From the IMG/VR virus record IMGVR_UViG_3300008450_000058, positions 1-49,658 of that record: a stretch of DNA of 49,658 nt; one strand, given 5' to 3'. The DNA is from a virus. Below are positions 1-49,658 of this stretch, piece after piece. The notes beneath the pieces are model-generated. The model was not told where the DNA came from. It searched no databases and saw only the letters and a list, made by a program, of their open reading frames with translations. The first letter of the stretch is position 1, and each line of letters opens with the position of its first letter. The translations under genes and the position numbers were made by a program.

Positions 1-301
1 GTTCAGTATACCCTTCATCATCAGGCTCAAGAAGAGTTTCTTCTTTGTAAAAGTTTTGCTCAGCCGCAACTCTTTCTATCTCAGCAATAATAAGAGTAAG
101 AGTGTAGAAGGAACGCTCATAAGCAGTCATGTCTTCATACTTGTTGTTCATGACATTCTTAAGGGCTTCTTCTCTTTTCTGAGCATCTTCAATTTGATTG
201 AATAGATAGTAGATGGTCCCTTTTAACATCATGTAGAAGCTCTTATTGACTTTTACATCAATGAGCACATCATCTTTGAGTTCTTTAACTTTAATTGCCA
301 T
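1..301 (-). CDS. Hypothetical protein, C-terminus cut by window edge
   Basis: The minus strand is open from an ATG at 301 to the left edge, giving about 100 residues that begin MAIKVKELKDDVLIDVKVNK. The visible part is mostly helical and charged (for example the stretch NQIEDAQKREEALKNV), with no signal peptide or membrane segment and no motif I recognise. It is transcribed away from the uracil-DNA glycosylase gene, in the same direction as the virion genes at the right end of the window. If the genome is circular or circularly permuted, as crAss-like genomes are, it may belong to the late block. A TATATTTG box sits four bases upstream of the ATG. The function is unknown; coding status is supported by the intact frame and the promoter-like box. 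Confidence 0.75.
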   Translation of the reverse strand, partial: MAIKVKELKDDVLIDVKVNKSFYMMLKGTIYYLFNQIEDAQKREEALKNVMNNKYEDMTAYERSFYTLTLIIAEIERVAAEQNFYKEETLLEPDDEGYTE

Positions 302-313
302 AACACAAATATA
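302..313 (-). promoter_or_regulatory. Putative Bacteroidota-type -7 box (TATATTTG)
   Basis: Reading the minus strand, TATATTTG (313 down to 306) matches the Bacteroidota -7 consensus TAnnTTTG. It lies four bases before the ATG at 301, so a transcript would be leaderless or nearly so. No clear -33 TTG is visible at the expected distance, so this is tentative. The same TATATTT core occurs upstream of two late minus-strand genes (near 22592 and 45577). Confidence 0.35.
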
Positions 314-319
314 GAAAAT

Positions 320-1033
320 ATGACAGAAAAACTAGACATTGAAGAAATAAAAGAGAAGATAATGGCTAAGCTACAACCATCAGGTTGGGCTAGAGTCCTG
401 AGAGGATTCATATACAGTAGAGACTTTGATAACATCATAGTAGAGTTGGCTAAACAAGCTAAAGACGGTAAGAGGTTTACTCCTACTATGAAGAATTGGT
501 TCCGGGCATTTGAAGAGTGTCCATATACTGATATCAAGGTAGTAATCATAGGTCAGGATCCATACCCTGGATTAGGACATGCGGATGGTATATCATTCAG
601 TCTAAGTCAGACAGATGATATGCAACCAAGTTTAAAGTACCTGTTAAATGCTGTCAATAGAACCGTATATGACAATGAACAGATTTCCACAGATAAGGAC
701 CTTACAAGGTGGGCTAATCAAGGTGTTCTGATGTTTAATACAGCTTTGACAACTAATGTAGGTAAGATAGGTCAGCACTATCTAATTTGGAAGCCCTTTG
801 CTGCATATCTATTTGATTGGCTTACTTGGCACTGTCCAGGGCTAATCTATGTCTATCTAGGCAAGAAAGCAGAAGAGTGGGCTGATTGTGTTAATGATAA
901 CAATTACAAGTTCTTTATTAGTCATCCAGCTGCCGCAAGTTATACCGGCTTAAAAGAATGGGACTGCAAGAATGTGTTTAATGAAATCAAAGACATACTC
1001 AAGAAGAATAACAACTTTGATATTGAATGGTGA
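320..1033 (+). CDS. ung: Uracil-DNA glycosylase, family 1
   Basis: This 237-residue protein would remove uracil from DNA by cleaving the N-glycosidic bond. The family 1 signature is plain: GQDPYPG at residues 78-84, whose Asp80 matches the catalytic aspartate (E. coli D64), the segment WANQGVLMFNTALT near the middle, and SHPAAAS at 201-207, whose His202 matches E. coli H187. The third motif is usually HPSPLS; here it reads HPAAAS, a modest deviation in the minor-groove loop. Length is normal for the family. UDG is a common member of crAss-like replication blocks, where it probably protects the phage genome or assists replication (inference). Its TGA stop overlaps the next start as TGATG. The gene opens the plus-strand block, 18 bp from a divergent gene. 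Confidence 0.95.
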   Translation: MTEKLDIEEIKEKIMAKLQPSGWARVLRGFIYSRDFDNIIVELAKQAKDGKRFTPTMKNWFRAFEECPYTDIKVVIIGQDPYPGLGHADGISFSLSQTDDMQPSLKYLLNAVNRTVYDNEQISTDKDLTRWANQGVLMFNTALTTNVGKIGQHYLIWKPFAAYLFDWLTWHCPGLIYVYLGKKAEEWADCVNDNNYKFFISHPAAASYTGLKEWDCKNVFNEIKDILKKNNNFDIEW

Positions 1034-1623
1034 TGGAAGAAATATTCAACAGACTAATCAAAGCAGACCTTACACCAAACCAATTCTATTTGTTGTGGTG
1101 TAAAAAAGAAAACATGGTTCCCGTAATCAGTATGAGCTTAGCTCTGGAAAAGATGAGACTTATTTCTGATGAGTGGTTAACAGGAGCCGGAGAATTGACA
1201 CCTAAATCAGTTGCCTTTATACAAGACATAGAAGGATTCTTCAAGACAAGTAAAAAGAAGTCAGCAAAGGCCGTTATGGGTGATCATTTTATGGCAAATA
1301 TTGAGGCTTATTTGGAACTTTTTCCTAAATTTAAGCTTCCCAGCGGTAAATATGCAAGATCAGATAAGAAGAACCTTGAAGGTAATTTCAAGTGGTTCTT
1401 TGAGAATCATACTTACTCATGGGAAACAGTATTAGATGCCACAAAATTGTATCTAGATCAGTATGAAAGACAAGGTTACAAGTACATGAGAACTTCTCAG
1501 TACTTTATCCGCAAACAGAATGCTGATAAGACATATGATTCAGAGTTAGCAAATTATTGTGATATGATTACCAATGGAGAAACAGGAATTGATGACAAAC
1601 ATTTTAGTGAAAAAGTATTTTGA
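1033..1623 (+). CDS. Hypothetical protein of the replication block
   Basis: I do not recognise this protein (196 residues from the ATG at 1033). It is soluble and alpha/beta in appearance, with a Lys-rich stretch in the middle (FKTSKKKSAKAVMGDHF) and an aromatic C-terminal half (NHTYSWETVLDATKLYLDQYERQGYK as separate helices). The ATG at 1033 overlaps the UDG stop as TGATG; an in-frame ATG at 1027 would add two residues. Its place between UDG and the DnaB-like helicase makes a helicase loader or replication-organiser role plausible, but that is inference from position only. It overlaps the start of the next small gene by four bases. Confidence 0.8.
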   Translation: MEEIFNRLIKADLTPNQFYLLWCKKENMVPVISMSLALEKMRLISDEWLTGAGELTPKSVAFIQDIEGFFKTSKKKSAKAVMGDHFMANIEAYLELFPKFKLPSGKYARSDKKNLEGNFKWFFENHTYSWETVLDATKLYLDQYERQGYKYMRTSQYFIRKQNADKTYDSELANYCDMITNGETGIDDKHFSEKVF

Positions 1624-1799
1624 TAAACTACAAATTAAAGATCCTCGTTATAGCATTAATGGGGACTCTCATTGGGTACAAAGTAGTTGATCTATTTATA
1701 ATCTCAGTGACCTTTTGGCAATACTTCAGTATTGAAGTTGTAGTAACACTACTTCATATGCTGTATGAACATGTCAAGCAGAAGGAAATAAACAGGTAA
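1620..1799 (+). CDS. Small putative membrane protein (59 residues)
   Basis: A short frame fills the otherwise empty stretch between two genes. From a TTG at 1620 that overlaps the previous TGA (TTGA) to a TAA at 1797 it encodes 59 residues. It has one strongly hydrophobic segment (LKILVIALMGTLIGY, then DLFIISVTFW) and a second (IEVVVTLLHML), ending in a charged tail (EHVKQKEINR). It thus looks like one or two transmembrane helices. An internal ATG at 1659 would give 46 residues and remove part of the first helix. The tight fit (next ATG two bases after the stop) supports a real gene; the unusual start codon weakens it. Function is unknown. A membrane anchor for replication or a host-interaction peptide are both guesses. 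Confidence 0.5.
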   Translation: MINYKLKILVIALMGTLIGYKVVDLFIISVTFWQYFSIEVVVTLLHMLYEHVKQKEINR

Positions 1800-1801
1800 A
1801 T

Positions 1802-2812
1802 ATGGATAACAAAGAAAAGGCTGGTCCAAAGAAAAAGTGGAACAGTCAACGTGAAGGTTTTCAGGAATCTCTGAGATATCTACAGGGTAGAATGAAGGGT
1901 GAGATTAAGAGTCTCAGAACACCATGGGCAAAGTTTAATAATGCAACTACAGATGGATTAGAGTGGAATACCTTCACTGTGATTGCCGGTAGACCTGCTA
2001 GTGGTAAGACTCTTATTGCAGAGCAAATTGTAAGAGAGTCCTTTCCTCTTAACCCCGGTGAGAACTTTAGAGTCCTGCAATTCCAATTTGAGATGCTAGC
2101 AAGAACTTCTGCAATACGTGAGTATTCCAGTGTGATTGGTAGGTCTTACAAGTACTTATGTAGTGCTGATGGAAAACTTTCAAGTGATGATTTACAAAAA
2201 TGTTATGATTACGCAAAAGCCAAAATAAAATATCCCATAGACGTAGTAGAGAAGCCTTGTACCGTTGAAGAGTTCAAGCAAATAGTAGGGGAATACATGT
2301 TGGACCATGCGCATTATGATTCTGAGAATAATCTGATTTTTACAAAAGCACTGATTACTATAGATCACTCTGTACTATTTAAGAACGGACCTACAGAAAA
2401 GTCTAAGCAGGACATGCTAGCAAACCTAGGTGAAGCAATTACATCTCTTAAAAGACAGTGGCCGGTAGCATTTATACTCTTGAGTCAGCTCAATAGAAAT
2501 ATTGACAACCCAGAGAGAAGTGAAGAAGGTAAGTATGGTAATTATGTGTTAGAGTCTGATATATTTGGCTCAGATGCTATTCTTCAGCATGCTGATACTG
2601 TAATTGGTATCAATAGACCTGCTAAACAAAAGATTAGATTCTATGGGCCGGATAGGTATATGATTGAAGATGACAAAGTCTTAGTACTACACTTTCTTAA
2701 ATCAAGAAATGGTGAAACCGGACTATGTTTCTTTAAGGCTGAATTTGAAAAGATGAGTATTGCAGAGATGATTACACCTCCTATACAGGAGAAAAGATTA
2801 ACAACAAAATAG
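1802..2812 (+). CDS. dnaB: DnaB-family replicative helicase (ATPase domain)
   Basis: This 336-residue protein is the RecA-fold ATPase half of a DnaB-type hexameric helicase. Walker A is AGRPASGKT at residues 62-70, the Walker B aspartate is D188 in LITIDH, and the DnaB motif SQLNR lies at 228-232, followed by SDAILQHADTVIGINR, the usual arginine-finger region. The expected N-terminal helical domain of cellular DnaB (about 150 residues) is absent: only about 55 residues precede the ATPase core. That is common in phage versions and may mean a separate protein performs primase contact or loading. It ends in TAG, which shows TAG is a normal stop here. Neighbours are recombination and priming genes, fitting a replisome operon. 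Confidence 0.9.
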   Translation: MDNKEKAGPKKKWNSQREGFQESLRYLQGRMKGEIKSLRTPWAKFNNATTDGLEWNTFTVIAGRPASGKTLIAEQIVRESFPLNPGENFRVLQFQFEMLARTSAIREYSSVIGRSYKYLCSADGKLSSDDLQKCYDYAKAKIKYPIDVVEKPCTVEEFKQIVGEYMLDHAHYDSENNLIFTKALITIDHSVLFKNGPTEKSKQDMLANLGEAITSLKRQWPVAFILLSQLNRNIDNPERSEEGKYGNYVLESDIFGSDAILQHADTVIGINRPAKQKIRFYGPDRYMIEDDKVLVLHFLKSRNGETGLCFFKAEFEKMSIAEMITPPIQEKRLTTK

Positions 2813-2818
2813 TACATT

Positions 2819-3349
2819 ATGAGTTTAACAACAAAACCTACAATCAACAGGCAAGAAAAGACTGAAGAACTGTATGTGTTTCATGATTGGAAATTCAAGT
2901 TACTAGGTGAAGACAACCCAGTATTTATCCCCAAGTGTGCTTATGTGCCTAAAGGCATGGGAGAGCAACACATTGGATTCTTTCTTAGTGAAGTTAAGAA
3001 AGGTAAGGATATCTATACTGAGTTCACAAGTATTGACCTAGATCCTGAAGATCCTACCAGAACTCTTTACAAGTGGAGATTTAATCCTCACTATGAAGAA
3101 GAGTATGAGAAGACTGAACCCGCAGCCAATGGTCACTTCAGATATCTTGTCCCTGTTTCAGAACTGATTAAAATTGATGTTCAACAACCAGTTGAAGAGC
3201 CAGTTGGTCAATTCCCAGACTTTGATGAGATTATGGACCCGGACATGGATGCACCATTGGATCAAGTCACAATTAGAGACCTTGCAGCAATCATGCTAAA
3301 GAAACCTGTGAGCAACAAGAAGTGGTTAAATGACATCATTAATTCTTAA
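2819..3349 (+). CDS. Hypothetical protein with acidic linker
   Basis: This is an unrecognised 176-residue protein. The N-terminal two thirds look like a beta-rich fold (YVFHDWKFKLLG, FIPKCAYVPKG, TLYKWRFNPHY). A Pro/Glu/Asp-rich linker follows (about 120-148, with FDEIMDPDMDAPLDQ), and a short helical tail ends in VSNKKWLNDIINS. The tail resembles a peptide docking element, which is a guess. It sits six bases after the helicase stop and three before the Sak4-like gene, so it is almost certainly co-transcribed with replication genes. No catalytic motif is visible. Confidence 0.8.
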   Translation: MSLTTKPTINRQEKTEELYVFHDWKFKLLGEDNPVFIPKCAYVPKGMGEQHIGFFLSEVKKGKDIYTEFTSIDLDPEDPTRTLYKWRFNPHYEEEYEKTEPAANGHFRYLVPVSELIKIDVQQPVEEPVGQFPDFDEIMDPDMDAPLDQVTIRDLAAIMLKKPVSNKKWLNDIINS

Positions 3350-3352
3350 GTT

Positions 3353-4078
3353 ATGGGAATAATATTGCCAACTGCAAAAGTTAAAGGGGAGAGAGTAAAC
3401 CCCAAGAGAATAGTTATCTATTCTAAACCAAAGACCGGTAAAACCACAGCGTATGCTGGTCTTGAGAATAATCTCATTCTTGATTTGGAAAACGGAACTG
3501 ATTATGTTGAAGCTATGAAAGTCAAGATCAGTAATTTACAAGAGCTCTTAGATGCCGGTAAGGCTATCAAGGAGGCAGGAAAACCGTATGATTATGTTAC
3601 CATAGATACTGTAACTGCATTAGAGGAAATGATTATGCCATTGGCTATCAAACTCTATAAGCAGACGCCTATGGGTAAGAACTTTGACGGAGATACTGTA
3701 ATCAATTTGCCAAATGGTGCAGGATATTTATATATTCGCCAGGCATTTTTCCAAGTCTTGGACTTTATTGATGGCTTAGCACCAACAATTATCTTGTCAG
3801 GTCACATCAAAGACAAACAAGTGGATGATAAAGGTGAGTTAGTTATGTCTGCCAATATTGATTTGACAGGTAAGATTAAGTCCCTGATTTGTGCACAGGC
3901 GGATGCTATTGGTTACATGTATAGAAAAGGTAATAAGACCATTCTATCATTCAAGACCAATGATGAAGTGACTTGCGGTGCAAGACCAGAACATCTCAGA
4001 AATGAAGAGATAGTAATTACAGAAATGATTGACAATGTCTTGCATACAACGTGGGACAAAGTATTTTTACACAAATAA
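3353..4078 (+). CDS. Sak4/RecA-like phage ATPase (AAA_24 type)
   Basis: This 241-residue P-loop protein belongs to the phage nucleotide-binding family (AAA_24) that includes Sak4-type recombinases. Walker A is SKPKTGKTT at residues 24-32 and the Walker B aspartate is D85 in YVTIDT. Later come SGHIKDK and a short C-terminal core with no extra domains, giving the minimal RecA-core length expected of Sak4. In this family the protein promotes single-strand annealing together with a phage SSB. The next gene encodes an SSB-like protein, which strengthens the reading. A role in recombination-dependent replication is inferred from that pairing and from the exonuclease at 11172. Confidence 0.8.
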   Translation: MGIILPTAKVKGERVNPKRIVIYSKPKTGKTTAYAGLENNLILDLENGTDYVEAMKVKISNLQELLDAGKAIKEAGKPYDYVTIDTVTALEEMIMPLAIKLYKQTPMGKNFDGDTVINLPNGAGYLYIRQAFFQVLDFIDGLAPTIILSGHIKDKQVDDKGELVMSANIDLTGKIKSLICAQADAIGYMYRKGNKTILSFKTNDEVTCGARPEHLRNEEIVITEMIDNVLHTTWDKVFLHK

Positions 4079-4089
4079 AACAAAGAAAG

Positions 4090-4770
4090 ATGGCATTAAG
4101 CACAACAGACTTAGGCAAAGAAGGTGGTAATGGACTACCTAAAACATTTGCACCGGGAAACCACACACTAAAGATTAACAGCGTGTATTTGGAAGAATTC
4201 AAATTTATTGATGGTGCAGTGCACTTCATGATGAACATGGAGACTGAGCCTATTGATGGGTTTGAAGGATTTATGATTGACAAAGATGATGAGAGCAAGG
4301 GTCACTATGCAGGTCAGATTGGTAGAGTTAAGGCTAGTCAATACGCATTTGCTGATGGTGAGACTAAGTCAGGTATCAAGATTCAGAGAGATAGATCTAT
4401 CATGATCTTCTTGCAGAACTTGTGCAAGACTATGGGAATCAATGATTGGTTCTTGGCTCAAGATAACAAGCATGACACAATTGAGGAGTTGGTGAATGCA
4501 TTTGCTAAAGATGCTCCTTTCAAAGATAAATATCTTGAATTCTGTATTGCTGGTAAAGAGTATGAAGGTAAAACTGGTTACACTAATTACGATATGTGGT
4601 TACCAAAAGGTTCTAAAGATGGATATGCTTATGCAGCTAAGGGTGCTAAAGTAATGCCTTACAATGAGGCAGACCACCTTAAGAAACTAGAAGTAAAACC
4701 TGTAAAGGATTTCGGTGATGATGATTTGGATATTCCAACAAGATCATCTTCTGACTTCAGTCTTGACTAA
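4090..4770 (+). CDS. Single-stranded DNA-binding protein candidate
   Basis: I place the start at the ATG at 4090 (MALSTTDLGK), since the earlier in-frame ATG at 4051 lies inside the Sak4-like gene. The 226-residue product begins with a beta-rich region (TLKINSVYLEEFKF, VHFMMNMETEP) compatible with an OB fold. It ends in a disordered acidic tail, FGDDDLDIPTRSSSDFSLD, the kind of tail through which SSBs recruit partners. I cannot prove the OB fold by eye. Position directly after a Sak4-like ATPase matches known phage sak4-ssb pairs. The gene ends just before a strong terminator hairpin, so it closes the first transcription segment. Confidence 0.65.
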   Translation: MALSTTDLGKEGGNGLPKTFAPGNHTLKINSVYLEEFKFIDGAVHFMMNMETEPIDGFEGFMIDKDDESKGHYAGQIGRVKASQYAFADGETKSGIKIQRDRSIMIFLQNLCKTMGINDWFLAQDNKHDTIEELVNAFAKDAPFKDKYLEFCIAGKEYEGKTGYTNYDMWLPKGSKDGYAYAAKGAKVMPYNEADHLKKLEVKPVKDFGDDDLDIPTRSSSDFSLD

Positions 4771-4788
4771 GCATAACAGCTTATAGTT

Positions 4789-4818
4789 AAGGGGGAGTCA
4801 TACGGTTCCCCCTTTTCT
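4789..4818 (+). terminator. Rho-independent terminator
   Basis: An 8-bp stem, AAGGGGGA (4789-4796) with TCCCCCTT (4807-4814), encloses a 10-base loop and is followed by TTCT. It lies 19 bases after the SSB-like stop codon and ends the first early segment. Confidence 0.8.
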
Positions 4819-4820
4819 AT

Positions 4821-4828
4821 TAAATTTA
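4821..4828 (+). promoter_or_regulatory. Possible -7 box (TAAATTTA) before primase
   Basis: TAAATTTA fits TAnnTTTR and lies six bases before the primase ATG, directly after the terminator. If it is a promoter, its -33 region would fall inside the terminator hairpin and the transcript would be almost leaderless. AT-rich translation-initiation sequence is the main alternative. Confidence 0.28.
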
Positions 4829-4834
4829 CACGTT

Positions 4835-5833
4835 ATGATATCTACAAAAACAATTATTGGGGGCATAGAAGACGTGCCAAGAGAATGGATATTTGAGTAT
4901 TATTTAAATCTCAAAGAAAGACTCACCGGTCAGGATGTAAAGATCCTATCTGCATTCAACTCAAGTGATAAGGTACCGTCAATGTTTATTTACTTTGACA
5001 CAGTCAATGCACAGTACAAGTTCAAGGATTTTTCTTCAGGTCATCAGGGTGATGCAATTCATTTGGTAACCTGCTTGTTTAATCTTGGGACATTTGCCAA
5101 CACGGTGAATAGAATTGTCACAGATTATGCTGCCTATGTCAAGGATAATAACATCTCTGTAACTGTAGAGCATCAGTTTCATGACAAGTACAAAGTCACT
5201 GACTATGAAATCAGACACTGGACTAACCTTGATGAGGCTTATTGGATGAGTTACAAGATAGGTTCTAAGTTATTAGAGCACTATAATGTATCTCCGCTAG
5301 AGTTCTTTACTATGGAGAAGACAGAACTAGATGGTAGTATCAAGTCTGTTAAATTCAATAGAAAGTATGTTTATGGTTATTTCAGGAATGATGGCTCTTT
5401 GTACAAGATCTATATGCCCAAGAATCCAGAGAAGAAGTTTATCAAGGTTGAGAATTACACACAGGGTTCTGATCAGTTAACATCTAGTAGTTGTGATGCT
5501 TTGATTATTACCTCATCTCTCAAAGACTTAATGGCATTCAGAAAACTTGGACTAGTAGGCTATCAGTCAATTGCTCCGGACAGTGAGAACAGTATGATTA
5601 CTAAAACTGGTATGCATATATTGAAGCAAAGGTTTAAGAAAGTAATTGTCTTGTTTGACAATGATGAACCGGGTATTGCAGCTGCCAAGAAGTATCAGGA
5701 AAACTATGGTGTTAGCTATGTAGTGCTTGATATGGAGAAGGATTTATCTGATTCAGTTAAGGCTCATGGTCTTATTAAAGTCAAAGAAAAATTATTATCT
5801 TTATTAAATGAGTTGGATATACAAAAACGTTGA
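4835..5833 (+). CDS. DnaG-like primase with TOPRIM domain
   Basis: This 332-residue protein looks like a DnaG-type primase. The N-terminal segment (37-80: FNSSDKVPSMFIYF, then YKFKDFSSGHQGDAIHLV) lines up with the CHC2 zinc-ribbon region of DnaG (CPFH..KTPSF, then FSCG.GGDAI), but the zinc-binding cysteines are absent. The C-terminal half is a TOPRIM domain: LIITSSLKDLMAF (223-235) replaces the usual EG..D start, with serine where the metal-binding glutamate normally stands, and LFDNDEPG (273-280) supplies the DxD pair D275/D277. It would make RNA primers for the phage polymerase together with the DnaB-like helicase (inferred from family and context). The altered glutamate may be a lineage feature rather than inactivation. 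Its last 26 bases overlap the GIY-YIG gene. Confidence 0.8.
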   Translation: MISTKTIIGGIEDVPREWIFEYYLNLKERLTGQDVKILSAFNSSDKVPSMFIYFDTVNAQYKFKDFSSGHQGDAIHLVTCLFNLGTFANTVNRIVTDYAAYVKDNNISVTVEHQFHDKYKVTDYEIRHWTNLDEAYWMSYKIGSKLLEHYNVSPLEFFTMEKTELDGSIKSVKFNRKYVYGYFRNDGSLYKIYMPKNPEKKFIKVENYTQGSDQLTSSSCDALIITSSLKDLMAFRKLGLVGYQSIAPDSENSMITKTGMHILKQRFKKVIVLFDNDEPGIAAAKKYQENYGVSYVVLDMEKDLSDSVKAHGLIKVKEKLLSLLNELDIQKR

Positions 5834-6233
5834 GTTCAAAGACTCAATGATTCCTGAAGGAGCTGTAGGCTTCATATACATGATGACTGCCATTATAGAT
5901 GGTAAGTGTGTAAGGTATATTGGTAAGAAGAACTTTTACTCCGTCACCAAAAAGAAGATGGGTAAAAAGGCTTTGGCAGCTTTAACAGACCAAAGAGTTA
6001 AGAAGTACACAAAGGAGACTAAACTGAATTACAAGCAATACTATAGCAGTAATAAGGTTTTACAAGAGGCTCACAAAAAGAATACGGTTATTCACCGTGA
6101 AATCTTAACTATTTGCCATTCAGCTACAGAGCTTACATATCAGGAAACAAAGTACTTATTCCAATATGAGGTACTTGAGAAAGAAGAATTCCTAAACGGG
6201 AATATCTTAGGTAGGTTTTACAAAACAAAGTAA
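5808..6233 (+). CDS. GIY-YIG family nuclease
   Basis: This 141-residue protein carries the core of a GIY-YIG nuclease: GFIY at 21-24, RYIGKK at 36-41 with the conserved arginine directly before YIG, and a candidate metal-binding glutamate E113 in YQETKYLFQYEV. It resembles the small stand-alone GIY-YIG proteins of T4-like phages (start ..PEGAVGF, later ..YYSSNKVL). There is no extra DNA-binding domain, so targeting is unclear. Roles could include branched-DNA processing or homing endonuclease activity. The operon position, with a 26-base overlap with the primase, favours a regular phage function over a selfish insertion. Confidence 0.85.
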   Translation: MSWIYKNVEFKDSMIPEGAVGFIYMMTAIIDGKCVRYIGKKNFYSVTKKKMGKKALAALTDQRVKKYTKETKLNYKQYYSSNKVLQEAHKKNTVIHREILTICHSATELTYQETKYLFQYEVLEKEEFLNGNILGRFYKTK

Positions 6234-6234
6234 T

Positions 6235-6405
6235 ATGCGTTCAAAAGAAAAGGCTGAAGAGATCTATAAGAACTCTCTAAAACTTCACGGCCCAGAAAAA
6301 GCAAAGACAGAAGCATTGAACTCTGCTCATGCTGCTAAAGCTCTTGCTCCTATGGTTCATTGGGACTATTGGGAAAGAGTAGTAAATCACATAATTTCAA
6401 GATAA
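6235..6405 (+). CDS. Small hypothetical protein (56 residues)
   Basis: A complete 56-residue frame lies between two neighbours: ATG at 6235, one base after the previous stop, and TAA at 6403-6405, two bases before the next ATG. The sequence starts MRSKEKAEEIYKNSLKLHG and continues with an Ala-rich helix (LNSAHAAKALAP) and a C-terminal part rich in aromatic residues (HWDYWERVVNHIISR). It is predicted to be all-helical and soluble. Tight packing makes it likely to be real. I know no function; such small helical proteins are common in phages of Bacteroidota. Confidence 0.7.
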   Translation: MRSKEKAEEIYKNSLKLHGPEKAKTEALNSAHAAKALAPMVHWDYWERVVNHIISR

Positions 6406-6407
6406 CT

Positions 6408-6827
6408 ATGACAGAATTAGAAATGACAGGCCTCTTAGTTAAGTTGGCCAATGAAGGCGTGACCGGACTTTTAGTAACTTATTCAGGTGGTGGAGATTCA
6501 GGTGCTATTGATGATATAGTATATACCACAGACAAATTAGATGAAGATGATGAGATTGCAATTGATCAGATTGATTCAATAGATACATATAGTCCAAATG
6601 CTAAGTATCTGCGTGCTTTAAGTTATAGTATGAATGATGATCTTAATGACTTTCTATCTCAGTATATTCTAGATGGTATTGAAGATTGGTGGAATAATGA
6701 TGGGGGTTATGGTAAAGTAAGTATACTTGTACCTTCTGGTAAGTATAAAATCAACAATAGCATTTACATTACTCATACTGAAGATTACACTCATGAAGGT
6801 GATTTGCTAAGTGAAACTAAAGAGTAA
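6408..6827 (+). CDS. DUF6878-like protein
   Basis: I take the ATG at 6408, two bases after the preceding stop; an in-frame ATG at 6360 lies inside the small upstream gene. The 139-residue acidic product contains VTYSGGGDSGAIDDI near residue 25 and IEDWWNNDGGYGKVSILV near residue 90. Both resemble the conserved blocks of DUF6878-type proteins (GDSGQI and GWENNDGAYG). The family has no established activity. Acidic residues in both blocks could bind metal, but that is speculation. The TAA stop overlaps the next ATG (TAATG), so translation is probably coupled. Confidence 0.65.
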   Translation: MTELEMTGLLVKLANEGVTGLLVTYSGGGDSGAIDDIVYTTDKLDEDDEIAIDQIDSIDTYSPNAKYLRALSYSMNDDLNDFLSQYILDGIEDWWNNDGGYGKVSILVPSGKYKINNSIYITHTEDYTHEGDLLSETKE

Positions 6828-7168
6828 TGGCACATCCTTGTGAGCATGCTAAATCATCAGCTAGAAAGTTTGGTGGTTTGCCGGAGGATTATCAAAAGAT
6901 TCATGAATGGTTTGATGAGACTAAGAGTTGGATTGCGCATTCTAAACACAGAATGTTCAGACACCACAGTGAAGGTATCTTTGAATGTGAAAGAATCTTT
7001 GGTCCATACATTATTAACTCTAATGGAAAGAAAGTATATACAAGGTATATAGGTGAACAGCATGTCAAAGAAGACTGCAACGGCTATATTCCTACGGCAA
7101 AAGAGTGGGTTGACAACATTAATAAGCCCACAGAATGGATGATTAAAACGTTAAAAATTGAAGACTGA
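6827..7168 (+). CDS. DUF6915-like His-rich protein
   Basis: This 113-residue protein begins MAHPCEHAKSSARKFGG and contains EDYQKIHEWFDETK followed by HRMFRHHSEGIFECERIFG. The spacing of HPxxHAxxSxxxFGG, IHxWFD and RHHxEGIFxxExxFG matches what I recall as the DUF6915 family. The His, Asp and Glu pattern suggests a metal site, but the biochemical role is unknown. It starts on the stop of the DUF6878-like gene and ends on the start of the next (TGATG), so it belongs to a tightly coupled cluster. The family assignment is from memory. Confidence 0.7.
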   Translation: MAHPCEHAKSSARKFGGLPEDYQKIHEWFDETKSWIAHSKHRMFRHHSEGIFECERIFGPYIINSNGKKVYTRYIGEQHVKEDCNGYIPTAKEWVDNINKPTEWMIKTLKIED

Positions 7169-7563
7169 TGAATTTAAACAAGCAAGAAGCAGAGACACTT
7201 CTAAACATGTTGACCTCTGAAGACAAAGACAATGCATATGTAGCATTCCAGGCAATCAATGCATACAAGTTTAAGAAGGATGAAATTGGGTATTTAGCGT
7301 ATCTGTATAAGTTTGGTAAGCCAGACAAGTCTCAATGGGAAGAGCACTCACCGACTGCATATAAGCAGTTAAAGAAGCACTTTGACATGGAACAACCGCT
7401 GACATATGCTAAGGCATTGGCTATCATGATTGAGAACAAGAATAAAAATGAGATTGTAAGCATGTTTTTGGAAAGACATGTGAAGCAACTCGCATCAATG
7501 TTAGATACTATGGGGTACCCCGTAGACAAATTAGACATCAATATAAAGTTGAAAGATGAGTAA
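7168..7563 (+). CDS. Hypothetical helical protein
   Basis: This is an unrecognised 131-residue protein that appears wholly helical (KQEAETLLNMLTSEDKDN, YAKALAIMIENKNKNE). It has no catalytic motif, membrane segment or signal peptide. It begins by overlapping the previous stop and overlaps the next gene by eight bases. It may act with the VWA/MoxR pair that follows, but the only evidence is adjacency. Confidence 0.75.
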   Translation: MNLNKQEAETLLNMLTSEDKDNAYVAFQAINAYKFKKDEIGYLAYLYKFGKPDKSQWEEHSPTAYKQLKKHFDMEQPLTYAKALAIMIENKNKNEIVSMFLERHVKQLASMLDTMGYPVDKLDINIKLKDE

Positions 7564-8788
7564 ACATGATCAACTGGGTAAAGCCAGCAAAGAGTTGATG
7601 TGGAAAGAGCCGTTTTATGGTTTCTTTCTTATCATGCTCAACAAGATTTGGACTAATAGAGTTCCAACAGCAGGTGTAAGCAAGAATGGTATTAACTATC
7701 AGCTTGCTATCAATGAAGATTTCTGGAGTAACTTACCAGAGAATCATCGTGTAGGTTTACTAAAGCATGAGCTATTGCATATTGCTTTCTTCCACCTGAC
7801 ACAGTATTTTAAGTTCCCTGACCATAAGTTGGCTAATATAGCTATGGACATGGAGATCAATCAGTATATTGACAAAGATTATCTTCCTGAAGGTGGTATC
7901 AACATTGATGACTATCCTGAGTTGAATCTTGAAAGAATGGCAGGCTGTAGGTATTACTATGAACAGCTTAAAGAAGCCAAAGAAGATAAGAAACAGAATG
8001 GTACTTGTGGTTCTCCCAACATGGATAAACTACTTGATGGTGTAGAACAAGGTCAAGGTACTATTACTATTCAATTGGGTGGTAATGGTGCTGAAGGTGA
8101 AGTTCAAGTTCCAGAACATGGTACATGGGAAGAGTTTGAAGATTTGTCTGAGGCAGAGCAGAAACTAATTGAACAGCAAGTTCAAAGAATTCTTACTGAA
8201 GCCGCAGAACAAACTGTAAAGAAGAGAGGTACTGTACCGGGTAACATCCAACAGCTACTTGAGAAACTCCAACAATTGGAAAAGCCAAAGTTTGATTGGC
8301 GTGGTTATGTAAGAAGATTTACAGGTACATCTACTAAGATCTTTACTAAGAAGCTTAGAAGAAAAGAGAATAGAAGATATTCTGACAATCCAGGTCTGAA
8401 GATTAAGATGAGACAACACATGCTGTTGGCTATAGATACTTCAGGTTCTGTAAGTGACAATGAACTTAAAGAGTTTATGAGTGAGATTTATCACATTCAT
8501 AAGTGTGGTGTAGATGTAACCATCATACAGTGTGATACATCTATTAAATCCATTGAACCATTTGATCCTAAGAAAGATCTTGTAGTTCATGGAAGAGGTG
8601 GGACTGAATTTGATCCCGTCCTAGAATATTATAACGCCAATCTTAGAAAGTATACAAGTCTTGTATATTTCACAGATGGTGAATGTTGGACTAATGTTCA
8701 ACCAAAAGCACCTGTACTATGGGTGCTGTCTGAAAGATCAAGTATGAATGATAGCCTTCCTGGCAAAGTGATTAAGTTAGAACTCTAA
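7556..8788 (+). CDS. VWA protein with DUF2201 metallopeptidase-like domain
   Basis: This 410-residue protein has two recognisable parts. The N-terminal domain carries HELLH at 71-75, with Asp/Asn-rich helices after it (ANIAMDMEINQYI), matching the putative metallopeptidase domain of the DUF2201 family. The C-terminal domain is a von Willebrand A domain with an intact MIDAS: D294-T-S-G-S298, T350 in GRGGTEFD, and the later YFTDGE. Between them is a Gln/Glu-rich helical linker (about 175-260). In bacteria DUF2201 proteins pair with MoxR-type AAA+ ATPases, and here the MoxR-like gene follows after 11 bases. Whether the HELLH site is catalytic is unknown. A chaperone-like remodelling role is inferred from the family. 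Confidence 0.85.
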   Translation: MSKHDQLGKASKELMWKEPFYGFFLIMLNKIWTNRVPTAGVSKNGINYQLAINEDFWSNLPENHRVGLLKHELLHIAFFHLTQYFKFPDHKLANIAMDMEINQYIDKDYLPEGGINIDDYPELNLERMAGCRYYYEQLKEAKEDKKQNGTCGSPNMDKLLDGVEQGQGTITIQLGGNGAEGEVQVPEHGTWEEFEDLSEAEQKLIEQQVQRILTEAAEQTVKKRGTVPGNIQQLLEKLQQLEKPKFDWRGYVRRFTGTSTKIFTKKLRRKENRRYSDNPGLKIKMRQHMLLAIDTSGSVSDNELKEFMSEIYHIHKCGVDVTIIQCDTSIKSIEPFDPKKDLVVHGRGGTEFDPVLEYYNANLRKYTSLVYFTDGECWTNVQPKAPVLWVLSERSSMNDSLPGKVIKLEL

Positions 8789-8799
8789 AAAAAGAAAAA

Positions 8800-9975
8800 A
8801 TGGCACAAGTACAATTAAACATTGATGAATTAAAGGCGTTTTTGGGACATATGGTTAAGAATAACCAGTTCATTCAAGCTCAGGGCAAAGTTCCTGTAGC
8901 TGTAAATATTGAGGGTGATGCTGGTCTTGGTAAGACATCATCTCTAATGCAGTTGGCTAAAGAGATGAACATGGCTGTTATTAAGCTTAACTTGAGTCAG
9001 ATTGAGGAGTTGGGTGACTTGGTTGGTTTTCCATTCAAAGAGTTTGAAGTTGAGAACAAAGACGGTGCTAAGAAATGGGTTCAAGAAACTTTGCTTGAGA
9101 CATATGTCAAAGGTGGATTTAGACCTACAAGCCAAAGTAGAATGTCACATGCTGCTCCTGAATGGATTCAGGGACAACAAGAGGGTGGTTTTCTAATCTT
9201 GGATGACTATACTCGTGCTGACCAAAGATTTATGCAAGCCACTATGGAGTTAATTGACCGGCAAGAGTATATCTCATGGAAGCTACCAAAGAACTGGCAT
9301 ATTGTATTGACTACCAATCCGGACAATGGTGACTATAACGTTACTTCTCTTGACATAGCTCAGAAGACCAGATTTATCTCTACTGAGGTAAAGTTTGATG
9401 CTTCTGTATGGGCTCGTTGGGCAGAATCAGTTGGTATTGACGGTAGATGTATTAACTTCTTGTTGATGAATCCAGAGGTAGTAACTACTTCTGTTAATCC
9501 AAGAGCTATTACTACTTTCTTTAACTCTATTAGCTCTATTGTAAAGTTTGAAGATGAGCTACCGGTTATCCAAATGATTGGTGAAGGTTCAGTAGGTCCA
9601 GAGGTATCTTCTCTATTCACTATGTTTATCAATAATCAGATGGATAAGATTATTCCGCCACATGAGGTTCTTACTAATGCTAGTGAGTCTTATGTTATTG
9701 GTGCTTTGAACTCTGTGATTGGCGCAGGAGATAATTTCCGTGCAGATATTTCTAGTGTAATGGCTACTCGTATTATTAACTATTGTCTAGTGCATGCACA
9801 AGAGAAATCTGTTCCAGATGCAATGGTTAACCGTATGATTAGACTACTTACAGACTGTGATTCATTCTCTGATGACTTAAAGTATTTTATGGTTAAAGAG
9901 ATTGTCAATGGAAATAAGACCAAATGGCAAAAACTAATGATGAATGCACAGGTAGTGAAGATGGCTGTCAAGTAA
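8800..9975 (+). CDS. MoxR-type AAA+ ATPase
   Basis: This 391-residue AAA+ protein has Walker A GDAGLGKTS at 39-47, Walker B FLILDDYTRAD with D135/D136, and the sensor-1 sequence TTNPDNG. The insert ELGDLVGFP after the P-loop strand is typical of the MoxR/dynein-related AAA_5 group. The C-terminal part is helical and unassigned. MoxR ATPases act with VWA proteins to insert cofactors or remodel complexes, and the partner gene lies directly upstream. In a phage, targets might be the replisome, virion assembly or a host complex; the sequence cannot decide. The ATG follows an A-rich leader (AAAAAAAGAAAAA) in place of a Shine-Dalgarno sequence. Confidence 0.88.
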   Translation: MAQVQLNIDELKAFLGHMVKNNQFIQAQGKVPVAVNIEGDAGLGKTSSLMQLAKEMNMAVIKLNLSQIEELGDLVGFPFKEFEVENKDGAKKWVQETLLETYVKGGFRPTSQSRMSHAAPEWIQGQQEGGFLILDDYTRADQRFMQATMELIDRQEYISWKLPKNWHIVLTTNPDNGDYNVTSLDIAQKTRFISTEVKFDASVWARWAESVGIDGRCINFLLMNPEVVTTSVNPRAITTFFNSISSIVKFEDELPVIQMIGEGSVGPEVSSLFTMFINNQMDKIIPPHEVLTNASESYVIGALNSVIGAGDNFRADISSVMATRIINYCLVHAQEKSVPDAMVNRMIRLLTDCDSFSDDLKYFMVKEIVNGNKTKWQKLMMNAQVVKMAVK

Positions 9976-9990
9976 AACAAGTGTAAAACA

Positions 9991-10008
9991 GTTCCCCTCC
10001 AAAGGAAC
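9991..10008 (+). other. Small hairpin after the MoxR gene
   Basis: GTTCC (9991-9995) pairs with GGAAC (10004-10008) around an 8-base loop. No T-run follows. It may be an mRNA-end structure working with the larger hairpin at 10030. Confidence 0.35.
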
Positions 10009-10029
10009 TTCTTACTATTCTAAAACAAT

Positions 10030-10063
10030 GATAGGGCAGGGTAATTCCTGCCTTATCTAATTT
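10030..10063 (+). terminator. Probable terminator hairpin
   Basis: GATAGGGCAGG (10030-10040) pairs with CCTGCCTTATC (10047-10057) around a 6-base loop: 11 pairs with one G-T wobble. The following TAATTT is a weak T-tract, so termination may be partial. It lies 15 bases before the next ATG. Confidence 0.6.
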
Positions 10064-10072
10064 AATCAAAGC

Positions 10073-11221
10073 ATGGAAACATATTTAAAATTTGATTTTG
10101 ATATTCTCAATAGAGATTTCATGGATACAGCTCGCTTAAAAGATTTTAAAGTTGACCTAAAAATTGAAGCCCTTGAGGGTGAATTTGGTAGTCAATTTAA
10201 GTTTGAAAATGTTGCTGCAGATGTTGATCTTCAACAAAAAGATAAACTATATCTTGCTGCGGGAGTAACTATTCCAAGAGTAAAGATGAAGAATATCTAT
10301 AATGAGTTTGGAGTAAAAACTGTAAGAGACATAGATCAAGCTGACAAAGTAATTATTGGTAGAAAGACTGCTGATGTGATGTCTGACTATACATGGTTGT
10401 ATAGAATTAAAACGGAAGCATTCAAAAACTTCATTAATACCTTACAGGTTGATATAAACATTGACCAGTATTATGTTGATAAGGTTAATACAGCTCTAGA
10501 GTTTTATACTAATGAATACGTGGTAATAAATGACTGGAGTGATATTAGACTACTAACACAGTATGCTTTTATCCCAGGTCAAATTAAAGACCAAGATTAT
10601 AGGAGTAGCTCATCTTTCCATTACATCAAAGATGACTATAAAGAAGTGTACAAGGATCTAAGTACAAGAGACCTTTACTTTGAAGATAGTCTTCTGAAGT
10701 ATATTAATGGTACTGATGCAGTTACTATAGATGAAACTATGTTCAAGACTCTCTCTGATATGTTTATAAGTAATGATCAAGATAATGCTGTGTTGGCTAT
10801 GGAAATCATGGCTAACTCAAATTACTTTGATAGTCTTGTCTATCTTCTTATTTTGTTTGAAAAATATGGTATACCAATTTCTAATCAAAGAAGTAGAAAT
10901 CATGTTAACTTCAAAGGTCTCTGTGCATATCTAGATATTCATCCAAGTTCAATATACAAAGATGATATTGTCAAGATTCTGCTTAGGAAAGAAGCCGTTA
11001 CTATAGAGAACATGAGTATATTGCTTAAGCATTATTATGAAGAAATATCAAATTATTCTAGCAGTACCTACTTTAAAGTACAAGCTGTAACTTTCAGTGA
11101 TGAGATATCTCAGATACTTGAGAAGCAATTAGTCAAAAGAGTAGAAATATTTACACCAAATAAAAAAGAAGATGTCATTGAGCCTGGACTCCCTGAACTC
11201 GGACTTAACCCGGTTCTATAA
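10073..11221 (+). CDS. Hypothetical protein of the replication block
   Basis: This is a 382-residue protein I cannot assign. It begins METYLKFDFDILNRDFMDTA and is rich in aromatic and acidic residues. An early segment reads RVKMKNIYNEFGVKTVRDID; the C-terminal half looks like a helical repeat (AVLAMEIMANSNYFDSLVYL, ENMSILLKHYYEE). The tail is Pro-rich (EPGLPELGLNPVL). There is no membrane segment or nucleotide-binding motif. Its last 50 bases overlap the start of the PD-(D/E)XK exonuclease gene in another frame, so the two products are probably translated together and may interact. Confidence 0.8.
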   Translation: METYLKFDFDILNRDFMDTARLKDFKVDLKIEALEGEFGSQFKFENVAADVDLQQKDKLYLAAGVTIPRVKMKNIYNEFGVKTVRDIDQADKVIIGRKTADVMSDYTWLYRIKTEAFKNFINTLQVDINIDQYYVDKVNTALEFYTNEYVVINDWSDIRLLTQYAFIPGQIKDQDYRSSSSFHYIKDDYKEVYKDLSTRDLYFEDSLLKYINGTDAVTIDETMFKTLSDMFISNDQDNAVLAMEIMANSNYFDSLVYLLILFEKYGIPISNQRSRNHVNFKGLCAYLDIHPSSIYKDDIVKILLRKEAVTIENMSILLKHYYEEISNYSSSTYFKVQAVTFSDEISQILEKQLVKRVEIFTPNKKEDVIEPGLPELGLNPVL

Positions 11222-12191
11222 TGAGAAGTTTTATTTTAGCTACTCAGGAATAAATAAGCTTTTACAATCCCCAAGATGGTTCTACAACCATTACATTCTC
11301 AACCAGAAAGAAGATAGTACAGATGCCCACCTCATTGCAGGTAGGGCTCTGCACTGTCTGTTACTGGAACCAGATAAATTTGATGATCAGTTTGTAATGC
11401 TACCGGGGAAGATTCCCACAGATAGCAACAAGACAATTTTAGAACATATTTTCTATCACAATTACTTGCCATTACAAAATGAAACATTAACTTTGGAAGA
11501 CTTCCCTACAGATATACTCAATCAGTTACTCGTAAATAATCTCTACCAATCACTCAAGACGGATACGCAGAGACTTGACAAGATACTTACAGATAACAAC
11601 AAAGAGTATTTCACATTTCTAAAAATCAAAGAATCAAAGACAGTTATTGATGCTTCTGTAAAGTCAAAGGCAGAAGAATCATTAATTAGCCTCAAAGCAG
11701 ATGACAGGGTAATGGGGCTTCTACAATTAGGTCATGATAACTCTAATGGCGTAACTGTTTACAATGAAGTATCACTCAAAACAGAACTCATTGATTTCAA
11801 GTTTGGTCTGAAAGGTTTTGCTGATAACATAGTGGTGGATGAAAACACCAAGACTATCTTTATCAATGACCTTAAGACAACCAACAAATCCATTCAAAGC
11901 TTCCCTAGTACTGTAGAGTTCTACCGCTATGATGTTCAGGCGGCAATCTATTGTATCATGGGGTTCAACAATCTAATCAAACAAAAAGAGGATGCTAATG
12001 AATGGAAAATTGTGTTTACATTTATTGTAATAGATAAGTATAATCAGGTTTATCCATTCCAGGTTTCAGATGAAACGCTAGCAATATGGATGGAGGATTT
12101 CTCTGGTCTACTTAATGTGTTGAATTATCATTATGAGAACAGAGATTATACTTTACCATATGAGTTAGCTATTGGTAATGTAAAATTGTAG
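11172..12191 (+). CDS. PD-(D/E)XK exonuclease (RecB/exoVIII-like)
   Basis: This 339-residue nuclease shows the PD-(D/E)XK core: E199 in YNEVSLK, D218 in GFADNIVVD, and D233-L-K235 in FINDLKTTNK, followed by a helix with Gln (YRYDVQAAIYC), the RecB-type motif QxxxY variant. The N-terminal YSGINKLLQSPRWFYNHYI and AGRALHCLLLEP match the start of phage exonuclease VIII/Cas4-like proteins. It would resect dsDNA ends to expose single strands for the Sak4-like ATPase and SSB. I keep the ATG at 11172 because an A-rich leader precedes it and the in-frame sequence is intact; this overlaps the upstream gene by 50 bases. Confidence 0.85.
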   Translation: MSLSLDSLNSDLTRFYNEKFYFSYSGINKLLQSPRWFYNHYILNQKEDSTDAHLIAGRALHCLLLEPDKFDDQFVMLPGKIPTDSNKTILEHIFYHNYLPLQNETLTLEDFPTDILNQLLVNNLYQSLKTDTQRLDKILTDNNKEYFTFLKIKESKTVIDASVKSKAEESLISLKADDRVMGLLQLGHDNSNGVTVYNEVSLKTELIDFKFGLKGFADNIVVDENTKTIFINDLKTTNKSIQSFPSTVEFYRYDVQAAIYCIMGFNNLIKQKEDANEWKIVFTFIVIDKYNQVYPFQVSDETLAIWMEDFSGLLNVLNYHYENRDYTLPYELAIGNVKL

Positions 12192-12196
12192 AATTT

Positions 12197-12763
12197 ATGG
12201 CAATTGATGCGCTTTATAAGAGCTATTTTCAAAAGTCCAAGGTGTTTTTATATCCGCTCCTTGGAATTAAATTAGGTAGTCCAGTAGTTCCTGAACAGAC
12301 ATATTTGTCTTGGGATGGTTACTTAACTCCCGAGGATATAAAGCTGATTGCAATCTATCCAAAAAGAACGGATCAAGTGCACAAGAACTTTGAGAAGACA
12401 GTAATACTAAAGCATGAGAGATTATGTGATTATGTAGAACTGAATGAGACTCAAAATATCTTGACATTTGATTATAATGATTTGAAAGATGATTATCAGA
12501 AGATGGCGGATGGCAAGTACAGCCAAATGGACCCGCAAATAAAGCGCAAAATTTTAAATCACTTTGACAAAACAAATGGTAGCTACACCTACATGGAAAG
12601 TTATCTTTTCCCGGAAAGATTCTTTAGCTTGTATGCAAGTTTACTTGGTGTAGATGAATCATTCTTAAGAAGTGTTGGTGAACTATGTAGTAAACCAGAC
12701 CTAGAGAAGGAAAATCTCACAGCAACAGTTAGCAATTTGGAAAACAAGAAAATTCTAGGTTAA
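12197..12763 (+). CDS. Hypothetical protein of the replication block
   Basis: This 188-residue protein is unrecognised. It begins MAIDALYKSYFQKSKVFLYP, has a mixed alpha/beta middle with charged residues (FEKTVILKHERLCDYVEL), and ends in a helical region (FFSLYASLLGVDESFLRSVG) plus a polar tail. No catalytic motif is apparent. It starts five bases after the exonuclease stop and lies upstream of another small unknown gene and the polymerase, so a replication accessory role is the contextual guess. Confidence 0.8.
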   Translation: MAIDALYKSYFQKSKVFLYPLLGIKLGSPVVPEQTYLSWDGYLTPEDIKLIAIYPKRTDQVHKNFEKTVILKHERLCDYVELNETQNILTFDYNDLKDDYQKMADGKYSQMDPQIKRKILNHFDKTNGSYTYMESYLFPERFFSLYASLLGVDESFLRSVGELCSKPDLEKENLTATVSNLENKKILG

Positions 12764-12791
12764 TTTGTAACAATTAAAAACAACCAACAGT

Positions 12792-13172
12792 ATGAGTAGA
12801 GTTATTGGCGGCAACATGTACGTTGTCAAGTCTTCGTGGAATGAAGGGGAAACATTTAGATTAATCCCTGTCACTGAAGACTGTCCTTATGTAGAATGTA
12901 TTTATGATCCAGCTACCAAGGTATTTGTAATTATCAGTAAATTAAGCAAGACAACATTGCATATGTTGCCTAAGCTTGATGAGAACGGGGACCCGTCTCC
13001 ACTGAAAACTAAAAGAGCTAACGGTAGAACGGTTAAGGAAGAAAGAAAAACTATTGAGACTTTCCAAGAGTACTATATTGAAGATGTAGATGCTATTAAG
13101 TCTTTGGTAGAGTTCTTTGCAATTAACCAGAAAGACATGGATTGGAAATCATTCCTAGAAGCCAAAAAATAA
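12792..13172 (+). CDS. Hypothetical protein before DNA polymerase
   Basis: This 126-residue protein has a beta-rich start (NMYVVKSSWNEGETFRLIPV, VECIYDPATKVFVIISK), a basic middle loop (KTKRANGRTVKEERK) and a helical acidic end (FFAINQKDMDWKSFL). A small OB- or SH3-like nucleic-acid binding fold is possible because of the basic loop, but I cannot show it. It ends 22 bases before a strong terminator and is the last gene of its segment. Confidence 0.75.
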   Translation: MSRVIGGNMYVVKSSWNEGETFRLIPVTEDCPYVECIYDPATKVFVIISKLSKTTLHMLPKLDENGDPSPLKTKRANGRTVKEERKTIETFQEYYIEDVDAIKSLVEFFAINQKDMDWKSFLEAKK

Positions 13173-13193
13173 GCCCTGTCAGGCAGTTGATGA

Positions 13194-13230
13194 GGGGAGG
13201 TAGTTGTCAAGTTCTATCTCCCCTTTTCTT
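13194..13230 (+). terminator. Rho-independent terminator
   Basis: GGGGAGGTAG (13194-13203) pairs with CTATCTCCCC (13214-13223), ten pairs with one G-T wobble and a 10-base loop, followed by TTTTCTT. It separates the small unknown gene from the DNA polymerase gene. Confidence 0.85.
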
Positions 13231-13233
13231 ATG

Positions 13234-13244
13234 TATAAAATTTG
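13234..13244 (+). promoter_or_regulatory. Possible -7 box before DNA polymerase
   Basis: TATAAAATTTG resembles the Bacteroidota -7 element with one extra base in the spacer. It sits three bases before the polymerase ATG and right after the terminator. It could be a near-leaderless promoter or simply an AT-rich translation signal. Confidence 0.28.
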
Positions 13245-13247
13245 AGT

Positions 13248-15419
13248 ATGAGAACACATTGGGTAATGGACTATGAGACTTTGAGTAATTGTTTCATAGC
13301 CGTATTTGAAAGCGTAAAGTCTGAAGACACTGAAGTATTCATTGTACATGATTTGCAGAATGACATAGATGCTCTTATAGAGTTCTTAGAAAGAAACATT
13401 ACTCTTGATGAGTGGCATGTTAGTTTCAATGGTCTCGGATTTGACAGTCAGATTACTGAGTATATTCTGCGTAACTCTGATCAGCTCAGAGAAATGGGTG
13501 GATGTGAGATAGCTGAATGGCTATATGGCAAAGCACAGAATATTATACAGAGTCAAGATGAAGGTAACTTTCTGGAGTTTAGTCCAAAGGACATCCAGAT
13601 TAATCAGGTAGATGTATTCAAGTTGAATCACTGGGATAACCCGGCTAAAAGATCAAGCCTGAAGTGGATTCAGTACACCATGGATTGGCACAACATTGTT
13701 GATATGCCCATACACCATAGTTCTGAGATTACTACATTTGAGCAGATAGAAGAAGTGATTCACTATTGTAAGAATGATGTTAAGTCTACCAAGGCTATCA
13801 TGCAACTGAGTAAGAAGCAGATTGAGCTGCGCAAGAGTCTCACGGATGAGTACAACATTAATTTGTTCTCTGCATCTGAACCAAGGATTTCTAAAGAGTT
13901 ATTCTTACATTTCCTTAGTCAGAAGACTGGAATAAAAAAGTATGAGCTTAAACAGCTTAGAACAAAGCGTGAGCAGATTATAGTCAAGGATATCATACTA
14001 GATTATATAAAGTTCAACACTGCAACCTTTCAGAAGCTTCTTAGTAAGTTTAATGAAGCCATAGTATTTCCAGAAGAAACTAAAGGTGGATTTAAATATT
14101 CTATCCAATACAAAGGAGTGAAGACTGACTTTGGTTTGGGTGGTATTCATGGCGCCAGGGCAAGTAGAGTCTACAAGTCTAATGCAGATATGGTTATCAT
14201 GACTTCAGATGTTGTCAGTTATTATCCCAACTTAGCAATTAGAAATGGCTGGGCTCCTGCGCATTTACCCAAGAAAGAGTTCTGTGAACAGTATGAATGG
14301 TTCTTTGATGAAAGAAAAAAGATCAGTAAGAAAGATGTCAGAAACTATGTATACAAGATCATCCTTAACTCAACCTATGGTTTGAGTAATGATGCTAACA
14401 GTTTCCTGTATGATCCTGAATTCACTATGCGTATCACTATTAATGGTCAGTTGAGTTTGGCTATGCTATATGAGATGCTAGCGGAAGGTATACCGGGTGC
14501 TGTACCCTTGATGCAGAATACTGATGGTCTAGAGACTATGATTCCAAGAGAGTATGAAGAGAAGTATTATGAAATCTGTAAACAGTGGGAAGATATAACC
14601 AAGCTTCAGTTGGAGCATGACAAGTATGACAAGATAATCTTAGGTGATGTAAATAACTACATTGCCGTAAACATGCCAAAGCGTGTTGATTATGATACTA
14701 TACTTGGAATAAGACAAGACTTCCCGCATTATCCTACTGTCAAAATTATGCCTAGCGTGTATGAGTATAGCGCTGTAAAGTGTAAAGGTAGATTTGAGTT
14801 TGCTGACTTGGCTCTGCATAAGAATAAGAGTCACTTGGTAATTCCCAAAGGCATCTTCTATTACTTTGTCCACGGTATTGACCCTAGAGAGTTCATATAT
14901 TCCCAAACTAACATATTTGACTTTTGTGCAGGTAAGAAAATTAAAGGTGATTGGAAGTTTATTGAGAAGTTTCTTAAACCTGAAATAGATCCTGAATATG
15001 CAAAGTATACTCTTGAACAGAAAAAAGAGTATCTACTTGCTAATGGTTGGGAAGAGTCTTGGTCAGATGATAACTGGGTAAGAAGTGATTCTGCTTATAA
15101 AGAAGCCAATACTGGTATAACAACTGAAGGTGCGTTTAGCCGTACTGCTCCTACTGTGGGTGGTAGTTATGTAGAATTACCTGTACAAAACACTATTAGA
15201 TATTACATGTCTAATAAGGGCAGTAAGATAATGAAATATAACTTTACTGATGGTCGTGATACACAGACTGAAGCCGGTAAGTATATGCAGACTCTGTTCA
15301 TTGACTATGTAGAGAAGAATATTGAAGACTATGATTTGAATTATGATTACTATCTAGAAAAGATTATGAAGGAGATTTATAATCTAGAACCAAATGTAAA
15401 CCAATTAAGTTTATTCTAA
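13248..15419 (+). CDS. Family B DNA polymerase with 3'-5' exonuclease
   Basis: This 723-residue replicative polymerase (ATG at 13248; a TTG two codons earlier is less likely) has the proofreading exonuclease motifs D8-Y-E10, N61..F65-D66 and Y173-xxx-D177. The palm motifs are A: DVVSYYPNLA from D321; B: K370-IIL-N374-STYG; C: N424-T-D426-G. Motif C therefore has asparagine where family B usually has the first aspartate of DTD, a variant also seen in other phage polymerases. At about 720 residues it is compact. The last five residues are QLSLF (719-723), an excellent bacterial beta-clamp-binding peptide. No clamp gene is seen in this window. The stop overlaps the next ATG (TAATG). Confidence 0.93.
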   Translation: MRTHWVMDYETLSNCFIAVFESVKSEDTEVFIVHDLQNDIDALIEFLERNITLDEWHVSFNGLGFDSQITEYILRNSDQLREMGGCEIAEWLYGKAQNIIQSQDEGNFLEFSPKDIQINQVDVFKLNHWDNPAKRSSLKWIQYTMDWHNIVDMPIHHSSEITTFEQIEEVIHYCKNDVKSTKAIMQLSKKQIELRKSLTDEYNINLFSASEPRISKELFLHFLSQKTGIKKYELKQLRTKREQIIVKDIILDYIKFNTATFQKLLSKFNEAIVFPEETKGGFKYSIQYKGVKTDFGLGGIHGARASRVYKSNADMVIMTSDVVSYYPNLAIRNGWAPAHLPKKEFCEQYEWFFDERKKISKKDVRNYVYKIILNSTYGLSNDANSFLYDPEFTMRITINGQLSLAMLYEMLAEGIPGAVPLMQNTDGLETMIPREYEEKYYEICKQWEDITKLQLEHDKYDKIILGDVNNYIAVNMPKRVDYDTILGIRQDFPHYPTVKIMPSVYEYSAVKCKGRFEFADLALHKNKSHLVIPKGIFYYFVHGIDPREFIYSQTNIFDFCAGKKIKGDWKFIEKFLKPEIDPEYAKYTLEQKKEYLLANGWEESWSDDNWVRSDSAYKEANTGITTEGAFSRTAPTVGGSYVELPVQNTIRYYMSNKGSKIMKYNFTDGRDTQTEAGKYMQTLFIDYVEKNIEDYDLNYDYYLEKIMKEIYNLEPNVNQLSLF

Positions 15420-16570
15420 TGCCAAGAAAAATTCAAGACATCACCAGAGCTACTCTGGAAGCTGTTCCGTTGCCAGTTCACGCTGCTACGTACACAGTTA
15501 TTTCTCACAAATCAATTATGGATTATGCCCTTGCAGAGATTGCTGCAATGGGTTTCACTGTACAAAGTGAAGAGTATAGAGCAACCCATGATGGGCAAAT
15601 TGCTCAAGGTATCTACCAGCTGAATTACAATTCAGACCCAGAGATGTCCCTTATGTTTGCATGGACAAACAGTTATAATAAACAAATAAGATTTAAATGT
15701 GCAGTAGGTGGTTATGTGCACGCTAATCAAACCGTCATGTTATGTGGTGAGATTGGTACATATGCAAGAAAGCATACTGGTACTGCAGATGCTGATACAA
15801 TTGCAATGATGCAGACTCACCTGACTAATGCGCAGATGTACTATGATAACCTAGTTGCTGATAAAGATGCTATGAAAGTAGTATCTATTAGTTCAAGAAG
15901 ACAAGCTGAGATTCTAGGTGTACTCTTTGCAGAGTATGAAATCTTGACTACTGAGCAAGCAAGTATTATCCGCCAGCAGATGGATAAGCCAAGCTTTTTC
16001 TATAACGGAGGTAAAGATACATTGTGGTCTTTCTATAACCATGCTACCGTAGCATTGCAACAGTCTCACCCAAGAACATGGATGGAAGATCAACGCATGC
16101 TACACTGGTTCATTAGCAATGAGTTCAACTTAGGTCAAGTTCTTGTAGCTCCTATCACACCAGCTGTAGAGATTACTGTACCTATGATAGATCCATTAAA
16201 TGCTATTCCTAATCAGACTAATATCCTAGATCAGATTGCTGAGCTTACAGGAGAAACATCTGAGGAAATAGTAATTCACATTGAGTCAGATCAAGAGTAT
16301 GTTGAACGTGTAGCTGAGATTGAAGGTGAACCTGAACCAGATGTAGTTGAATACACTGATCCTGCAGGTAATACTTTTGAAGCACCGGTAGTAATAGATG
16401 ATTTTATTACTGATGAAGAAGAAGATGCTATTATGGAACAGATGTTAGTTCCAGTAGCACCAGAAAGAGTTAAGTTCTCAGTAGATAATACTGAGACTAC
16501 AACTGAATTTGATTTTGATTTGAACTTTGAAGATGAGGAAGAGGGTGACTCTAACCAATTCTTCTTATGA
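15419..16570 (+). CDS. DUF932-like phage/plasmid protein
   Basis: This 383-residue protein resembles the DUF932 (phage/plasmid-like TIGR03299) group: a VISHKSIMDYALAEI start, a core with CAVGGYVHANQTVMLCGE, and the characteristic GGKDTLWSFYNHATVALQQS followed by HPRTWMEDQRMLHWF. The C-terminal 130 residues are acidic and probably disordered, ending FDFDLNFEDEEEGDSNQFFL. That tail might mimic nucleic acid or recruit a partner. DUF932 has no settled biochemical role; it is common on phages and plasmids. The gene is translationally coupled to the DNA polymerase and ends the plus-strand block at a strong hairpin. Confidence 0.75.
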   Translation: MPRKIQDITRATLEAVPLPVHAATYTVISHKSIMDYALAEIAAMGFTVQSEEYRATHDGQIAQGIYQLNYNSDPEMSLMFAWTNSYNKQIRFKCAVGGYVHANQTVMLCGEIGTYARKHTGTADADTIAMMQTHLTNAQMYYDNLVADKDAMKVVSISSRRQAEILGVLFAEYEILTTEQASIIRQQMDKPSFFYNGGKDTLWSFYNHATVALQQSHPRTWMEDQRMLHWFISNEFNLGQVLVAPITPAVEITVPMIDPLNAIPNQTNILDQIAELTGETSEEIVIHIESDQEYVERVAEIEGEPEPDVVEYTDPAGNTFEAPVVIDDFITDEEEDAIMEQMLVPVAPERVKFSVDNTETTTEFDFDLNFEDEEEGDSNQFFL

Positions 16571-16601
16571 TCCTGTAATAAAGAATGCAGGGATTACACC
16601 T

Positions 16602-16641
16602 AAAGGGGGGAATGGCTACGGCTGTTCTCCCCTTTTTTTTT
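16602..16641 (+). terminator. Strong terminator at the convergent junction
   Basis: AAAGGGGGGAA (16602-16612) pairs with TTCTCCCCTTT (16625-16635), eleven pairs with one wobble, and is followed by a run of Ts to 16641. It ends the plus-strand block. The minus-strand gene's TAA lies in the T-run, so the two convergent blocks share this structure; the minus direction has only a short T-run. Confidence 0.88.
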
Positions 16642-19600
16642 AATTGAGTGCGTCAAACGCTTCCGCTTTCTTAATTGCCCAGATTGGTGCTACGTTCTTA
16701 CCTTTGATACCCCATACACTTGCAAAGTGATTCCATAGTTTAAGACTACCTTCTGTCTGCCAAGCATATGGTCCTACATCTTGTTTGTATCTTGCTTTCT
16801 CACTTCCACTTACCCAGTATATAATATCCATGAACAGTTTAGAATAGAGTTCTAATGTTGGTCCTGTTGCAATTGAAGTACTGTCTGTAAGACTAAGCCA
16901 CTCATCAAATCCTATACCCGGTAATGGAATGAACATCTGGTTCTCTCTCTTAGTCATGATTAATAGGTACAATGCTTCATTTGATAACCAACCTAAAGCA
17001 CCATATCTTTCTTCCATAGCTTTGAGTTTATTAAATCTATCTTCATCACCTGGATCATATCCAAACAAGAACATACCCACAAGAGCCATAGCTAACAACA
17101 TAAGAGATTCAGAAGCCATCTTTTTGATTGCAGTCTTTTCTTCTACATCCATAGCAGGGTATGCTTCTTTGAAATTTCTAATCAATTTAATGATTGACTG
17201 TATACCTGTGATATAGTATCCTTTGGTTGTTGTTCCCATATCCCAGTCATAGACTTCACCCCATCTGTTCTCTTTAGACAAATCCGTTTGGAATCTGTTA
17301 AGGAACATAGGTAGAGCAAACTTCTTATAGAAGGAGAATAGGTTATAGAGGATATACTGGTTAGCTTGAGGGTTATCTTCCTCAGCTATCATACCGTTGA
17401 GTCTTTTCCCTGTACCTTGAATCTTTAATTTGAAGTCATTAAATAACTTAGCAGTAGAGATTACAATCTTGTCCCCTGGTTCTAACTCACTAGCGCTTTT
17501 GATTTTGTTCTTAGTTTTAATTGCTTCTACTGTAGTTGAGTATTTCTTAGCAATTTCATCTAGAGTTTCAGTACCATCATACTCATGAGAGATAGGTTTT
17601 TGATCCCACTCAGGATCAATACCTTCTTTAAGTCTGATAATCTGGTCATCACCAAGTTCCCAAGCATCAACGTAGCGGATCTTTTCTACTTTCCCATCTG
17701 CTCTTGTAATTGGAATTTGTTTGTGCTCCATCATACCAAAGAAGATTTCCAAACCACTGTTGAATTCCAATAGCTTTCTACCATCTAACAAGAAGGTCAT
17801 GTCAAGCATATCCTTTATGAAAGTTCTAGAGTTAGATTTACCAAAGTCTTGCTTTGTTTTCCCTGTTACCGGGTCAAATCTTTCAATCATTTGGATAAGT
17901 AAACTCTTAGGTCCCATTGCCTTATAGTAAATACCTTTAGAAGATAACTCTACTGTAGCTTTGAAAGCTTTAAGTTTACCACGCGCCATAGATTGGTAGC
18001 TGATATACTGTCCACCGGCAGCTTCTACCATCTTCTGGAATGTCATACCATAGCGGTTCTTCAATGCAGACTGTATATCCAAGTTGATGAATGAACCACT
18101 TGCTTTACTCATGAGAGCTTTGATAACCTTAGTAAGCGCAGGGTTGTTTTGTTGGAAGTCAGATGCAGCTTGTCCATAGAATAATCTTTCTATGTAGTAT
18201 TGATTAGCTTTTAGTCTTTGATATGTCTTAGTAGCAGCTGGCAAGAATACTTCCTCACCTCTGGTCTTCTGGATATCACGGCTCACTTTGCTCATGTCCT
18301 TCAATCCATTCTCAGGATCACTCAGGATTTTAAGAATAGCTTTTCCTAATGGCTCATTCTTAATCAATGCTTCTTGTTCATTCAATGAATACAAGTAAGT
18401 ACTTGTTGACCCAAGTATATCTGTTGTAGTTTCAGAAAGCTGTAGTTTATACATACCTCTTACTGGTATACGGGTAATAGGTTTACCGTTGATATCAGTA
18501 GCAATCAATTGAGTAGAAACATCAGCATTCAAACCAAACTCACGGTCATCCGTAGTAGATTTAAATAGAGAAGTTGCACCTTGTTTAAGTTGCTCCAACT
18601 TAGTATAGGCATCATTTCTTGCATTACCAGATTGCATATATTCCATGTTCTCATTGATACGCATTCTTGGTGTATCAAGATACATCTTAGAGCTGTATGG
18701 TCTATCCTTTTGTATCTTAAGATACTGCTTCTTGTACTCCTCAATCAACTTAAATCTTGCAGAGTTAGGATTCTTCATTAATTCAAAGTACTCTTTGTTC
18801 ATGTACTTATCATTAGGGCTACCAATAGGAACTACTTTAGGCAAATAGTTTCCTTGGTTGTCAATGATGGTACCTACATAACTATCACGGTTAGCATTTC
18901 TAGGTATAGTACGGTACTCATCTTTAATACTACGGTAAGAATATTTACCTACAGGTACACCTTGAACTCTGATTGGTTTTTTAGTAATAGGGTTAATGAG
19001 ATCAGTCATCTGATAGTGCTCGGGATCAACCGGTCTTGTAACACTCCATGCTTTTATTCTAACGTACTTTGGTATGTATGAATTTGTAGCTTGGTCATAT
19101 GAAGGCTTCAGGTAGTGGTTAGCTTTAAACCATGTAGCAAACTCTGGGTTTACTGCCATTACCTTTTTTATGATAGGTGAATTAATCCACTCATCAGCAT
19201 TCTCTCTCGTTAACTGTACAATATTACCACCTGGAAAGTCTTTTGCCTCAAGCATTCCTTTCTCTTCTAGGATTGCTGTTGCATCTCCTATAGTATTATC
19301 AAATGCAGCAGTATAAGCATCAGTAGCAGTTGTCTCTCTCAAGTCAGAAAGCTCAGCAAAGGCAGCTCTCAAGTCAGCATTCTCTTGTTTGCTGAGACCC
19401 AAGTCATTTTTGATATTGAAAAGTGTCTTGTACTTTTCCATATCTACAGGATCAATAGTTTTATTTAGCTTGATTTGCTTTTCTATATTAGCCATCCAAG
19501 CCATATCTTCTTTACTGATACCGGTTTGTCTGTCATACTTTTCCTGAAGCTCTACAATTTCTTTTTCTATTTCTAGTAACTTCTTTCTTTGAGCAGGGTT

Positions 19601-22573
19601 GAGTTCAATACCATCAGGAGTACCGTTCTTATCTGTAACCACATTAACTAGAATAGCTCTTTGCTTATACAGAGTTGCAAGTTGTAGAGATACAGTATTG
19701 TTTTTAGCCTTTTCTGTAAGAGTTCTAATAGTATCAAAGATCTTCTCAAGGTCTTCATAGTACTTATCAGAATAAGCCAAACGTGTATTCTTGTCAATGA
19801 ACTTTTGAATGTACTTGTCAAAGTCCACATCATCCATATCAATACCCTCAGATGCAAGTTCTGTAAGTACAAAGTTGTCAAAGTCTCTCTGGAACTGGTC
19901 ATAGTTAACCTTTGGCTCATAGAACTTCTTAGATTCTTTTCTGTACAACTGACGTACTAGAACTTTTTTTCTTTCCTCTTCAGACTTTGGTACACCAAAA
20001 GAATCATAGACTTCATATAACTGCTGATACTCTCTGCGCGCTTCTTTAGATTCTGGTTCTTCATAGAGGTCATCCAATTCAGTAAACACACTTGTAGAAC
20101 TATAGAGACTCATTTGGTCAAGTGCCTCTTGTCTTTCAAGATATGCCTCTGTAGATTCATCTGCGGACACTACTAAATCAGTCTTAGTCACAGGGTCATA
20201 TACAGTATTGGTTTGTCTCCATATATTCTGAACATTATAGACTTCATCCTTGTATTGTCTATTCATGTAAGTATTATGGAAGTTCCATAGATCCTGCATG
20301 GCTTTCTTAATTGCAGCTCTATCCTTCTTTTCTCTAGCTTCTTCCAAAGCATATTCCAGTTCCCCCTTATCCGCACGCCAATTAATAAATTTATCTAGCA
20401 CAGATCTAATTTGCATCCGTTTTAATTCACCGTCTTCTACAACAGCAATAGTATCAACAAATGTCATCAAGTCTGCAAGCATGTGGGTTTTATTAGGGTT
20501 ATACCCTAGAGCATTAAGATGAGGAAGAATAGCCTTTATCAATTCTATTTCCTGTTCATGAGACTTAGCTGCAGCATTAGACAACTCATTCTTCATCTCT
20601 CTATAGAAAATACCCATTTGGTCATTGATATTTGTATAGGACAAGATGTTAGCACTAATAGTATTTATATCACCACCTTCTCCCTTAAGCATTCTAGCAA
20701 TACTCTCTGCGGTAATATATTTCTTTCCAAAGTTTCTTACTGCTTCTGCTATGTATGTGTCACTTGTTACAGGTCTTCCTAAATCAATATCTGCTTTTGA
20801 AAACTTATCTAAGTTACCTCTTGTTTTTAGCTTAGTAATATAGTCTGTTATTTCTTGTTCAGTAAAACCTTGCGGAGACAGTATCAACATCAACTTAGTC
20901 TCAAGCTTACCTTGAATAGATTCATTCACTAAGTCAGCGTTTTCAGTAAACCAGTTAACCATTCCGTCAAATCTCAACTTAGATGCATCACCCAAAGAGT
21001 TCTTAATTACACGCTCAATAGATAATAGCTTCTTAGTAAATAAAGTTTCCTCATCTAGCTTAAGTGTTTTTAGAATGTCATCAATAAAACGTTGCTGTTC
21101 TTCCATGAATGAGATATAGTAATCTACCACAGCCATACCATCCGGTTTAAGATGTATCTTCTTGGTACGCATGTCTTTTACTATAGTCTGAATCCTGCGG
21201 GCAAATACTTCAATCTCATTGATACTCTTGATCATGTTGATTGCGCGCTTGTTGAACTCTTTTTCTTGAGCTCTAATTGCTTCAATTAAATCTTCAGGAT
21301 TAATATCAGAAAGGTTAGTATATACAGTCTGACCTTTGCTCATGTAGTTTTTTACATTGCGCAACAGTCTTCTACCATCAATGCTTCCATCCTCTTGACC
21401 TTTCTGCAGCATTCTCTGTACATCCTTTGGTGTTTTCTCTAACTGCTTTAGCTGATAGTCAATCCCTGTATAGAACTTATTAAAGGTGTCAATGAAATCT
21501 TGAGCATCAGTATTTTTTAATTCTTCTACTAGCTTTTCTATGTCTGTCTTAGCGTTTCTAGCAAACTCAGCCACATCAGAATTCTTCAGCGCCTGGGTTT
21601 CAATCTTGAACTCTTTAGTCAACATCATGTCAACAAGCTCATCCAAAGTTGTATTAGCACTCAACTTGCTTAAGTCTGTTCTACCTACAAGCTTTTGGAT
21701 AATCTTTTTGATAGCATATAGAAGATTAGTCATAAATGCTTTGAACGCACTGTCTGATTCAGTAACCTTGTCAATCTTCTTCATGGCACTGTACTCCATG
21801 GCACGGACAAGAGCTTCTTCTTTTAGTCTATCACCGGTAAGTCTCTTAGACTCTACCTTTTGTTTCTGCTCATTTACTAAGTCAGCAATAATACGGTCAC
21901 CTGCAAATGTAGCAGACAACTGGGCAAACAACTTCTCAAATAAAACAGGGTTATCTCTTCTTATTGCTTGTAAGAAAGGGTGAGAGTACTCGTGAAATAG
22001 GTTCTCAACATTAAAGTTATCATCTACAAAGTACACTATGTTGTTAAAGTAGAATGCCGGTTCACCGTTATACGGTGTCTTAGTATCCTTAAGTAACTCA
22101 TAAGCATAGTCAGCTGATACTTGCTGATACTCCATGTCAAAGGCTACTCTAAACTTCTCACCTAACTTGAAAGCAATCTCATTAGCTCTTGCTCTTTGAG
22201 AACCCTTTACAGAAAGTTCAAACTGCTTAGCAATATCTAAGTCATAGTCATCTACTTCATTCTGCTTTAGGTAATCATCTGAATAATCAACTCCTGCTCT
22301 TACAGCATCCGCTCTTAGAGCATGTCTTGCCTCCTCTTCTTCAAGTCTTAACTCATTAGCAAAGTATCTATCAATTAAAGAGTCTGGAATTGTGACATCA
22401 ATATTAAGTATGTCAGCTTCAGATCTTGTAAATCTTACAACACTGTCATTGTACATTTGATTAATGCGCACAGCTAGATCCCTTGCTTGTTTAGCAGTAC
22501 CATATGTACCTGGTCTTGCCAAGTCATATACTTCTCCTTCAAGGTTCTCCTTTATCTTAATTCTACAAGGCAT
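16640..22573 (-). CDS. Giant virion protein with zincin motif and LysM-like repeat
   Basis: This 1,977-residue protein is the last gene of the late block. A zincin-type motif HEYSH lies at 194-198, with a candidate third ligand in KEEALVRAMEYSAM some 60 residues on. A long charged, coiled-coil-rich middle follows (about 330-1150). Near 1658-1706 a LysM-like repeat is visible: GTETLDEIAKKYSTTVEAIK, then NKIKSASELEPGDKIVIS, matching the LysM pattern of an early Gly-Asp/Thr-Leu, a central Asn, and a late PGDKI. One hydrophobic helix lies near 1818-1836 (LMLLAMALVGMFLFGY). In crAss-like phages the large proteins beside the virion RNA polymerase are packaged and ejected, so cell-wall binding plus proteolysis plus a membrane segment would suit passage through the envelope (inference). 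Confidence 0.85.
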   Translation of the reverse strand: MPCRIKIKENLEGEVYDLARPGTYGTAKQARDLAVRINQMYNDSVVRFTRSEADILNIDVTIPDSLIDRYFANELRLEEEEARHALRADAVRAGVDYSDDYLKQNEVDDYDLDIAKQFELSVKGSQRARANEIAFKLGEKFRVAFDMEYQQVSADYAYELLKDTKTPYNGEPAFYFNNIVYFVDDNFNVENLFHEYSHPFLQAIRRDNPVLFEKLFAQLSATFAGDRIIADLVNEQKQKVESKRLTGDRLKEEALVRAMEYSAMKKIDKVTESDSAFKAFMTNLLYAIKKIIQKLVGRTDLSKLSANTTLDELVDMMLTKEFKIETQALKNSDVAEFARNAKTDIEKLVEELKNTDAQDFIDTFNKFYTGIDYQLKQLEKTPKDVQRMLQKGQEDGSIDGRRLLRNVKNYMSKGQTVYTNLSDINPEDLIEAIRAQEKEFNKRAINMIKSINEIEVFARRIQTIVKDMRTKKIHLKPDGMAVVDYYISFMEEQQRFIDDILKTLKLDEETLFTKKLLSIERVIKNSLGDASKLRFDGMVNWFTENADLVNESIQGKLETKLMLILSPQGFTEQEITDYITKLKTRGNLDKFSKADIDLGRPVTSDTYIAEAVRNFGKKYITAESIARMLKGEGGDINTISANILSYTNINDQMGIFYREMKNELSNAAAKSHEQEIELIKAILPHLNALGYNPNKTHMLADLMTFVDTIAVVEDGELKRMQIRSVLDKFINWRADKGELEYALEEAREKKDRAAIKKAMQDLWNFHNTYMNRQYKDEVYNVQNIWRQTNTVYDPVTKTDLVVSADESTEAYLERQEALDQMSLYSSTSVFTELDDLYEEPESKEARREYQQLYEVYDSFGVPKSEEERKKVLVRQLYRKESKKFYEPKVNYDQFQRDFDNFVLTELASEGIDMDDVDFDKYIQKFIDKNTRLAYSDKYYEDLEKIFDTIRTLTEKAKNNTVSLQLATLYKQRAILVNVVTDKNGTPDGIELNPAQRKKLLEIEKEIVELQEKYDRQTGISKEDMAWMANIEKQIKLNKTIDPVDMEKYKTLFNIKNDLGLSKQENADLRAAFAELSDLRETTATDAYTAAFDNTIGDATAILEEKGMLEAKDFPGGNIVQLTRENADEWINSPIIKKVMAVNPEFATWFKANHYLKPSYDQATNSYIPKYVRIKAWSVTRPVDPEHYQMTDLINPITKKPIRVQGVPVGKYSYRSIKDEYRTIPRNANRDSYVGTIIDNQGNYLPKVVPIGSPNDKYMNKEYFELMKNPNSARFKLIEEYKKQYLKIQKDRPYSSKMYLDTPRMRINENMEYMQSGNARNDAYTKLEQLKQGATSLFKSTTDDREFGLNADVSTQLIATDINGKPITRIPVRGMYKLQLSETTTDILGSTSTYLYSLNEQEALIKNEPLGKAILKILSDPENGLKDMSKVSRDIQKTRGEEVFLPAATKTYQRLKANQYYIERLFYGQAASDFQQNNPALTKVIKALMSKASGSFINLDIQSALKNRYGMTFQKMVEAAGGQYISYQSMARGKLKAFKATVELSSKGIYYKAMGPKSLLIQMIERFDPVTGKTKQDFGKSNSRTFIKDMLDMTFLLDGRKLLEFNSGLEIFFGMMEHKQIPITRADGKVEKIRYVDAWELGDDQIIRLKEGIDPEWDQKPISHEYDGTETLDEIAKKYSTTVEAIKTKNKIKSASELEPGDKIVISTAKLFNDFKLKIQGTGKRLNGMIAEEDNPQANQYILYNLFSFYKKFALPMFLNRFQTDLSKENRWGEVYDWDMGTTTKGYYITGIQSIIKLIRNFKEAYPAMDVEEKTAIKKMASESLMLLAMALVGMFLFGYDPGDEDRFNKLKAMEERYGALGWLSNEALYLLIMTKRENQMFIPLPGIGFDEWLSLTDSTSIATGPTLELYSKLFMDIIYWVSGSEKARYKQDVGPYAWQTEGSLKLWNHFASVWGIKGKNVAPIWAIKKAEAFDALN

Positions 22574-22591
22574 CTCACTTATTTTATATTA

Positions 22592-22603
22592 TAAATATAC
22601 TAA
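22592..22603 (-). promoter_or_regulatory. Candidate late promoter box (TTAGTATATTTA)
   Basis: On the minus strand TTAGTATATTTA spans the TAG stop of the upstream giant gene and ends 18 bases before the ATG at 22573. The identical 12-mer lies at 45577-45588, 20 bases before another late gene. It contains TATATTTA, close to the Bacteroidota -7 element. Confidence 0.45.
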
Positions 22604-25600
22604 TTATTACACTTTTTACTAGATCTTTTAGACGGAGGTAGTCCTTCAGGCGCGTTTTCATCAAATAATGTAAGCTGTGTTCCCGGTGCTACAGGCGCTT
22701 GTTGCACTTCTTCAAGAGATCTCTTACCATTATTATTTTCTGCAGCGGCTACTCTAAAGGTAAAGTTCATTCTCCAGTTATCTAACATCAAACCTCCGTT
22801 AAAGTATTTGTTGACATTAGAATTGTTAAGATTAATCTGGCCTAAATTAGTTGTTCCTTGTACATTAGTTACAGTATGTTGAACTAGTCTTGATTCACCA
22901 CCAAATACCATCACATCACCGCTTGACAATGTTTGTGTTCCTGATGTTTTTGTACCAGGTTTAGGCGCATATACAATTCCTTTAGCATTATTATAAGTAA
23001 AGTCTGCATTAGCACCAATGGATACGGAGATAATATCTCTATCTAAAGTTCTATAGTCTTCAGTAGTATCTTGATGCCAACCTAGTGTTCTACCAATAGG
23101 GTACAAGTTAATAAGTACTGTATCATAATCTGACATATCCTGACCTGTAATCTTTTCCAATATGCTAATGATATTATAGGGAATAGGCATGATAGGCGTA
23201 CCATCAAAGTTACTTAAGTAATAATTGTAGTTCCATCTCTTATCTTTACTATCTTGACCACCAAGACTTTTCTTGATTGATATAATAGACTCATTATAAG
23301 GACCATTTCTATCTACACCTTTACCTTCTTTATCCACTACAAATAAAGGACTCCATTCCATTTGTCCAGCAGAAGCCATCACATAAGCAGGGAAAGGATT
23401 ATAACCATTTTTCTCAAGTACATCTTTACCAAACTCAAAGAACTGTTTTTGTTCCTCTACAGTTAAAGCTTTTGGCATATAATCAAGACCTGGTTCTAAT
23501 TCTATAACATCTACTGTAGGTTTAACATTAGAAACATACTCAGTCATACCCTCAGACTTAATGTCTTCCAACATTTGCGCGTAAGAAGCAGCATGTCTAT
23601 CAATAGTTTCATCTGAAACATTAGCTCTATTCTTACCTGCAGCAATATCAGCTTTAATCCTTTGTTTTGCTAATTCAGGATCCAAAGCCATAAGCTTATA
23701 CTGAATATTAGCATTAGGTATTTCTTTTCTGATAGCTTCAATAAATGTTCTTCTCTTATCTTTTGTAAGATTAGTAGTATCAAATACAACTTGTTTACCT
23801 TGTTTTATTGCACTAATGGCACGTTTAGCAGCTTCAGTATAAATTTCTTTGTCTTTAGACTTATTATCTATATCTCCTGTAAACTCAATTCTCATTTCAT
23901 CAGGGGAGATGACAACCAAGTTCTCTTGAGGAAGAGAGCTAATAAATGTAGACTTTCCGCTACCACTTGTTCCAATAGGCAATATTACATCTGCTTCACT
24001 TGAAGCTGGTCTGTTTACAACAGGTTCTTTAACAAGTTCAAATTCTATAGCATATGGATAATTACCTACATTTTTATCTGTAACATCTTTTGTCCAACCT
24101 TCTTTTTGCCATGTTGCATCTTGATACTCTTGAGTAAATGGAGCTACTTTAGTAATTCTAGTGTAAGCCAAATTTCCTTTTTTGTCAGTCATGCGGATAA
24201 CCATACCAACCAAGTCTTCTATCTTAGTAAGACCATAGTCTTTAATCATTCTAGAGATATCTGTTTTAGCACGTGTAGTTCTTGTTCTATCACCAGAGAG
24301 TATTAAGTCCATAGTAGATTTACCTTTGAACTGCGGCTCCATAGTTCTACCTCCTGTACCATCTGCAAAGTTTTGCTCAATAGAAGGAAGAGCATCAGCT
24401 GCTTTCTTCAAACTTTCAATATCTCCACTAGCAACAGCACCTTCTTTAGTAAACTTATAGTACTCATATTTACCAACTACTACTGTAGATGCTGTGTAAC
24501 CCTTAGACTCCAAGTACTTCTGAATGTAGTAATCCTGTAGATTTCTCTGGTCATTGTAGCTTCCTAGTAGGAAAGTAGATACACCGCTATCTATAGCTCT
24601 GAGTATTTCAGGTTTGTATTTGTTCTTGAAGTCTTCTTGAATAGCTGTAGTAAGATCTACACCACCTCTATTAAAGTTACCAGAACCAGACAGTGCCACA
24701 ACTTCATCAGGCGTATACTTACCTTTGTTAGCCAAGTTACCAAATGCTTGTCTGTAAACTTTAGTAGAAGACTTAGCATCTAGTCTAGGGTCATTAAGAG
24801 TTGTTTCAAAACCAATGAATGCATCAGCATCTTTGAACATCTCAATGTCTTTAGCTCTAAATGGATTAGTAGTTTCTACAGCATTAATTGCTTCTATAAC
24901 TTCTGCAACAAGAGGATTCTTAGCCTTTCTATTCATCTGCTCTAGCTCATTGAGCATATCTTCCTCATCATACTCCTCAAAAGCAGTATCAGTAACCATT
25001 CTCTTGAAGCCAGATGTAACAACATAGTTCTTAAAGATGTCACTGTTGTCCAATAGGTTGATTGTTATACCCTCCAATTGATTTTCATCAATAGGATTTT
25101 GCAAGTAGTTAATACCTACAGTTCTCATTAGAGTGATATAACCGGCTGAGTCATATACTTTAACAAAACCAAATGAGCTATATCCAATACCATGTTGGTA
25201 GTACATCATTTCTGAGAAGAACTTAAAGGTATCAGAGATGTATTTATTCTCTGCATCACTTCCCTTACGGATAGTAATATCACCTAACTGTACAAGATCA
25301 TTATGGTAACCATCAGCAACATCACCAGTTGCCTTTGAGTCATTCAATACAATGATGTTCTTGTCTGTTTTAGTTCTTGACTCAGGAGCTAGTTGTGAGG
25401 CTATTCCAAATTTTTGTTTTAATACAGGGAACTGATTAAGCAAACGCATCACATCATCAGTGTAATTGAATTGTGACAAGCCCATGACATATCCTGGGTT
25501 GAATGAGTTTCTAAGAGCTCTTTTAACCAAATACATTTCATAGGCTGCCGGCTCATCCAAATTAAACTGAGACATAAGATCCTGGAACATGTATTCCTCT

Positions 25601-28600
25601 CTTACTTTCTCAATAGGATTATTGGTTCTGAGTAGCTCTCTTTGTACAGTAAATAGTACATAGTTACTGAAGTATCTGAAAGATGTACCAGCAAGAAGAC
25701 CACCTTTGTCTTTTGGAATTACTCTCACAAATGGATCTCTTTCAGCATCAAATGCAAACAGTCCTCTTCCAAGATATGACTCTGGCTTGTTTACATTATC
25801 TAGATACATACCATCAGCAAAGTCAGACTTAGTAAGTTCTATGTTTATAGATATTACACCATTCTCAATCTTAACAGCTTCAGCTTGCTTATCATTAATA
25901 GATATCTTATACCCTTTGTAACCTTCAGGTAGCATCAAGTCTTCATCTATTATTTTTGCATTAGGGAAGTTAGATAGTGTGTTTTGGAACAATGATGTTA
26001 CTACAGCATTGTTAAACATAGAACTGAATCTTTCTTTACCTTCAATACCCTGACCAAATCTAGCAGCAATAGTATTGCTAAATCTGTTTGTTGCATCTTC
26101 AATATACTCAGAGATATCACGGTCCAATCTTAATGGGAATAGTGGTTCAATTGTATCCATCATCAACTGATCAATACGGAAGCTACCTAGAATAGACTTT
26201 TTCTCAAAGTCATCCATCAAGCTATCATCAATCTTACCAGACTTCTTAAGATCTGCAATACGCTGTTGTCTGTTTCTTACTTGCTGAATAGTCTTCACAA
26301 AACTAGTATCAGGTGACATCAATGCGGCAGCTTCTTGCATACCTTTAAGTTGATGCTCAATCTGAATATAGTGTAATAAAAACGCTAATGCTAAACGGCT
26401 AGTTGTATCATTCTTAGTAATAGAATCTGTAATCAAATTAGTATTAAATACAGCTTCTTGAGAACCAAATACTTTATCAAAAGCAATTCTTTTTGCATAG
26501 TAGTAATTAGCAGTAGATACTATTGATGAAGAAGGTTTATACAATTGTTTTTGTAAAGGGAATGCTAATTTTTCATCATATAGATTAATACCTCTCACAA
26601 CAAATGGTGGTACATCACCTGACTGAAGACCTTTCTTCAATTGAGAAGCTGGCATTTGTACGTATCCTACCTTTTGTCCAAAGTATACACTTATTTGTGT
26701 AGTCGGATTAAGTTCATTAAGAGTAACCATCAATCTGTCAATTGTAGCTTGCAGACGTATATCATTTACAAGTCTGTATTCTTTTGCACCACTAGCCTCA
26801 TATTCAGCTACAGTTTTTTCAGCAGCTTGAAACTTATTCATTGAAGAATTATCCGGTGCCACCATTCTAATCTTCCCATAGACATCCGCAAACTCTCTCT
26901 GTAATTTTACATATTTTTTAATCAATGGTAAGTTCACAAAGTATAATGCTTGTTCCTCATCTACACCAGCTTCAATTAAGTGATTGATGATTGGCATAGT
27001 CTCAGGTACCATGTTTAGTTCACCCGGGAATGACTTCTTAGCACGGTCTAAGATACCGTTCAAGTTGTGAGAGTTAATAGATGTAATTCTAGTACCCTTT
27101 CTTGTTTGCAATCCAGCCAATGAGATTACCTCTTTACCTGCTTTATTTGTAGTAGTGTTATGATTAAAGTGTAAGTCTACTAGATATCTTCTCTTTGTAG
27201 GAACATACTTACCATCTTTCCACACTGTCTCATAGTATGAGTCTGGCATCTTAGCACCAATCTCATTGTCTATTACATGCTGTTTATTTTGCTTAGCTGT
27301 AATACCCAAAGTAAGCTGACCGCTAGATAAGTTTACCTCAAACTTATGCATGTTGTATCCAATCTCTAGAGTTCTAGTAGAACTCATTACAGCCTTATCT
27401 TTATTCTTTGGATCAAACTTATAGCCTTTGATTGTTCTGTTATCTAGTTTTTTGTAAGGCTGTGCAGCAGCAACTAGTTCAGCATACTGTTCAACAAGGT
27501 ATGTACTGTTAGGCTTTGTTAAGTTAGCAAAAGTGTCTGGCAAACGCAAGATATCTAAACGGAGTTGTATAGACTGATTATGTAATGCTTTTTTCTGAGC
27601 ATTAATAATTGCAGAAGGTGTAATAATTACCTCTTCTTCTTCACCTTTTGCTTTCTTCTTACCTTTTTTTCTATCTTCAGCTCTCTGTGCAATCTTCTCA
27701 GTTGCTTCTGTAAGTTTAGCTTTGAATTCAGCATTGCTCAATGGCTTGCTTAATGAGAAACCATCTCCATCAATATATGCATATTCAAAGTTCAACTTAT
27801 CAACGTCAAAGTCACCACCGGTCTTGGCTACAATCTCAGTAGGTACTACAACTATATTACCCATTTGAGGTTCAAAGAAGTGCCATACCTCAGCACCTTC
27901 CACAAGGTTGATACCATCTGTAGGGATACGTGGTCCTGTAACACTAATTGCAAACCTGTTGTCATCTTTGTCTAACCATTCATCATTCTGGATTAACTTG
28001 TTTAACAAAGCTAATGGATCAGGGCTTTCTGCTATCTTTTTACCATTAAGGTCTAGACGCTGATATAGGTTCTCAAAGTCAGCTTGCATAGTAATAGCAA
28101 CCTTCATCATAGATGATGGACCATACTTGCCAGTCTTAGGATCTTTCTTACCTCTTCTATAGAAAGGTAAGTTGTTTGAACCTAATAGTTTTTCAATCTC
28201 TTTCTCATCAGTGATGAGTTCAAAGTCTGTATCCCATAGACCATTGTACAAAGTTGACGGTACCTGAATAAGAGGTTCTCCTTTTGCTTTCTGTCTAATG
28301 ATTCTCTTTTGAATCAGTGCAGTAGCTAAAGCTTCAATGTCATCTGCAATAGGATGTAATGAGTAATCCATTGTTGCTTGACCACCTACATTCACACCAA
28401 CTAAATCAATAAGGTGTTTAGGTACAGCCTTTTTACCAAGTCCTTTCTTAATAGTATTTACAAACTTCTCAACACTGTTACCGGATGCTTGGTACATTCC
28501 GTCTTTATAAACAAAGCCAATTTCATTTAGAAGCTCTGCTATAAGAACATTGGTAATGTTTCTGCTATTCTGGACATATCCTTCAACAAGTTCTTTGTTT

Positions 28601-31600
28601 TCCTCTGGGTTAACAATCTGACCATCCTTAAAGAAGTTGTCAACAAACATTACTCTTTGTTGGGTACCTGCGGTTACCTTTTTCTTAAATGTGCTATTAA
28701 CTGATGTTACATCCTTAAGATACTCAACATAGATTATGTTGTTTGCTGTTTGGAAATCATCACCTGTCTTGATAGCTTTTTGTTTGTCATTCAAGAAGAC
28801 ATCATCAAAGTTACCATCTAGAGTTACTGTAGACACCTTAGAACCAGAACCAAACAATACATACTGTCTGTTACTTCTGAGCATCTCCTCATGAAGCTTT
28901 TGCAATTGAGCACCACCAAGTGCACCCGGCACAAGTGGTGTAAGTGCAAACTTATGCATACCTACAACAGATATTACAGTCTCATGTAGTGGACCATAGT
29001 ATTGCAACTTGTATGGCGGGAAGAACTCTTTAACTTCTTTTGGAGTTAGCTTTTCACCAGCAACCAGTTTTTTATAAAGCTGTTCTTGCTCATATGTCCA
29101 TTGCTTAGATGCTTTCTTAAGAGTTCTGTAAGCATCAATTGTAATGTAACCGGCACCATCTGACTCAGTCATTTTCATGTATGGATCTACGTCATACTCA
29201 ATAAGCTTATCAATGAAAGCTTTTCTTTCTGCTTCATTTGGAATAGCTTCTTTGTAATCCTCTTCATACATCTCACGCCAAGACTCAGACATCTCCTTGA
29301 TATACACTGATTCTCTTTCAGCATCTGCAATAACTCCAGTATTTAATCTACCGTTGTACACAAAGTTATCATAGTCCTTATCAGTATCCTGAGCATTGTC
29401 TCTTACATTAAGTGCTTGTGCATATGTTGTTGGACCTACAATGTCACCAGTCTTTGCATTCTTTTGTGCAGCATTAAATACATTATTAATGAAGTTGTTA
29501 AAGAATGGACTGTTCATGAAACCAAGACCACCTGATGTATTACCAGCATTTCTTTTTTGAAGCTCTTCTTTCAAGTGATTAAACTGAGAGATATCTCCAA
29601 AGAATAGATGGATAATCTCAAAGTTGTGTATCCAAGAATTGTACGTAAAGGATGTCATCAGTGTTTTTCTGATTGCACCTTTTCTTTCTAACTCAGCAGC
29701 TGCTTTATCAATAGTATCAGCAGGAACTTCAGGGATACCCGTCTTTTCAACAAGTACTTTGTCATATGAGAAGTCTTCAAACAAACTCATATTTAAAGCA
29801 ACTTCTGCTCTAAAGTACTTTATTATATCATTTTGAATTGTATTCCATAAGTTAGCATTCTCTGGGCTGTGTAAGTATTCTACTATATCACCATCCCAGT
29901 CTTCTGCTAATTCATACAATGCTTCTTTAGTATCTTTACCAAGAACATCATCAAACGCTACAAATACTTCAGCAGCCATTAGTGGCTTACCATCTTTATC
30001 ATAGTCTACTGTTTGATTTGGTCCTTTAATCTTAGCTACCTCATCACGGTTCTCCTTAACCATGACAATTCTGTCAAACTCTGTAGCTAAGTTTTGAATA
30101 AGAACTCTATTAACAGCATATAGTTCACCTGCTGTAGCTCCTGGTCCTGCTTGCGGAGCAAACATATTAGTATCCACATACAAGTGATCATCTAAACCTC
30201 TCTCACTCTTCTCACCTATGATACCACCTAGTAATCTGATAATAGGGGTTGTCTGCTTATCCGCATTCTGGAACATGTTATTAGCACCAGACTTGAGCAT
30301 TAGAGTAAGTTCCTGATTGAATTTACCCATAGGAGTAAGAGTACCTGTTGTGTTACCTAGGTTCTTACCAGGTATACGGGTTCCATCATCCATTGCAAGC
30401 TCAATAGTTCTCTCACCTCTACGGTCATACATAAAGGTCTCAATGTTAAACATACTGTTTAGCAATATAGACCTTTGAGTATACGCATTTCTAGTAGGAT
30501 CAAGATAGCTCATGTAAGAATACTCTGGTTTTGTCCAGGCTTCGTCAAGACTCTCCATTGTGTTGAGCCCGTTAACTTGCATATACAAACTGTTGATATC
30601 TATGTTCTCATACACAGTATCTCCGTTTGCATTCTTAATACCAAAGTTCATTGTCTCATAACCCAACTTAGCATTAAGCTCAGCAAGTTTTACAATGATA
30701 TTTTTTTGCTCAACAACACCTTTCTTAGCTTTAACACTAGGTACTAAAGTAGCACGGATCTTTCCTTTCAATATACCAATAGGATCTTTCTTGAAATCAT
30801 TAACTAAGTTGATTGCTTCAGTGCTTAGATTATTATTTGGCTCTTTAAGTTTGTCCTGTAGGTTCTTGATGTCTTTTGCAATATTGAATAAGTAAGGTAT
30901 ACCATATTCATTCATATTGTCATTGATAGTTTTCTCAAGAGCGTCAGTGTTATCTAAGTAAATACCGATAGCTCTAGCAAACTCAATTGCTTTATCTGTA
31001 TTTAAGTTACCATCTTTTGTACTGAACTTGCTTATTGCTGCATCTAAGTTTAGAATTGAAGTATTGTTTACCTTAGAAATAAACTCAGTTTCCGGTGATG
31101 AAGCAAATTCATTTTGGAATCTCTTGATGATTGTGTTTCCATCTACAGAAGCATAACGCATTTCAGAATCATAACCTACTGTTACAAATTCTATATTACC
31201 TGTAAGATAATCCGTCTGAGTTTCAACAATAGGGAAATACATCAACTGAATGTACGGAACCTTTGGTCTTCTGAATGTTTGCCAGAACCCAACAATGTTA
31301 TCTACCTCAAATGAATTTGTGATAGCCATACCTCTCTCAGGATCATATTTAGGATTAGGCAGCTTCTTCTCTACAAGTTGTCTGAGTATAGGATACGTAT
31401 TCTTAAGTTTATTAAGAGTACTATACATTAACTCCGCATCTTGCATACCAGCAATAGACTTAGCAACTATGTTCCATGTGTCTTTGAAGTTGCTTAGTTT
31501 CTTGTGACCAAAGCGGTCTAGCTCATTGTTACCATTGGCATCAACATAGAATAAGCTACTCAAGATATACAAAGTACTGTTATCAGCTAGCTGCTGTAAT

Positions 31601-34600
31601 GAGTACTTACCTACTTTACTGTCATTAGTAAGCTCTTTGTTCTTAGCTTCTAATTCAGCTTCTTCATTTGTAGGGATACCATCTTCATTCTCTTCATCCT
31701 CATAGTCATCACTCTCATAGTCGTTGTCTGGATCATACTCCATGTCCACATAAGACTTTCTAAGTAAAGTAAATCTACTCTTCTCTAAGTGATATTTAAT
31801 TACACCTGCTGGTATTCTACCATCTTTCCAATACTCAGGGTCCCCAAAGTTGTCAAGTGTTGCCTGAAGGATTCTTACGTTGTCAAGAACAAGTTCCTGC
31901 TCTTGTGTAAGTACTGAATCCTCCACACCCTCTTTCATTACAGGTTCAGTGAATGCCTTAGCACCACCTTTAACGTAATTCTCATACTGTACTTGAGCAT
32001 CAGATAGCTGTGATACTACCATGATGTCTACTGTCTTCTTACCAGATTTAAGAGTCTTGTGTACATAGAAGTCAGCAACAATAGGAATATCAAAGTACTT
32101 TTCTCCTTTTACGCGTGCACCCTTCTTGATATCTGCAGATAGCTCACTGAAGTCATCAATCTGAGATCTAAGGAAGATATACTTATCTTCTCCCTTAGCG
32201 TTCTTCATTACACCTACAGCATTCTCTTTGATGTCTTCTAGTGATGTAAACTCACTAAATTTTTTGACATTTGGTTGTAAGAACAACTTAGCTTTCTCTC
32301 TTTCAAGATCTTCAGTAAGTCTCTTCTTGATATTCTTATAGAGAACAGTTCTGTTTTTATCACTTGTAAGCAAGTTGATTACACCAGCCTTAAGACTCTT
32401 TGTGACTCCCTGGTCTTTTCTGTCATCATGCAATCTATCAATCTCTTCTGAGATAATAGAGTCCATGGTTGCTACCATCAAATCAGAATCAGTAGTACTT
32501 AATGCATCTTCTCTAGAATTATTAACCTTAGTAATACCTCTATTAAGTACATTAAATCTAATGTTCTTGATCAGTGGTTGATAGTTATTCAGGAAGTTAT
32601 TCTTATTGTAGTATAGGTTCTCAAACAACTCATTTATTGCAGGTATACTAGAGCTATCTACAACAACATCTTGTTTAGAGATAGGCAATAGCCCTTTTAT
32701 CTTAGAGAACATAGCCTGAAGGAACTTCAGCATTCTTCTGAAGATAGTATTTTTAACCGGGATATTGTCTTTTAGAGTCTTGTCTTTAGCATAGGTTCTA
32801 AAGTCTTCCGCCAACATTTCCTCAATCTGAAAGTAGGTCATGTTTTTGTATGGCTGATTACCATTAGCATCAGTATACTCTTTAACCTTTTTGTAAAGTA
32901 CAATCTTCTCTGCTTTAGTAAGGAATAACTGTGTAAAGACGTGGAAAGCCTCATGGTATACGTCTACCATGGAACCTTTAAGAGGGTTGATTTTGATCTG
33001 ACCCAACTTGCTGTTATCAATAAGTGTTGCTCCGGCTACTGTAAACTCTGCAAATGCATTTGAGTTAACAAGGTTAGCCAAGTGTGAAAGCTCAATGACT
33101 TCTTGAAACTTCTTACCTGTCTCAGAGGTATTCCACCATTTGTTAGCTTTTCTTCTCTGTGCTCTAGTAGTTTTACCTGAAAGACCCTCACCTCTTTCTA
33201 ATTCATCAAAGTCATAACCAGAATCTGTTTCTGTTTCCTTTGCAGCATTAGTATTAGTGTTAGTAGGATTTGGTGCTTCTGGTACAGTTGCTTGTTCAAT
33301 TATACTAGCCATTGAAGAAGCAGGCGGTGTAAATGGTTGTGAAGGCAAGCCTTCAATTCCTTTATTGATAAAAGCTCTTTGTTTCTCAGTACCAATTCTA
33401 GATGCAATGAATACATCAGTAATAGCATTAGCCAACTCTTTGGTATATGCATTCTGTGCATTCTTTTCAAACTGCTGTCTAAGGAGATTAGCTACATAGA
33501 AACCAGTGTTAGCAGAGTTACTTACTATACCTTGATCTTCTAGATAGTCAATCCATTCACTAGTCTGACCATAAGTTTCTAGTTGCTTATAGATACTGTG
33601 TGCTAACTTATTTAAATCAGTTTCTTCAACACCAGATTCAAAAGGATTAAGCGGTACAAAAACACTTGGTATTTCTTCCTCAGTTTCTTGTCTCTCTAGA
33701 TTAGCATCACTTGGAATAGTGAAAGACATGTATGCATTATAGAAACCTGGATCTTTGGTCTTAACACTTACTGTAGATTCCAAGTTCATCAAGAAGTCAA
33801 TGTAGTCTTTCTTTTGAAACTTACCTGTAGCAGCATCATATACCTCATACTGACCGGAATCTAATAGATGTTCTGCATAGTTCAGTTTAGTAGGCATAAA
33901 CCTTTCAAACTTAGGCTGATAATAACCTCTCTCTAAAGCATCTATAATACCGGCTTTTACATTAGCAAGAACTTCTGGAGTTGCCTTTGCCAAAGCATCA
34001 TCAGAAAGATATAGAGTTGTATTCTGACCTCTTCCTTTAGAGTCATTAAACTCAAACAATCTATAAGTACCTTGTTTGTATTCTTTACCATTAATTACAG
34101 TACCTGGTGCAATATAGTAGAATTTATATCTCTGGTTGTTCAAAGGAGTTCTCTTTGCTTCAAACTCTTTGATAGTCTTTTCACTTACAGGATCAGTAGT
34201 TTCTTTTACAAATTCCCAAGACTCCTGTGTAGTATACTGATACACTGATAAGTTTAGAATCTTCTTATCAACATCATAGATTAATGTATGTCTTCTTGCT
34301 GTTGGATTAATGTCATTACTCAAGAACTGCTGTGCAAAGTCCAATCTCTTTCTAAAAGGGATGTTCTTATTTGTAAGAACTTCAGCAATTTGATTTACTA
34401 TATCTGAAGAAAGATCACTTCTATCTAGTTCAAACTTAGTTCCGTTAAACTCAATAACAGCCATACCTTTAGATAGACCACCCTCCGGTGTCTTCAAAGT
34501 CTCAATTGTTTTAAAGACTTTTCTATCAACACCAAGAGATCTTAATTGATTTAAGGGAATGTAGACATTGTTTATATCTGATGTCAAACCTTCACTAACT

Positions 34601-35727
34601 CCATCAAAGATGAGCTCTTGATCCTTACCAGAAATAACAGACTTCTTCAAGTCATATAGTCTCTGAAACTCTTCCTGCTGTGCCTTGCGTATTTTTTCAA
34701 TATACTCTTTAAGCGGACCGTCTGTTTCTTTGTTGTATGTCTTCTCAGCAATAAGTTCAGGAGTTGCTATCTTCTCTTCTTTACCATAGATATCAGTTAC
34801 TACAAGTCTATCTCCTGACTTTCTAACATCATACATGAACTGATACACCGGTTTCCCTTCTTTCTCAGAAACAATGTTCCCATCTTCATTAAAGAATAAA
34901 ACATTCCCTTTACCGTCAGTTACTACAATAACAACTCTGTCAGCTGTTTGAGCTACATCAGCACTTGCTACACCTTTGTTAACCATTCCCTCAGATCTTG
35001 TGATCTCTTGCATTGTAGTTGCATCAATCTGATTAGGGAATTCTTTAGCAAATTTATCTAAACGGATAGCCTTAAGCTTAAGAAACTCATTCTGATATTT
35101 GATTGCAGCTAGCCCATCATCATCAATATCAAACGTACTAGCTAGTCTCTTCAATGTAGTCTGCATGACTACTCTATTTGAGTCAACCTTTTCTGGTACA
35201 AGAATTCTTTTTGTAGTTGGGTTTCTTTTAAGGTACTCCTGAATGGTTCCCTTCAAAGCACTGAAAGACTTGTATCTTTTTTCTGTTGGCTCTTCTACAG
35301 GCTCTTCTTTTTCCTCAAGATTATCCTTAGTCTTCTTATTTGGATTGCTACGCTTTCTTGTTTTCTTTTCAGCTGTACTATCTGCCTTACTTTTTCTCTT
35401 AGGCTTAAAGCGTTGGATGATTGTGTTTATACCATCTTCTGCATAGAATGCTGTAGAAGCTCCCCATAGTTCACCAAAAGCTTGTGGAGATATGTTAACC
35501 TTACCTTGGTAAGCCGTATTTAACAAGTCAATAATAATCCGCGGAACATGTTGTACAAACTCAGCAGCTTTTTCAGGACTATGGCTCTTAGCAATCTTAT
35601 TATAGATTTGCTTCATGATGTCCTCTGCATCTAGAGGCTTATCATTTTTTACACGGTCTTCAACAAATGCTGTTACAGCTGTGTAAAGCATTGAAATTTC
35701 ATTGTCTAAAAGAATACAAGTTATCAT
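22600..35727 (-). CDS. Virion RNA polymerase fused to protease-like and repair-type domains
   Basis: I start this gene at the ATG at 35727 (TAATG overlap with the upstream stop; a TTG at 35739 is also possible), giving 4,375 residues. In order: a Lys/Arg-rich linker (about 110-160); HEAFH at 925-929 with EEMLAEDF near 969-976, a gluzincin pattern; a first barrel-type segment LTPLVPGALGGAQLQKLHEE and GSGSKVST with candidate catalytic K2297; the RNA polymerase motif D2639-F-D-V-D2643 in TGGDFDVDKLNFEYAYIDGD, matching the DFDID loop of crAss-like phage phi14:2 gp66. The C-terminal 700 residues add a Rossmann-like segment (about 3671-3740), an ASCH-like domain (3796-3899), a P-loop kinase (GTSGSGKST 3919-3927) and an AlkB-like dioxygenase (H4218, D4220, H4284, RMNFTFR 4319-4325), then QLTLF at 4351-4355. 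It ends in TAG. It probably transcribes early genes after ejection. Confidence 0.9.
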   Translation of the reverse strand: MITCILLDNEISMLYTAVTAFVEDRVKNDKPLDAEDIMKQIYNKIAKSHSPEKAAEFVQHVPRIIIDLLNTAYQGKVNISPQAFGELWGASTAFYAEDGINTIIQRFKPKRKSKADSTAEKKTRKRSNPNKKTKDNLEEKEEPVEEPTEKRYKSFSALKGTIQEYLKRNPTTKRILVPEKVDSNRVVMQTTLKRLASTFDIDDDGLAAIKYQNEFLKLKAIRLDKFAKEFPNQIDATTMQEITRSEGMVNKGVASADVAQTADRVVIVVTDGKGNVLFFNEDGNIVSEKEGKPVYQFMYDVRKSGDRLVVTDIYGKEEKIATPELIAEKTYNKETDGPLKEYIEKIRKAQQEEFQRLYDLKKSVISGKDQELIFDGVSEGLTSDINNVYIPLNQLRSLGVDRKVFKTIETLKTPEGGLSKGMAVIEFNGTKFELDRSDLSSDIVNQIAEVLTNKNIPFRKRLDFAQQFLSNDINPTARRHTLIYDVDKKILNLSVYQYTTQESWEFVKETTDPVSEKTIKEFEAKRTPLNNQRYKFYYIAPGTVINGKEYKQGTYRLFEFNDSKGRGQNTTLYLSDDALAKATPEVLANVKAGIIDALERGYYQPKFERFMPTKLNYAEHLLDSGQYEVYDAATGKFQKKDYIDFLMNLESTVSVKTKDPGFYNAYMSFTIPSDANLERQETEEEIPSVFVPLNPFESGVEETDLNKLAHSIYKQLETYGQTSEWIDYLEDQGIVSNSANTGFYVANLLRQQFEKNAQNAYTKELANAITDVFIASRIGTEKQRAFINKGIEGLPSQPFTPPASSMASIIEQATVPEAPNPTNTNTNAAKETETDSGYDFDELERGEGLSGKTTRAQRRKANKWWNTSETGKKFQEVIELSHLANLVNSNAFAEFTVAGATLIDNSKLGQIKINPLKGSMVDVYHEAFHVFTQLFLTKAEKIVLYKKVKEYTDANGNQPYKNMTYFQIEEMLAEDFRTYAKDKTLKDNIPVKNTIFRRMLKFLQAMFSKIKGLLPISKQDVVVDSSSIPAINELFENLYYNKNNFLNNYQPLIKNIRFNVLNRGITKVNNSREDALSTTDSDLMVATMDSIISEEIDRLHDDRKDQGVTKSLKAGVINLLTSDKNRTVLYKNIKKRLTEDLEREKAKLFLQPNVKKFSEFTSLEDIKENAVGVMKNAKGEDKYIFLRSQIDDFSELSADIKKGARVKGEKYFDIPIVADFYVHKTLKSGKKTVDIMVVSQLSDAQVQYENYVKGGAKAFTEPVMKEGVEDSVLTQEQELVLDNVRILQATLDNFGDPEYWKDGRIPAGVIKYHLEKSRFTLLRKSYVDMEYDPDNDYESDDYEDEENEDGIPTNEEAELEAKNKELTNDSKVGKYSLQQLADNSTLYILSSLFYVDANGNNELDRFGHKKLSNFKDTWNIVAKSIAGMQDAELMYSTLNKLKNTYPILRQLVEKKLPNPKYDPERGMAITNSFEVDNIVGFWQTFRRPKVPYIQLMYFPIVETQTDYLTGNIEFVTVGYDSEMRYASVDGNTIIKRFQNEFASSPETEFISKVNNTSILNLDAAISKFSTKDGNLNTDKAIEFARAIGIYLDNTDALEKTINDNMNEYGIPYLFNIAKDIKNLQDKLKEPNNNLSTEAINLVNDFKKDPIGILKGKIRATLVPSVKAKKGVVEQKNIIVKLAELNAKLGYETMNFGIKNANGDTVYENIDINSLYMQVNGLNTMESLDEAWTKPEYSYMSYLDPTRNAYTQRSILLNSMFNIETFMYDRRGERTIELAMDDGTRIPGKNLGNTTGTLTPMGKFNQELTLMLKSGANNMFQNADKQTTPIIRLLGGIIGEKSERGLDDHLYVDTNMFAPQAGPGATAGELYAVNRVLIQNLATEFDRIVMVKENRDEVAKIKGPNQTVDYDKDGKPLMAAEVFVAFDDVLGKDTKEALYELAEDWDGDIVEYLHSPENANLWNTIQNDIIKYFRAEVALNMSLFEDFSYDKVLVEKTGIPEVPADTIDKAAAELERKGAIRKTLMTSFTYNSWIHNFEIIHLFFGDISQFNHLKEELQKRNAGNTSGGLGFMNSPFFNNFINNVFNAAQKNAKTGDIVGPTTYAQALNVRDNAQDTDKDYDNFVYNGRLNTGVIADAERESVYIKEMSESWREMYEEDYKEAIPNEAERKAFIDKLIEYDVDPYMKMTESDGAGYITIDAYRTLKKASKQWTYEQEQLYKKLVAGEKLTPKEVKEFFPPYKLQYYGPLHETVISVVGMHKFALTPLVPGALGGAQLQKLHEEMLRSNRQYVLFGSGSKVSTVTLDGNFDDVFLNDKQKAIKTGDDFQTANNIIYVEYLKDVTSVNSTFKKKVTAGTQQRVMFVDNFFKDGQIVNPEENKELVEGYVQNSRNITNVLIAELLNEIGFVYKDGMYQASGNSVEKFVNTIKKGLGKKAVPKHLIDLVGVNVGGQATMDYSLHPIADDIEALATALIQKRIIRQKAKGEPLIQVPSTLYNGLWDTDFELITDEKEIEKLLGSNNLPFYRRGKKDPKTGKYGPSSMMKVAITMQADFENLYQRLDLNGKKIAESPDPLALLNKLIQNDEWLDKDDNRFAISVTGPRIPTDGINLVEGAEVWHFFEPQMGNIVVVPTEIVAKTGGDFDVDKLNFEYAYIDGDGFSLSKPLSNAEFKAKLTEATEKIAQRAEDRKKGKKKAKGEEEEVIITPSAIINAQKKALHNQSIQLRLDILRLPDTFANLTKPNSTYLVEQYAELVAAAQPYKKLDNRTIKGYKFDPKNKDKAVMSSTRTLEIGYNMHKFEVNLSSGQLTLGITAKQNKQHVIDNEIGAKMPDSYYETVWKDGKYVPTKRRYLVDLHFNHNTTTNKAGKEVISLAGLQTRKGTRITSINSHNLNGILDRAKKSFPGELNMVPETMPIINHLIEAGVDEEQALYFVNLPLIKKYVKLQREFADVYGKIRMVAPDNSSMNKFQAAEKTVAEYEASGAKEYRLVNDIRLQATIDRLMVTLNELNPTTQISVYFGQKVGYVQMPASQLKKGLQSGDVPPFVVRGINLYDEKLAFPLQKQLYKPSSSIVSTANYYYAKRIAFDKVFGSQEAVFNTNLITDSITKNDTTSRLALAFLLHYIQIEHQLKGMQEAAALMSPDTSFVKTIQQVRNRQQRIADLKKSGKIDDSLMDDFEKKSILGSFRIDQLMMDTIEPLFPLRLDRDISEYIEDATNRFSNTIAARFGQGIEGKERFSSMFNNAVVTSLFQNTLSNFPNAKIIDEDLMLPEGYKGYKISINDKQAEAVKIENGVISINIELTKSDFADGMYLDNVNKPESYLGRGLFAFDAERDPFVRVIPKDKGGLLAGTSFRYFSNYVLFTVQRELLRTNNPIEKVREEYMFQDLMSQFNLDEPAAYEMYLVKRALRNSFNPGYVMGLSQFNYTDDVMRLLNQFPVLKQKFGIASQLAPESRTKTDKNIIVLNDSKATGDVADGYHNDLVQLGDITIRKGSDAENKYISDTFKFFSEMMYYQHGIGYSSFGFVKVYDSAGYITLMRTVGINYLQNPIDENQLEGITINLLDNSDIFKNYVVTSGFKRMVTDTAFEEYDEEDMLNELEQMNRKAKNPLVAEVIEAINAVETTNPFRAKDIEMFKDADAFIGFETTLNDPRLDAKSSTKVYRQAFGNLANKGKYTPDEVVALSGSGNFNRGGVDLTTAIQEDFKNKYKPEILRAIDSGVSTFLLGSYNDQRNLQDYYIQKYLESKGYTASTVVVGKYEYYKFTKEGAVASGDIESLKKAADALPSIEQNFADGTGGRTMEPQFKGKSTMDLILSGDRTRTTRAKTDISRMIKDYGLTKIEDLVGMVIRMTDKKGNLAYTRITKVAPFTQEYQDATWQKEGWTKDVTDKNVGNYPYAIEFELVKEPVVNRPASSEADVILPIGTSGSGKSTFISSLPQENLVVISPDEMRIEFTGDIDNKSKDKEIYTEAAKRAISAIKQGKQVVFDTTNLTKDKRRTFIEAIRKEIPNANIQYKLMALDPELAKQRIKADIAAGKNRANVSDETIDRHAASYAQMLEDIKSEGMTEYVSNVKPTVDVIELEPGLDYMPKALTVEEQKQFFEFGKDVLEKNGYNPFPAYVMASAGQMEWSPLFVVDKEGKGVDRNGPYNESIISIKKSLGGQDSKDKRWNYNYYLSNFDGTPIMPIPYNIISILEKITGQDMSDYDTVLINLYPIGRTLGWHQDTTEDYRTLDRDIISVSIGANADFTYNNAKGIVYAPKPGTKTSGTQTLSSGDVMVFGGESRLVQHTVTNVQGTTNLGQINLNNSNVNKYFNGGLMLDNWRMNFTFRVAAAENNNGKRSLEEVQQAPVAPGTQLTLFDENAPEGLPPSKRSSKKCNN

Positions 35728-38700
35728 TATCCCGGGCAATTTATAATTTTATTCAAGTCATTAAGGGCATCTTTTGGATTCATAGATTGACCTTTCTGAA
35801 CTGCTTCAGTTTTAGCATCATTATCATCTAAAAACGTTGCCACATTATCATTTGTCTGAGTAATGACAATTGATTCTTCTTTGGTTGGTTTATACGGTGT
35901 ATCCATAGGTCCTCCTGGTTCGTCTTCATATTTGGCTGCATCAACAAAGATATCACTTATCTTGTTAGCTGGTACCTCTACCAGGTTGCCATCTTGTGTT
36001 CTTACTTTAATTGAGTCTTTAAGTATTTCAGCAACCACAACTTTCTCATTAGCCCCAATAATGCTTATAATAGTAGTCTTGCCTTTTTGCGTTGTTGTCG
36101 TGAACTCATCCATGGCAATTAGCTTACTATTTAATTTAACATTATTTATTGAAACTGACTCAATTTCTCCAATACTTAATTCAGTTTCTGCTTCTTCAAG
36201 TAAATTAACAAGATCTTTGTATTGCTCATCAGTGATACCACTACTTACTTTAGCTGCAAACAGTTCAGTATTTAATTCATCAAGTTCATCAAGATTAGCC
36301 ATCATGATACGCTCTTTAAGATCATTGTAAGTATCTACTTGATCTTGTCTTGCTCCTTTATTAACTGTAGGGTTAGGAGCATTAGTTCCACCTGTTGGTC
36401 CTGCTTCATCCTCAGTTGAATCTTCATCTGGTCTTATTGGACCTGAAGCTCCAGACTTACCATCTTTTCTAGGAATGATTTTACCAATTAGTTCCTCAGC
36501 AGTAGTATTTACTACTTCTCCATTCTCATCTAGTTGTTGCAGTTCCTGATTCTTGTAAAGCTTAACTGAGAAAGGCTTGTTACTTTCAAGAAGACTCATG
36601 TCATCATCTTCAAACAGTTTTTTAGTAGTTGGTCTACCCGCTTTCATGATTTTACCATCAGCAGAATCTGGATCATATTTAGCTTCAATTGGTAAGATTC
36701 CAATGTTAGTCTCTAAACCATATTGATTAAATACTAAGTTAGAGTAAGACATCTGCTGAAGGGTATTCTCAATTCTCTTATTGTAACCAATAGTTCCTTT
36801 GTTATTGTAAAATTGCCACTTACTATAGGTTCCTGTCTTAAGGTCAATGATGTGAATTTTACCATCACGGTCTGCTATAAGTAAGTCAATCTCTCCGGCA
36901 ATTCTACGTGTCTTACCATTTGCATCAACAACCTCTCCATAGACTACTATATCTGTAGCAATGAAGAACTCACCCTTATCTGCCCGTTCTTTAAGCTGTG
37001 TTAAGTAACCTGTCTTAGGATCAAAGAGTTCATCATAAGCTTCTTTAGTAATCCGCTCTTCATCAAATTCAGGAGCCTCACCATCAAATATACGTTTAGA
37101 CTGTTTATCCGTATAGTTACCTACTTTTTTTGAAGCCTCATATGATTGCTCTGCTGCAGTATTAAGAGCAAGCTTTCTTATCTCTTCTATGTCTACAGAT
37201 CCTGGTGTTGTAGTTGTTTGGGTAGTAGCTTCTAAAGCATCTAGTTGAGCATCGTATTTAGCATTGATTTTATCTGTTCTATCTATTGTTACACCTGTCA
37301 AAAACGCACCTATGTCAGCCATCCCCCTAGGTTGTCCATTTCTTTTTACAGTTTTACCATTTCTAAAATAGTAGGTATCTCCGTTTGGCTCAATTAATTT
37401 GTCTCCTTCTTGAAGTTGTTTTTCAAAATTTTCTTGTATCTCTCGATTTTTATCAGCTTCTACAGAAGAAAGAGCTTCTCCACTTTTACCTTTTCCACCT
37501 CCCAGTTCACTAAATCTAAAATACCTTGGTATTTCTATCTTAGCCGTAGCTAATTCTTCTTGCCTTCTTCTTTCTATTTCAACTTTCTTGGCTTCTATAT
37601 CAGAATCAGCGGAAGGAGTTAATTTATCTATTACTTTTACAACCTCAACTAATTTTGTTTTTTCTCCTACAGGTATACGTATTGCTGCCATCTCAGCTTC
37701 TAATCTAAGAGCATAGTATACAACAAGAGAACCAACAAGTGTATTTGGATTATTATTAGCTCTATTTTTTACTTCAGTAATTATCTTTTCTATTGGTATA
37801 TCTAAAACCTGTTGTATTTCCTCTTCCTTTAATCCAACTGCAATTTTTCTCAATCTTGCTTCTACATCAGCTCTTTTAGGATCTGCCTCTGGAGTAGGAG
37901 CAGTTGTTGGTGCACCACCCATGATAGTCATTGAATCATAGAATCCAAGAAGATCTCCTTCTATCTCATCAAATGTATAAGTACTGAATCCTCCTAGTTT
38001 ACCGTTATCACTTTCTTTAGTAGCTCTTAAGTCATCAACAAATGCTTTTATAGATTCTTCATTAAATCCTTTTATACCTATAGTAACGTCAAAGGCAGTA
38101 TTAAGAATAGCTAAGTCATTCTCATTCAATCCAAAAACATCATATACGCTCTTGATTGCATATGATACTCTCTCATGCTCTGTCCCTTTAATCATGTACA
38201 CATTTGGTACCTCTTGTGGATTGGCAGTATAGATAGCTGTATCAATACTTCTCTGGAAAGAACTTGCATTAGGTGTACTTGTATCAAATACTCTGTCTTC
38301 TCCGGCAATATTATACAGGTTGTCTCCTTTATACTCAACGCGGATACCTTGTTTAGTATATCTGATATCACCTTTTTTCCAAGCTCTATCATCTTCAGGT
38401 ATTGTGATTGATTTTAGATCTTGTTTCACAATATCCTTTTGATTCAACTGCATCACCTTGATCTTAGCAATTGCTGCTTTGAGTTCATCAGTGGCACCAG
38501 ACTGTAGTCTTTTATCAATCAGTAAGTTCATACCATTAATCATAGACTGTAAATCAAGAATTGCTTCAGTGTCTGCAGAATCTTGAATTTTCTTTTTCTT
38601 AATGGTTGCAATCTTAGCGTTAAACTGTTTAATAAAGTTTCTTAATTGAGGTACAGAAGTTATAGTAGATGTGTCATATGAAGTACCATCAAGAGTAAAG

Positions 38701-41700
38701 GTCATCTCATTAGCTTCAGTCTGAGCAGACTTGCTAATCTTTTGTTTCTCTTGGTATGCATCTACAATAAGTTTCCCTTTAGCAGACTTGATAAACTTAG
38801 CTAGACCGTTTTCTCTTTGACTGTCACTCAGTGTAGCAAAGTCATCTACTCCCATGTCTTCAACCATCATGGCTTCATATGCAGTCAAGAGTTGTTGATA
38901 CAGCTCCGGTTCTTTAGTCATGATGTCCGCTATGGTCATCTCTTCTACAACCGGTGGCTTCTCAACATTCTCCTGTGCAGCTAAGAACTTCTCTTTAAGC
39001 GCAATTCTTTTCTCAGTGTATCTATCTTCAATCTCTTTTACAGCAGCCTCATCAGCTACCATAGACATTCTGAACTTCTCACCGGCTACATATCTTTTGT
39101 TGTTATCTACAAGTTCACCAGCCTCATCTACTAACTGCTCATTCTCATCTTTTCTGACAATGATTCTTTCACCTTTACTATCTACGAGCTCAGCTTGTTC
39201 TCCAATAGCAAGTTCTTTTCTTACTTTGTTTAGAGTAAATGATTTGCTTTTAGCAGTAGGCTCAATGTTACCAGTAACAAGTCTTTCTTCAACTTTTGGT
39301 AAAGCATCAATCTCTGCCTGCATATCAGCTTCAAGTGCAGCTAGTTGTCTCTTGTATTCAGCATCCTGTATTTCTGTAGAAACTACAGTAGTATCATCTC
39401 TAAGAGCTGTAGCTCTTTCAAATAGATCAACTGCCGCAGCATACTTCTCACTATTCTGTGGTATGATTCTTTTGTTAGCAATATCAATAAACTCTTTAGG
39501 GATAGTGCGGTTGTTTTTCCACTCTACAAAGTCTTCAGGAGTAACTGCAATACCGCTATCAGCAAGCTTGTTTAATAGAGCATTGAACTCTACATCTTCC
39601 ATCTCACCTTTTACAATCTTCTCATAGTACTCAGCTCTTCTGTTGTAAAGATCTTTCATCCAAGCTTGGTTTCTTCTTGCTAGATCATTAAAGTTACCCG
39701 GGTCATGTAGAGTATTAATAGCCTCAACCATAGCAAGAGACTCTCTATAAAGCTTATAGTGGTCAGTAAGAAGAGTGAATCCTTGATCTATGTTTTCATC
39801 AAATACAGTATCTTCATTAATGTCAGCTACTGTTTTAAGATAATTAGCAAGAGATTCTTTTAATTCTCCAAGTACTTTTGCTTGGCTTTCAGTCCCATCA
39901 AGTGTACCCAATTGCTCATTGAAGATAGCTTCTACTTCTTCATCAGTAAGATCAATACCCAATTGTTTCTTAACTTCATCTCTATGAGCACTGTAGTAAT
40001 CAGCTCTATTGTAGAAGATATCAAATGCTTTAAACTTCTCAGCATAGTCTTCCATCTGAGCAAGCATTCTTTTCTTTTTAGCTAAGTCTTCTGCTGCTCC
40101 AGGTAATGTTGATTTAGCCTGTTCAGCTACCTCAATATCATTCTTAAGAAGTTCAATCTCATTCTTGATTTTTTGTGGTTGGAATATAAGACCCATCTCT
40201 CTTGCTCCCATATTCTTAAGAGTGGTCTTAGATAGAAATTCACTCTGAATGTCAACCATTCTTTGCATAGTATCTTCATAGGCCTCATTAAAAAATACAG
40301 CATTTTTAACAGCTCTGTCCCAACCTGCTTGCAAGCTTACAGCCTCTTCATACTCTTCACTATCTTTATCTAGTGTGCTTAAATAAGCATCAGTAACGGG
40401 ATTAGGTTTCTTTTGTTTATAATAATCATACTTCTTCTTGATGGACTTTATCTTATCAATACTTTTTGTAATTCTTGTTTTGTACTCAGGTATCTCACTC
40501 TTTTCAATGTTACCCATTGCTTCCATAAACTCATCTTCTGATAAGTCAAAGAATGAATTAAGATGATCCGTAAACACATCTGTAGTGTTTGTCTGAAGCA
40601 TCATTTCCACAGAGTCAATAAGACCTTCAAGCTCAGCATCCATTCCTTCTTTTTTAGAAGCTCTAGCTTTTATCTCACTTATAAAGTCTTGTGCACTAAG
40701 ATTAAACATGTTTGACTTGATAAAGTCTTTCATGTCAATGTTATTTAACACTTCAACAATACCCTCTGCCATTTTTTCTTTCTTCTCAACATAGTCTGTA
40801 TAACCTTTCTGGTCAAACATTCTATTCCATTGTTTAGATAAGAATGGGATAGAGTTATTCAATGGAGCAGCTAGCATACCCATGAAGAAACCTGAACCAA
40901 ATGTCTCAAGTCCTTTCATACTAAATTCTTCACCTATCTCTTTTTTAAAGTAGTCACTCTGTGTCTTACCAGCATATAAGGCTGCACCTCTTGCATACTC
41001 TTGTGCTCTTCTTGCTTTACTGTTAAAGCTATCTTTGTAGTAACCTTCATTAGTTCTAGAGATAATCTCTTGCATGTTTTCCTGAAGACCCTCAGATATG
41101 TTTGCTTTGAAGTAACCAATGGTCCCCGCAGCAGTTTTAAATCCAGGATTCTTCCACCAGCTTTTAGCTAAGTTCTTTAGATTAGTAGCCTCATAAGCAA
41201 ACTTCTTAGCAACATTATCATATACAATCTTACCTACGTTACCAAACTTACCACCACCTACACTAACAAAGTCATCTTGTACTGACTTGATAAACTTACG
41301 GATACCACCACGTGGTCCTGTGATATTATTAAATGTGATTTTGTTTGTAGCATAGATAAGACCTGCATTCCAATAGAAGGTGTTCCCAGAAGCATCCTTA
41401 GCTTGCCTCTGCATGTCTTGTTGAGTCTTATTATCAGGAGCCTCTCCTGTTAAGTTATAGTGTTCATTGTATAAATCATCATACACACTATTCTCAACCA
41501 TACCAGCTTCAAGTCTAGCTTCTGAAACTGCCATATTTACTGTACGGATATCTCTATATAAACCTCCTGCCGTCTTAAATGTAGCAGCTAAACCTGTAAG
41601 GTTATCTGCTTTAGCAAGTTGTAATGCTTCAAATGTATTCTCAAGTGGATTCAAGAATCTACCTACTTTACTTGTCAAACCTGCATTAACAGAATTCTTA

Positions 41701-42578
41701 AAGTTTCTTACAGCTTGAATACCTTTTAATTCAGACAATGAATTTCTCATTGCTTTGAATCCTTTTATTGCCGTACCAACACCTTTTATTCTTTCAAGAT
41801 TACGTATTGTAGCTGCTGCAAAACTTGTACCTCCTGTTCCTGGAGCAAGTAAAGCAGCTCCCATTTCTTCAAGTATAACTTCACTGATAATACCAACAGT
41901 ATACCCAAAGTTCATCACTGTATTATTGACAAACCCAAATACTCCACCTTTGCTTGATTGACCTATAGCAGCAGCCTCTTCATATAGTCTTGCATCTTCT
42001 AAGTCAGCTCCAGTAAAGTCACCTTGAAGCATTCTAAATAAACTTCTTGGCCCAGACGTAAAACCACTAGCAAGTAATGGAAAGAATGAGTGTGTCATCA
42101 TTCTACTAAAGTCATCCCATCTTGTAGTTCTAGCATTAAAGTTAGCTTCATTATCTCTTAGCGGAGAGAAACCAATTTCATCAAACTTCTCTTGACCATA
42201 TGCTTGATATCTCTTATAGAAAGCATTACCATCAGGTCCTGCATTATATGAATAGATCTTTGCATATGAATCTTTACTTTGACTAGCTTGACCAATAGCC
42301 TTAATAAGACTACCTTGTGCATTAATTACATCTTGTGCTGTTGCTTGTTTATTAGCATTAGCTGGTTTTCCAGGAGCACCAACTGCATTCTGTCTTACAT
42401 TCCTATTAGGCAATGAAAGATCAAGACCAGGCATTGCTGGAAAGTTGATTGGTGCATCACGCATTCTATCACCTTCAAAAGGACTTAATCCTTTTGGATC
42501 TATGATAGGTTGATTTATTTTTCCATACTCCGGACCAAGTGGATCTAGAGAGTTGAAACCTGGAGTATTATCTGCCAT
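35727..42578 (-). CDS. Giant virion protein with PD-(D/E)XK nuclease module
   Basis: This 2,283-residue protein precedes the RNA polymerase gene in the late operon. The N-terminal 150 residues are Pro/Asn/Gln-rich and probably disordered. Hydrophobic stretches near 209-253 (TVMNFGYTVGIISEVILEE, AALLAPG) and 556-580 (FFMGMLAAPLNNSIPFL) could insert in membranes. A very long helical and charged middle follows. Near 1860-1960 lies a nuclease-type core: E1896-I-D1898 in GEIDLLIADRDGKIHIIDLK with D1912-L-K1914, then a helix ENTLQQMSYSNLVFN, matching RecB/Cas4-like PD-(D/E)XK order. The C-terminus is acidic with PDEDSTEDEAGPTGG. The stop overlaps the polymerase ATG, so translation is probably coupled. 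Packaging and ejection with the polymerase is inferred. Its nuclease activity would need explaining inside a DNA-filled capsid. Confidence 0.85.
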   Translation of the reverse strand: MADNTPGFNSLDPLGPEYGKINQPIIDPKGLSPFEGDRMRDAPINFPAMPGLDLSLPNRNVRQNAVGAPGKPANANKQATAQDVINAQGSLIKAIGQASQSKDSYAKIYSYNAGPDGNAFYKRYQAYGQEKFDEIGFSPLRDNEANFNARTTRWDDFSRMMTHSFFPLLASGFTSGPRSLFRMLQGDFTGADLEDARLYEEAAAIGQSSKGGVFGFVNNTVMNFGYTVGIISEVILEEMGAALLAPGTGGTSFAAATIRNLERIKGVGTAIKGFKAMRNSLSELKGIQAVRNFKNSVNAGLTSKVGRFLNPLENTFEALQLAKADNLTGLAATFKTAGGLYRDIRTVNMAVSEARLEAGMVENSVYDDLYNEHYNLTGEAPDNKTQQDMQRQAKDASGNTFYWNAGLIYATNKITFNNITGPRGGIRKFIKSVQDDFVSVGGGKFGNVGKIVYDNVAKKFAYEATNLKNLAKSWWKNPGFKTAAGTIGYFKANISEGLQENMQEIISRTNEGYYKDSFNSKARRAQEYARGAALYAGKTQSDYFKKEIGEEFSMKGLETFGSGFFMGMLAAPLNNSIPFLSKQWNRMFDQKGYTDYVEKKEKMAEGIVEVLNNIDMKDFIKSNMFNLSAQDFISEIKARASKKEGMDAELEGLIDSVEMMLQTNTTDVFTDHLNSFFDLSEDEFMEAMGNIEKSEIPEYKTRITKSIDKIKSIKKKYDYYKQKKPNPVTDAYLSTLDKDSEEYEEAVSLQAGWDRAVKNAVFFNEAYEDTMQRMVDIQSEFLSKTTLKNMGAREMGLIFQPQKIKNEIELLKNDIEVAEQAKSTLPGAAEDLAKKKRMLAQMEDYAEKFKAFDIFYNRADYYSAHRDEVKKQLGIDLTDEEVEAIFNEQLGTLDGTESQAKVLGELKESLANYLKTVADINEDTVFDENIDQGFTLLTDHYKLYRESLAMVEAINTLHDPGNFNDLARRNQAWMKDLYNRRAEYYEKIVKGEMEDVEFNALLNKLADSGIAVTPEDFVEWKNNRTIPKEFIDIANKRIIPQNSEKYAAAVDLFERATALRDDTTVVSTEIQDAEYKRQLAALEADMQAEIDALPKVEERLVTGNIEPTAKSKSFTLNKVRKELAIGEQAELVDSKGERIIVRKDENEQLVDEAGELVDNNKRYVAGEKFRMSMVADEAAVKEIEDRYTEKRIALKEKFLAAQENVEKPPVVEEMTIADIMTKEPELYQQLLTAYEAMMVEDMGVDDFATLSDSQRENGLAKFIKSAKGKLIVDAYQEKQKISKSAQTEANEMTFTLDGTSYDTSTITSVPQLRNFIKQFNAKIATIKKKKIQDSADTEAILDLQSMINGMNLLIDKRLQSGATDELKAAIAKIKVMQLNQKDIVKQDLKSITIPEDDRAWKKGDIRYTKQGIRVEYKGDNLYNIAGEDRVFDTSTPNASSFQRSIDTAIYTANPQEVPNVYMIKGTEHERVSYAIKSVYDVFGLNENDLAILNTAFDVTIGIKGFNEESIKAFVDDLRATKESDNGKLGGFSTYTFDEIEGDLLGFYDSMTIMGGAPTTAPTPEADPKRADVEARLRKIAVGLKEEEIQQVLDIPIEKIITEVKNRANNNPNTLVGSLVVYYALRLEAEMAAIRIPVGEKTKLVEVVKVIDKLTPSADSDIEAKKVEIERRRQEELATAKIEIPRYFRFSELGGGKGKSGEALSSVEADKNREIQENFEKQLQEGDKLIEPNGDTYYFRNGKTVKRNGQPRGMADIGAFLTGVTIDRTDKINAKYDAQLDALEATTQTTTTPGSVDIEEIRKLALNTAAEQSYEASKKVGNYTDKQSKRIFDGEAPEFDEERITKEAYDELFDPKTGYLTQLKERADKGEFFIATDIVVYGEVVDANGKTRRIAGEIDLLIADRDGKIHIIDLKTGTYSKWQFYNNKGTIGYNKRIENTLQQMSYSNLVFNQYGLETNIGILPIEAKYDPDSADGKIMKAGRPTTKKLFEDDDMSLLESNKPFSVKLYKNQELQQLDENGEVVNTTAEELIGKIIPRKDGKSGASGPIRPDEDSTEDEAGPTGGTNAPNPTVNKGARQDQVDTYNDLKERIMMANLDELDELNTELFAAKVSSGITDEQYKDLVNLLEEAETELSIGEIESVSINNVKLNSKLIAMDEFTTTTQKGKTTIISIIGANEKVVVAEILKDSIKVRTQDGNLVEVPANKISDIFVDAAKYEDEPGGPMDTPYKPTKEESIVITQTNDNVATFLDDNDAKTEAVQKGQSMNPKDALNDLNKIINCPG

Positions 42579-42589
42579 CTTAAGTATTT

Positions 42590-45556
42590 TTAGAAACCAA
42601 GTAAACCTTGTTGGTTAAGCTCAAAGTAGTTAAGCATGTTATCTCTAAGAGCATTAGGGTCATTTGTAAAGTCAACTACTGGAGGTGCCATCTTTTCTTC
42701 ACCTGTTGCAGGATCAATATATGGATAAGTAACTGAGTACTGGTATGGACCAGCCGGTGAATTACTCTTTTTGATATTGATTGTAGAAGAAGGATTTTGC
42801 GGATCTGTATATGTATAACCTGTAGGACTATTAGAAATAATAGTTTCAAGAGGAGTTTGAAATGCACCTGTATACATACTATTAGTCATCTGATCTGCTG
42901 GCATGATATAAGAAATACCATTTTGCATAATAAGAGAATACTGTTCTGGACTGATAATACCAGTACCTTTTTTACCACCATCTGCATCTTTCTGATATAC
43001 AAATCCTTTAAGCCATTCAGCATCTGGAGTAATAATGATAGCAGCTTTCTCAACACTTCCTACAGCCATTGGTGCAACATCTATTCTGAAGTCACCCATT
43101 TTGGTTTTATTATTTTGTATTTCTGCAACAATGTTATCTAAGATAGCTTTACCTACATCATTTCTGCTTTTATCATCATAGTAATTCCAGTCTGATTTGG
43201 ATATACCTCTGAATGAAACTCTATTGTCTTTATCTGTACCCCAGTCAAAATTGTTTAAGTCACTAAGTACTTCACCAAATCTAGCCATGTTAGGTGTGTT
43301 AATACCTTTAGGTGTAATCCATGCAGATGATACTTCATATGCAAACTTACCAGTGCCACTCATTGTGCCAAACTTTTCTAAACCAATAACTGGTGCTTTA
43401 ATTTGACCAGATGTATAAATTTTAGAAAGTGCGTTTTTCATGGCTTCATAGTTTATTTCACGCTCATATCTATCTCCTGCTTTACGGTTCATGTCTCCGC
43501 GCATTTGACCAGCTGGATTTGCACCAACACCTGATATTCCACCAGCACCTGTAGCACCCTTAACTTTAAATCCATATTTTTCTATAGCCTCTGGAGGAAG
43601 AGCTGCATAGAAATCTTTTTCACTTCTTAAGTTACCTTCAATATCATACATGTATTTAGAATACTTGAAACCTTGTCTATAAAGTTCTGTTTCAGCTTCT
43701 TTAGCAGTCTTTTGTCTCCACTCTTGACTTTCATTTACATAACCAATGTAATCACCAAACTTAGTTGATGAACTCTTAAGTGTAGCTAACTGTGTAGAAT
43801 ATAACTTAAGGGCAGATGATTCAAAGTTTTGACCAATCCATCTATCCATGTTATTACGGATACCTTCAAGTTTCTTACCACCAAGTTCTCTTCTGATAAA
43901 CCAGTTAGGGCTACCATTAAGTTTAGACTGGAAAGTATTATAATCCATTCCAAGAATCTGCTTAGCTTGTTGTTTAGTCATTTGACCGGCAGTAACAAGA
44001 GTAGTTACCATTGTTGCAACATTTTGCAAGTATGGTTGAGCATGTTCTTTAGTTTCCATCTCACTAATCTGTCTGTCCATAGATCTAGCATTATAATTGC
44101 CAGATGCAGTACCGTCAGATTTTTTAGTAGTAGTTACTTTTGTATATGCTTCAATAGGAATAGCTCTACCATAATTAGGATTAGGTTTACCATCAGGTAA
44201 TGTAGGGTTAAGATCATACTGGTGTGTACCTGCTTCAACAAGAGCCTTATCCATGTTATTTTCTTTCTCACCTTTATTTCTAAGGCGTGTAGCTTCTAAC
44301 ATGTAGTTACCACGGATTTGAGCAAGAGCTCTATCATGCTGGAACTTCTGATCATTAACGGCATATGGGTTAGCTTCTATACTTGTCTTAGCATTACGGT
44401 ATGCATATATCTCTGCAGCTTCATCTAAGTCTTTCTGCATTAACATTGATGCCATTCCATTATCTACTTTCCATCTCAAAGATTTAAGATCTCCGTAAGG
44501 ATTAATCTTCCCTGAAGTATTTGCAGTAGCATTATCATTATCTCCGTTGAGCGTATTGTTATTTTCATCAGCACGTGCAAGTACTTTGTCATTAATCTCT
44601 TTAGCAGATCTGTATTGAGATAATGCCATTCTAGCTCTTGGAGATGCAGTACCGTTAGCTATTTGTTTCTCAACATCAGCAATCATGTTAGAGTAGTAAG
44701 TAGACTGCTCTTGTAACTGCTTATATCTTTGTTGACTTTGCTCTTTAAGCATGTCATAGCTTTCCTGCAGATATGCCATCTCAGCTTTATTTTCATCTCC
44801 TTCAAACTGTGCAGCATTTGAGTATGCATAGTTCTTACGGTTTACATAAGCTTGAGTCTTGTATACATCTTGAATTGCCGGATCACTTCCTAGTTGAGAT
44901 TCAAATAGTTTACTAAGTGGCTCAAGTACTTGCTCTCCATTCTTTTTTGTAACTACCCATCTACCATCAGGACTAAAGTCTACAGACTCAATGTTCAGGT
45001 CAGCTTCTTTTGCAATCTCTAAAGCTCTCTTATTTACATTTACATATGGTGTATACTGTATATTCTGAAAGTTAAGTGTCTCAGATATGTCAGACTTTCT
45101 AAACTCATCTCTCTGATAGTTCATAGCTGTAACACCATCTTGCCAATACATTCCTCTCATCTTCTCATCTTCTGAGTTTTTGTAAGAGTCAGCTCTACTC
45201 ATTTGATTGATGTAGTTCTTTGTATAGGCCATATCTTTCATCAGATATTGATCCTCATAGAAAGGCTTGAATACTTGTACCGCTTGGTCAATGTTTTGTT
45301 CTAGAGATAAATCAAGTCCGGCAACACGTTGCAAGTTGAAATCAATGTTCTTCATGATCTCTTCTTTTCTTACAACATTATCTTCATGTGTAAGATCTGC
45401 ATAGAAGTATTGCCCATATACTTTGTTTAAAGACTTCCATGCAGTATCATACTGCGTTTGCTTGGTCTGTAAAACATTTGCATACAAATTCAAATCCGGC
45501 TGGAATGGCTGGAATTGTGGAATGTAGTCTTGGACGCCTTGGAGGTACGTTGCCAT
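42590..45556 (-). CDS. Virion or cargo protein of crAss-like type
   Basis: This 988-residue protein starts MATYLQGVQDYIPQFQPFQP and continues with DLNLYANVLQTKQTQYDTAW and a YGQYFYADLTHEDN segment. From memory this N-terminus resembles conserved virion-associated proteins upstream of the RNA polymerase in crAss-like phages; I have no search to confirm it. The remainder is helical and Gln/Asn-rich (MLKEQSQQRYKQLQEQSTYY), with a Gly-rich stretch near 650 (GATGAGGISGVGANPAG) and a mixed C-terminal domain. No enzyme motif is visible. It follows a 62-base AT-rich gap with a palindrome and a promoter-like box, so transcription may restart here. The gap to the next giant gene is 11 bases. Confidence 0.75.
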   Translation of the reverse strand: MATYLQGVQDYIPQFQPFQPDLNLYANVLQTKQTQYDTAWKSLNKVYGQYFYADLTHEDNVVRKEEIMKNIDFNLQRVAGLDLSLEQNIDQAVQVFKPFYEDQYLMKDMAYTKNYINQMSRADSYKNSEDEKMRGMYWQDGVTAMNYQRDEFRKSDISETLNFQNIQYTPYVNVNKRALEIAKEADLNIESVDFSPDGRWVVTKKNGEQVLEPLSKLFESQLGSDPAIQDVYKTQAYVNRKNYAYSNAAQFEGDENKAEMAYLQESYDMLKEQSQQRYKQLQEQSTYYSNMIADVEKQIANGTASPRARMALSQYRSAKEINDKVLARADENNNTLNGDNDNATANTSGKINPYGDLKSLRWKVDNGMASMLMQKDLDEAAEIYAYRNAKTSIEANPYAVNDQKFQHDRALAQIRGNYMLEATRLRNKGEKENNMDKALVEAGTHQYDLNPTLPDGKPNPNYGRAIPIEAYTKVTTTKKSDGTASGNYNARSMDRQISEMETKEHAQPYLQNVATMVTTLVTAGQMTKQQAKQILGMDYNTFQSKLNGSPNWFIRRELGGKKLEGIRNNMDRWIGQNFESSALKLYSTQLATLKSSSTKFGDYIGYVNESQEWRQKTAKEAETELYRQGFKYSKYMYDIEGNLRSEKDFYAALPPEAIEKYGFKVKGATGAGGISGVGANPAGQMRGDMNRKAGDRYEREINYEAMKNALSKIYTSGQIKAPVIGLEKFGTMSGTGKFAYEVSSAWITPKGINTPNMARFGEVLSDLNNFDWGTDKDNRVSFRGISKSDWNYYDDKSRNDVGKAILDNIVAEIQNNKTKMGDFRIDVAPMAVGSVEKAAIIITPDAEWLKGFVYQKDADGGKKGTGIISPEQYSLIMQNGISYIMPADQMTNSMYTGAFQTPLETIISNSPTGYTYTDPQNPSSTINIKKSNSPAGPYQYSVTYPYIDPATGEEKMAPPVVDFTNDPNALRDNMLNYFELNQQGLLGF

Positions 45557-45576
45557 AGTTTAATATTCTATATATG

Positions 45577-45588
45577 TAAATATACTAA
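45577..45588 (-). promoter_or_regulatory. Candidate late promoter box (TTAGTATATTTA)
   Basis: TTAGTATATTTA on the minus strand is identical to the box at 22592-22603. It lies 20 bases upstream of the ATG at 45556, leaving room for a short leader. The upstream palindrome at 45597-45611 would cover the -33 region. Confidence 0.45.
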
Positions 45589-45596
45589 AATCTTAT

Positions 45597-45611
45597 AAGT
45601 TTAATAAACTT
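45597..45611. promoter_or_regulatory. 15-bp palindrome, possible operator
   Basis: AAGTTTAATAAACTT is a perfect inverted repeat of 7+1+7 bases in the 62-base gap between two late genes. It has too few GC pairs and no proper T-run to be a good terminator. Its location just upstream of a promoter-like box suits a regulator-binding site, but chance is not negligible in AT-rich DNA. Confidence 0.4.
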
Positions 45612-45618
45612 CTAAAGT

Positions 45619-47805
45619 TTACATGATCAGTGGAGGAAACATTCCTGGCCCTAAAACAAAGACACCACCTGCTTTATATTGGTCATAATCATCTGTTCTT
45701 GCAGGTCCTGTATAACCAGTATAATCACCTAATGCAGCCTTAGCATTCTCACGTGCATCTTTTGGATTCAGTCCCATACTTCTATAGTAAACAAAAAGCT
45801 CATCAAAGTTCCTAGCTTTATCTGCTCTTGGTTTCTTACCACGAATAAATCTAACAGTCCCTGTTCTTGGGTCAATATCATACTGGTCAGATGTTGCATT
45901 CAACATAGCAATGTCAGATGCATTCTTCCAACCTGTAGCAAATGCTTGTCTCACTACACTATCAGCTAATCTCTTATCTCTATCATAGTTAGCATTAGTC
46001 AATACTGTCTGATCATAGATCTGTTTACTAATAGCTTGGTTAGCTGCTCTCTCTTGATTTCTAATACCTACGTTAGCTTGCTCAAACTGATTAGCAATAC
46101 CTACGTTAGCATTGTTATATCTAGAAAGTGTATTTGCTGCTTGCTTAGCGCCTTCTCCTTGGATTTGTGATGCTCTAGAAGAATATGCCTTTGGTCCAGT
46201 AAACATAGCCAATGCTTGACTTGCAATGTTTGCATCCTCACTTTGTTGTGCTAATTCTCTAGTAGGATCTAAGTAAGTAGGTTCCATTTCTTCCATATCA
46301 ATTGGAGCAGCCCATGGAAAATACTGACGCAATGAGTTTCTATCTTTCAAGGCACCATAGTAATTCATGATGTCTGGTGAAGTCCACTCAGCCTGTACAG
46401 AATCAGCAATTTGTGGTGGTGCCTGGAAATTAAATAGATCAGGTCTTTGTATTTGCTGTCTTTGTTTATTATCAGTAATTTGAATCTGGGTGTTATCTTG
46501 AGTTTTTGGTTCTTCAGTTTTTGCAGGTTCTGGTTCTGGTTCTTTTGGTTTGATCTGTCTTGCTCCAAATTTTCCATCAACATAAGCAGCACGTAACATA
46601 GCAAGATTTGCTGGATCATCTAATACTTCATCAGTGAATACACCATTAGGAGCTAATGCTCTAATTGATGCATATTTTTTTCCTTCTGTAGTATTACCCC
46701 ATTCTTTCCACATTGCTTTAATAGCATCTGGATTATTTGCTAAGCTCCAGTCATACATTGCTTTTTGAGCTTCTGCATCTGACATAGTTGAAATACCTGG
46801 AACAACCTTTTCCCAACGTCCTAAGTGTTGATCAAGAGGTTCATTATTGGAAGCATAAGCATTAGACTTACCAGTTGGTGTTTTACTACCAGCTACTGTT
46901 TTACCCCCTGTATAAGGAGTAACATCTGTTGTACTTTCTACTCCTTCAACAGCTTTGAACAAACCACCGTAAGCATAGTCAGGAGCAAATGGCATTTCAT
47001 ATCCACCCATAGCCATACCGTAAGCTGCCATTGGTGGCATACCTTGGTCTTGTGGTGGCATCATCATCATTTGATCCTCTGGCATCATTTGTTGTTCTGC
47101 CATTTCTTCACCAGGATTACCCATCATTTCTTGCTCATCCTGTGGTGCCTGAGTCTGTGGTTGATAAGTAGGCATGATAGCTTCTTGCTGAATACCCATA
47201 GCTTCCAAGAATGGCTCAGAAATTTTTGGAATACCTTGTGGGAATGCTTTCTTACCTTCTTGTGCTACGGCTAACCCACCAAGTTTCATTGTATAGTTTC
47301 TGATCATCAAATCAGCAGTCTTCTTATCAATAGCATCAGAGTTAGGATCTTGTAGTATCTGTCTGTACTTATTGATATCATACTGTTTAGCTAAGTCAGC
47401 TGGAGTATAAGAACCTTTTTTCTTACCAAACATCTTTAAGATTTCTGGATCTTTGATTCTCATTGACTTAGTATCACTGAAAATGAAAGAGTCATCTGGT
47501 AAGTTAAGTGGTGTACCACCTGCTGAGTGACGTTTACCTCCGGCTACATATGTTTCTGGAATACCATCACCATTATCAGTAACTACAACTTCACCCTTCT
47601 CAACTTCTACATTAGCCTTTTCTCTATCAATAGGTTGAATAGTCTTCTGAACTTTGAGTTCTTTCTCACCTATGTACTGATCAATGTCTGCACCACCCAT
47701 TGCTGTAGGTTGAATTGCAAGGGCACCATTCATCTGTTGACCTGTCTTAACTGATCTACCGTATGCTGCTTCTGGAAGCGCTGTGATTTTTACTTTGTAA
47801 TACAT
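45619..47805 (-). CDS. Virion-type protein with Met/Gln/Pro-rich segment
   Basis: This 728-residue protein has a conserved-looking N-terminal domain: EKANVEVEKGEVVVTDNGDG, then GGKRHSAGGTPLNLPDDSFI and a SMRIKDPEILKMFGKK segment, a pattern I associate with structural proteins of Bacteroidota phages. A low-complexity region follows near 200-270 (EQQMMPEDQMMMMPPQDQGM). A compact domain near 320-420 (LDQHLGRWEKVVPGISTMSD, later FTDEVLDDPANLAML) is unassigned. A Lys/Glu/Pro linker and a helical, Ala/Asn-rich C-terminal part with ANVGIANQFEQANVGIRNQE repeats come after. It ends QYKAGGVFVLGPGMFPPLIM. It starts four bases after the preceding gene, so the two are co-transcribed. Portal-, tail- or cargo-associated roles cannot be told apart by sequence. 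Confidence 0.75.
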   Translation of the reverse strand: MYYKVKITALPEAAYGRSVKTGQQMNGALAIQPTAMGGADIDQYIGEKELKVQKTIQPIDREKANVEVEKGEVVVTDNGDGIPETYVAGGKRHSAGGTPLNLPDDSFIFSDTKSMRIKDPEILKMFGKKKGSYTPADLAKQYDINKYRQILQDPNSDAIDKKTADLMIRNYTMKLGGLAVAQEGKKAFPQGIPKISEPFLEAMGIQQEAIMPTYQPQTQAPQDEQEMMGNPGEEMAEQQMMPEDQMMMMPPQDQGMPPMAAYGMAMGGYEMPFAPDYAYGGLFKAVEGVESTTDVTPYTGGKTVAGSKTPTGKSNAYASNNEPLDQHLGRWEKVVPGISTMSDAEAQKAMYDWSLANNPDAIKAMWKEWGNTTEGKKYASIRALAPNGVFTDEVLDDPANLAMLRAAYVDGKFGARQIKPKEPEPEPAKTEEPKTQDNTQIQITDNKQRQQIQRPDLFNFQAPPQIADSVQAEWTSPDIMNYYGALKDRNSLRQYFPWAAPIDMEEMEPTYLDPTRELAQQSEDANIASQALAMFTGPKAYSSRASQIQGEGAKQAANTLSRYNNANVGIANQFEQANVGIRNQERAANQAISKQIYDQTVLTNANYDRDKRLADSVVRQAFATGWKNASDIAMLNATSDQYDIDPRTGTVRFIRGKKPRADKARNFDELFVYYRSMGLNPKDARENAKAALGDYTGYTGPARTDDYDQYKAGGVFVLGPGMFPPLIM

Positions 47806-47809
47806 AATG

Positions 47810-49658
47810 TTATTTTATAAATTCAAGCTTACCACCTTGTTTAATAAATTCCTCAACTTGTTTAGCAGACATATAAGTTACTGCACCCTCTTTATATGTA
47901 GAACCACCTTTTTTCTTTTGAGCGTTCCCTTTCTTTTGAAGTTTAGCACCCATCTGGTTTATGAAAGACAATCCACTATTTGTTTCAGGGTCTCTTCCTT
48001 TGTTCTGATACCACTTGTTACCATAGTTTCTTTCTGACCCAGTAAGTTCCATCATGTTAGGAGCTGATATTCTATTGTCAGCTCTTTCAAAAGGATTAAG
48101 AGCAGCACCAGCATATCTGTTGAATTCATTAACACCTCTTTCTAAGTCAACATTAAACATGTTCTTTATTTTTCCTTTTACTGCCCATGGTTGTTTCTTA
48201 GCCATTGTACTCTCAGCAAATGCATCCATTGAAGCATTTTCAGCATCAATGTCTACATCATAAGCATTCATATCTTGAAGCTCTCGTTCTTGTTGAGCAA
48301 GAATTTCATCCATTCTTGAACTACCAAGACCACCCCACCAGTTATTGAATTGTGTTTCTTCTGAATCCATAGAAGCAGGATCATAGTTAAAGCCATATTG
48401 ATTAGCAGAACCTGAACTAAAACCATACTGAGCCATTGGTACACCACCATAAGCCATGTACTGATTAGTCCAATCAGTATCCATAATCTTATCTGTGTTG
48501 TATCCATACCCAGCATAAGGTGAATATGTCATTCCATTGTTGTTCTTTATAAGACCCGTAACATTATCTCTGTAGTATCCTGCAGGAATATCACTAACAC
48601 CAGCATTAAATTCACCCATCATTTGAGCTTGTGGAAGTTGTTGACCACCATAGGCACGGGTAAGAGATTGATTAGCACGATTTTTGAATCCTTGATATGC
48701 ATTTACACCTTGCTGAATATCTTCAGGTACTTGCATATCTTGTCTAGCCTGTCTATCATATCTTTGTACACCTCTTTCAAGTTGTCTGTTTAATCTGTTT
48801 TGCTGTCTATTTTCTTTATTTTGATTAAAGTCATAATCATCACCTTGAGCATAGGATAGAATTCTACCCTTATCATCTGTTTTAGGATTCTTTGAGGTCC
48901 CTGCATTAGCTGCTGCCTCTGCTTCAGCTCTTGCGGTAAATGGATTTTTATAATCTCCAAAGTCAGCACCTTTGTATTCACCATCACCTTGATCACCAAA
49001 GTACATTGCAAACTCTTTAGGTCCAAACATACCTGACTTAGTAACTTCAAACTTACTCATAGGTTGCTGACCTAACATACCTGTAATAGGTAAACCTGTA
49101 GTAGGGTCAAATGGTAAACCAGATTGTTGCAACCAAGAACCTGCTCTTTCAAACACTTTTCCTGTAGGACCGAATCTATTTCCAAACAAAGGTGGGTACA
49201 TTGCTCCCATTCCTTGGTTATACATATTGTAGTTACCCATGTAAGGATTATTGTACCCCATAGCTGGTGGATAGTATCCTTGACCATATGCATAAGGTCC
49301 GTATCCTTGTGGGTAATAGCTTCCTTGTGGTGCATTACTACTAGTATACCATGGCATACTAGATCTTCCTTCCAAATAAGGATCACTATAACCAGTATTT
49401 CCTTTACCACCCACTAACTGTGAGTAGTCAATACCTTCTCTGTACTCACCAACATTGTATCCTTGTGTCTTTAAGAAGTCATACAACTCTTGGTTAGTAA
49501 CTTCAGGTGTTGTAGTATTTCCAGCATCTACTTGACTATCACCTGTACCTTGGAACTTATACAAACCACCATCTCTAAAGTATGGATCATTTGTAAGTTT
49601 ACCTCCGGTTACTGGAATGCTGATATCATCTCCGCCATTCACAAACTTAGTAAGCCCT
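47810..49658 (-). CDS. Gly/Tyr-rich virion-type protein, N-terminus beyond window
   Basis: The frame is open to the right edge: upstream of a GTG at 49642 it reads GLTKFVNGGDDI without a stop, so the true start lies outside the window and at least 616 residues are visible. The protein has an unusual Gly/Tyr/Pro/Asn-rich region (YYPQGYGPYAYGQGYYPPAM and on to GAMYPP), an Arg/Gln-rich coiled stretch (KENRQQNRLNRQLERGVQRY), several AYGG-type short motifs, and a basic tail (KKGNAQKKKGGSTYKEG). There are no membrane segments or enzyme motifs. It is followed after four bases by the gene at 45619-47805, with which it shares the GG-hydrophobic-aromatic motifs. A virion or cargo protein is likely from context. 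Confidence 0.75.
   Translation of the reverse strand, partial: GLTKFVNGGDDISIPVTGGKLTNDPYFRDGGLYKFQGTGDSQVDAGNTTTPEVTNQELYDFLKTQGYNVGEYREGIDYSQLVGGKGNTGYSDPYLEGRSSMPWYTSSNAPQGSYYPQGYGPYAYGQGYYPPAMGYNNPYMGNYNMYNQGMGAMYPPLFGNRFGPTGKVFERAGSWLQQSGLPFDPTTGLPITGMLGQQPMSKFEVTKSGMFGPKEFAMYFGDQGDGEYKGADFGDYKNPFTARAEAEAAANAGTSKNPKTDDKGRILSYAQGDDYDFNQNKENRQQNRLNRQLERGVQRYDRQARQDMQVPEDIQQGVNAYQGFKNRANQSLTRAYGGQQLPQAQMMGEFNAGVSDIPAGYYRDNVTGLIKNNNGMTYSPYAGYGYNTDKIMDTDWTNQYMAYGGVPMAQYGFSSGSANQYGFNYDPASMDSEETQFNNWWGGLGSSRMDEILAQQERELQDMNAYDVDIDAENASMDAFAESTMAKKQPWAVKGKIKNMFNVDLERGVNEFNRYAGAALNPFERADNRISAPNMMELTGSERNYGNKWYQNKGRDPETNSGLSFINQMGAKLQKKGNAQKKKGGSTYKEGAVTYMSAKQVEEFIKQGGKLEFIK

Follow-up and report, generated by a model that had tools for sequence, protein, structure and literature searches.

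The virion RNA polymerase of phage phi14:2 (6VR4; KC821624 gp077, which we take to be the protein called gp66 in the literature) is a chain of 2,180 residues, in which there is neither an HExxH nor a P-loop motif. The products of phi14:2 gp076-gp078 are annotated as structural by MS/MS. Crassviruses are reported to be the most abundant human gut viruses (PMC10172136), and the same paper gives gp47, gp49 and gp50 of phicrAss001 as present in virions by mass spectrometry. In phicrAss001 an HExxH motif is found in gp47 and the polymerase motif in gp50, the functions being divided between separate proteins (gp47, gp50 and gp49), none of which has a P-loop motif.

A polymerase, an HExxH domain and unrelated effectors in one injected chain, with cassette-like variation, have been described for polyvalent proteins, including N4-like virion RNA polymerases with a zincin (Iyer et al., 2017, PMC5512222). 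That work deals with RNA polymerases of the N4-like kind, and the terms 'crAss', 'AlkB', 'dioxygenase' and 'double-psi' are absent from its main text. For N4 itself, PMC12633501 reports the structure of the enzyme; its title speaks of a 'giant RNA polymerase ejected from coliphage N4'. A further parallel, functional only, is provided by the replicase polyproteins of flexiviruses, in which a patchily distributed AlkB domain shares one chain with polymerase and helicase domains and, in some of these viruses, with a protease (PMC544882); these are plant RNA viruses with an unrelated polymerase.

Here we describe a giant chain encoded in a viral record of 49,658 nucleotides (IMGVR_UViG_3300008450_000058, analysed at its full length and called the window below). 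It is a crassvirus virion-type RNA polymerase combined with an HExxH domain and with ASCH-fold, kinase-type and AlkB-type domains (Table 1). What stands out is the enzyme tail behind the polymerase; neither the size of the chain nor its HExxH domain is special among its relatives.

The giant gene and its neighbours

Table 1. Features of the giant gene and flanking genes, with positions in the window.
Feature	Positions	Strand	Remarks
Giant gene	22600..35727	minus	4,375 aa, ATG at 35727
HExxH (zincin-like) domain, residues ~830-1090	32470..33252	minus	conserved family
HEAFH	32941-32955	minus	HExxH domain
Conserved Glu974	32818-32820	minus	HExxH domain
RNA polymerase region, residues ~1282-3600	24940..31896	minus	homology, bounds estimated
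Conserved polymerase core used for profiles	27460..29142	minus	alignments A1/A2
Lys2301	28837-28839	minus	polymerase core
DFDVD	27799-27813	minus	polymerase core
Tail module 1, alpha/beta domain, residues ~3600-3785	24385..24942	minus	family uncertain (SLOG-like guess)
Tail module 2, ASCH-fold domain, residues ~3785-3905	24025..24387	minus	AlphaFold model
Tail module 3, polynucleotide-kinase-type P-loop kinase, residues ~3915-4070	23530..23997	minus	Pfam AAA_33
Kinase Walker A	23950-23973	minus	tail module 3
Tail module 4, AlkB-type Fe(II)/2OG dioxygenase, residues ~4085-4332	22744..23487	minus	Pfam 2OG-FeII_Oxy_2
AlkB HxD	23068-23076	minus	tail module 4
AlkB His4288	22876-22878	minus	tail module 4
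Upstream large protein, 2,283 aa	35727..42578	minus	stop overlapping giant-gene start
Downstream large protein, 1,977 aa	16640..22573	minus	second HExxH (HEYSH) and LysM domain

The reading frame is open without interruption over 22600-35739 (minus strand), and its ATG overlaps the stop of the upstream gene in the sequence TAATG. An earlier sequence-only reading had proposed one chain of this length with a gluzincin motif, DFDVD and ASCH-like, P-loop kinase and AlkB-like domains, and the length given by this start codon agrees with it. Its numbering (HEAFH 925, K2297, DFDVD 2639-2643, Walker A 3919, HxD 4218) is four residues lower than that of our protein P0001 (929, 2301, 2643, 3923 and 4222, respectively), which is used here. 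In 2,000 composition shuffles, HExxH was found by chance in 1.8%, D[FY]DxD in 12.5% and GxxxxGK[ST] in 14%; the last two are therefore weak on their own, and homology decides.

The upstream protein matches Pfam PDDEXK_1 (PD-(D/E)XK) at residues 1829-1924 (E 3.8e-5, 24.2 bits against a cut-off of 22), and the LysM domain of the downstream protein lies at residues 1669-1705 (E 6.1e-7).

The polymerase

The polymerase core matches the phi14:2 enzyme by profile (6VR4, E 1.4e-52) and by pairwise alignment (E 1e-11 and 1e-6), the lysine and the aspartates of the catalytic DxDxD being aligned in the common core. The DxDxD, the RIP-type motif and the lysine of virion RNA polymerases are all present in alignment A2, where K102, R405-P407, D444, D446 and D448 (A2 positions) are invariant across 42 sequences. 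The proposal that DFDVD marks a crAss-like virion RNA polymerase is thus upheld, as is the statement that the phi14:2 homologue is about half the size. The alignment to 6VR4 suggests that the chain contains two double-psi barrels. The lower bound of the polymerase region was estimated from the position of DxDxD in the phi14:2 enzyme, and the upper bound from the end of homology to close relatives.

The likeness to crassviruses is that of the RNA polymerase, the one gene defining Crassvirales that the analysis covered. For the DNA polymerase gene there were matches in 945 phage records; none of the 12 that were listed is a crassvirus by name.

The HExxH domain and possible processing

Of 50 non-redundant related chains, 45 have HExxH at the aligned place and the other five HExxE (HEAFE); H929, E930, H933 and E974 are invariant across the 28 sequences of alignment A3. 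There is therefore an HExxH with a conserved downstream acidic residue, as in zincin metallopeptidases. The protease-like motif to which the sequence-only reading drew attention is in this respect well founded, as part of a conserved family. However, neither it nor the size of the chain is exceptional, because such giant chains, with an HExxH upstream, occur commonly among these viruses: the 46 complete related chains run from 2,198 to 5,005 residues, and a review gives such chains as 'up to ~6000 aa'. The model of the domain (pLDDT 60) gave a best VIA Z of 4.5, with PPEP-2 (6fpc) at Z 3.7 (67 residues, rmsd 3.5); it had no Foldseek match at E 0.001, and the domain no relevant match to PDB by sequence.

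It is conceivable, although we consider it somewhat unlikely, that the chain is an autoprocessed polyprotein, which its zincin-like domain cuts, either while virions are assembled or once the chain has been ejected, into polymerase, ASCH, kinase and AlkB proteins that work separately. The invariant residues and the constant placing of HExxH are in keeping with this, and so is the gene organisation of relatives. The HExxH of phicrAss001 is close to the end of gp47, with the polymerase motif in gp50; in Rudgehvirus, cr271_1 and cr8_1 it lies in the later part of a separate upstream gene (a likeness of motif, with no kinship to the window's domain assumed); and in the related locus L133 the domain has its own frame of 733 codons, followed by a polymerase frame of 2,208 codons. 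The gene boundaries therefore fall where a cut would. Processing by zincins has also been proposed for polyvalent proteins (Iyer et al., PMC5512222). Against it stand the low structural scores and the lack of a relevant sequence match just noted, the HEAFE of five chains, which is a changed or possibly lost metal site, and the phi14:2 polymerase, which does without any HExxH. Moreover, the N4 virion polymerase has an HExxH domain and is reported as an ejected giant protein, and in the text of that report 'cleav' was found once, about a purification tag (PMC12633501).

The modules of the tail

The ASCH-like, P-loop kinase and AlkB-like domains that had been proposed for the C-terminal part are all borne out. 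They are preceded by an alpha/beta module common to the related chains L068, L035 and L067, for which AF2 gave a pLDDT of 49-89 and generic Rossmann-type matches only (Z <= 6.3), and which has no Pfam match in the window.

The ASCH module shares 78% identity with its counterparts in L059 and L063, and was modelled with a pLDDT of 89-97. Its best structural match is E. coli YqfB (9kyf; Z 9.4, 93 residues, rmsd 2.6). Of the first 11 VIA matches (Z 9.4 to 6.6), two are YqfB, five bear ASCH in their titles and the remaining four are small proteins, presumably ASCH members, although Z 8 is reached by three chains only. With Foldseek alone there was no match at E 0.001, nor did a sequence profile find one in PDB; in the window protein the module has no Pfam match, falling below the ASCH cut-off, which the related chain L054 reaches (22.0 vs 21.2).

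The third module matches Pfam AAA_33 over cut-off (E 3.8e-16), PHROG 505 polynucleotide kinase (E 2.6e-11) and, by profile, 4jst (which we take to be a bacterial Pnkp kinase domain; E 1.8e-6), Pnkp1 4xrp (E 4e-4) and polynucleotide kinase 1ly1 (E 0.002). By these matches it is a P-loop kinase of the Pnkp/T4 Pnk type. Against the NCBIfam model of full bacterial Pnkp it scores 31.1 bits where 750 are needed, over profile positions 10-160 of 851 only. The fourth module matches Pfam 2OG-FeII_Oxy_2 over cut-off (E 2.5e-21) and, by profile, AlkB, ALKBH2 and ALKBH3 in PDB. The HxD...H triad is complete, with all iron ligands present, and H, D, H and R4284 are kept in 65 of 65 domains. The NCBIfam equivalog for bacterial AlkB is not reached (41.7 bits vs 267). 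Because these equivalog cut-offs are unreached, kinase and dioxygenase are like bacterial Pnkp and E. coli AlkB at the level of family, and orthology is unsupported.

Exchange of modules between relatives

Homology between polymerases ends near residue 3,600, and beyond it relatives have AlkB, ASCH, kinase, NADAR, RNase H or SF1-type helicase. Among 40 longer tails scanned, 14 (counted by eye) have a Pfam family at or over cut-off (AlkB, NADAR, RNase H, AAA_30 helicase, cpYpsA/ASCH, DUF7831) and 26 have none. The boundary can be very sharp. Residues 1-3473 of L011 and L015 share 83.8% identity, after which the two chains diverge abruptly, with ASCH in L011 and some 400 other residues in L015; the last 59 residues of L015 before the contig ends match L011 at the beginning of its AlkB domain (77%, 62 columns). 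Similarly, identity between L013 and L014 is 71% across 2,004 residues, with nothing detectable shared beyond. The kinase of the window is 66% identical to that of L067, where it stands between the HExxH motif and the polymerase, while the polymerase cores are 28-32% identical. ASCH precedes the HExxH domain in L100 and follows AlkB in L110. L014 and L016 match none of four module profiles. The comparison of domain order across related chains that the sequence-only reading had called for thus gives a shuffled order and a sharp boundary after the polymerase.

On a tree of 87 polymerase cores, ASCH requires 18 changes (23 of 81; shuffled mean 20.3), kinase 6 (6 of 79; 5.9) and AlkB 7 (7 of 79; 6.8). 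All three would thus appear to be scattered about as at random, although the test has little power for kinase and AlkB because cases are few, and the tree mixes loci found via the polymerase with loci found via the ASCH and kinase modules. The alpha/beta module requires 7 changes (shuffled mean 11.4, 0 of 200 as low) and follows the tree, so that not every module moves freely. Of 64 loci with relatives of the window's AlkB, among them its sister record, 58 have the domain on a polymerase chain (after clustering at 95%, 44 of 48 clusters); for ASCH the figure is 22 of 30 and for the kinase 5 of 11. This is partly expected, because the scans were seeded with modules from polymerase chains. These comparisons indicate that the tail enzymes are exchangeable modules behind the polymerase. 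In the literature collection that we searched, we found no description of tails of this kind.

Proposed function

Several unrelated catalytic domains and a polymerase stand in one chain and vary between relatives, as in polyvalent proteins. We hypothesise, as the probable explanation, that the chain is a polyvalent injected protein built around a crassvirus virion-type RNA polymerase, which serves as chassis for exchangeable early-acting enzymes. The order would be N-terminal region, zincin-like domain, DNA-dependent RNA polymerase and exchangeable enzyme tail. Judging from its phi14:2 and phicrAss001 homologues, the virion would contain the chain and eject it together with the DNA, which would put the tail enzymes to work within the first minutes, ahead of any phage gene expression. 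Their substrates would be nucleic acids: the AlkB domain may strip alkyl or methyl groups from the phage DNA template or early RNA, the kinase may heal 5'-OH ends left by host nucleases, and the ASCH domain may read or hydrolyse a modified base. Recombination would swap modules to suit the defences of different hosts. Repair or counter-defence upon entry, as first proposed, would be plausible; the 63.6-kb sister record, which may be incomplete, yielded no RNA ligase, so that a complete RNA-repair pathway is unsupported.

In a bolder version, which we hold to be doubtful, crassvirus virion polymerase chains would be to bacterial viruses what replicase polyproteins are to RNA viruses. Their backbone of protease and polymerase, with a slot in which modules are exchanged (AlkB, ASCH, kinase, NADAR, ADP-ribosyltransferase-like, helicase), would be cut upon ejection, and the enzyme set would shield the incoming genome and first transcripts, being recombined as host defences change.

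The tail could instead finish transcripts, acting on nascent phage RNA in normal transcription by 5' phosphorylation and removal of methyl or acetyl marks. The identified modules are of nucleic-acid enzyme families and, the kinase less so, mostly sit on polymerase chains; nevertheless this is unlikely, since the close relatives L014 and L016 show none of the modules profiled, and a shared task in finishing RNA does not accord with the NADAR, ART-like and helicase modules that occupy this slot elsewhere. It is likewise improbable that the tail is offensive, altering host RNA or DNA for host shutdown. Sister tails contain RNase H and, below cut-off, ART-like modules, and polyvalent proteins have been described as hitting host macromolecules (PMC5512222). 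Against this, AlkB, polynucleotide kinase and YqfB-like folds belong to repair or editing enzymes, not damaging ones. An assembly artefact or chance fusion is extremely improbable: the record is metagenomic and an identical 63.6-kb record may come from the same reads, but the frame is open throughout, the active residues of AlkB are kept in all 65 domains, and AlkB, ASCH and kinase are independently fused in frame to polymerase chains in other viruses, which already contradicts it.

If the tail is an exchange slot for early enzymes, each tail would mark a defence of the host, or an insult to nucleic acids, that is encountered on entry, and its single domains, of about 120 to 260 residues, would be expressible and testable. 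A subfamily of AlkB that resides for the most part in viral polymerase chains would also give nucleic-acid demethylation a new setting.

Genomic setting and chain length

The giant gene is one of three in a row on the minus strand, which code for proteins of 2,283, 4,375 and 1,977 aa, and the first bases of its ATG overlap the stop of the preceding 2,283-aa gene. Residue numbers given here count from a TTG codon that lies four residues before this ATG. These genes face a plus-strand block with family matches to a DnaB-like helicase, a primase, an HNH endonuclease, an ATPase, an exonuclease and a DNA polymerase. Crassvirus genomes are laid out as a replication block and a facing block of transcription and structural genes. 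The putative assignment of the window to the crassvirus order rests on two things, the polymerase and this gene layout. Among named phages, tblastn found no match to the first protein of the minus strand at the edge of the window. Near the C-terminus of the upstream 2,283-aa protein (35727-42578, minus strand) lies a PD-(D/E)XK nuclease match just over the cut-off, and the downstream 1,977-aa protein (16640-22573, minus strand) has an HExxH motif of its own (HEYSH) and a LysM domain. In the related viral locus L002, a 1,953-aa gene downstream has HEFAH.

A sister record, IMGVR 3300031758_000068 (63.6 kb), is 100% identical to the window in all five stretches compared; an RNA ligase was looked for in this record and none was found. 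The possibility that the chain is an assembly chimera is rejected, because independent fusions of AlkB, ASCH and kinase modules to polymerase chains are present in other loci.

The chain is not set apart by its size, which the sequence-only reading put at about twice that of the phi14:2 homologue. Among the matches listed, the 46 complete chains from 68 non-redundant polymerase-scan clusters, measured stop to stop, span 2,198-5,005 aa with a median of 3,951, and seven of them have at least 4,375 aa. In L117 (2-20110) one uninterrupted frame, 6,703 codons or more in length, holds an HExxH domain, the polymerase, an ASCH module and, far downstream, a kinase.

The polymerase core

Residues 208-3113 matched 11 of 50,697 named phage records by tblastn, and all six of the matched records that were opened are assigned to Crassvirales. 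A profile of 42 related cores found one polymerase in the PDB, 6VR4 of phage phi14:2 (E 1.4e-52, 6VR4 residues 990-1523), the remaining seven listed PDB matches having E-values of 0.25 to 0.9. In a direct comparison, the catalytic aspartates and the lysine picked out from the sequence aligned with the phi14:2 protein. According to part of the text of PMC7886860 and PMC10136315, it is this RNAP that transcribes the early genes of phi14:2.

It is worth adding that in phage cr108_1 (L005:13659-22562) the polymerase frame ends exactly behind VAKAGSD. This point falls within the catalytic DxDxD motif, where an intron or some other interruption would give such a stop. In another locus (L129, ORF 11517-20471) the match to the polymerase core is in two halves, with an ASCH match between them.

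The tail modules

Homology to the nearest relatives stops at about residue 3,600. The modules of the tail, which starts here, are listed in the table with the families found in related tails.

Table. The giant gene, the modules of its tail, and Pfam families in the longer tails of related loci (L-numbers).
Feature	Location	Strand	Basis or remark
Giant gene	ATG at 35727, frame ends 22600	(-)	4,375 residues
Alpha/beta module	tail of window chain		family uncertain
ASCH-fold module	tail of window chain		AlphaFold model, VIA structure comparison
P-loop kinase	tail of window chain		Pfam AAA_33; polynucleotide kinase structures by profile, among other matches
AlkB-type dioxygenase	tail of window chain		Pfam and profile matches
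AlkB, at or over cut-off	tails of L011, L013, L036		Pfam
NADAR, at or over cut-off	tails of L013, L035, L085		Pfam
RNase H, at or over cut-off	tail of L017		Pfam
AAA_30-type helicase, at or over cut-off	tails of L044, L071, L083, L088		Pfam
cpYpsA and ASCH, at or over cut-off	tail of L054		Pfam
DUF7831, at or over cut-off	tails of L050, L067, L089		Pfam
ART-PolyVal, below cut-off	tails of L013, L022, L044		Pfam
AlkB, below cut-off	tail of L034		Pfam
DUF7831, below cut-off	tails of L025, L029, L035		Pfam

The three domain assignments proposed for the C-terminal part hold. The model of the ASCH module aligned best with the E. coli N4-acetylcytidine amidohydrolase YqfB (Z 9.4, 93 residues, rmsd 2.6, 22% identity), followed by structures with ASCH in their titles and by some small proteins which we take to be ASCH members. 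An ASCH profile run against PDB sequences gave nothing relevant. Foldseek alone gave no match at E 0.001, and the ASCH reading rests on the VIA comparison. For the kinase, the Pfam and polynucleotide kinase matches agree with the earlier assignment; its profile, built from two sequences, gave E-values in the same range for a C-type lectin, for seryl-tRNA kinases and for an ABC protein. All 65 of the 65 aligned AlkB domains (window and sister record included) retain the two iron histidines, the aspartate and Arg4284; Arg4329 is retained in all 63 domains without a gap there, and Arg4323 in 42 of 63. The domains look like working enzymes. At E <= 1e-5 the last 1,266 residues had a match in a single phage among the 50,697 named phage records: the polynucleotide kinase of a Bacillus phage, entered as two records.

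The HExxH domain

An HExxH motif lies 1,294-1,756 residues before DxDxD in 51 of the 56 chains that reach far enough (45 of 50 after removal of near-duplicates). In random 750-residue windows with the composition of the window chain, the motif turns up in 0.25%. These 56 come from 80 chains among the matches listed, the others starting less than 1,850 aa before DxDxD; for L037 the motif (DYDYD) was set by hand. The idea that the domain is peculiar to this phage is rejected, as it is common among related chains. In the alignment of 28 chains the two histidines and the glutamate of the motif are invariant, as are a glutamate 45 residues on (window spacing) and an A..FR motif thereafter; the row for L067 extends into an inserted kinase (residues 815-928), which slightly contaminates the model and the profile.

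In other relatives an HExxH motif is encoded separately. The gp47 protein of phicrAss001 has an HExxH near its end and gp50 has the polymerase motif, whereas the window has both in one chain, and in three Intestiviridae the motif is in a separate upstream gene, annotated in Rudgehvirus as ZnMc_tr. The domain thus looks like a feature of the group, fused to the polymerase in many chains and perhaps split off in phicrAss001 and the Intestiviridae. The phi14:2 polymerase, gp077, differs from the window chain in having no HExxH; there is none in gp078 either, and gp076 has HEIMH. In L133 a frame of 148 codons (9791-10234) that partially matches the kinase comes just ahead of the HExxH domain and the polymerase, which have a frame each.

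The motif had been read as that of a gluzincin. It is conserved among relatives, but a zincin fold was not identified by Foldseek or VIA on the AlphaFold model, which is poor overall with a mean pLDDT of 60 (HExxH residues in blocks of 59-73, the conserved glutamate in a block of 89). The profile found nothing relevant among PDB sequences, and the sole peptidase-like family among the 25 shown by Pfam for the 28 aligned members was Tox-MPTase2, in one member at E 0.003. We call the domain zincin-like. The chain may be processed by this domain, and the relatives with HExxH and polymerase on split genes would fit such processing. However, the metal-site motif is not always kept, as seen in phi14:2 and in five polymerase chains (L077, L074, L088, L089, L084) that match the domain profile and have HEAFE at the aligned place, and the text of PMC12633501 on the N4 vRNAP gives processing no support in the part considered.

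Distribution and movement of the modules

Relatives of the ASCH and AlkB modules occur mostly on polymerase chains, and the order of the modules is not fixed. With the sister record included once in each count, ASCH relatives lie in frame with a polymerase-profile match in 22 of 30 loci, and two further frames hold a DxDxD variant. AlkB relatives are in a polymerase chain, by profile or motif, in 58 of 64 loci (44 of 48 clusters at 95%); of the four remaining clusters two have a GSDLDxD variant, and the other two are a fragment at a contig end and a 265-residue frame that stands alone on a 368-kb contig. For kinase relatives the figure is 5 of 11 loci, and in L062/L125 and L129 the kinase is in a large protein directly before the polymerase chain; none was confirmed among genome contigs. 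In L100 and L034 the ASCH module comes ahead of the HExxH domain, in L110 and L135 it stands after AlkB, and the kinase of L067 lies between the HExxH motif and the polymerase. In L132 (ORF 5618-13699) a kinase match (1461-1580 and 1717-1754) has an ASCH match (1629-1717) inside it, which looks like an insertion of one module into the other.

Presence of the modules was compared with a polymerase tree of 87 clusters (95%), from 109 of 111 RNAP matches with two short cores left out. The tree is of a quick kind and carries long-branch warnings, and the AlkB-scan loci L134-L197 lie outside it. Two misaligned rows of alignment A9 were removed to give A10. Chains cut at the 3' end and without a module were not counted as lacking it, and N-terminal modules may be undercounted because chains cut at the 5' end were. 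ASCH, in 23 of 81, needs at fewest 18 changes (shuffled mean 20.3; 23 of 200 shuffles as low), the kinase 6 for 6 of 79 (mean 5.9) and AlkB 7 for 7 of 79 (mean 6.8). Among the listed matches of the polymerase scan alone, ASCH needs 7 for 8 of 62 (mean 7.6; 63 of 200 as low), AlkB 4 for 4 of 62 (mean 3.9) and the kinase 1 for 1 of 62. There is thus no clear sign that these three are inherited with the polymerase, the test being weak for kinase and AlkB because they have only six and seven cases. The distribution of the alpha/beta module does follow the tree (7 changes, 12 of 81, mean 11.4; 0 of 200 shuffles as low), also among the listed polymerase-scan matches alone (4 changes, 8 of 63, mean 7.7; 0 of 200).

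The kinases of the window and L067 are 66% identical and their polymerase cores 28-32%; for ASCH in L059 and L063 the figures are 78%, and 26% in the best core segment. Part of this gap could be due to a short domain changing slowly. The changed positions and patchiness of the modules argue that transfer was also involved.

A variable slot behind the polymerase

The scan of the viral collection with the polymerase core kept 80 of at least 408 confirmed loci. Among these listed matches, 40 longer tails were scanned with Pfam and the families counted by eye, and 14 of the 40 have a family at or over its cut-off (see table). DUF7831 is seen in six polymerase tails, in three of them at or over the cut-off. 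NADAR and ART-like families are tied to NAD+/ADP-ribose conflicts in part of the text of PMC9503650.

The boundary of exchange is sharp. Between residue 1 and about residue 3473, L011 and L015 share 83.8% identity; beyond this point they diverge, L011 having ASCH and L015 about 400 other residues. In place of the L011 ASCH, residues 3523-3636 or so of L015 have a weak match to DarG (ADP-ribosyl glycohydrolase), and A1S_2505_Nterm was matched below its cut-off in both L014 and L015. The final 59 residues of L015 before the contig end match the opening of the L011 AlkB domain (77% over 62 columns). Similarly, L013 and L014 are 71% identical over 2,004 residues, with no detectable sharing beyond.

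Significance

Giant crassvirus polymerases of up to ~6000 aa (PMC10136315), multidomain crassvirus polymerase genes, and polyvalent phage proteins combining polymerase and zincin, among N4-like enzymes (PMC5512222), are already known, as parts of these texts show. As far as our searches reach, the presence of AlkB, ASCH and kinase modules on polymerase chains of the crassvirus type is new, as is the sharp exchange boundary behind the polymerase with its statistics; this means only that the literature searches, which covered text and not figures, found no prior description of them.

Virions of phicrAss001 contain its three RNAP-associated proteins, according to part of PMC10172136. By homology to the phicrAss001 and phi14:2 proteins, the window chain would be ejected with the DNA and then start transcription. 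The tail enzymes, which belong to families acting on nucleic acids, would on the same chain be present before any phage gene is read. There they may repair the nucleic acid of the phage, act against defences, finish transcripts or be directed at the host. The economical reading is that the tail is an exchange slot for early-acting enzymes.
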